A stretch of DNA of 32,163 bases from Bacillota bacterium (GCA_022360955.1 JAKSBV010000249.1:1-32163); one strand, 5' to 3'; shown: positions 1 through 32,163, numbered from the stretch's first letter. Program-made: numbers and translations. Notes: generated by a model from the sequence alone, not told the origin.

Positions 1-96
1 CTGTTTGAGCGGAGCGAGTTTTGAAGCCCGCCCGAAGCAAGCAATACAAGCTCTTAGATTCGGAATATCAGTTACTGGAGTACGATTATATTTCAA
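1..96 (+). repeat. 3' part of a dispersed hairpin repeat (empty-site copy)
   Basis: The first 57 bases match the right half of the long hairpin repeat at 7155-7358: both share CTGTTTGAGC, GCGAGTTTTG, a GCCCG-rich stretch and an ending in CTCTTAG. The tail GAATATCAGTTACTGGA (63-79) also recurs after the 7155-7358 copy and, inverted, at 28278-28313 and 31505-31542. In this copy the central loop is not interrupted, whereas the 7155 copy carries a 104-bp insertion at the same point. Bases 97-158 show no feature I recognise. Confidence 0.6.
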
Positions 97-158
97 ACTT
101 TACTGTTTATCGTCTATCATTTGCTGCTTAAAATTGATTTAATTTTTGCATGGGGTTT

Positions 159-186
159 TGAAACTTTATTGGTGATAGATTTATCT
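159..186 (+). promoter_or_regulatory. possible ECF-type promoter of the sigma operon
   Basis: TGAAAC at 159-164 followed by TTT resembles the -35 element used by many extracytoplasmic-function sigma factors, which usually transcribe their own operon. A matching -10 (CGTC or CGTA) is not evident about 16 bases downstream, so this is only a weak candidate for autoregulation. Confidence 0.25.
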
Positions 187-209
187 AATAGTTGAAAGGA
201 GGTAATAAA

Positions 210-704
210 GTGGTAGCTACCCAACTGAAAGATGAATTTATTTCAATGGCGAAAGAAAATCAAGAAGAATTTTATAAGCTGGCCTATAGCTATGTTAAAA
301 ATGAGCAAGATGCGCTTGATGTGGTAGGAGAATCTATATATAAAGCACTTAATTCTTTAGGTAAATTAAGAGAAAGGAGATATATCAAAACCTGGTTTTA
401 TAGAATACTCATTAATGAAAGTATTACCGTATTAAGAAAAAATAAAGCGGTGGTTTTGGATACGCCTTTTATAGAAACCATTGCGGAAAGCGCTTTAGAT
501 AAAGATGAGATTATGGACCTTTACAATTCACTGGACAAATTAGACGAAAAATATAAAACGGTGGTTATTCTAAGATATATGAAAGGGATGCCAATAGACG
601 AAATTGCAGAGGTTTTAAACATGAACAGCAACACTGTGAAGACGAGGCTCAAAAGAGGAGTTGATAAACTGAAAAAAATCATGGGAGGTAAAACCAATGG
701 ATGA
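210..704 (+). CDS. ECF RNA polymerase sigma factor (SigV/SigW-like)
   Basis: A 164-residue sigma-70 family protein of the small extracytoplasmic-function class. Region 2 spans roughly residues 20-85, beginning FYKLAYSYVKNEQDALDVV and including the conserved TWFYRILIN. Region 4 spans about 104-160, with a YKTVVILRY helix and an IAEVLNMNSNTVKTRLKR helix-turn-helix. I chose GTG at 210 because AAAGGAGGT (195-203) sits six bases before it; the in-frame TTG at 192 lies upstream of that site and would place the Shine-Dalgarno sequence inside the gene. The stop overlaps the start of the next gene, an RsiV-like anti-sigma factor, so the pair is probably translationally coupled. By analogy with Bacillus SigV it would respond to envelope attack such as lysozyme, but only the family is certain. 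Confidence 0.9.
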   Translation: MVATQLKDEFISMAKENQEEFYKLAYSYVKNEQDALDVVGESIYKALNSLGKLRERRYIKTWFYRILINESITVLRKNKAVVLDTPFIETIAESALDKDEIMDLYNSLDKLDEKYKTVVILRYMKGMPIDEIAEVLNMNSNTVKTRLKRGVDKLKKIMGGKTNG

Positions 705-1575
705 TAAATTGAAGGATTTAAATAAGTTATACAATAGTATAAAAATACCTGAAAATCTGGACAGAGTAGTAAACGATGCTATATATAAAGAGAAAAAGGA
801 TGGGATGACCATAATGAGAGCTTTCAATAATAAACTATTTAAAAGGATAGGTGTAATAGCTGCTTCATGCGTCATAATACTAGGAGTAACTGTTAACGCA
901 AACCCTATTTTTGCAGAGGAAATATATAAAATCCCTGTTGTTGGTCATTTGGCTAAAATGATAACTTTTCGGGAGTATAGTAACGAAAATGAAACTTCAA
1001 TCAGCAAAGTAAAGATACCAAATGTAATGATGACAGATCATAAAATGGTAGAAGCGTTAATTAATAAAACAATAAAAGAAAAAGTTGATCAGATCTTGGA
1101 GGAACAGGCAGTACTTGATGCAGAATATAAGGAGGCTTACTTAGAGACAGGGGGCAAAGAGGAAGATTATAATAAAATAGAAATTACTGTTGACTATAAG
1201 AAGCACTATGTGTCGGAAAATATGATTTCCTTTGAAATATCAAAGTATCAGACGCTGGCTCCTGCCTATGATGAAAAATATTTTTATAATATCAATCTCA
1301 ACACCGGCAAAAGCTTGACTTTAAAAGATGCTTTGGGAGAAAATTATGTTAGCTTAATCAAAGACCGTGTGACAGAACAAATGCAAAGTCGTATGAACAA
1401 GAATAATAATGATAAAATGTACAATGTAGACGACTTTAGAAATATGGAGATTAATGAAAATCAAAATTATTATATCCAAGAGAATGGGGATATTGTCGTC
1501 GTTTTTGCAAAATATGAGGTTGCATGTGGGAGCATGGGGCAGCAAGAATTTATTGCAGGAAGCGTTAAAAACTAA
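697..1575 (+). CDS. RsiV-like transmembrane anti-sigma factor (DUF3298 type)
   Basis: A 292-residue membrane protein, similar in length to Bacillus RsiV. Residues 1-50 are a charged cytoplasmic segment that would hold the sigma factor. One membrane helix follows at about 51-67 (IGVIAASCVIILGVTV), then the IPVVGHLAKMITFREY segment typical of the RsiV/DUF4179 group, and an extracellular domain ending in a DUF3298-like region (about 205-285, with YFYNINLNTGKSLTLKDAL and a GSMGQQEF end). In Bacillus RsiV this outer domain binds lysozyme and is then cleaved, releasing SigV; sensing here is inferred from that homology. The ATG overlaps the sigma gene by eight bases and has GGGAGGT at 683-689. The pair is likely one operon. 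Confidence 0.85.
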   Translation: MDDKLKDLNKLYNSIKIPENLDRVVNDAIYKEKKDGMTIMRAFNNKLFKRIGVIAASCVIILGVTVNANPIFAEEIYKIPVVGHLAKMITFREYSNENETSISKVKIPNVMMTDHKMVEALINKTIKEKVDQILEEQAVLDAEYKEAYLETGGKEEDYNKIEITVDYKKHYVSENMISFEISKYQTLAPAYDEKYFYNINLNTGKSLTLKDALGENYVSLIKDRVTEQMQSRMNKNNNDKMYNVDDFRNMEINENQNYYIQENGDIVVVFAKYEVACGSMGQQEFIAGSVKN

Positions 1576-1740
1576 GATTCTCGGACGAAACTACTTTTAG
1601 AGTAGCTTGAAGCGCTCCTAATCAACACCATCCGGATGCTTTGCGGGAAAATATCAAGGAAATATTCTATAATAGCAGAGAATAATGATTGTTCTATAAT
1701 GATAGTCGTTACTCAGGCAAAAGTGAGAGACGGCCAGTAA

Positions 1741-1776
1741 AAAACAAAGAAAGCGCCTAGGCGTTTTTTTTGTTTG
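1741..1776 (+). terminator. rho-independent terminator after the anti-sigma gene
   Basis: The palindromic core CGCCTAGGCG (1754-1763) is flanked by A-rich sequence on the left and a run of eight T on the right. The rest of the 1576-1901 gap shows no gene; a candidate leader with CCGGAGGT precedes the next gene. Confidence 0.7.
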
Positions 1777-1901
1777 GATTATTTTACGATCTCCCCATGG
1801 TTTTAATTTTTGTCTTTTTCTCTAAAAAAGAAGGAAATATTTTATTTTTGTAGTATATATATATGTTATAGGAGAAATAAAAAAACCGGAGGTTATTTTC
1901 A

Positions 1902-2513
1902 ATGTATATTGTTGGATTAAACGGTAGTCCGAACAAGGAAGGAAATACCCATTATCTATTGCGTCAGGTACTTGATATTTGTAAATCTAAAGGGGCACGG
2001 ACAGAAATCGTCCATGCAGGGGAAGCAGTCGATTCTGCGCAATGGCCTTTTTGTACGGTTTGTTCCGCGCCCTGTTCAGGTAAATGTTTTGAAAATACCG
2101 AACTTGAAAAAGTATACGATAAATTAAAAGAAGCAGACGGCGTACTTATCGGCAGTCCGGTATACTTTGGTTCCGTGTCTGCACAGCTCAAGGCGTTTTT
2201 TGATAAAACACGAAAATCGAGAGGTGAAAAGGCGTTTGTGAATTTGGCAGGGGCAGCGGTAACGGTAGGGGCTTCAAAATATGGGGGACAAGAAACCACA
2301 ATTAAGGCAATTCATGATATGATGCTGGTACAAGGCATGATTATTGTGGGTGATGGCCATGTAGACTACGATGCGGGTCACCACGGCGTGAGTGCGCAGC
2401 GTCCGGCGGAAAACGATGTTCACGCTGTGAAGAGAATACCGGTATTGGCAGAACGCATGGTGGAAGTTGCAAAAGCGATTAAAGATGCCGGATTAAGGGT
2501 AAGAAAAGAGTAG
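1902..2513 (+). CDS. flavodoxin-family NAD(P)H-dependent FMN reductase / iron-sulfur flavoprotein-like
   Basis: A 203-residue flavodoxin-fold protein of the NADPH-dependent FMN reductase family. The N-terminus VGLNGSPNKEGNTHYLL carries the phosphate-binding SP-x-GNT loop for FMN. IGSPVYFGSVSAQLKAFFDK (about 87-106) is the second conserved FMN-binding motif. Residues about 50-62 contain a compact cluster, CTVCSAPCSGKC, in the place where iron-sulfur flavoproteins have a 4Fe-4S ligand set. The spacing C-x2-C-x3-C-x3-C differs from the classic motif, so cluster binding is uncertain. No signal peptide, hence cytoplasmic. CCGGAGGT precedes the ATG. It stands alone between the anti-sigma terminator and dgt; the substrate is unknown. 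Confidence 0.85.
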   Translation: MYIVGLNGSPNKEGNTHYLLRQVLDICKSKGARTEIVHAGEAVDSAQWPFCTVCSAPCSGKCFENTELEKVYDKLKEADGVLIGSPVYFGSVSAQLKAFFDKTRKSRGEKAFVNLAGAAVTVGASKYGGQETTIKAIHDMMLVQGMIIVGDGHVDYDAGHHGVSAQRPAENDVHAVKRIPVLAERMVEVAKAIKDAGLRVRKE

Positions 2514-2586
2514 AATTAGGATAGTGAATGGTGGTTGGTAGTGGGTGGGTAAAGTGTGATATCTATAAGGGGTGCGGTGAGCATAT

Positions 2587-3588
2587 ATGAATATTCGTGA
2601 ACGAACGGAATTGATTGAAAAACAAATATTATCCTCCTATGCGCAGCAGGCTGTTCATACGAAAGGGCGCATAAAGCCGGAAACAAAATGCGATGTACGA
2701 ACTGATTTTCAGAGGGATCGAGATAGAATTATTCATTCTAAATCTTTTAGGCGGTTAAAACATAAGACACAAGTGTTTATTACCCCGGAGGGAGATCACT
2801 ACCGGACACGCCTTACCCATACGTTGGAAGTAGGGCAAATTGCCAGAACCATAGCACGGGCGCTGAGGCTCAATGAGGATTTGGCTGAGGCAATAGCATT
2901 GGGCCATGATCTTGGACATACTCCTTTCGGACATGCGGGAGAATATGTGTTGAATGAGGTTTGCCCCTATGGATTTAAGCACTATGAGCAAAGCTTGAGA
3001 GTGATCGATGTTTTGGAAAACGGCAAAGGGATTAATTTGACTTGGGAAGTACGAGACGGGATTGTCAATCATACGGGGGAAAATAAAGCATCTACGCTGG
3101 AGGGGCAGATTATTAAATATGCCGATCGGATTGCCTATATTAATCATGATATTGATGATGCGATCAGAGCAGGGGTTTTAGCAGAAGAAACCATTCCGAA
3201 GGATTGTTTAAGTGTTTTGGGGAAGACACATGGGGAAAGAATCAATATGATGATATGTGATATTATTGTTCAAAGTATGGATAAACCGTTTGTGGCCATG
3301 AGTGACGAAGTATACGGAGCGATGATGTCGCTAAGAGAATTTATGTTTGAGCAGGTTTATATAGGATCAATCGCCAAAAAAGAAGAGCAAAAGGCCCAAA
3401 ATATGGTGGCAGAGCTCTACCATTATTTCATCCGGCATCCCCAAAAGCTGCCGGGTGAGCAGCAGGCATTACTGGAAGAAATGGATTTGCACCGGATTGT
3501 TTGTGATTACATTGCCGGTATGTCGGATCGATATGCCATTCATAAGTTTTATGAAATCTTTATTCCGGCTTCGTGGCGGCGGGGATGA
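2587..3588 (+). CDS. dgt: dGTP triphosphohydrolase-like HD-domain protein
   Basis: A 333-residue HD-superfamily protein of the short dGTPase-like class found next to dnaG in many Clostridia. It would hydrolyse deoxynucleoside triphosphates to the nucleoside and triphosphate. Expected metal ligands are visible: H78 in RTRLTHTLEV, H107-D108 in IALGHDLGHTPFGHAGE, and D180 in IIKYADRIAYINHDIDDA. The DRDRIIHSKSFRRLKHKTQVF segment before the HD motif is a family hallmark. The ATG has only a weak GGTGAG-type site upstream, but no in-frame alternative fits better. It is followed by dnaG and rpoD in the same direction, with a 145-base gap containing no other gene. Confidence 0.95.
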   Translation: MNIRERTELIEKQILSSYAQQAVHTKGRIKPETKCDVRTDFQRDRDRIIHSKSFRRLKHKTQVFITPEGDHYRTRLTHTLEVGQIARTIARALRLNEDLAEAIALGHDLGHTPFGHAGEYVLNEVCPYGFKHYEQSLRVIDVLENGKGINLTWEVRDGIVNHTGENKASTLEGQIIKYADRIAYINHDIDDAIRAGVLAEETIPKDCLSVLGKTHGERINMMICDIIVQSMDKPFVAMSDEVYGAMMSLREFMFEQVYIGSIAKKEEQKAQNMVAELYHYFIRHPQKLPGEQQALLEEMDLHRIVCDYIAGMSDRYAIHKFYEIFIPASWRRG

Positions 3589-3733
3589 TGTGCATAAAAA
3601 TGTAAAAACTGGCTATAACTATTTAATAATGATGATTTATAAGAATTTTTAGAAATATATTTAACAAAAAAGAAGGAATTTTAAAGGTTTTGTCGAATTT
3701 AGATAAACGGATTAAAAAATGAGGGGTTTTGTG

Positions 3734-5515
3734 ATGGCTCCATTTTATCCTGAAGAATTGATACAGGAAGTAATTGCTAGTCATGATATTGTTGATATCG
3801 TATCTGAGTACGTAAAATTAAAAAGAAGCGGAAGGTATTTGATGGGCCTATGTCCTTTCCATAATGAAAAAACACCTTCCTTTTCTGTTTCGCCGGATAA
3901 ACAAATTTTTTATTGTTTTGGATGCGGTGCAGGCGGTACGGTTGTAAACTTTATTATGAGAAATGAAAATCTTGATTTCATTGAAGCAATTAAGTTCCTT
4001 GCCGATAGAGCAAGAATTAATCTTCCGGAAGGCGACGAACGGGGAGATGAGGCAAAAAGATATAAACAAAAACAGTTAATATATGAAATAAATGTTGAAA
4101 CGGCGAGGTTTTTTCATAGTCAATTGAATGGCCCAGAAGGTGAAAGTGCCAGAAAATATCTTGCCAAGAGGCGTATAAGCAATCGGACAATTGTACACTT
4201 TGGAATGGGGTATGCACCGAATGCGTGGCGTGCCTTAAAAGAGCATCTCCAATCCAAAGGCTTTGAAGAAGCAGATATGACCCGTGCAGGGCTTATCATC
4301 GATCAGAAGCAAAAGGGCAGTTATGATCGATTTAGGAATAGAATCATATTTCCGATTATTGATTTAAGGGGGAATGTGATAGGGTTTGGCGGAAGAGTCT
4401 TAGATGATTCCCTTCCTAAGTATTTAAATTCTCCGGAAACGGCTGTTTTTAATAAAAGCAGAAACCTTTACGGATTGAATTTTGCAAAGAATGCGTCGAA
4501 CCAGACATTAATTATTGTTGAAGGATATATGGATGTTATATCTCTTCATCAAAATGGAATAATAAATACCGTAGCCTCGTTGGGAACGGCACTTACAAAA
4601 GAGCAAGCGGGTATGATCAAGAAATATTGCAATGAAGTTATTATTGCATATGACTCGGATGCCGCAGGACAAGCCGCTGTTTTACGGGGAATGGATGTTC
4701 TTGCCGATGCAGGGTGCAGGGTCAAAGTATTGTGTTTAAAGGAAGGGAAGGACCCGGATGAATTTATAAGAGAAAAGGGTCCGGAGCGGTTTAAAAGAGC
4801 CCTTAATGAGTCAAAAAGCTTAATTGAATATAAAGTAGAATTATTGGAGCAAAAATATGATATAAATAGTATTGAAGAAAAGATAGAATTCGTCAATCAA
4901 ATAGCAGAAGTGTTTGCAAAGGTTGAAAATTCTGTTGAGAGAGATGTGTATATCAAGAAGATTGCTGAGGAAACAGGTATTAGAAGCGAAGCCATTATTG
5001 CAGAGATTAAAAAAAATGTTTATAAAAATCGGAGAAAAAGCAGTAAGCCGGTAAAAACTGTAAAACGCAATACGGGATATAATGAAAATATAGTAAATGA
5101 AAAAAGAAACAATGCGAATAATAATCTTAATACGAGATTATTGTCTGCTGAAAAGATGCTGATTAATTTGATGTGTGATGATAAATCTTTGTTTAACAAA
5201 GTGAAGGAACTCATTCGAGCAGAGGATTTTAATCATGAGATACATCAAAAAATAGCGGCGATCATATATACGTTAAGAGCGAATGGTGAAACGATAGATC
5301 CGGTAAAAATAGTATCCCGATTTGACAAGGATGAAATGCAAACTGTTGCTTCCATACTCCACGCAGAAACAAATTTTGAAGACGATTATAAAGCGGCGCT
5401 TGAGCTTATTAATACAATACATAAAGAAAAGAACATACTAAAAATTAAAGAGAGCTTACAGGAAGGGAATGTTGAGAAATTAAATACGCTACTGATGGAA
5501 TACAAAAACAAATAA
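3734..5515 (+). CDS. dnaG: DNA primase
   Basis: DnaG, which makes RNA primers at the replication fork. With the start at 3734 it has 593 residues, normal for Firmicutes. The N-terminal CHC2 zinc finger has ligands C40, H43, C61 and C64 (CPFHNEKTPSF ... YCFGCGAGG). The catalytic core includes VIGFGGRVLDDSLPKYLNSPET, the TOPRIM motif VEGYMDVISLHQNG and AYDSDAAGQAA. The C-terminal 140 residues resemble a helicase-interaction domain. The upstream in-frame ATG at 3719 has no ribosome binding site, while AGGGGT at 3722-3727 lies six bases before ATG 3734; MAPFYPEELIQEV is also the usual type of DnaG start. It lies 29 bases before rpoD, in the classic macromolecular-synthesis operon. Confidence 0.97.
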   Translation: MAPFYPEELIQEVIASHDIVDIVSEYVKLKRSGRYLMGLCPFHNEKTPSFSVSPDKQIFYCFGCGAGGTVVNFIMRNENLDFIEAIKFLADRARINLPEGDERGDEAKRYKQKQLIYEINVETARFFHSQLNGPEGESARKYLAKRRISNRTIVHFGMGYAPNAWRALKEHLQSKGFEEADMTRAGLIIDQKQKGSYDRFRNRIIFPIIDLRGNVIGFGGRVLDDSLPKYLNSPETAVFNKSRNLYGLNFAKNASNQTLIIVEGYMDVISLHQNGIINTVASLGTALTKEQAGMIKKYCNEVIIAYDSDAAGQAAVLRGMDVLADAGCRVKVLCLKEGKDPDEFIREKGPERFKRALNESKSLIEYKVELLEQKYDINSIEEKIEFVNQIAEVFAKVENSVERDVYIKKIAEETGIRSEAIIAEIKKNVYKNRRKSSKPVKTVKRNTGYNENIVNEKRNNANNNLNTRLLSAEKMLINLMCDDKSLFNKVKELIRAEDFNHEIHQKIAAIIYTLRANGETIDPVKIVSRFDKDEMQTVASILHAETNFEDDYKAALELINTIHKEKNILKIKESLQEGNVEKLNTLLMEYKNK

Positions 5516-5544
5516 AACATTAGGGAAGGGAGGGAAACTGGATA

Positions 5545-6621
5545 ATGAAGGTGAATGAAACAAAAAAAGCGTCTATTAAAGAACTTTTAGATAAAGGGAA
5601 GAAAAAGGGTATCCTAACCTATCAAGAAATTATTGATACCCTTGAAGGTATGGAACTGGATCCGACACAGATAGAGAAGGTATACGAAACAATAGAAAAT
5701 TTGGGGATTGAAGTTGTTGGGGATATTGATAAAGAGTTGGAAGAAATTCAGATAACGGAAGAAGAGTTGGATATAAGTGTTCCGGAAGGGATTAGTATAG
5801 ATGATCCGGTAAGGATGTATTTAAAGGAAATAGGGAAAGTGCCTCTACTTACGCCGGAAGAAGAGATTAAGCTGGCGAAAAGGATGGAAGCCGGGGAGGT
5901 AGAAGCGAAGAGGCGTCTGGCGGAAGCTAATTTGAGACTTGTGGTCAGTATCGCTAAGCGATATGTAGGCAGAGGGATGCTTTTTCTTGATTTAATTCAA
6001 GAAGGTAATCTGGGACTTATAAAAGCGGTTGAAAAGTTTGATTATACCAAGGGTTATAAATTCAGTACCTATGCCACATGGTGGATTCGTCAGGCCATTA
6101 CCAGAGCTATCGCTGATCAGGCCCGGACGATTAGGATTCCGGTGCATATGGTGGAGACAATTAATAAATTGATAAGGGTTTCCAGGCATTTGCTGCAAGA
6201 GCTTGGCAGAGAGCCACAGCCGGAAGAGATTGCAAAAGAGATGAGTATGCCTGTGGAAAAAGTCAGGGAAATTATGAAGATAGCACAAGAACCTGTTTCG
6301 CTGGAGACACCTATCGGGGAGGAAGAAGACAGCCATTTGGGAGATTTTATACCCGATGATGATGCCCCTGCTCCTGCTGAAGCAGCATCCTTTACCCTAT
6401 TGAAAGAACAGCTGATTAATGTGCTTGATACGCTTACACCTAGAGAAGAAAAAGTTTTAAGGTTGAGATTTGGGCTGGACGACGGTAGAGCAAGAACATT
6501 GGAAGAAGTGGGTAAGGAGTTTAATGTCACACGGGAAAGAATCAGACAAATAGAGGCCAAAGCCTTAAGAAAATTAAGGCATCCCAGCAGAAGTAAAAAA
6601 TTAAAGGATTATCTGGATTAA
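5545..6621 (+). CDS. rpoD: primary RNA polymerase sigma factor (SigA/RpoD)
   Basis: A 358-residue housekeeping sigma-70 factor. Region 1.1 is the short N-terminal part. Region 1.2 includes [19 protein letters not shown]. Region 2 (about 130-215) has the highly conserved [19 protein letters not shown] for -10 recognition. Region 3 is about 216-290, and region 4 (about 295-358) has [21 protein letters not shown] for -35 recognition. A GGGAGGG site precedes the ATG. It ends in a strong terminator whose stem begins at the stop codon, so the dnaG-rpoD transcript probably stops here. Confidence 0.98.
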
Positions 6622-6665
6622 AAGCTTGATTGACGATACTGTCAATCAAGCTTTTAATTTTTTTT
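6620..6665 (+). terminator. rho-independent terminator of rpoD
   Basis: A perfect 15-base-pair stem, AAAAGCTTGATTGAC (6620-6634) with GTCAATCAAGCTTTT (6641-6655), has a six-base loop and is followed by a run of eight T. The left arm overlaps the rpoD stop codon. Confidence 0.95.
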
Positions 6666-6775
6666 GAAATTTATCGTTGTGCAGAAATATAGAAAATAAA
6701 AAAAGATATTTTGTACAAAATAGAAAAGAGAGTATATTCAAATATACCGGATTGAATAAGGGAGGTGAAAATATA

Positions 6776-6988
6776 ATGGATGCGATAGATTGCTTGGAAA
6801 GAGCATGGCTTAATTCTCAAGAAACAGTGAGAGACTTTGAAATGTATTCCAAAAGAATACAAGAAGGTGAGATCAGTCAGGTCTTTAAGCAGTTGGCTGA
6901 AGAAGAAGGGATGCATGCAAAAAAGTTGAGAGAATTATTGATCAAATATAAAGGGGAACCGACGGACAGTGCGTTAAAAAACAATTGA
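6776..6988 (+). CDS. small ferritin-like (rubrerythrin-type half-bundle) protein
   Basis: A 70-residue, predominantly helical protein. The first helix carries SQETVRDFEMYSKRIQEGEI and the second QVFKQLAEEEGMHAKKLREL. The EEEGMHAKKL stretch contains the E-x-x-H spacing typical of ferritin-like and rubrerythrin helices that bind iron. At half the length of a four-helix bundle it would have to dimerise to build a metal site, which is inference. The start at 6776 is chosen because GGGAGGTG (6760-6767) lies just upstream; the longer reading frame from 6677 has no such site and its first 33 residues look non-coding. It sits alone after the rpoD terminator. Confidence 0.65.
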   Translation: MDAIDCLERAWLNSQETVRDFEMYSKRIQEGEISQVFKQLAEEEGMHAKKLRELLIKYKGEPTDSALKNN

Positions 6989-7154
6989 CAAGTGGGCAGC
7001 TGACGGTGGACGGTAAAATCATTGCATGTTCCTAGTTGAGTGATAGCTTGTCAAAGTTTATTCTTTATGCTGTCAGCTGTACACCAAATATGCATGCATA
7101 CAGAATTTTTTAAAATTATAGTTGAAGAATATTATGGAAATAACCTTATGGAAA

Positions 7155-7358
7155 GGCTTAGAGCCTGTTAGCGCCACAGAGGGAGGAAGCAGCAACTGTT
7201 TGAGCGCTTTATAGATACCCAACTTTAAAATGACATTTATATTTACACAGAAAACGCAGAATCATCGTTATTTGTATAAATAGTATTTTAAGGTTTAAAG
7301 TTGGTTATCTTTAGCGAGTTTTGCTGCGGCCCGGCGCAAACTTACAGGCTCTTAGCCT
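7155..7358. repeat. long hairpin repeat interrupted by a MITE-like element
   Basis: GGCTTAGAGCCTGTTAGCGCC (7155-7175) pairs with GGCGC...ACAGGCTCTTAGCC (7333-7358), and inner segments GCAGCAACTGTTTGAGCG and CGAGTTTTGCTGC pair again, forming one large stem-loop. The loop is split by the 104-bp element at 7210-7313. The window start holds the right half of another copy without the insertion. No gene is visible in the 6989-7418 gap. A separate CAGCTGAC/GTCAGCTG inverted pair lies at 6997-7004 and 7072-7079. Confidence 0.7.
7210..7313 (+). mobile_element. 104-bp MITE-like element, copy 1 (complete)
   Basis: The ends are 20-base imperfect terminal inverted repeats: TATAGATACCCAACTTTAAA (7210-7229) and the reverse complement of 7294-7313, TAAAGATAACCAACTTTAAA. 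Inside is an AT-rich stretch with AACGCAGAATCATCGTT. It encodes nothing. Relatives lie at 22753-22832, 24289-24368 and 30112-30320. It is inserted in the loop of a hairpin repeat, as shown by comparison with the unoccupied copy at bases 1-57. No transposase is present in the window, consistent with a non-autonomous element. Confidence 0.7.
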
Positions 7359-7389
7359 TGGAATATCAGTTGTTGGAATAATTTTCTTC
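7354..7389 (+). repeat. dispersed short repeat, copy b
   Basis: AGCCTTGGAATATCAGTTG followed by TTGGAATAATTTTCTTCA. The same unit occurs inverted at 28278-28313 with few differences, and in shorter form at 60-95 and (inverted) 31505-31542. It directly follows the hairpin repeat in both plus-strand copies, so it may be part of that element's boundary. Confidence 0.6.
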
Positions 7390-7418
7390 ACCCAGATTTT
7401 ATACACCCGGCGATGAAA

Positions 7419-8396
7419 TCATTTTGCTTCGTCGAATTTATAAAATTCCGTTATATAGCGGTATGCAGAGCCGGTTATAATTTCAGGCTCCGCGATAGGT
7501 TTGTTGAGCACAAGGTTTTCAAAGGCAAAGAGGACATCGTTAAATCCGAATCGGGCCCGTATAAAGGAGGTGCTGGAGTACCTGGGGTTAATCTCAAAAA
7601 CAACCGGCGCGTGCCCGTCTTGCTTCCGCAGTTGGATATTGATAGAACCCCGGATATCAAGTTTTTTGGCAATTTCTTTGCATAAGCCCTCTATCTGTGT
7701 GTCAAAGATCACTTTCGTTTCGTAGCTCATGCCGTCTTTTAAGACCCTTTCCAGTGTCATTACATGTAGGTTGCGGGTTAGATAATCGCAATACACGGCA
7801 TTGGTGTATTCGGTGCCATAGATATAGGTTTGCAGCATATAGGAAGGGTCTAAATCCGGTATATCATTAAAATCCTCTATTTTGTTAATGACATAAACAT
7901 TTTTAGAACCACACCCGACGGTTTTCTTCACTATAAGCGGGAGGGTAAAATTTTCTAACTGCCGGTCGATAGGTTGAGTCGCGTCGTATCGTGCGGCAGG
8001 TGCGTAAGGTAAGGACTTTTCTTTTAAAAAGGCCGTTGTTTTAAGCTTATCTCTGCATAAATCGATAATAGGGGCGGGGTGCATGACAATTTTCGCCCGG
8101 AGGTTGTCGTTAATTGTATCAAAATGTTCGCGCATATAAAAGAGCTCCTGTTCGCTGCATATATATATCAAATCAATCGTATGCATATCCGCATATCGCC
8201 GGATAAAATGCAAATAGTCCGGAGCGTCTGCTCTGGGAATCACGTGAAATTCATCACAAAATAGGGGATAGGGTTCGTAATGCTTGCAGTCGGTTCCCAC
8301 GATGTTTATATTGTATTTTGATACCTGCAATGCTTTACATACGGCTTTGCCCAGATCTCCGCCGATAGACGTCACCAAAACGTTATATCCTTTCAT
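7419..8396 (-). CDS. ATP-grasp domain protein (carbamoyl-phosphate-synthase-like)
   Basis: A 325-residue ATP-grasp enzyme of unknown substrate. The N-terminus MKGYNVLVTSIGGDLGKAVC is a Rossmann-like pre-ATP-grasp domain. The ATP-grasp part includes PLIVKKTVGCGSKNVYVI (adenine and phosphate binding) and the C-terminal metal-binding motif VVFEINPRYSSTS. Enzymes of this type often ligate amino or carboxyl groups onto small molecules or sugar residues. I chose the internal ATG at 8396 because it precedes the conserved Rossmann strand; the upstream 37 codons look like leader. It is divergent from the WbqC gene, with a 110-base region between them that carries sigma-K-like boxes on both strands. 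Its position beside glycan genes suggests a surface-sugar modification role, which is inference. Confidence 0.8.
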   Translation of the reverse strand: MKGYNVLVTSIGGDLGKAVCKALQVSKYNINIVGTDCKHYEPYPLFCDEFHVIPRADAPDYLHFIRRYADMHTIDLIYICSEQELFYMREHFDTINDNLRAKIVMHPAPIIDLCRDKLKTTAFLKEKSLPYAPAARYDATQPIDRQLENFTLPLIVKKTVGCGSKNVYVINKIEDFNDIPDLDPSYMLQTYIYGTEYTNAVYCDYLTRNLHVMTLERVLKDGMSYETKVIFDTQIEGLCKEIAKKLDIRGSINIQLRKQDGHAPVVFEINPRYSSTSFIRARFGFNDVLFAFENLVLNKPIAEPEIITGSAYRYITEFYKFDEAK

Positions 8397-8446
8397 CACA
8401 ATCACCGCTTTAAAATGTGAAATCATTATTTTCTCATGTCTCACTA

Positions 8447-8475
8447 TATTATATGTAACTTTATATAGGAATCGT
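8447..8475 (-). promoter_or_regulatory. candidate sigma-K-like promoter of the ATP-grasp gene
   Basis: On the minus strand CATATAATA (8455-8447) is preceded at 18 bases by AC (8475-8474). The -10 fits CATANNNTA; the spacing is one base longer than in the other boxes of this window. Confidence 0.4.
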
Positions 8476-8485
8476 GCATAAATTA
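8458..8485 (+). promoter_or_regulatory. candidate sigma-K-like promoter of the WbqC gene
   Basis: AC at 8458-8459, exactly 17 bases, then CATAAATTA at 8477-8485. This matches the AC-N17-CATANNNTA pattern seen before the Cys-rich genes. The -10 ends only 21 bases before the ATG, so the transcript would begin close to the ribosome binding site, which is a reason for caution. Confidence 0.5.
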
Positions 8486-8506
8486 ATATATGGAGGGGAA
8501 GCGACA

Positions 8507-9226
8507 ATGACTGCCGTTACAATTAGCCAACCGCGATATTTGCCGGCCTGTAATTATATACACAGGATGGCATTATCGGATATTTTCATATATCTGGATA
8601 CGGTCAAATATTCGCCAAGAGATTGGGAAAACCGGAACAAGATTAAGTTAAGCAGCGGCAAATCCGCTTGGATGACGGTACCTGTCGTGCATACACACAG
8701 GGAGCAGCGGATCGTCGATACCATGATACACAATGAAGACAAGTGGGCTTTAAAACATTTGCATATGATTACCCATAGTTATTGTAAGGCAAAGTATTTT
8801 CAACAATATATCGATTTTTTTAAAGACGCTTACAGCAGGAATTGGCGTTATTTAGCGGATTTGGATATATACCTGGTTGATTTCATTGTCAAAACCCTTG
8901 GCATCGATTGTACGTTTGTCAAGGCCTCGGAGCTGGACGGGTGCGGAAGAGGGCAAGAGTTGCTCATGGACCTTTGTCAAAAGGTGGGGGCGGATATCTA
9001 TATATCCGGGCCTCTAGGGCGGCAGTATATCGATCGGGCGGGCTTTGAAAGCAATCATATCAAGTTGTTTTACCATGATTACCAACATCCCGTATATCCG
9101 CAGATGCATGGAGAATTTTTGAGTTATATGTCGGTGATAGACTTGCTGTTTAACTGTGGAGAAGAGAGTTTGGAATATCTGAAACAGGACAATATCTCAA
9201 AAAAAGAGATGGAGGAGGCGCAGTAA
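8507..9226 (+). CDS. WbqC-family protein
   Basis: A 239-residue protein of the WbqC family, found in O-antigen and other surface-glycan clusters. Recognisable features are the start TAVTISQPRYLPACNYIHRM, then IFIYLDTVKYSPRDWENRNKIK and WMTVPV, and GADIYISGPLGRQYID near residue 165. The family is widely linked to sugar biosynthesis, possibly transfer or acylation of an amino sugar, but the reaction is not settled. GGAGGGG at 8492-8498 fixes the ATG at 8507. The next gene, a PIG-L deacetylase, begins on the base after this stop codon, so the two are cotranscribed and probably act on the same sugar. Confidence 0.85.
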   Translation: MTAVTISQPRYLPACNYIHRMALSDIFIYLDTVKYSPRDWENRNKIKLSSGKSAWMTVPVVHTHREQRIVDTMIHNEDKWALKHLHMITHSYCKAKYFQQYIDFFKDAYSRNWRYLADLDIYLVDFIVKTLGIDCTFVKASELDGCGRGQELLMDLCQKVGADIYISGPLGRQYIDRAGFESNHIKLFYHDYQHPVYPQMHGEFLSYMSVIDLLFNCGEESLEYLKQDNISKKEMEEAQ

Positions 9227-9910
9227 GTGGAAACCCTTTTAGTGATCGCAGCTCATCCCGACGATGAACTTCTAGGCTTAGGGGCCACGGTGAAAAAGTT
9301 TGTCAATGAGGGACACGAAGCATACGCCTTGATCTTATCTTGCGGGATCATGTCGAGATATGACAGCCGTAAGGATGGCGTGCAGGAACAAATTGGAGCA
9401 TTGAAAAAACAGAGCCGGGCTGCTGCAAAAATCCTGGGATTCAAACAGATTTTTTTATGTGATCTTCCCGATAATCAATTTGACAGTTTGCCTTTACTGG
9501 AAATTACGAAAGAGATCGAAAAATATGTGCAGACCATCAAACCGTCAATAATCTTTACCCACCATTATAGCGATGTAAACATTGATCATCAAAGGACTTT
9601 TCAAGCGGTGATCACGGCGACAAGACCCTTTGGCGATTATAGTGCAAAGGAAATATATTGTTTCGAGACTTTTTCATCCACGGAATGGAGCTTTCCCTAT
9701 CAAGGCGCTTTTAAACCGAACATGTTCGTAGATGTGGAGCAAACATTCAAAGATAAATTGGAAGCGATGAAATGCTATACGTCCGAACTAAGACCCTATC
9801 CCCACCCGCGTTCTCTGAAAAGTTTGGAAGTTGCGGCGAAACGTTGGGGAACGGTTGTCGGCTGCAACCTTGCGGAAGCTTTTGAACTGGTGCGGAAAGT
9901 GGTAAAATAG
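9227..9910 (+). CDS. PIG-L family deacetylase
   Basis: A 227-residue zinc-dependent N-deacetylase of the PIG-L/LmbE family. The N-terminal LLVIAAHPDDELLGLGAT holds the AHPDDE motif (H10, D12, D13) for zinc binding and catalysis. The second zinc histidine lies in FTHHYSDVNIDHQRTF. Members remove acetyl groups from N-acetylglucosamine or similar sugars on lipids, glycans or small thiols. The GTG start abuts the WbqC stop codon, and GGAGGAGG lies ten bases upstream. No signal peptide, so it acts on a cytoplasmic precursor. With WbqC it suggests a deacetylated, then modified amino sugar; the actual substrate is unknown. Confidence 0.9.
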   Translation: METLLVIAAHPDDELLGLGATVKKFVNEGHEAYALILSCGIMSRYDSRKDGVQEQIGALKKQSRAAAKILGFKQIFLCDLPDNQFDSLPLLEITKEIEKYVQTIKPSIIFTHHYSDVNIDHQRTFQAVITATRPFGDYSAKEIYCFETFSSTEWSFPYQGAFKPNMFVDVEQTFKDKLEAMKCYTSELRPYPHPRSLKSLEVAAKRWGTVVGCNLAEAFELVRKVVK

Positions 9911-9922
9911 AATAATTTGGAG

Positions 9923-9956
9923 GAAAGCCCAAAATTCCGCCGTATTTTGGGCTTTC
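9923..9956. terminator. terminator between convergent genes
   Basis: A 13-base-pair perfect stem, GAAAGCCCAAAAT (9923-9935) with ATTTTGGGCTTTC (9944-9956), lies between the convergent PIG-L and dehydratase genes. There is no strong T run on either side. Confidence 0.65.
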
Positions 9957-9969
9957 ACTTATAAACACT

Positions 9970-11001
9970 TCATTGAAGACTTGGCGCTGCCTTTATCAAA
10001 TCCTTTTCAAGCATAAATGTTAAAAGATCTTCTTCGTTCATAAAGGCCAGCGTGTTTGAAGCAATTTCCCGGGTGATTGCTTTGCCTTGCACCGAATGGT
10101 ATTGCTGCCATGTTTCCCGGTGAGTCGTGGGCAGAATGCAGTAATAATCGTCAAACTCCAGTGTCCTTTCTGCTTCGTGGGCGGTGACGAGTTCTTCATA
10201 GATTTTTTCCGAAGGATGCTTTCCGATGATTTTTATCTTGATATTGTCCGGGTTTTTGGAAAATCGGGGTGCCAAGTGACGGATTAATACCTTTGCCAGA
10301 TCATAAATGCGTACATTGGGCATTTTGTTAATCAGTACTTCACCCCCTACGGCAATTTCGGCGCTCTTAAGCAAAAAATCTACGGCTTCGTCTATTGTGA
10401 AGATGAAGCGGCTCATGTCGGAGTGGGTCAATGTGATATGGTCTTTTGTTTTGATCTGACGTATAAACAAATCAAGGACACTGCCTCTTGAACCCAGTAT
10501 ATTGCCAAAACGGACACTGGTAAATATGGTGCTTGAACCGGGCATAAAATTGGCGTGGGACATGAGCCGTTCGGCGCAAAGTTTACTGATGCCCATGGTT
10601 GATGTGGGATTGGCGGCTTTATCGCTGCTGGTAAAGATTACTTTTTTGACATTGTTGGCAGCGGCACTTCTGATAATGTTCTGGGTGCCTATTATATTGG
10701 TAAGAAAGGTCTCGTAGGGATTTGCTTCACAAATCCGTACAATTTTCATAGCAGCCGTATGAAAGACAATATCGATGCCTTTCATCATCGTGTTGATCGT
10801 ATCATAATCTCGTATATCACCAATGATGAAAGTGACTTTCGGATGGTTTTGCAATTGGCGGGTTTCAATTTCTTGTTTTTGCTCGTCTCTGCTCAATACA
10901 TATATATGATGGATGTTATATGTTAACATCTTTTTTAATAATTCTTTTCCTACGGTGCCGGTCCCGCCTGTAATGAGTACATTTTTACGCTCTAGTAACA
11001 T
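9970..11001 (-). CDS. UDP-N-acetylglucosamine 4,6-dehydratase-like protein (CapD/FlaA1/PseB family)
   Basis: A 343-residue extended short-chain dehydrogenase. NVLITGGTGTVGKELL (residues 8-23) is the NAD(P)-binding Rossmann loop. VFHTAAMKIVRICEANPYE and TSSDKAANPTSTMGISKLCAE carry the active-site region; as in the FlaA1/PseB branch, the tyrosine of the usual YxxxK is replaced by methionine (MGISK). These enzymes convert UDP-GlcNAc to 4-keto-6-deoxy sugars, precursors of bacillosamine- and pseudaminic-type sugars that decorate flagella and surface proteins. A GGAGGG site precedes the ATG. A close AC-N17-CATAAAATA box upstream on the minus strand suggests late-sporulation expression. Confidence 0.9.
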   Translation of the reverse strand: MLLERKNVLITGGTGTVGKELLKKMLTYNIHHIYVLSRDEQKQEIETRQLQNHPKVTFIIGDIRDYDTINTMMKGIDIVFHTAAMKIVRICEANPYETFLTNIIGTQNIIRSAAANNVKKVIFTSSDKAANPTSTMGISKLCAERLMSHANFMPGSSTIFTSVRFGNILGSRGSVLDLFIRQIKTKDHITLTHSDMSRFIFTIDEAVDFLLKSAEIAVGGEVLINKMPNVRIYDLAKVLIRHLAPRFSKNPDNIKIKIIGKHPSEKIYEELVTAHEAERTLEFDDYYCILPTTHRETWQQYHSVQGKAITREIASNTLAFMNEEDLLTFMLEKDLIKAAPSLQ

Positions 11002-11021
11002 AATTATTCCCTCCTACCAAA

Positions 11022-11049
11022 TATTTTATGTAAAAGTACCCCAAAGGGT
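11022..11049 (-). promoter_or_regulatory. candidate sigma-K-like promoter of the dehydratase
   Basis: Read on the minus strand: AC at 11049-11048, a gap of exactly 17 bases, then CATAAAATA at 11030-11022. The box lies 20-48 bases upstream of the dehydratase ATG. Confidence 0.55.
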
Positions 11050-11202
11050 GATTCATATTGGTTAGGTTATTTTACAGCGTAAAAACTAAAAAGCTGAGGG
11101 GTTAAGGTGACGCTTTTTTATTGCCGTATCCATACATCAATTTTGGATTTCTCTCATATATTAGTAAAAGTGAGGAGCAGTCGATTTGGGGAGGGGAGTC
11201 AT

Positions 11203-12552
11203 ATGCCAAAGCTGTATGATCGGAAGCAGGGACTAGTCAGTGTAGTCATCTCCGCATATAATTATAGAGATTTCATCGGTGAGACGTTGGACGGCATAAA
11301 AAACCAGACCTATCCGCATATAGAGCTGGTGGTGGTAGACGATTTTTCAACGGATGATACGGAAGCGGTCGTAAAGAAGTGGCGGGAAGAAAACGAAAGC
11401 AAAATAGAACGGTTTGTCTATCTAAAGCTGCCGCGAAATTGCGGGGCAGGATGGGCACTGAATATAGGCTTTAGTATTTCAACCGGTGAATATATTGTCA
11501 TCCATGATGCGGATGATGTAAGCCATAGGGAAAAAATCGAAAAGCAGGTAGATCTGCTGGAACGGCATCCCAATACGGCTATGGTGGGAACGGGATATTG
11601 GACCTTTAAAGATAATATGGGGGAAGCCGGAAACGGAAGCCACTGGCTTCGTTATGCCCCTGACGATATAGAGAGAAGTTACAAGGCACATCTAAGGCAT
11701 TGCGTGAGTTACGGCACCCTGATGTTTCGGGCGGATATACTGGAAGAGGTCATAGGCTGCTTTAAAGCGGTTCCCATTGGCAATGACATGTTTTTTGTCA
11801 ATAATATTGTAAACCATAACTTTGTGGTTGAAAATATAAAGGAGAATCTATTTTATGTGAGACAACATCAAGGGCAGATGAGCAGCAAAATCAGAAAAAA
11901 CCGGCTGGCACCGGTGTTAGAAAGAAGGGCAAAGGCAGATGGGAGGGTAAGTATCGTATTACCCGTCAAAAATAGTGAAAAAACCGTTAGAAATGTCTTG
12001 AAGGGACTTGAGACCCAAACCTATGAGGACATGGAAGTGATTATTGTGGATGACCTTTCGGAAGACGGTACGGAGGAAGTGGTGAAGAAATGGTATTGGG
12101 ACTACAAACGTCATCATGGGACAGGGATCAAAGAGATGATTTATTTCAAACTCCCGCAAGAAGTAGGTTATCCGTGGGTTTACAACATAGGGGCCTATGT
12201 ATCGAAGGGGGAATATATTGCCTTCCATCACGACAAGGGAGTCAGCAATCAAGAGCGGATACGCAAACAAGCGAATTTTTTGAAAGACCATTTTATGTAT
12301 AGCGTGGTGGGTACGAATTTCAGCGGAGATGCTTCGTGGATCAAATATGATGATGATATAGAATACGCGTACACAATTGATTATATGCCCTGTGTAAATA
12401 TTCATACTGTGATGATGCGATATGATGTCATCCATAAAACCGCGGGCCTTAACGGGATCATTCAGGGGGCGGAAGATTTTGAATTTATTTACAGGCTTCT
12501 GAATAACGGCTATAGGGTACAAAATTTAAAAGATATTCTTTATCATGAATGA
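11203..12552 (+). CDS. tandem GT2 glycosyltransferase (two GT-A domains)
   Basis: A 449-residue protein made of two family-2 glycosyltransferase domains. Domain 1 (about 10-235) begins LVSVVISAYNYRDFIGETLD and has the metal-binding HDADD (D102-D104). Domain 2 (about 248-449) begins RVSIVLPVKNSEKTVRNVL and keeps VIIVDDLSEDGTEEVVKKW, but the DxD position reads HHDKG (344-346), so its second acidic residue is gone. It may be a non-catalytic or altered domain. The start at 11203 follows GGGGAGGGGAG; a longer frame from 11107 has no such site. CATATATTA at 11155-11163 is a possible sigma-K -10, but the matching AC is not at 17 bases. The next glycosyltransferase begins 12 bases after the stop codon. 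Confidence 0.85.
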   Translation: MPKLYDRKQGLVSVVISAYNYRDFIGETLDGIKNQTYPHIELVVVDDFSTDDTEAVVKKWREENESKIERFVYLKLPRNCGAGWALNIGFSISTGEYIVIHDADDVSHREKIEKQVDLLERHPNTAMVGTGYWTFKDNMGEAGNGSHWLRYAPDDIERSYKAHLRHCVSYGTLMFRADILEEVIGCFKAVPIGNDMFFVNNIVNHNFVVENIKENLFYVRQHQGQMSSKIRKNRLAPVLERRAKADGRVSIVLPVKNSEKTVRNVLKGLETQTYEDMEVIIVDDLSEDGTEEVVKKWYWDYKRHHGTGIKEMIYFKLPQEVGYPWVYNIGAYVSKGEYIAFHHDKGVSNQERIRKQANFLKDHFMYSVVGTNFSGDASWIKYDDDIEYAYTIDYMPCVNIHTVMMRYDVIHKTAGLNGIIQGAEDFEFIYRLLNNGYRVQNLKDILYHE

Positions 12553-12564
12553 GGGGGGAAGCGT

Positions 12565-12795
12565 GTGAATCCGTTAGTGAGTATTATCATGCCGGCTTAT
12601 CGCTGTGAAGAATTTATAGAAGAGAGTGTCAAAAGCATTTGTGATCAGACCTACAGGGAATGGGAGCTGATCATTGTAAAGGAGCAAGAGGCAGGCAGTA
12701 TTGATGAGGCGATACGAAAGATATCGGATGTCAGAATCCGAGTTGTTGCTTTGGAGACCGGAGCAGGTTTGACAGCAGCCTTTGCCGAAGGGTAA
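12565..12795 (+). CDS. GT2 glycosyltransferase, N-terminal fragment ended by an in-frame stop
   Basis: 76 codons starting at GTG with GAGGGGGG upstream. The sequence LVSIIMPAYRCEEFIEESVKS is the start of a GT-A fold, but the frame ends at TAA (12793-12795) after GLTAAFAEG. The next 26 codons in the same frame continue the same domain (KHAKGVFVTRHDGDD), where family members have an uninterrupted EGIKHAKGEYIARMDADD-like stretch. This is therefore a broken gene whose other part is 12811-14688, caused by a single-codon nonsense change, not a frameshift. As a 76-residue peptide it lacks the DxD and is unlikely to be active. A sequencing error is possible. Confidence 0.75.
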   Translation: MNPLVSIIMPAYRCEEFIEESVKSICDQTYREWELIIVKEQEAGSIDEAIRKISDVRIRVVALETGAGLTAAFAEG

Positions 12796-12810
12796 AAACA
12801 TGCAAAGGGA

Positions 12811-14688
12811 GTGTTTGTGACCAGACATGACGGCGATGACATCAGTGTACCGACACGCCTTGCGCATCAAGTGGATTACTTGCAAAGACATCGGCATATC
12901 GGCATGGTCTCCTGTCTGATCAAATGCGTTACCAATGATCCGGCCTATCGAAGAGATTGCATCTTCATAGAAAAAATCCAAAACAATTATGTTACGACGG
13001 AAGACATTGAAAAGGCGGTTGCAGGAAACTTCATACCCATACTATTTCCGACGCTGATGATACGAAGAGAGCTGTTGAATGACCCCGATGTACCGGAAGA
13101 CGCGGCGGCCTTTGACGACCATATCCGATTATTGCTGTATTTGCTGAGGGCAGGCGATGCGGCAAAAGTGGATAAAGTTCTCTATTATTACAGAAGGCAT
13201 AAAGATGCCTATCATATTGTTAACATATTGGCCTATGAAAAGCATGTAAAGGAGGTATTGGCCAAAAGCCGGATTCAAACCTTTTTAAAGTACAAAACCT
13301 TTTATAACGAGGCGAAAGCCATCCCAAAACCACCAGTACAATTAAACGCATACAGTTCACGGCGTGTGCTTATGTTAATCGATGCGCTGAATATCGGGGG
13401 GACGGAGACCCATGTCCTGAATCTGGTCACAAATCTGATGGCCATGGGAATATATGTGGTGGTTGGCACTGCGGGAGGGCCGATGGAAGATATCTTTAAA
13501 TCCTATGGTATTAAGCTGATCAAGATTCCGATGAAAGACGATTACATCTCAAACAAAAATTTGTTCGGGATGCTCAAGCAGGTAAAAGCAATAATCGACA
13601 CCGAGAAAATCGATTTAATACATTGCCACCTGTTTGCAAGCATGCAAATTGCAAGCGAAATATACAGGAGATATAAAACACCCTATATTGTGACCGTTCA
13701 CGGATTATTCTATCCCAATGATGTCTTATATGCCGCATGCATAAAGGCATCAGCTATTATTGCAGTAAGTGAGCCCGTACGGAAGATGCTTCAAAGAAAA
13801 CTGCGCAATAGGACGGAAGGCAGGATAGAAGTCATACCGAACGGTATCGATATGAATGCTTTTAAGCCTTTGCAGCGGAATGAGGTTGAAAAGCCGTCGG
13901 ATATAAAGAATATTTTGGAAGCACAAGAAATATGCTTGCAGCTTCGAGATAGTGTACACATCAAAGAACTGTTTTTCAGCAAATCGGACGAAAAACAGGA
14001 GTGGAATTTGAAAGCTGTGCTATATGGGCATGAGGAAATTTCTTTGCAGGAAAGAGATGAAAAGGATTCATTGAGAAAGACTTACAACATTCCCTCAAAT
14101 GCCCCCGTGATTCTTTATTGCAGCAGGTTGGCCTGGGGTAAAACAAAAGCTGCACGAGCGCTGATTTTCGGCTGCGGTCAACTGGCACATCAGCACAAAG
14201 ATTTGCATGTGGTGATTGTTGGGGACGGCGAAGATAGGCGGATTGTAGAAGATGAAGCGGCAATCATGAATGAGATGCTGAGACGGGAAGCCATTCACGT
14301 TGTAGGTGCAAAGTTTGATCTGGGGACATACTATCGTCAGAGCGATGTGGTTGTGGGAACGGGCAGGGTGGCCTTGGAAGCCATGAGCTGCGAAAAGCCT
14401 GTCATTGCCGTAGGGAATCAAGGATATGCAGGGCTTGTCACACCGGACAATAAAGAACAGCAGTGGCAGATGTATTTTGGTGACCATGATGCGTTGGAAA
14501 AAACCGATGCTTTAAAACTGGCGCAAACCCTTGATTCTCTATTGAAGGCCCCTCAAAGGATGAAAACTTTGGGAACATGGGGCAGAGCATGGTGTAAAGA
14601 AAAATTTTGCGGCGATAAGCTTGTGAAGCGTATTGCGGCATTATATGAATCGTGTCAAGGGGGCGGTTCTTCCGACACGCCCCCCTGA
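12811..14688 (+). CDS. GT2-GT4 fusion glycosyltransferase, main fragment
   Basis: A 625-residue fragment in frame with 12565-12795. Residues 1-175 complete the GT2 domain (TRHDGDD metal site, then TRLAHQVDYLQRHRHIGM). From about 185 a GT-B, GT4-type domain follows: RRVLMLIDALNIGGTETHVLNLV, then HCHLFASMQ, VTVHGLFYP, VIPNGIDMNAF and VGTGRVALEAMSCEKPVIAVG near the C-terminus. Translation could restart at GTG 12811 or GTG 12817, since AAAGGGAG lies at 12803-12810. That would give a full GT4 domain with a headless GT2. The last residues (GGGSSDTPP) are encoded by the left arm of a hairpin repeat. It presumably adds sugars in the same pathway as the genes upstream. Confidence 0.8.
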   Translation: MFVTRHDGDDISVPTRLAHQVDYLQRHRHIGMVSCLIKCVTNDPAYRRDCIFIEKIQNNYVTTEDIEKAVAGNFIPILFPTLMIRRELLNDPDVPEDAAAFDDHIRLLLYLLRAGDAAKVDKVLYYYRRHKDAYHIVNILAYEKHVKEVLAKSRIQTFLKYKTFYNEAKAIPKPPVQLNAYSSRRVLMLIDALNIGGTETHVLNLVTNLMAMGIYVVVGTAGGPMEDIFKSYGIKLIKIPMKDDYISNKNLFGMLKQVKAIIDTEKIDLIHCHLFASMQIASEIYRRYKTPYIVTVHGLFYPNDVLYAACIKASAIIAVSEPVRKMLQRKLRNRTEGRIEVIPNGIDMNAFKPLQRNEVEKPSDIKNILEAQEICLQLRDSVHIKELFFSKSDEKQEWNLKAVLYGHEEISLQERDEKDSLRKTYNIPSNAPVILYCSRLAWGKTKAARALIFGCGQLAHQHKDLHVVIVGDGEDRRIVEDEAAIMNEMLRREAIHVVGAKFDLGTYYRQSDVVVGTGRVALEAMSCEKPVIAVGNQGYAGLVTPDNKEQQWQMYFGDHDALEKTDALKLAQTLDSLLKAPQRMKTLGTWGRAWCKEKFCGDKLVKRIAALYESCQGGGSSDTPP

Positions 14689-14715
14689 GGCATGTCGAAA
14701 GCTCCCCCTTGATAT
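14650..14715. repeat. GGGGG-CGGTTCTTC hairpin repeat between convergent genes
   Basis: TCAAGGGGGCGGTTCTTCCGACACGC pairs imperfectly with GCATGTCGAAAGCTCCCCCTTGA. It is related to the perfect hairpin at 17382-17444, sharing the GGG-CGGTTCTTC-GAC core. It covers the end of the glycosyltransferase gene and lies before the end of the convergent gene, so it may also stop transcription. Confidence 0.6.
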
Positions 14716-14717
14716 GC

Positions 14718-16139
14718 TTATTTAAAGAGATCCAATAATTTTTTGAGCGGTCCGTTTGGTTTGCTCTTTTCCGTTTCGGCCGCCTCTTTGAGAGCGCCGG
14801 TCAAAAGCTCAATGAGCACTTTATTTTGCACTTGAATATCTCGCAAGGTATTCGATACGTCTTGCGTAGTCAATTGTGCCATCACTTCTTCTAATAAACC
14901 GGTAATCTTGTCGTAATTTAATTTTATTTCGTCAAACGACTCCGACAATTCGATTGTCAGCTGATTACAAGGGGGAATAACGGCTGCAGCCTCAGGCTCA
15001 TCCGATACGTCGGAGGCATCCGTAGAATTGATCTCCGAGGATTCGGGCTCGGCCGGAGAAGGGTCCGGCAATTCTTCCGAAATACTTTCATAGAGATCAC
15101 AGGTATAGCTTTTGGGAAGCATCAAATCAATAAAGTCGTCCGCAACACCATAAAACAGACGGCCGTTAAAACTTTGCTTTTCCATTTCGTAATTGCTTAC
15201 AAATTCAACCAGCATCGGTGAGGCATGATGGGGACGCTGCACCGATGAGACGACACTGCCGGACAGGCCGTTCGGTTCTATTTTGCATCCGAAAAATTCC
15301 TGTTGTTTTTTCCACATGACCCATATCGTCTGTTCTATTTCAAATATGACCGGCTGCAAATAGGCTTGTTTGGACATATTTAAAGTGGTCATCCTATTTT
15401 GATGATTGTGATTTAATAGCTTCTTATTGAATTTTTTATACAGCATTTTAAAGCTTGTACCTGTTGACGTTGACCATGCCAAATGCAGATGACTGCGCAT
15501 ATCACAGAAAATGTAATAAAACCCGATGACTTCGGTAGAATTGACGGTCTTTTCCGGACTGCTCCATAAAGAAAACTGGGAATGGAATTTTCTGTAAAAT
15601 AGCTGCGTTCCCTTATGGCTGGAATTTTTATAAATAACATGGATATTATTGTGATTGTCAACGGTTGCGCAATAGGGCTGCAGTTCTTTATTGCATAGGG
15701 CCATGCCGATGCTTGTATTATGCCACTTCACACCGTCCCAGCATTTAAAATAAATAGTCCATAAATTTACGTTAATCAAATTACTGGCGGCATAAATAAT
15801 ATATAGTTTCTGATTGACAACATGGATAAATAAAGATTTTACAATGTTCGAGCGCAAATCAAAATGTGAAAAAACCTTGCTGTTCCATATGTCTTCGTTA
15901 CTCGCAAAATATTTGAGATCTCCGCTTTCCGTAAGGGCTAAAATATGAATACCATCTTCATTGTCGATCGTAACATGGAATTCAAGTATTTTTTCTTCGG
16001 TGATACTGATTTCAAAGGGATCCACTTTTTCATTGTTATGTAGAGAATAAAGTTTATAGCAAATGCCTCCTGTCTGAGAAAAATAAAAGTTATAAATGAT
16101 CCCGCTGCGCTTTTTTATAAGGAACATTTTTGGCTGCAT
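14718..16139 (-). CDS. uncharacterised protein: repeat-rich (propeller-like) body with C-terminal coiled coil
   Basis: 473 residues, not assigned to a family I can name. Residues 1-360 contain repeated beta-rich units of about 50 residues with patterns such as DNEDGIHILALTESGDLKYF, NHNNIHVIYKNSSHKGTQLFYR and MRSHLHLAWSTSTGTSFKMLYK. These suggest a beta-propeller-like fold. Residues 365-395 are an acidic, Pro/Ser-rich linker (LPDPSPAEPESSEINS). The final 75 residues are helical (SESFDEIKLNYDKITGLLEEVM ...), likely a coiled coil, ending in a basic KKLLDLFK. No signal peptide or membrane helix. AAGGTGGTGG precedes the ATG. It is convergent with the glycosyltransferase gene; a structural spore or surface role is a guess from context. 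Confidence 0.6.
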   Translation of the reverse strand: MQPKMFLIKKRSGIIYNFYFSQTGGICYKLYSLHNNEKVDPFEISITEEKILEFHVTIDNEDGIHILALTESGDLKYFASNEDIWNSKVFSHFDLRSNIVKSLFIHVVNQKLYIIYAASNLINVNLWTIYFKCWDGVKWHNTSIGMALCNKELQPYCATVDNHNNIHVIYKNSSHKGTQLFYRKFHSQFSLWSSPEKTVNSTEVIGFYYIFCDMRSHLHLAWSTSTGTSFKMLYKKFNKKLLNHNHQNRMTTLNMSKQAYLQPVIFEIEQTIWVMWKKQQEFFGCKIEPNGLSGSVVSSVQRPHHASPMLVEFVSNYEMEKQSFNGRLFYGVADDFIDLMLPKSYTCDLYESISEELPDPSPAEPESSEINSTDASDVSDEPEAAAVIPPCNQLTIELSESFDEIKLNYDKITGLLEEVMAQLTTQDVSNTLRDIQVQNKVLIELLTGALKEAAETEKSKPNGPLKKLLDLFK

Positions 16140-16698
16140 GATTCCACCACCTTAAGCATTTATATTTTATTACTACATGTATATGCCTATTTTTTGCGGA
16201 CTTTCCTTAATTAAAGATAAAAGTAAAGTTTTTTTCCATATCAAATCCCGGGCAGCCTAACAGAGAAGCATAAAATAGTCGAGCCGGAGGGTGGGGGAAG
16301 GCTTCCGGAACTGCGGCGGCGGGGTGAAAGGGAAATGACGAAAATCTCTCCGGCACTGCGGTCGCAGGAGCGGCATAAGCCCTGTCATTGGCATTGACAT
16401 AAAAAATGAATTGGATTTTGCAATGGTTTATCTATCGGTTGAAAGATGTGGGGGGAAGCGAAGGGCCCTATAAGGGCGGAAGACATAATATAAACAATCA
16501 TAGGCGCAAGTTTTTTTAAATTACATGTAACACTTCGTTGGCAAGGTGTATATATTAATACTATAGGGTGAGTGTACCAATGCTCTGACTGCAAAAATCG
16601 CGGTCGGTTTTAGGAGTGTGCCGGGAATTCAGATTAGCAAAGTACATTAAAATTAAGAAACCATTTATTTAACTTAATTTATTAAGGAGGTTTAGAAA
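16140..16698. other. 559-base gap without a gene
   Basis: I see no coding region here. Two similar short segments, CCGGAACTGCGGCGGCGGG (about 16304) and CCGGCACTGCGGTCGCAGG (about 16350), form a direct repeat of unknown meaning. CATAAAATA (16269-16277) and CATAATATA (16484-16492) resemble sigma-K -10 boxes but lack AC at 17 bases. The better promoter candidate is at 16530-16557. Confidence 0.4.
16530..16557 (+). promoter_or_regulatory. weak sigma-K-like box before the Cys-rich gene at 16699
   Basis: AC at 16530-16531, 17 bases, then TATATATTA (16549-16557), which differs from CATANNNTA only at the first base. It lies about 140 bases upstream of the gene. Confidence 0.35.
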
Positions 16699-17367
16699 AT
16701 GCATGACCTATATCCAAGAGATTTTGAATGTATACTTGTAGACAAAGTGTTCGATAGCTGCTTAAAGAAGGTTTGTTTCGATGACATAAAAGTAAAATTA
16801 CCGGAAGGAATAGATCCGAGCTGTTGTGATATCGAATTAAGACTTGAAAACGGGGAGATCAAATCCAGTTCTTTGAAAGTGATCGACAGTATGAAACTTC
16901 CGGAAGACTGCAAAAGAGTAAAATTTATCGTAGTTATAAAGGGAAAAGTTATCATTAACTGTAATGGCAAATGTTTTGAAATACCGATTACACTGCCCAA
17001 AATACCTCTTGACATTATCCTGTACTATCCTGACACAAGACCGGAATTCAGCTTTGATCTTGTCATTGAAACCCGAGGAGAATTGTTGGATGAAATGGTG
17101 GATGATGACGGCGATTGCTCCGATGCTGCCAATGTAACCCTTGCAATTGGTGTATTTATCGTTGCGAAAGTAGTCGGAAAGGTACAGTTGCGGCTTGATT
17201 GTCTATTAGACTATTGTGTTCCTCCCAGAGAGTGCAAAGACTTTACGGATGCCAGTGCATGTGATGATTTTGATGCGTTTGAATTTCCGGCTGATTTCTT
17301 CCCGCCGCAGGCCACATCGATATACCCTTGTGATGAAGTAGTCTATCCTTGCGAAGACGAATGCTAA
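16699..17367 (+). CDS. Cys-rich protein, possible spore-surface component
   Basis: A 222-residue acidic protein with about 16 cysteines and no signal peptide. The N-terminus, FECILVDKVFDSCLKKVCFDD, resembles the start of several clostridial spore-associated hypothetical proteins as I remember them. The middle is beta-rich (KFIVVIKGKVIINCNGKCFEIP), and the C-terminus is Cys/Asp-rich (YPCDEVVYPCEDEC). It is not a member of the paralogous family that starts at 18905: it lacks the CADC...CCTG and CDCNPC motifs. AAGGAGG lies just before the ATG. It is followed by a perfect hairpin repeat and the cysteine-desulfurase gene. Function unknown; a cross-linked structural role is inferred from composition and neighbours. 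Confidence 0.6.
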   Translation: MHDLYPRDFECILVDKVFDSCLKKVCFDDIKVKLPEGIDPSCCDIELRLENGEIKSSSLKVIDSMKLPEDCKRVKFIVVIKGKVIINCNGKCFEIPITLPKIPLDIILYYPDTRPEFSFDLVIETRGELLDEMVDDDGDCSDAANVTLAIGVFIVAKVVGKVQLRLDCLLDYCVPPRECKDFTDASACDDFDAFEFPADFFPPQATSIYPCDEVVYPCEDEC

Positions 17368-17381
17368 CAGAATATGAGTAA

Positions 17382-17444
17382 GAGTCGAGGGGACGGTTCT
17401 TCTGACTCATTTTCGATGAGTCAGAAGAACCGTCCCCTCGACTC
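17382..17444. repeat. perfect 29-bp hairpin repeat (GGGGACGGTTCTTC type)
   Basis: The left arm 17382-17410 and right arm 17416-17444 are exact reverse complements with a five-base loop (TTTCG). The arm starts GAGTCGAGGGGACGGTTCTT. This type of AGAACCGTCCCC hairpin is dispersed in many Firmicutes genomes (from memory). It lies between the Cys-rich gene and the cysteine-desulfurase gene; without a T run it is more likely a mobile palindrome than a classic terminator. Confidence 0.85.
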
Positions 17445-17471
17445 GAACTTTTTGGAGGTGATGGATAAGGC

Positions 17472-18608
17472 ATGATATATCTTGACAATGCTGCAACATC
17501 ATGGCCAAAACCGGAAGCGGTCTATGATGAAATGATAAATTGCATGAAAACCTATGGGGCCAACCCGGGACGAAGCGGTCATAAAATGGCAATAGAAGCC
17601 AGTGAAAAGATTTACGAATGCCGGGAAAACCTGTGCAAGTTGTTCGGTATTTCCGATGCGTTGTGTGTTTCTTTCACCGGCAATACGACCGAAGCGTTGA
17701 ATATGGGAATAAAAGGATTATTGGGCCCGGGGGATCATGCAATTACGACCAGCATGGAGCATAATTCGGTGATACGACCCTTGAAGAAATTGGAATCTTT
17801 AGGTGTGCAGACATCGGTTGTTAAAGCAGATGCCTATGGAAGAGTCGGTGTCGAAAGTATTTTAAAACATATCAATAAGAAGACGAAACTGATTGTGATG
17901 ACCCATGCCTCAAATGTAAACGGAACCATGAATCCCATTCGAGACATCGGGGAAATTGCGAAACGGCATCATGTGGTCTATATGGTTGATGCCGCACAAA
18001 CGGCAGGCGTCTGCCCGATTGATGTGGAACAGATGAATATTGATATTCTGGCATTTCCGGGACATAAAGGGTTATTGGGTCCCCAAGGTACGGGGGGCCT
18101 GTATGTCAGAGAAGGAATCATACTGGATACACTCAAAGAAGGAGGTACGGGCAGCTTGTCCGAAAGCCCCTGCCAGCCGGATATCCTGCCGGACAAATAC
18201 GAAAGCGGCACCTTGAATACGCCGGGGATTGCAGGACTGAATGAAGGCATTAAGTATTTGCTTGACACCGGTGTTGCCGAAGTGATGAGACACGAAAGAG
18301 AGCTCACCCGGTATATGCTTGAAGGGTTGTACGATATCCCTAAAGTGACGGTTTACGGCACACAAGCACCGGAACAGCGTGTGGGTGTTATATCTGTCAA
18401 TATCAAAGGAAAAGACTGTATAGAGGTGTGCGGCGAACTTGACGAAAAATACGGCATAGCCTCAAGGGGAGGTCTTCATTGTGCCTATCTGGCCCATCAA
18501 ACCATAGGTACTTTGGAATCGGGCACCATAAGGCTCAGCCTGGGAGGCTTCAATACAAAGAAGGAAATCGACCTGGCATTACAAGCCATCGGTGAAATAG
18601 CAAAATAG
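17472..18608 (+). CDS. cysteine desulfurase-like PLP enzyme (aminotransferase class V)
   Basis: A 378-residue fold-type I PLP enzyme of the NifS/Csd-like family. Start MIYLDNAATSWPKPEAV. H97 (SMEHNSV) stacks on PLP, D173 and Q176 lie in VDAAQTAG, the PLP lysine is K199 (FPGHKGLLGPQGTGG) and the sulfur-accepting cysteine is C337 (SRGGLHCAYLAHQ). All key residues are present, so it should release sulfur from cysteine. GGAGGTG lies 11 bases before the ATG, a somewhat long spacing. It sits directly before the Cys-rich array, after a Cys-rich gene. It could supply sulfur for metal-sulfur or persulfide chemistry there, or simply be a neighbour. No iscU partner is adjacent. Confidence 0.9.
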   Translation: MIYLDNAATSWPKPEAVYDEMINCMKTYGANPGRSGHKMAIEASEKIYECRENLCKLFGISDALCVSFTGNTTEALNMGIKGLLGPGDHAITTSMEHNSVIRPLKKLESLGVQTSVVKADAYGRVGVESILKHINKKTKLIVMTHASNVNGTMNPIRDIGEIAKRHHVVYMVDAAQTAGVCPIDVEQMNIDILAFPGHKGLLGPQGTGGLYVREGIILDTLKEGGTGSLSESPCQPDILPDKYESGTLNTPGIAGLNEGIKYLLDTGVAEVMRHERELTRYMLEGLYDIPKVTVYGTQAPEQRVGVISVNIKGKDCIEVCGELDEKYGIASRGGLHCAYLAHQTIGTLESGTIRLSLGGFNTKKEIDLALQAIGEIAK

Positions 18609-18653
18609 CAAACCTTTTATTAAAAATATTTCTAATATTATGTAATCCCAGTA

Positions 18654-18681
18654 ACCGAATTCCTGCTTTTTGCATAAGATG
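18654..18681 (+). promoter_or_regulatory. sigma-K-like promoter, Cys-rich gene at 18905
   Basis: AC (18654-18655) inside GTAACCGAAT, 17 bases, then CATAAGATG (18673-18681). It differs from CATANNNTA only in the last base. The surrounding GTAACCGAAT is shared with the boxes of several paralogs. The leader down to the gene is about 220 bases and holds no ORF. Confidence 0.6.
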
Positions 18682-18904
18682 AATTATAGGATTGCAGTCT
18701 TATAGAGGCAGCAGAAGGTTTATGTTTTGCCTTTGGCTCGCCGGCGGGTAAGGTTAAAGAGACTCGGGATAAAGTATTTTTTAGAAGACTATGTAACCTA
18801 TTCACTGCTTACTTCATATGATGTTATTGTAAGTATTTAAATCCGAAAGTCGGCATTGGAAGAAGATATTAACCTAAAATCCATCAAGAAAGGAGATTTT
18901 GTGA

Positions 18905-19474
18905 ATGCAAAAAATTGTTAAAAGATATGAAAGAGATTATGATAAAAAGGTGAAATGCCCGCCTGCTCCGCCTATTTGTGCGGATTGCGAACCCAAGCAC
19001 CCTTGCCCCCAAGGCCTTCTTTCCGCTTGTTGTACAGGTGCAGGACTGCAAAACCTGAGTTCGTGCCCCACAACCCCTCGCTCTCTGGTGTGTGCGACTA
19101 TTGATACTACGTGTTTGTGCAAGCCGCTGGTTGCGGTAGATTTTACCTCTATTATTGCGGCTACGGTTAATGCGGGAGAGAGTCTGACGCTGACTTTCCA
19201 GGTGAGAAAGAGCTGCACTAACGGCCTGAACATTGAATGCGGAACCTGGACGTTTGTAAGAGATTTTGAAGCCGGTACGGGCAGCTTGATTACAAGCGAT
19301 TCCTTCGGATTTATTTTCTGTGACTGCAACCCCTGCCCTGCTTGCTGCACCTATGCGGTTGAACTGGTTTCGTGTACTGCAACCCCTGCCGCCACTGCTA
19401 CAGTCTTTACAGGCAGCTTCAGCATTTCTGCCCCGACAGTTTCCATAACAGCCGTTGACGCTTGCCCTCAGTAA
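18905..19474 (+). CDS. Cys-rich array protein 1 (single type-2 domain)
   Basis: 189 residues with 19 cysteines (10%), no signal peptide and no membrane helix. The header runs C18-x6-C25-x2-C28-x5-C34-x7-C42-C43 (KCPPAPPICADCEPKHPCPQG, then CCTGAG). Then follow SSCPTTPRSLVCATIDTTCLCKP, a beta-rich core with LTLTFQVRKSC and IECGTWTF, the tetra-Cys knot FCDCNPCPACCTYAVEL, and the C-terminal APTVSITAVDACPQ. This is the plainest member of the paralogous family. It may correspond to a Pfam DUF family (I suspect DUF4489, unchecked). The cysteines fit disulfide cross-linking or metal binding in a spore layer; this is inferred. AAAGGAGA precedes the ATG. Confidence 0.8.
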   Translation: MQKIVKRYERDYDKKVKCPPAPPICADCEPKHPCPQGLLSACCTGAGLQNLSSCPTTPRSLVCATIDTTCLCKPLVAVDFTSIIAATVNAGESLTLTFQVRKSCTNGLNIECGTWTFVRDFEAGTGSLITSDSFGFIFCDCNPCPACCTYAVELVSCTATPAATATVFTGSFSISAPTVSITAVDACPQ

Positions 19475-19519
19475 TTACAGCCGTTGGTCCGGAAGAATAA
19501 GAGGTTGTTTTGAAACACG

Positions 19520-19560
19520 GTTAACAAAAGGGCCCCTCCATCTAAGGCTCTTTTGTTAAC
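19520..19560 (+). terminator. hairpin after array protein 1
   Basis: GTTAACAAAAGGGCC (19520-19534) pairs with GGCTCTTTTGTTAAC (19546-19560), with one G-T pair. The right arm contains TTTT. The 19561-19716 leader of the next gene shows no exact sigma-K box. Confidence 0.6.
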
Positions 19561-19716
19561 ACTATAATGGTGAAACATTGTAATCCGTTGATTGGTATGA
19601 TGCAGAGTCGTTTTATCAAACTTGGCATTGAGATTATAGAGTTGTCTGGTGCTATCAAAGGTTTTATAACCCCGATGAATAGAAGTTTAGAACAATGACG
19701 AAAGGAGATTTAATAA

Positions 19717-20328
19717 ATGGCTAAAAGATGTTGTAGAGGCTATGACAGGAAAGTGAAGTGTCCCCCTGCTCCGCCTATTTGTGCAGATTGCGGCCCGCCT
19801 AAGCATCCTTGCCCGCAAGGTTCTGTTTTCGCTTGCTGTACAGGTTCGGGATTGCAGAACACGAGTGCATGTCCCACGACCCCCCGTTCTCTGGTATGTT
19901 GCACCGTTGATACCACTTGTCTGTGCAAACCGCTTGTTACATTGAATTATAATTCCATTATTAATGCAAGTATTACGGTAGATAATCCTACCGTTGGGGC
20001 TACAGACGCAGGCTTGAGCCTTACGCTGACTTTCCAAGTGAAAAAAAGCTGTACCAACGGCCAGAACATTGAATGCGGCAGCTGGACGTTCACACGAAAT
20101 GTGAATAATATCACCGGTGGTGCCAGTGTCACGGCGGTAACGAGTGATTCCTTCGGTTTTACGTTCTGTGACTGCAATCCGTGCCCAGCTTGCTGTACGT
20201 ATTCCGTTGAATTGGCATCCTGTACGCTTGTTTCTAACGGTGGTGACGCTAATACAGTATTCGCCGCAAACTTTGGCATTAGCGTACCGACGGTTATTTT
20301 ACAGGCAAACGACGCGTGCCCGCAGTGA
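19717..20328 (+). CDS. Cys-rich array protein 2 (single type-2 domain)
   Basis: 203 residues with about 22 cysteines, closely related to the protein before it. Start MAKRCCRGYDRKVKCPPAPP, then CADCGPPKHPCPQG, ACPTTPRSLVCCTVDTTCLCKP, FQVKKSCTNGQNIECGSWTF and FCDCNPCPACCTYSVEL, ending NDACPQ. Two extra cysteines lie at residues 5-6 and one after LVC. A longer, Thr/Val-rich insertion (VTAVTSDSFGF) precedes the knot. GAAAGGAGA precedes the ATG. No AC-N17-CATANNNTA box is found in its leader; GGTATGATG near 19594 is only a degenerate likeness, so it may be read from the gene upstream despite the hairpin. Confidence 0.8.
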   Translation: MAKRCCRGYDRKVKCPPAPPICADCGPPKHPCPQGSVFACCTGSGLQNTSACPTTPRSLVCCTVDTTCLCKPLVTLNYNSIINASITVDNPTVGATDAGLSLTLTFQVKKSCTNGQNIECGSWTFTRNVNNITGGASVTAVTSDSFGFTFCDCNPCPACCTYSVELASCTLVSNGGDANTVFAANFGISVPTVILQANDACPQ

Positions 20329-20380
20329 TGTTAAGTACCTCGCTCAAAGCGATAGATGGATGATTAACAATAGGGTTGAC

Positions 20381-20411
20381 AAAAAAGCCTGCGGTTTCCG
20401 GAGGCTTTTTT
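20381..20411 (+). terminator. rho-independent terminator after array protein 2
   Basis: AAAAAAGCCT (20381-20390) pairs with AGGCTTTTTT (20402-20411), followed by TGT. The loop GCGGTTTCCGG also appears after array proteins 3 and 4 (as GCGATTTCCGG and GCGGTTTTCGG), so the terminator has been duplicated with the genes. Confidence 0.85.
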
Positions 20412-20465
20412 GTCGGATGTGTCAAGAGGTGTGCAATAACTTTGCAATGTTATGTTATTAAAGTA

Positions 20466-20493
20466 ACCGAACACATTAGTTTTTCATACAGTG
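20466..20493 (+). promoter_or_regulatory. sigma-K-like promoter, Cys-rich gene at 20597
   Basis: AC (20466-20467) in GTAACCGAAC, 17 bases, then CATACAGTG (20485-20493); the final base differs from CATANNNTA. The downstream AAGCAGAAGG is shared with the leader of array protein 1. Confidence 0.55.
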
Positions 20494-20596
20494 AAGTATA
20501 AGCTGCAATGCTATAGAATGAAGCAGAAGGAAAACATGAACGTATAAATGGAGTGAATGGAGTTGAATATGAGTATGATGAAAGGGAGGTTTAAGG

Positions 20597-21196
20597 ATGA
20601 AAAGTGGAGCATATAAAAGAAAGCATGAAGGTTTTGTGAGTTGTCCGCCCTCTGCGCCTATTTGTGCAGATTGTTTCCCCAAGCACCCTTGTCCGCAGAA
20701 TGCTGTTTTCAGCTGCTGCACAGGTGCAGGGCTGCAAGATGTGAGCGCATGTCCGACGACACCGCTTTCACTGGTATGTGCAACCATTGATACTACGTGC
20801 TTGTGCAAGCCGTATGTCCAATTAGATTACAGCGCCATGATTACGACGGAAATTATGGTAGATGTGGGCCCGTCATTGATAGACGGAGGGGTCACCTTCG
20901 TATTGACTTTTCAGGTGAAAAAACGTTGTGATAACGGCCAGAGCATCGAATGCGGCAATTGGACGTTTACAAAAAGCATTAGTTCCGGTACCAATACGAT
21001 TGTTGCTTTGACAACGGGCGATGCATTTAAGTTCAGGTTCTGTGACTGCAATCCTTGTCCGGCTTGCTGCATATATTCTGTTGACCTGGTGTCCTGTGAG
21101 GTATCCGAATTTGGTGATGTTGACAGTTCTATGATAAGGTTTGGTATTAGTGCACCAACGGTTACTTTACTGGCAACCGACACTTGTCCGCAGTGA
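20597..21196 (+). CDS. Cys-rich array protein 3 (single type-2 domain)
   Basis: 199 residues with about 19 cysteines. It has the family header SCPPSAPICADCFPKHPCPQN, then SACPTTPLSLVCATIDTTCLCKP, LTFQVKKRCDNGQSIECGNWTF and the knot FCDCNPCPACCIYSVDLVSC, and ends APTVTLLATDTCPQ. It is somewhat diverged (R to L in PRS, T to I after the knot). GAAAGGGAGG fixes the ATG. It has its own promoter-like box and terminator, so it is a separate unit. Confidence 0.8.
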   Translation: MKSGAYKRKHEGFVSCPPSAPICADCFPKHPCPQNAVFSCCTGAGLQDVSACPTTPLSLVCATIDTTCLCKPYVQLDYSAMITTEIMVDVGPSLIDGGVTFVLTFQVKKRCDNGQSIECGNWTFTKSISSGTNTIVALTTGDAFKFRFCDCNPCPACCIYSVDLVSCEVSEFGDVDSSMIRFGISAPTVTLLATDTCPQ

Positions 21197-21248
21197 TCTG
21201 AGCGGATTTGTTTGAGATAATCAATGTATGATCGGGCATCATATTAGC

Positions 21249-21279
21249 AAAGAAGCCTGCGATTTCCGGAGGCTTCTTT
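21249..21279 (+). terminator. terminator after array protein 3
   Basis: AAAGAAGCCT (21249-21258) pairs with AGGCTTCTTT (21270-21279) around GCGATTTCCGG. It is a homolog of the terminator at 20381-20411. Confidence 0.8.
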
Positions 21280-21442
21280 GTGGTGCGGCCGGTCGAATCG
21301 CCGGTTCGGTACCCAGGGTTTTAGTGTGCATGAGGTCGTCTCCATGTCTTGTTTTCCAATGCAGAGCTATCTTTGAAAAGCCTCCTATGCAAATACATCA
21401 ACGGATACAAAATAACACAATAGCCTTATTTCATTATAGGTA

Positions 21443-21470
21443 ACTTAATAGGCGGTCTTTTCATACTATA
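21443..21470 (+). promoter_or_regulatory. sigma-K-like promoter, Cys-rich gene at 21563
   Basis: AC (21443-21444), exactly 17 bases, then CATACTATA (21462-21470), a full match to AC-N17-CATANNNTA. Confidence 0.65.
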
Positions 21471-21562
21471 AGATGTAAGCTGTAATAGGCAGATGAGGGA
21501 AAAGGAAATAGAGGTATGGAAGAAATGGAGGTTTAATACGATGATGAAAGGAGCTTTGACGG

Positions 21563-22699
21563 GTGAAAAGTGAAGAGTGTGGTAAAGCGTATAAAAAACC
21601 GGTGAAGTGTCCCCCTGCGGCCTCTGCTCGTGCAGACTGGGGAGCACCCAATCAGCCTTGCCCCCAAAGTGTGATTGTTAATTGCTGTACGGGAACAGGT
21701 TTGACACCGTTTGTGCTGCAATCGCCCATACTAAGTTTGGACGCACCTGTATCGATGGTGCATGCCGCGCTGGATACGACCTGCCAGCGCAAGCCTGTGG
21801 TTAACGTTGCGTTTGATTGTATGATTACCCATTCGGCTGATTCACCGGGCACAGCCGTATCTCTTGTTTTCCGGTTGAAAAGGTATTGTGAGGACGGACA
21901 AGAGGTTGAATGCGGTACCTGGACCCACACCAGGAGTCAAACTGCCGGTTTTGATGAGGGAAGTTTCGGGTTCGCCATTTGTGAACAAAATCTCCGCCCG
22001 GACTGTTGTAGATATGCGGTTGAATTAATGAATATTATTCTGGAGGAAGGGATGAATGCTACAATAGCCATCAGCGTACCCGCTCTTAAAATAGTGGCTG
22101 CGGAAATGTGTGGCGGCGGGAAGACGGATGGTTTGCCTGATGTAGATTTTTGTGCAGAGACCTTGGGAACTTATGGGGAGCGAAAAGCAAAATGTCATAC
22201 GGCAGTCCCGGTTTGTGCAGAGTGTGAACCCAAGCGTCCCAACCCCCAAGGGACTGTCTTTCATTGCTGCACAGGTGCGGACCTGCAAGCAACAAATACA
22301 TGTCCCGCTATTCCTCGTTCCCTGGCATGTGTAACCCTTGATACCAAGTGCCTGTGCAGGCCGCTGGCGGTACTGGCTTTTAGCGCCGTTATTACGGCTG
22401 CAGTTCCGTTGAATGAAAGCCTTATATTGGCTTTTCAAGTGAAAAAGTCCTGTAACAACGGTCAGGGTATTTCCTGCGGTACCTGGTCAACTTCTCTCAA
22501 TAGCGTTGCAGGGTCAGAGAGCGGGCTGACAGAGAGGAATGTCTTTACCTTCACGTTTTGCGACTGTCTCCCCGCTTCCGATTGCTGTACCTATACCGTT
22601 GATTTGCTGCCTGACACCGTTTCCGATCCGTTTACGGGCAGTTTTAGTATTGCGATGCCCACGGTTGCCGTAATGGCTGTCGATGCTTGTCCGCGGTGA
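21563..22699 (+). CDS. Cys-rich array protein 4 (two domains, cysteines being lost)
   Basis: 378 residues, type-1 plus type-2 domain, but with only about 30 cysteines where siblings of the same length have 36-39. In domain 1, CADC has become ARADW, LVCA has become MVHA, TTCLCKP has become TTCQRKP, and the CDCNPCPGCC knot has become CEQNLRPDCC. In domain 2, HPCPQG has become RPNPQG and CDCNPCPACC has become CDCLPASDCC. The start is GTG where the homologous leader of the next gene has ATG. The frame is intact over 1.1 kb, so it may still be made, but its cysteine framework is clearly relaxed. GAAAGGAGC precedes the start. Confidence 0.75.
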   Translation: MKSEECGKAYKKPVKCPPAASARADWGAPNQPCPQSVIVNCCTGTGLTPFVLQSPILSLDAPVSMVHAALDTTCQRKPVVNVAFDCMITHSADSPGTAVSLVFRLKRYCEDGQEVECGTWTHTRSQTAGFDEGSFGFAICEQNLRPDCCRYAVELMNIILEEGMNATIAISVPALKIVAAEMCGGGKTDGLPDVDFCAETLGTYGERKAKCHTAVPVCAECEPKRPNPQGTVFHCCTGADLQATNTCPAIPRSLACVTLDTKCLCRPLAVLAFSAVITAAVPLNESLILAFQVKKSCNNGQGISCGTWSTSLNSVAGSESGLTERNVFTFTFCDCLPASDCCTYTVDLLPDTVSDPFTGSFSIAMPTVAVMAVDACPR

Positions 22700-22752
22700 G
22701 TCAGCGCTCCCTGCGGAACGATAAACGGATGATTAAAGGTAACCGGCAGCAG

Positions 22753-22832
22753 CCTGAAAATACATTTGACCAAATAATAATGCTGCGTTTTTTGTATAAA
22801 TATAAGGCCCATTTTAAAGTTAGGCATCTATA
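22753..22832 (-). mobile_element. MITE-like element, partial copy 2
   Basis: Read on the minus strand this matches the left half of the element at 7210-7313: TATAGATGCCTAACTTTAAA, then AAAAAACGCAGCAT. It shares a further segment, CCTGAA..TACATTTGA, with the copy at 24289-24368, but the second terminal repeat is not present. It separates array protein 4 from a decayed terminator (AGCCTGCGGTTTTCGGAGG, about 22841-22859) of the type found after proteins 2 and 3. Confidence 0.6.
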
Positions 22833-22909
22833 ACAGCAGAGCCTGCGGTTTTCGGAGGATTTGTCGTTGAATACGGCCGGAGATATAGAATAAGCGGTAA
22901 TATTATGTA

Positions 22910-22937
22910 ACCGAATGCATCCTTCTTTCATACTATA
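22910..22937 (+). promoter_or_regulatory. sigma-K-like promoter, Cys-rich gene at 23045
   Basis: AC (22910-22911) in GTAACCGAATGCAT, exactly 17 bases, then CATACTATA (22929-22937): a full match to AC-N17-CATANNNTA. Confidence 0.65.
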
Positions 22938-23044
22938 AAAATATAAACTGCAATACCATAGGGTGAAGCAGGATAAAGATGTGAAAGTGTAAAAAGGATA
23001 TATGGAACGGATGATTCCTATAATGATGAAAGGAGCGTTGATGG

Positions 23045-24193
23045 ATGAAAAGTGAAGAGCGTCAAAAAGTCTATAAAAAGCCCGTGAAATGTCCGCCGGC
23101 CGGCCCGGTTTGTGCGGATTGCGAACCGCCCAAGCATCCTTGCCCGCAAAATGTGATTTTAAATTGCTGTACGGGTACAGGGCTGGCTCCGACTATTATA
23201 CAACTGCCCCAATTAATTCTCAATACGCCTATATCGCTGGTTTGCGCTGCGTTGGATACGACCTGTCTGTGTAAGCCTATGGTCAAAGTTGAGTTTGACT
23301 GTATCATTATCAATTCGGTCGGCGACTTTTTACCCGAGTCCCTTGTCTTTCGATTGAAAAAATCTTGTGATAACGGACAGGAGGTTGAATGCGGTATCTG
23401 GGCACATTCTAGAAATGCATCCGCTAATCTTGATGAGAGGTCCTTTAGATTCGTATTCTGTGACTGCAGTCCCTGCCCCGGCTGTTGTACCTATTCCGTT
23501 GAATTAGTTGATATCATCTTACCACAGGAGCAGGTTACGATAGGCATTAATGGGCCGACCCTTAAGGTGACGGCAATAGAAACTTGTGATGACCGGAAGA
23601 TAGGCTGTCCTTCGGCAGCGCCTCTTTGTGCGGAGAGCGGGAGAACTTATGCCGGACGGAAAATGGAGGTCCATAGCGCAGCCCCGGTTTGCGCGGATTG
23701 TGAGCCCAAGCATCCCTGTCCCCAAGGGGTTATTTTCAATTGTTGTACGGGCGCAGGCATTCAAAACACAGGTGCGTGTCCCCCTACCCCTCGTTCTCTG
23801 TTATGTGTAACGATTGATACCACATGCTTGTGCAGGCCGCGGGTCGTACTGGATTTCAGCGCTATTATTGCAGCTGCGATTCCGCCTAACGAAACCCTTA
23901 TACTAACCTTCCAAGTGAAAAAGTCCTGTGACAACGGTCAGGAAATTCAATGCGGTTCCTGGTCTACTTTAATAAGCAGGGCTTTAGGGATAGAGTTGGG
24001 TCCGACAACAAGTGATTCCTTTAGCTTTACGTTCTGCGATTGCAATCCCTGTTCCGCTTGCTGCACCTATGCCGTTGAACTGGTATTTTGTGCCGCATTC
24101 AATGCGGATGATCCTACCCAGCCATTTACGGGCAGCTTTAGTATTGATGCGCCGACGGCTGTCGTAACGGCATTTGATGCTTGCCCGCAGTGA
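23045..24193 (+). CDS. Cys-rich array protein 5 (type-1 plus type-2 domain)
   Basis: 382 residues with about 38 cysteines. Domain 1 (type 1): KCPPAGPVCADCEPPKHPCPQN, LNCCTGTGLAP, then a hydrophobic stretch ending NTPISLVCAALDTTCLCKPMV in place of the type-2 ACPTTPRS segment, SCDNGQEVECGIW, FCDCSPCPGCCTYSVEL. Domain 2 (type 2): VCADCEPKHPCPQG, CCTGAGIQNTGACPPTPRS, SCDNGQEIQCGSW, FCDCNPCSACCTYAVEL, ending FDACPQ. The linker (CDDRKIGCPSAAPLCAES ...) contains extra cysteines and looks like a worn header. GAAAGGAGC precedes the ATG. Confidence 0.8.
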   Translation: MKSEERQKVYKKPVKCPPAGPVCADCEPPKHPCPQNVILNCCTGTGLAPTIIQLPQLILNTPISLVCAALDTTCLCKPMVKVEFDCIIINSVGDFLPESLVFRLKKSCDNGQEVECGIWAHSRNASANLDERSFRFVFCDCSPCPGCCTYSVELVDIILPQEQVTIGINGPTLKVTAIETCDDRKIGCPSAAPLCAESGRTYAGRKMEVHSAAPVCADCEPKHPCPQGVIFNCCTGAGIQNTGACPPTPRSLLCVTIDTTCLCRPRVVLDFSAIIAAAIPPNETLILTFQVKKSCDNGQEIQCGSWSTLISRALGIELGPTTSDSFSFTFCDCNPCSACCTYAVELVFCAAFNADDPTQPFTGSFSIDAPTAVVTAFDACPQ

Positions 24194-24288
24194 CGGTGGC
24201 ATGGACTTTAATGCTGCAGGATGAAGCAGTATAAAGATGTGAAGGTGTAAAGAGGATAAGGATTGCATAAAGATAGCGCACTTTATAC

Positions 24289-24368
24289 CTGAATACATTT
24301 GAACAGACAACGATGGTTCTGCGTTTTTTGTGTAAATGCAAATACCATTTTAAAGTTGGGCATCTGGA
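24289..24368 (-). mobile_element. MITE-like element, partial copy 3
   Basis: On the minus strand it reads from GCCCAACTTTAAAATGG through AAAAAACGCAGAACCATCGTTG, matching the left half of copy 1. It sits in the leader of array protein 6, between a segment homologous to the leader of protein 5 (GATGAAGCAG...AAAGATGTGAAGGTGTAAAGAGG) and the shared ribosome-binding region, so it was inserted or recombined there after duplication. Confidence 0.6.
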
Positions 24369-24395
24369 GTATGATAATGAAAGGAGCGTTGATGG

Positions 24396-25526
24396 ATGAA
24401 AAGTAAAGATGATCAAAAGGCATATAAAGGGCTGATCAAGTGCCCGCCTGCTGCCCCGGTTTGTGCGGATTGCGACCCCAAGCATCCTTGCCCGCAAGGT
24501 GTCATCTTTAATTGTTGTACGGGAGCAGGATTGGGTACGCTTGTTTTGCTGGAGCCCGTGCTGGACATTGATATACCTGTATCGGTGGTGTGTGCTGCGA
24601 TAGATACGACTTGTTTATGCAAGCCTGTGGTCAATGTTAGATTTGACTGTATTGTGACCAATTCAATTTTTGCCGGTTTGCAAACAGGTATCGTAGGCAC
24701 CCTTACCTTTCGGTTAAAAAAATCCTGTGATAGCGGACAGGAGATTGAGTGCGGTACTTGGATGTATACGAGAGATAATAACTTCGTCTTTGAAAATACC
24801 TCATTTGGGTTTGCATTCTGTGACTGCAATCCTTGTCCGGGCTGCTGTACGTATGCTGTTGAATTGGTGTCGGTGAATGATGAAGGAGCGGTTAACGTAA
24901 CACTGGCAATTCAGGGGCCGACTCTTCAGGTAGAGGCTGTAGAAGCTTGTGGTGACGCGAGAGGAGGCTGTACTTCCGTCCCGTCTTTTTGTGCGGCAGC
25001 GGGCATTGATGGGGTATCAAAGGGCAAATGTCCTCCGGCGGCCCCGGTTTGTGCAGACTGCCGGCCAAAGCATCCCTGTCCTCAAGGTGCTGTCTTTAAT
25101 TGCTGTACAGGTGCAGGCATACCGACCACAAGCGCATGTCCTTCTATCCCTCGTTCCCTGGTATGTGTAACGGTAGATACCACATGCTTGTGCAAGCCGC
25201 TGGTCGTATTGGATTTCAGTGCTGTTATCGGGTCGGTATTTCAATTGCAGGGAGAGCTTTTAGGCCTGGTCTTCCAGGTCAAAAAAACCTGTGATGACGG
25301 CCAGGAAATCGTGTGCGGCAATTGGTCATTTACCATAAATGTCATTCAAGCTTTGACGAGGAGTGATTCTTTTAAATTCACGTTCTGTGACTGCAATCCT
25401 TGTCCGGGCTGCTGCACCTATTCCGTGGAATTGGTTTCTTGTAGTATCGCCAATCCCGTTTTTCAGAGATTTAGTATTGAAGCACCGACGGCTGCGGTAA
25501 TAGCGGTGGATACTTGTCCCCAGTGA
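24396..25526 (+). CDS. Cys-rich array protein 6 (type-1 plus type-2 domain)
   Basis: 376 residues with about 39 cysteines, the best-preserved two-domain copy. Domain 1: KCPPAAPVCADCDPKHPCPQG, FNCCTGAGLG, DIPVSVVCAAIDTTCLCKP, SCDSGQEIECGTW, FCDCNPCPGCCTYAVEL. Domain 2: KCPPAAPVCADCRPKHPCPQG, CCTGAGIPTTSACPSIPRS, TCDDGQEIVCGNW, FCDCNPCPGCCTYSVELVSC, ending VDTCPQ. The leader has no AC-N17-CATANNNTA box; the part corresponding to the protein 5 promoter is missing, so it is probably cotranscribed with protein 5, 202 bases upstream. GAAAGGAGC precedes the ATG. Confidence 0.8.
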   Translation: MKSKDDQKAYKGLIKCPPAAPVCADCDPKHPCPQGVIFNCCTGAGLGTLVLLEPVLDIDIPVSVVCAAIDTTCLCKPVVNVRFDCIVTNSIFAGLQTGIVGTLTFRLKKSCDSGQEIECGTWMYTRDNNFVFENTSFGFAFCDCNPCPGCCTYAVELVSVNDEGAVNVTLAIQGPTLQVEAVEACGDARGGCTSVPSFCAAAGIDGVSKGKCPPAAPVCADCRPKHPCPQGAVFNCCTGAGIPTTSACPSIPRSLVCVTVDTTCLCKPLVVLDFSAVIGSVFQLQGELLGLVFQVKKTCDDGQEIVCGNWSFTINVIQALTRSDSFKFTFCDCNPCPGCCTYSVELVSCSIANPVFQRFSIEAPTAAVIAVDTCPQ

Positions 25527-25570
25527 CCATAAGATGCCGGGGTTATGTCCGGAATAGGGTTAAGGAAAAG

Positions 25571-25589
25571 GCCTTCGCGTTGCGAAGGC
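25571..25589. terminator. hairpin between array protein 6 and a convergent gene
   Basis: GCCTTCGC (25571-25578) pairs with GCGAAGGC (25582-25589). Read leftwards it is followed by CCTTTTCC, so it could stop transcription from the minus-strand glycosyltransferase as well as from the array. Confidence 0.55.
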
Positions 25590-25600
25590 TGCAAAATCCG

Positions 25601-26734
25601 CTAACAAAAGGGATTCATTTCCTTAATGGCAGGGATTAAGTCTTGAAACGTATTTTTAGCAGCACCGGTTAATAAATGTACAGCCCTTGCAAGTACATCT
25701 GCTCCGTTGACAGGCACTTGAGAGTAGCCTTCACGGTAGAGGCTGCCCATAGAGATGCAGCTCTCGATACAGCCCTTTAGATGGTGTGCATTGATTTTTT
25801 CCACTACAGGCAGGCGACCGGATAATAAATCATCCAACAGCCGTATTTTCAGATCTCTTTCTGCAAAGTCTCCGGGCAGAAAAAGCAAGGGCTTTTTTGT
25901 GACGATACAATCCTGCAGTATGCCCATGCCGGGCTTGGATACTACCAGTTCGCTGGCATTTACCAGATCTATCCCGTTGTAAAATAACGGTGCCTTGATA
26001 ATGCCGGGGCGAAAGGGGAAGGGGTTATTCTCCAGGCCGCTTGAGATTACGATTGGATAGGGTGCTTTAAGCTCATTAACGGCTTGATAAAAGGCATTTA
26101 ATTGGGCATAGATATTTTCCGATACCGCGGCACCGGCGTGAATTAAAATGAACGGATCATCGGGTTTTAAGCCCAAAAGCCTGTTGACGGCTGCCTTATC
26201 TTTTCTGACCTGTCTGGCTACGATGGGAATGGGGATGTAGGTACAGGGAATACTTGGACTGTATTGGGGCTGCTTGAGGTTGATATGGAAAAAGATGTCG
26301 TGGTGTGAGGCCGTCTTGCGGACAAGGTTTTTAAAGGCGGCTATTCTTGCGGAATCATGCCCGGTAATATTAATGTCCCCGTGATAGAGGCAGCAGGTGA
26401 TTAAGCTGCCGGGAAACAGTTTTTTCATTTTGTTGATGTTGGTAATAAAGTCATTTAAAAGGACAGAAGTGGTGCCAAGTTTTTTGACTATTTTTTGATC
26501 CTTTATTTTGAGATTTTTTTTAATTTTTCCCGTTTTTCTGTTGATGTATGCCTTGCAATCATGCAAGTTATATACGCTGCCATTGTATTGAGAGATATTT
26601 GCTTGCATAAATTGCCGCATGCTGCCTTTTACCAAGCAGGCAACGGGTACATGGCCGTATTTTCTTATATTTTCTGCCGTGGCTATGAACCTTACGGCGT
26701 GACCGAATCCGGCGTTTAATATCCCGGTTATCAT
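25601..26734 (-). CDS. GT-B glycosyltransferase (MurG/GT28-like)
   Basis: A 377-residue GT-B-type glycosyltransferase. ILNAGFGHAVRFIATAENI at the N-terminus is the GxGH nucleotide-sugar transferase motif. The C-terminal half has PFILIHAGAAVSENIYAQL, then VVSKPGMGILQDCIVTKKPLLFLPG and EINAHH, the usual donor-binding region of GT28-like enzymes (the acceptor-donor E is in DFAERDL). No signal peptide. GGGAGGG precedes the ATG. It is inserted on the opposite strand in the Cys-rich array and has its own sigma-K-like promoter, back to back with that of array protein 7. It probably glycosylates a product of the array or a sporulation glycan; the substrate is unknown. Confidence 0.75.
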   Translation of the reverse strand: MITGILNAGFGHAVRFIATAENIRKYGHVPVACLVKGSMRQFMQANISQYNGSVYNLHDCKAYINRKTGKIKKNLKIKDQKIVKKLGTTSVLLNDFITNINKMKKLFPGSLITCCLYHGDINITGHDSARIAAFKNLVRKTASHHDIFFHINLKQPQYSPSIPCTYIPIPIVARQVRKDKAAVNRLLGLKPDDPFILIHAGAAVSENIYAQLNAFYQAVNELKAPYPIVISSGLENNPFPFRPGIIKAPLFYNGIDLVNASELVVSKPGMGILQDCIVTKKPLLFLPGDFAERDLKIRLLDDLLSGRLPVVEKINAHHLKGCIESCISMGSLYREGYSQVPVNGADVLARAVHLLTGAAKNTFQDLIPAIKEMNPFC

Positions 26735-26805
26735 AAGAGCCCTCCCATTCTATCAGGTTTTCTCAAATGTGGTTTTGTGACGTGAGTGCCAAGTGCTCAA
26801 CCCTA

Positions 26806-26833
26806 TATTATATGAAGGCAGGCCGTGTAAAGT
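26806..26833 (-). promoter_or_regulatory. sigma-K-like promoter of the GT-B gene
   Basis: Minus strand: AC at 26833-26832, exactly 17 bases, then CATATAATA (26814-26806). It is a full match to AC-N17-CATANNNTA, about 72 bases upstream of the ATG. Confidence 0.6.
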
Positions 26834-26932
26834 GACTTTTATTTTCACACTTTCAAAATGACAATAGGCTATTGTGAGCCGGATGTATCAAAGCATAGAA
26901 AAAAACGTTCATAATATTATGTAAACAAAGGA

Positions 26933-26960
26933 ACCGAATGCATGGATATGTCATATTATA
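26933..26960 (+). promoter_or_regulatory. sigma-K-like promoter, Cys-rich gene at 27009
   Basis: AC (26933-26934) in GAACCGAATGCAT, exactly 17 bases, then CATATTATA (26952-26960): a full match. It is divergent from the GT-B promoter about 100 bases away. Confidence 0.65.
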
Positions 26961-27008
26961 ATAATGTAGAAGTCATAAATATTTTCTCTGTGAAAGGAGG
27001 TACTTTTA

Positions 27009-28127
27009 ATGAAGGATAAGGATTATGAAGAAAATTATGGTGAAAAGACTGTAGAGGACCTTGTTAAAGACAATGCCGGAATTTGTGTAGAATCAAAAGA
27101 GTGTGCGCCTGCCGCACCGGTTTGTGCAGATTGCGTGCCGCCGAAATCTCCGTGTCCGCAAGGAGGTATTTTCAATTGCTGCACGGGCGCCGGTCTGGGC
27201 CCGGCTTTCGTACAGCAGCCCGATGTGCTGCTCCAGACACCGGTATCGCTGGTGTGTGCGACACTGGACACAAGTTGCTTGTGCAAGCCTATGGTCAAAG
27301 TTGAATATAGCAGTATCGTTAAAACGGCTTCGATTAATACAGTTACGCCGGAAGAAATCTCGCTGACCTTTCAGTTAAAGAAAACTTGTGACAACGGACA
27401 GGTGATTGTATGCGACACACGGACACTGACGAGAGATGGGGGCTTTTTGTCAAATAATGATTCTTTTGTATTTACGTTCTGTGACTGCAATCCCTGCGCT
27501 GGCTGCTGCACCTATTCCGTTGAATTGCTTTCTTTTGTCCTGGATGAAGGCTTTGTAGGGTTGATAAGCGTTGTTGCACCCACGATTAGATTAACGGCAA
27601 CAGATATCTGCGGCGTTCAAGAGGCAGATGGCGAAACAAAGTGTCCCTGTCTCCAGGACGTTCTTTTCAACTGCTGTACGGGAACAGGCATACCAAACAC
27701 AAGCGTATGCCCGTCTACCCCTCGCTCGTTAGTATGTGCGACGATTGATACCACACGCTTGTGCAAGCCGCTGGTGGAAGTGAATTTCAGCGCTGTTATT
27801 GATGCTGCCGTTCCTGCGGGAGACCTCTTGACACTCACCTTCCAAGTGAAAAAATCCTGCGATAACGGTCAGGAGATCGACTGCGGCAGTTGGACGTTCA
27901 CACGCCTCACAGCCGGACTTATCGGAACCGACCAAGTCAATACAAGTGATTCCTTTAGATTCACGTTCTGTGACTGCAACCCGTGTCCTGCTTGCTGCAC
28001 CTATTCCGTTGAACTGGCATCTTGCGCCGGTGGGAGTATTGTAGGCATCCCGTTTACGGGAAGCTTTGGCATTAACGCACCGACCGTGAGTATAATGGCC
28101 TTCGATATTTGCCCTCAGGATTTTTAA
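27009..28127 (+). CDS. Cys-rich array protein 7 (two domains, second header shortened)
   Basis: 372 residues with about 34 cysteines. It has a longer N-terminus (MKDKDYEENYGEKTVEDLVKD) than its siblings and a changed header, ECAPAAPVCADC. Domain 1 is type 1 with FCDCNPCAGCCTYSVEL. Domain 2 is type 2 but its header is shortened: CGVQEADGETKCPCLQDVLF replaces the CPPAAPVCADC...CPQG block, and TTCLCKP has become TTRLCKP. It ends FDICPQDF, two residues longer than the usual CPQ. AAAGGAGG precedes the ATG. It is otherwise the same architecture as proteins 5, 6 and 8. Confidence 0.8.
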   Translation: MKDKDYEENYGEKTVEDLVKDNAGICVESKECAPAAPVCADCVPPKSPCPQGGIFNCCTGAGLGPAFVQQPDVLLQTPVSLVCATLDTSCLCKPMVKVEYSSIVKTASINTVTPEEISLTFQLKKTCDNGQVIVCDTRTLTRDGGFLSNNDSFVFTFCDCNPCAGCCTYSVELLSFVLDEGFVGLISVVAPTIRLTATDICGVQEADGETKCPCLQDVLFNCCTGTGIPNTSVCPSTPRSLVCATIDTTRLCKPLVEVNFSAVIDAAVPAGDLLTLTFQVKKSCDNGQEIDCGSWTFTRLTAGLIGTDQVNTSDSFRFTFCDCNPCPACCTYSVELASCAGGSIVGIPFTGSFGINAPTVSIMAFDICPQDF

Positions 28128-28174
28128 CAAGCGGTGAAGCATAAGCTATATGGGTATTGTCATATGGTTAACGG

Positions 28175-28203
28175 AAAAGCCTTCGATTTTTGAAGGCTTT
28201 TTT
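28175..28203 (+). terminator. rho-independent terminator after array protein 7
   Basis: AAAAGCCTTC (28175-28184) pairs with GAAGGCTTTT (28192-28201) around GATTTTT, followed by TT. The terminator after array protein 8 is nearly identical, including the TTAAC upstream. Confidence 0.85.
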
Positions 28204-28277
28204 GCCAGACCAATCCATTGTATTTGAGTTGGAATGAATCAAGACAATACGTATTCCAGGGTGTATAAATTCCGGCT

Positions 28278-28313
28278 GAAGAAAATGATTCCAGCAACTG
28301 ATATTCCAAGGCT
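28278..28313 (-). repeat. dispersed short repeat, copy c (inverted)
   Basis: The reverse complement reads AGCCTTGGAATATCAGTTGC followed by TGGAATCATTTTCTTC, nearly identical to 7354-7389. The 28204-28494 stretch otherwise shows no gene. Confidence 0.6.
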
Positions 28314-28494
28314 GAAAAATAGTTGAAGGTTAAGTGCTGAGAGATGAGGGTTGAGAATGAACCGCCCATTGTTTATCCCTCCTTGCTGCGGATTACTTTA
28401 TGCTCCTGTTTGGTTATATTCCGACTTCCGCCCTCTGCCCTCCGACCTCCGGCACATAGATTTCTTCAACTGCATTAAATGTGCCCGCTAGGGA

Positions 28495-28522
28495 ACATAC
28501 CGGCGGGTTATTTCATATTATG
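28495..28522 (+). promoter_or_regulatory. sigma-K-like box upstream of a remnant and gene 28765
   Basis: AC (28495-28496), 17 bases, then CATATTATG (28514-28522), one base from CATANNNTA. It precedes the remnant 5' end at 28629. Confidence 0.5.
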
Positions 28523-28615
28523 TAATATAATCGGCCTATGAAGTCCGGATTAGAAAAAATATTACGCCGTCAAAAGTCAGTACCCAATGGATGCAGATAT
28601 AGAATAGCAATGAAA

Positions 28616-28696
28616 GGAGATTTTGCGAATGTGCAGAATGCTTCATAGGTGTGACAGGAAGGATGATGGGGAAATGTAGTCCCCACCTGCTTGCAA
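28616..28696 (+). pseudogene. remnant 5' end of a Cys-rich array gene
   Basis: AAAGGAGATTTTGCGAATG, a normal array-type ribosome binding site and ATG (28627-28629), is followed by codons giving MCRMLHRCDRKDDGEM and then a stop. The nucleotide sequence aligns with the start of array protein 2 (GACAGGAA, and CCCC-CCTGCT at the place of the CPP codons). After about 65 bases the homology ends and the leader of the next gene begins. It is read as a truncated, decayed copy. Confidence 0.45.
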
Positions 28697-28699
28697 AAA

Positions 28700-28727
28700 A
28701 CCGAATATTTATTTGCTGAATATAGGA
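28700..28727 (+). promoter_or_regulatory. damaged sigma-K-like box of gene 28765 (-10 lost)
   Basis: AACCGAATATTTATTTGCTG aligns with the promoter of the gene at 31661, but where that gene has CATATTATAAA before AATATAGGATT, these 11 bases are missing. The AC (28700-28701) remains and the -10 position now reads AATATAGGA. Confidence 0.45.
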
Positions 28728-28764
28728 TTTGCAACGATTATCCATATGAAAGGAGAAGTTATAA

Positions 28765-29841
28765 ATGGTAAGAAAAAATGATCAAAAAGCTTATGAAAAA
28801 TCGGTAAAATGCCCGCCTGCCGCCCCTGCTTGTGCAGACTGCGGGCCGCCCAAGCATCCGTGCCCGCAGGACATGATTCTCAATTGCTGTACGGGAACCG
28901 GACTGGGTCAGGTTTTTATACCGGAGCCCGGCCCGTTTCAGCAGACGCCGGCACCGCTGGTGTGTGCTGAGATAGATACGACTTGTTTGTGCAACCCTAT
29001 GGTCAAAGTCAGATTTGACTGTATTCCCTCCGTTTCACTCGGCAGTGGGCAAATATCACTTGTTTTTTTGCTGAAAAAGTCTTGTGATAACGGACAGGAA
29101 ATTGAATGCGGTACATGGACGTATAGGAGAAGTTTTGCTTTAGCCTTTGGAAATGACTCTTTCGGATTTACGTTCTGTGATTGCAATCCATGTCCCGGAT
29201 GCTGCACGTATTTCGTTGAATTGCTTCTTTTGGATGAACAGGGCGGCGATATAATCGGTGTTATTGCCCCTACGCTTAAGGTGGAAGCAGTGGATACCTG
29301 CGGTATTAAGGATGCAGCTTGTCTTTCCGGTGCCCCGGCTTATGCAGATTGCAAGCCCAAGCATCCGTGCCCGCAAGGTGCTGTTTTCAATTGCTGTACG
29401 GGAACAGGCATACCAACCACAAGTGTATGTCCTTCTACACCGCGTTCGTTAGTGTGCGTATCCCTTGATACCACCTGCCTGTGCAAACCGCTGGTCGAAT
29501 TGGATTTCAGTGCTGTTATTGCTGCTGATGTTCCGCAGGGAGACCTCTTGACACTCACCTTCCAGGTGAAAAAATCCTGTGACAATGGCCGGGAGATGGG
29601 ATGCGGGACTTGGACATTTACACGAGCTGCAGTCGGAGCCATTGTGACTGAACGAGTTGCAACAAGCGATTCCTTTAGATTTACGTTTTGCGACTGCAAT
29701 CCTTGCCCTGGCTGCTGCACGTATGCTGTTGAATTGCTGTCTTGTATAGCTGTTGATCTTGATTTGACTCCGTTTGAGGGGAACTTTAGCATTAACGCAC
29801 CAACAGCTGCTGTGTGGGCGGTCGACACTTGTCCTCAGTAA
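28765..29841 (+). CDS. Cys-rich array protein 8 (type-1 plus type-2 domain)
   Basis: 358 residues with about 36 cysteines. Domain 1: KCPPAAPACADCGPPKHPCPQD, LNCCTGTGLG, TPAPLVCAEIDTTCLCNP, SCDNGQEIECGTW, FCDCNPCPGCCTYFVEL. Domain 2: APAYADCKPKHPCPQG (the first header cysteine of CADC is Tyr), CCTGTGIPTTSVCPSTPRS, SCDNGREMGCGTW, FCDCNPCPGCCTYAVELLSC, ending VDTCPQ. The linker is short. AAAGGAGAA precedes the ATG. Its close promoter has lost the -10 box, so expression may depend on the box at 28495-28522. Confidence 0.8.
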   Translation: MVRKNDQKAYEKSVKCPPAAPACADCGPPKHPCPQDMILNCCTGTGLGQVFIPEPGPFQQTPAPLVCAEIDTTCLCNPMVKVRFDCIPSVSLGSGQISLVFLLKKSCDNGQEIECGTWTYRRSFALAFGNDSFGFTFCDCNPCPGCCTYFVELLLLDEQGGDIIGVIAPTLKVEAVDTCGIKDAACLSGAPAYADCKPKHPCPQGAVFNCCTGTGIPTTSVCPSTPRSLVCVSLDTTCLCKPLVELDFSAVIAADVPQGDLLTLTFQVKKSCDNGREMGCGTWTFTRAAVGAIVTERVATSDSFRFTFCDCNPCPGCCTYAVELLSCIAVDLDLTPFEGNFSINAPTAAVWAVDTCPQ

Positions 29842-29897
29842 TGTGGTCAATCGGTCGAGAAGAGTTATTTGTGTATATAGTGTCATATTGTTAACTG

Positions 29898-29923
29898 AAA
29901 AGCCTTCGATTTTTGAAGGCTTT
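29898..29923 (+). terminator. terminator after array protein 8
   Basis: AAAAGCCTTC pairs with GAAGGCTTT around GATTTTT, homologous to 28175-28203. The T run is short. Confidence 0.75.
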
Positions 29924-30031
29924 GTCCATGTCCATGTATATGCAATGATGTATCCGGTTACAAGACAGGATTGAGGATGCATGAACAAAATATACCGGAT
30001 TTAAATAGCCTGATTTGTTGAAAAGGTTATA

Positions 30032-30059
30032 ACACCTTATTTATGAACCGCATAGTATA
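30032..30059 (+). promoter_or_regulatory. sigma-K-like promoter of the amidase-holin pair
   Basis: AC (30032-30033), exactly 17 bases, then CATAGTATA (30051-30059): a full match to AC-N17-CATANNNTA. A MITE-like element lies between it and the amidase gene, giving a leader of about 270 bases. Confidence 0.55.
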
Positions 30060-30111
30060 TAAAAAGATAGAAGCGGCTATTTTTCTTTATTCGTCGTTTG
30101 CTTATAGACCG

Positions 30112-30320
30112 TATAGATATCCAACTTTAAAATCGAATTTATATTTACACAAAAAACGCAGAATCATCGTTGTTTTGAGTACTTTCCAATCAATAACTGT
30201 CCAAAAGGCGTTTCAAAAAAGTTGAATTTATAATTCTTGGACATAGCTAACATGAATAATGTATTTTTTAAAACGCCCTTTGTATAAATAGTATTTTAGG
30301 TTTAAAGTTGGTTATCTTTA
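30112..30320 (+). mobile_element. MITE-like element, copy 4, carrying a nested insertion
   Basis: The ends TATAGATATCCAACTTTAAA (30112-30131) and TTTAAAGTTGGTTATCTTTA (30301-30320) match copy 1 at 7210-7313, as do the adjoining bases up to AATCATCGTTG and from GTATAAATAG. Between them lie about 105 extra bases with their own inverted repeats: CAAAAGGCGTTTCAAAAAA (30202-30220) and the reverse complement of 30264-30282. The right end of the element lies just before the amidase ribosome binding site. Confidence 0.65.
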
Positions 30321-30338
30321 ACAAAAGGAGTTGAGAAA

Positions 30339-31016
30339 ATGAAAATAGTCATTGACCCGGGGCATGGCGGAAAGGACCCCGGGGCATTGGGCAGCTACAG
30401 CAGGGAAAAAGATATTAACTTAATACTTTCGTTAAAACTCAGAGATAAGCTGATTGCCGGAGGGATAAATGCCATTTGTACACGGGAGGATGACCGTTAT
30501 ATAGATCTGCAGACACGGTGTGATATTGCGAATAATGTTGAAGCGAATTATTTTATCAGTATCCACTGCAATGGGGCAAAGGACCCCCGGGCCGGCGGAA
30601 CGGAAACCTATTGCTATAGGAAAGCCTCTGAGGCCTATAGACTGGCGCAGGTGCTGCAAAATCAAATGGCTGCGTTTAACAAAAATATAAACAGGGGTGT
30701 GAAAACAGTTGGCTTCTATGTATTGCGCCATACCAGAATGCCTGCCGTACTCATTGAAGCAATGTTTATTACCAACCGGCAAGAAGAAGATAAATTAAAT
30801 AACGCCCAATGGCAGGAGGGCTTTACCGGTATACTAACGAGGGCTATCTACGAATATCTAGGATTTCCGGATGGCAAGGCAAGGCATTTTGCGCAGGATG
30901 CATATGAGGCATGGAAAGCAAAAGGCATTATTTTGGGAGAACATGATTTGGATGATCCGATTACCTGGGGGCAATATTTGATCACGCAGGAAAGGCTGAA
31001 GACCTTAGAGGAATGA
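30339..31016 (+). CDS. N-acetylmuramoyl-L-alanine amidase (Amidase_3), endolysin-like
   Basis: A 225-residue zinc amidase that cuts the bond between MurNAc and the stem peptide of peptidoglycan. Zinc ligands H9 (IDPGHGGKDPGA), E23 (SREKDINL) and H76 (ISIHCNGA), and catalytic E140 (VLIEAMFITN), are all present. The core ends near residue 180. The last 45 residues (FAQDAYEAWKAKGI ... DPITWGQYLI) resemble the short tails of clostridial phage endolysins. No signal peptide, so export would need the holin-type protein encoded 52 bases downstream. AAAGGAG precedes the ATG. The sigma-K-like box upstream and its place in the array suggest use in sporulation. Confidence 0.9.
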   Translation: MKIVIDPGHGGKDPGALGSYSREKDINLILSLKLRDKLIAGGINAICTREDDRYIDLQTRCDIANNVEANYFISIHCNGAKDPRAGGTETYCYRKASEAYRLAQVLQNQMAAFNKNINRGVKTVGFYVLRHTRMPAVLIEAMFITNRQEEDKLNNAQWQEGFTGILTRAIYEYLGFPDGKARHFAQDAYEAWKAKGIILGEHDLDDPITWGQYLITQERLKTLEE

Positions 31017-31068
31017 TGAGGCTATATCCGAATTCGGTTCCCAATCTCAACAAGGAAGGAGGGATAAG

Positions 31069-31389
31069 ATGCTTAACGGGATATTGCTGCAAAGCTTAAT
31101 GCTGATCATTCAGGCAGCTATACTTATTGTAGGCGTGTATATCGTACAATACATCAGACTAAGGCTTGCGAAAGAAAGATTTTATTTTGTCTATTCCTTA
31201 GCCAAAACGGTGGTTATATCGGTAGAACAAATGATAGGGCCCGGACGTGGTGCGGATAAAAAGCAGGAGGCATTGCAGGTTTTAAAGAATTTAACCAAAG
31301 GGAAATTGTCGGATGAACAGATGGATAGGGTTATTGAAGCAGCTGTGTATGAGATGAATGGGATGTTAAGGATAGACCGCAGCATTTAA
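31069..31389 (+). CDS. phage holin, LL-H family-like membrane protein
   Basis: A 106-residue protein with one N-terminal membrane helix (about 5-26, ILLQSLMLIIQAAILIVGVYIV). A charged helical region follows with VYSLAKTVVISVEQMIGPG, KKQEALQVLKNL and MDRVIEAAVYEMN. This order is that of LL-H-type phage holins (Phage_holin_6_1), which let cytoplasmic endolysins reach the wall. AAGGAGG precedes the ATG. It follows the amidase gene closely, forming a two-gene lysis cassette with no other phage genes around it. Family assignment is by recognition of the overall pattern and has not been checked by search. Confidence 0.7.
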   Translation: MLNGILLQSLMLIIQAAILIVGVYIVQYIRLRLAKERFYFVYSLAKTVVISVEQMIGPGRGADKKQEALQVLKNLTKGKLSDEQMDRVIEAAVYEMNGMLRIDRSI

Positions 31390-31416
31390 GAGTGATTTTC
31401 AATATATGACGGTTTA

Positions 31417-31451
31417 ACAGCGTAAATTGTCACCCGTACAATTTACGCTGT
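31417..31451 (+). terminator. hairpin after the holin-like gene
   Basis: A perfect 14-base-pair stem, ACAGCGTAAATTGT (31417-31430) with ACAATTTACGCTGT (31438-31451) and a seven-base loop. The following CGGTTTATA has only a short T run. Confidence 0.7.
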
Positions 31452-31504
31452 CGGTTTATATATAATGTATTGACGCGTTGTGCTATAGATAATAAACAGT
31501 AACG

Positions 31505-31542
31505 TTGGAAATATAATCGTACTCCAGCAACAGGTTATATTC
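31505..31542 (-). repeat. dispersed short repeat, copy d (inverted)
   Basis: The reverse complement matches 63-95 at the window start: GAATAT..., then TGGAGTACGATTATATTTC. It lies between the lysis pair and the next Cys-rich gene. Confidence 0.55.
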
Positions 31543-31584
31543 ATTATTTTACATCTTTAAAAGACTCGTTATGTCATCCAAAGA

Positions 31585-31612
31585 ACCGAATACCTGCTTG
31601 CTGCATATTATA
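31585..31612 (+). promoter_or_regulatory. sigma-K-like promoter, Cys-rich gene at 31661
   Basis: AC (31585-31586) in GAACCGAATAC, exactly 17 bases, then CATATTATA (31604-31612): a full match to AC-N17-CATANNNTA. Confidence 0.65.
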
Positions 31613-31660
31613 AAAATATAGGATTCTCAACCATTATTCCTATGAAAGGAGATTCTATAG

Positions 31661-32163
31661 ATGATCAATAAAAATTATCAAAGAACTTATGCAAAACCTG
31701 TAAAATGCCCGCCCGCCGCACCCATATGTGCAGACTGCGGGCCGCCCAAGCACCCGTATCCGCAAGGCGTTATTTTCAATTGCTGTACGGGAGCCGGGTT
31801 GAGTCCGGTTGTGATTGGAACGGCAATTAACGGATTATTCCTTGACACCCCTGTATCATTGGTGTGTGCTGCGCTTGATACCACCTGCTTATGCAAGCCG
31901 ATGGTCACCGTCGAGTTTAATTGTATCGTCAGCAACTTTTTCTTGGCAGGGATTGAGGGAACCTCACTGACTTTCCAGTTGAAGAAATCTTGTGATAACG
32001 GACAGGAAGTGGTATGCGGCACCTGGACGATGACGAGACCTTTTGTCTTTGGTACTGCAACCAGCAATAGTGAAGATTTTGGGTTTGCGTTCTGTGACTG
32101 CAATCCCTGCCCGGGCTGTTGTACCTACTTCGTTGAATTGATTTCGGCGGAAAGTGTAGGCGC
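31661..32163 (+). CDS. Cys-rich array protein 9 (type-1 domain, cut by the window end)
   Basis: The frame is open from ATG 31661 to the end of the window (167 codons) and is incomplete at the 3' end. It encodes MINKNYQRTYAKPVKCPPAAP, CADCGPPKHPYPQG, FNCCTGAGLS, DTPVSLVCAALDTTCLCKPMV, FQLKKSCDNGQEVVCGTWTM and FCDCNPCPGCCTYFVEL. The header cysteine of HPCPQG is Tyr here (TAT instead of TGC or TGT). The LVCAALDTTCLCKP form without ACP..PRS marks it as a type-1 domain, so by analogy a type-2 domain should follow beyond the window. GAAAGGAGA precedes the ATG. Confidence 0.8.
   Translation, partial: MINKNYQRTYAKPVKCPPAAPICADCGPPKHPYPQGVIFNCCTGAGLSPVVIGTAINGLFLDTPVSLVCAALDTTCLCKPMVTVEFNCIVSNFFLAGIEGTSLTFQLKKSCDNGQEVVCGTWTMTRPFVFGTATSNSEDFGFAFCDCNPCPGCCTYFVELISAESVG

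Follow-up and report, generated by a model that had tools for sequence, protein, structure and literature searches.

In B. subtilis and C. difficile, published accounts assign promoters with AC at -35 and CATA at -10 to sigma-K and those with ATA at -35 to sigma-E, the preference for AC or ATA being set by an Arg/Gln pair in the two factors (PMC517825, PMC3789822). The same accounts describe B. subtilis promoters that sigma-K shares with sigma-E, the -10 elements of the two being nearly identical (PMC517825). On the protein side, a described system for comparison is BxpB, a trimeric jelly-roll protein of the exosporium (PMC10470788). The window, by which we mean the whole 32,163-nt stretch of Bacillota bacterium DNA analysed here (GCA_022360955.1, JAKSBV010000249.1:1-32163), carries an array of genes for one- and two-domain DUF4489 proteins (PF14879; Table 1). 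The first-pass annotation had noticed a promoter-like box, AC-N17-CATANNNTA, before most of these genes, and this observation is real and stronger than was stated then. We consider the boxes to be, very probably, sigma-K promoters, predicted to drive late mother-cell expression of the array. The kind of promoter is already known; what is new is its link to the DUF4489 family across genera and a further element, TTATGT.

Boxes and genes of the DUF4489 array

Three array proteins exceed the curated Pfam score for PF14879, and, 21563 apart, every array gene has aligned domains that match the family. The genes are paralogues (~52-66% identical to the query), and the host genome holds more than 20 DUF4489 genes spread over several contigs. 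Most members of this large gene array have kept their own copy of the putative developmental promoter.

Table 1. Boxes, related upstream elements and DUF4489 genes of the window, by position.
Feature	Position	Strand	Context
Exact box ATGTAAC..CATAAATTA	8458..8485	+	before gene with likely ATG ~8507, GGAGGGG ahead of ATG
Exact box	11022..11049	-	20 bp before polysaccharide-biosynthesis gene 9970-11001
One-mismatch box (AT for AC), weak	11136..11163	+	divergent from 11022; before glycosyltransferase gene, likely ATG 11203
TTATGT element	18638..18643	+	10 bp upstream of -35 AC; others at 20450, 26917, 31569
TG-for-TA box CATAAGATG	18654..18681	+	223 bp before DUF4489 gene 18905; TTATGT at 18638
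Second, nearer box TATGTAAC..CATATGATG	18796..18823	+	DUF4489 gene 18905; absent from first-pass list
DUF4489, one domain, 189 aa	18905..19474	+	Pfam match; fold model
DUF4489, one domain, no good box	19717..20328	+	best upstream candidate has three mismatches to exact pattern
TG-for-TA box CATACAGTG	20466..20493	+	before DUF4489 gene 20597; TTATGT at 20450
DUF4489, one domain	20597..21196	+	family match
Exact box	21443..21470	+	before DUF4489 gene 21563
DUF4489-related, two domains	21563..22699	+	57% identical to 23045 protein
Exact box	22910..22937	+	before DUF4489 gene 23045; TTATGTA directly 5'
DUF4489, two domains	23045..24193	+	Pfam match
DUF4489, two domains, no box	24396..25526	+	leader-like DNA and dispersed repeat upstream
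Exact box	26806..26833	-	before unnamed gene 25601-26734 (weak glycosyltransferase match only)
Exact box	26933..26960	+	before DUF4489 gene 27009; TTATGT at 26917
DUF4489, two domains	27009..28127	+	Pfam match
TG-for-TA box CATATTATG	28495..28522	+	before gene remnant 28629-28679; 242 bp before DUF4489 gene 28765
Decayed promoter copy ACCGAATATTTATTTGCTG-AATATAGG	28700..28726	+	adjoins gene 28765; lacks 11 bp spanning -10
DUF4489, two domains	28765..29841	+	family match
Exact box	30032..30059	+	no close gene; repeat-derived DNA between box and amidase gene 30339
Exact box ACCGAATACCTGCTTGCTGCATATTATA	31585..31612	+	48 bp before DUF4489 gene 31661; TTATGT at 31569
DUF4489, runs past window end	31661..32161	+	family match

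Exact boxes occur eight times on the two strands of the window, against a mean of 0.99 per dinucleotide shuffle (0/100 shuffles reached eight) and 1.3 expected from the genome-wide density (Poisson P = 7e-5). The four exact sites reported earlier, 21443, 22910, 26933 and 31585, were located with their 17-base gap, as were the one-mismatch sites 18654, 20466 and 28495, but the list of exact sites was incomplete, those at 8458 (+), 11022 (-), 26806 (-) and 30032 (+) having been missed. Two features expected of a sigma-K promoter were found, namely an AC at -35 with a CATANNNTA-like -10, and a fixed spacing, which in the spacing controls was 17 here (eight matches in the window, with 0-3 at every other spacing from 8 to 27) and 16 or 17 in other genomes. 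According to the gene calls each exact box lies upstream of a same-strand gene, except 8458, which falls within a GTG-start extension. The true start of this ORF, called from the GTG at 8474, is probably the downstream ATG with its ribosome site, and once the ORF is trimmed accordingly none of the eight exact boxes lies in coding sequence.

One-mismatch boxes were no commoner in the window as a whole than expected (29 against 27.4), so that such sites rest on position and shared extended sequence and not on counts. The three listed in the first-pass annotation all carry TG for TA at the last position, a variant found also at other DUF4489 genes and at dpaA. Of the nine array genes, those at 19717 and 24396 have no good box. 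A matrix derived solely from DUF4489 promoters that lie outside the window ranked the 31585 box first and the 18796 box second in the window. At the gene 28765 the arrangement is tandem, with the intact 28495 box upstream of a decayed copy, whose alignment with the 31585 promoter is broken by the missing bases over the -10; on the simplest reading, this gene would now use the distal box.

Association of the box with the gene family

Across the host genome, the bare AC-N17-CATANNNTA has 189 matches against 294 for the reversed control, and most of the 189 are probably due to chance. The first-pass annotation had proposed comparing intergenic with coding frequency over the genome, and here the outcome went against the bare pattern, which, in 400 kb of contigs picked regardless of matches, turned up 12 times in coding DNA and not once in the 45.6 kb upstream of genes. 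As it is not enriched upstream, it is predictive only in combination with the gene family or the extended sequence. A first estimate of upstream enrichment was discarded, having been inflated by contigs partly chosen for their matches and gone in the unbiased ones. The excess of the box is tied to particular genes: among those preceded by 100 bp or more of free DNA, AC-N17-CATANNNTR (last box base A or G) precedes 13 of 19 DUF4489 genes and 17 of 619 others (Fisher P = 7e-15, a value that overstates the independent evidence because the paralogues share descent). The DUF4489 genes without it comprise two in the window, 19717 and 24396, and copies on contigs C145, C172 and C82. The C172 copy has a one-mismatch box and the C82 copy an exact box with a spacing of 16, while no box was found at either of the two C145 array genes that have at least 100 bp of upstream DNA. 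The same type of box also precedes a LysM and glycosyl-hydrolase-like gene of the host.

In view of this kinship, we examined column conservation in 15 DUF4489 promoters. The eight box columns averaged 1.75 bits and the other 120 columns 0.44, in a set somewhat biased toward the box as some sites were picked for matching it. The box might be merely inherited, as part of upstream DNA that was copied when the array grew by duplication and has no promoter function today, and the paralogy of the genes together with the 0.44 bits still shared by the flanking columns would fit such descent. This is nevertheless very improbable, as the box columns are near-invariant among diverged promoters whose remaining columns are mostly scrambled, distant DUF4489 genes of other genera show the same spacing, and the box also stands before unrelated genes of the window (8458, 11022, 26806) and before dpaA.

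As independent evidence from outside the host, we compared 28 DUF4489 upstreams (at most 150 bp from the start, several from related species) gathered by a phylum-wide search and a scan of named genomes of Syntrophomonas and other Clostridia. AC-N16/17-(C/A)ATANNNTR was present in 26 of the 28, against 1.17 in shuffles, the relaxed C/A letter of the -10 having been adopted after some of these sequences were viewed; the stricter C-only form was present in eight (0.37 in shuffles), and TGTAAC-N16/17-MATANNNTR in 13 (0.00 in shuffles). The first -10 base of the Syntrophomonas promoters is often A instead of C. DUF4489 is scattered through other sporulating lineages. Several observations run counter to the sigma-K reading: the bare pattern is unenriched, two array genes and the two C145 genes with enough upstream DNA are boxless, the array promoters are partly co-descended, which makes counts within the host genome non-independent, the -10 in Syntrophomonas often starts with A, and some B. 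subtilis sigma-K promoters also serve sigma-E (PMC517825).

The sigma factor and the TTATGT element

The host genome encodes both mother-cell factors, and in region 4.2 sigma-E reads ISQSYIS, with the glutamine, and the joined sigma-K reads ISRSYVS, with the arginine that matches the AC of the box. Its sigK is split: the N-terminal half lies on contig C102, where a recombinase-like gene of 547 aa adjoins it, and the C-terminal half lies on contig C216 beside a DUF4489 gene. Joined at the shared core ATAGAGAATG the halves give one open frame, so that the marks of a skin element, an interrupted sigK, an adjacent recombinase and a frame intact on joining, are all present. The DNA before sigK carries AC-N17-CATATAATT, which resembles promoter P2 of sigK in C. 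difficile. An established late mother-cell gene also bears the box, as dpaA, which is under sigma-K control in B. subtilis, has AC-N17-CATAAAATG ~50 bp upstream (C86:75407; one gene, with a one-letter variant). As a further positive control yabG was sought and not found in the host genome, and spoIVA was dropped as a sigma-E comparison; nothing was drawn from it because of a dispersed repeat in its upstream region.

The fit to the sigma-K consensus claimed at first is thus upheld by the AC at -35, the CATA at -10, the encoded sigma-K with its matching arginine and the family link across genera. Earlier use in the mother cell, from sigma-E promoters, would be compatible with a -10 nearly identical to that of sigma-K, with the dual promoters described for B. 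subtilis (PMC517825) and with the presence of sigma-E in the genome. It is nonetheless improbable, since nearly every copy has a correctly spaced AC and not ATA and, in published data, that single -35 base separates sigma-E from sigma-K.

TTATGT lies exactly 10 bp before the AC at nine host DUF4489 promoters, and TATGT directly abuts the -35 at 22910 and 18796. The composite TTATGT-N10-AC-N17-CATANNNTR occurs nine times in the 4.64-Mb genome, a count partly set by its definition from these promoters, but its genome-wide specificity, with 9/9 upstream of DUF4489 genes, is not so set; among 59 related genomes the composite occurs once. The element may either bind a protein or be left over from the descent of the family. 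The boxes might instead be the site of another regulator or of a sigma factor of unknown type, resembling sigma-K promoters by chance, and the conservation of a further element at nine promoters speaks for this. We find it hardly credible, as the two-block layout, the 16/17-bp spacing and the place just before starts are those of sigma-K promoters, and a sigma factor to match them is encoded. SpoIIID, although encoded in the genome, was rejected as the TTATGT binder, as its consensus does not fit. More speculatively, and with a rather low chance of being right, TTATGT, which precedes the -35 by some one and a half turns of the helix, could be the candidate site of an undescribed late mother-cell co-activator, a stand-in for GerE that would bring on all of the DUF4489 family in a single late burst. 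C. difficile lacks GerE, as do the Clostridium genomes surveyed in earlier work (PMC3789822, PMC517825).

Predicted role of the array and comparison with known systems

If the boxes are sigma-K promoters, excision of the skin-like element by a serine recombinase would rejoin sigK in the mother cell, and RNA polymerase with sigma-K, the late mother-cell sporulation factor, would then recognise the box as a promoter. By homology to mapped promoters, the region-4.2 arginine would read the C of the -35 AC, and CATANNNTA/G would serve as the -10 element 17 bp downstream of the AC. In this way sigma-K would activate the DUF4489 array at the same time as some of the glycan-biosynthesis genes that flank it. 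The boxes at 8458, 11022 and 26806 stand before flanking genes, which makes it probable that part of this gene neighbourhood is expressed along with the array.

In the confident fold model of the 18905 protein (pLDDT 84), a cysteine-rich tail of low confidence leads into a jelly roll, the fold of TNF/C1q-like spore-surface proteins (BxpB/ExsF). Its structure matches are TNF/C1q-like domains, including B. anthracis BxpB (8d02, Z 9.3) and ExsFA (7r5i, Z 8.9); scores equal to or above these were obtained for unrelated TNF-like lectins and a viral capsid protein, so that function cannot be read from the fold. The array motif FNCCTG..C resembles the cysteine motif of ENA pilus subunits (DUF3992), which were therefore considered and then set aside, as DUF3992 did not match and no ENA subunit was among the listed structure matches, an absence that is no exclusion. 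Late mother-cell promoters, cysteine-rich tails and a jelly-roll fold together suggest that the DUF4489 proteins are spore-surface proteins, and the array products, with their TNF/C1q-like jelly roll and cysteine-rich N-terminal tail, would probably assemble there. With a sigma-K-type box before nearly every DUF4489 gene, the family is a likely late spore-surface set. No paper on DUF4489 was found in the literature searched, and the reading offers this uncharacterised cysteine-rich family a testable function in the last stage of spore making. TGTAAC or TTATGT together with the box could also provide a small signature for late spore genes in uncultured Clostridia, where mutants are absent.

The predicted DUF4489 domain fold is like that of the exosporium proteins BxpB/ExsF and other TNF/C1q-like jelly rolls, but the family has no sequence match in the PDB, to BxpB/ExsF or otherwise. 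As in the skin elements of B. subtilis and C. difficile, the host sigK is in two pieces, with a recombinase gene by the N-terminal half and an intact frame on joining; unlike in those, the halves lie on separate contigs and the length and content of the element are seen only in part. The TTATGT placed 10 bp upstream of the AC at nine promoters here was not found described for the B. subtilis and C. difficile sigma-K promoters in the available parts of the reports. With those promoters the boxes share the AC at -35, the CATA-type -10 and the same specificity arginine of sigma-K, together with a position before genes for spore-surface proteins, predicted as such here (PMC517825, PMC3789822), whereas the targets here are DUF4489 genes.

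Array genes and boxes

Among the DUF4489 (PF14879) array genes, the box at 28495, a candidate sigma-K promoter, belongs as its own promoter box to a short remnant which looks like the beginning of a vanished array gene. The stretch that separates gene 18905 from gene 19717 holds a long, terminator-like inverted repeat, which would mean that gene 19717 has no evident promoter. The amidase/holin-like pair sits among the array members. Outside the window, contig C173 carries a DUF4489 gene as well as a 545-aa gene with an exact box 53 bp upstream; by eye, the product of the latter resembles vanadium haloperoxidase.

Features discussed and their positions
Feature	Location
Array gene remnant, 16 codons	window 28629-28679
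Long inverted repeat, GTTAACAAAAG ... CTTTTGTTAAC	window 19511-19562
545-aa gene region	L058, contig C173:30066-31773
CwlD-like amidase gene, then holin-like gene	window 30339-31389
First dispersed repeat, ~100-230 bases	window 24265-24365, 30090-30320, also 22759-22829, 7213-7313
Second dispersed repeat	window 28170-28480
sigK, two pieces on two contigs	L039:7665-9677 and L040:3466-3846

Dispersed repeats

Among the genome contigs examined, copies of the first dispersed repeat occur on about 50, and the second matches 43. Gene 24396 has a copy of the first in its upstream DNA; the spoIVA upstream region, judged by eye, contains the same repeat. The end of contig C216 was likewise found by eye to resemble the second, which possibly marks an assembly break point there.

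The split sigK gene

The two halves of sigK share the core ATAGAGAATG, and joining them there restores an unbroken reading frame. A recombinase-like gene of 547 aa adjoins the N-terminal half. The arrangement is that of a skin-like element, skin being the sigK intervening element of B. subtilis and C. difficile.
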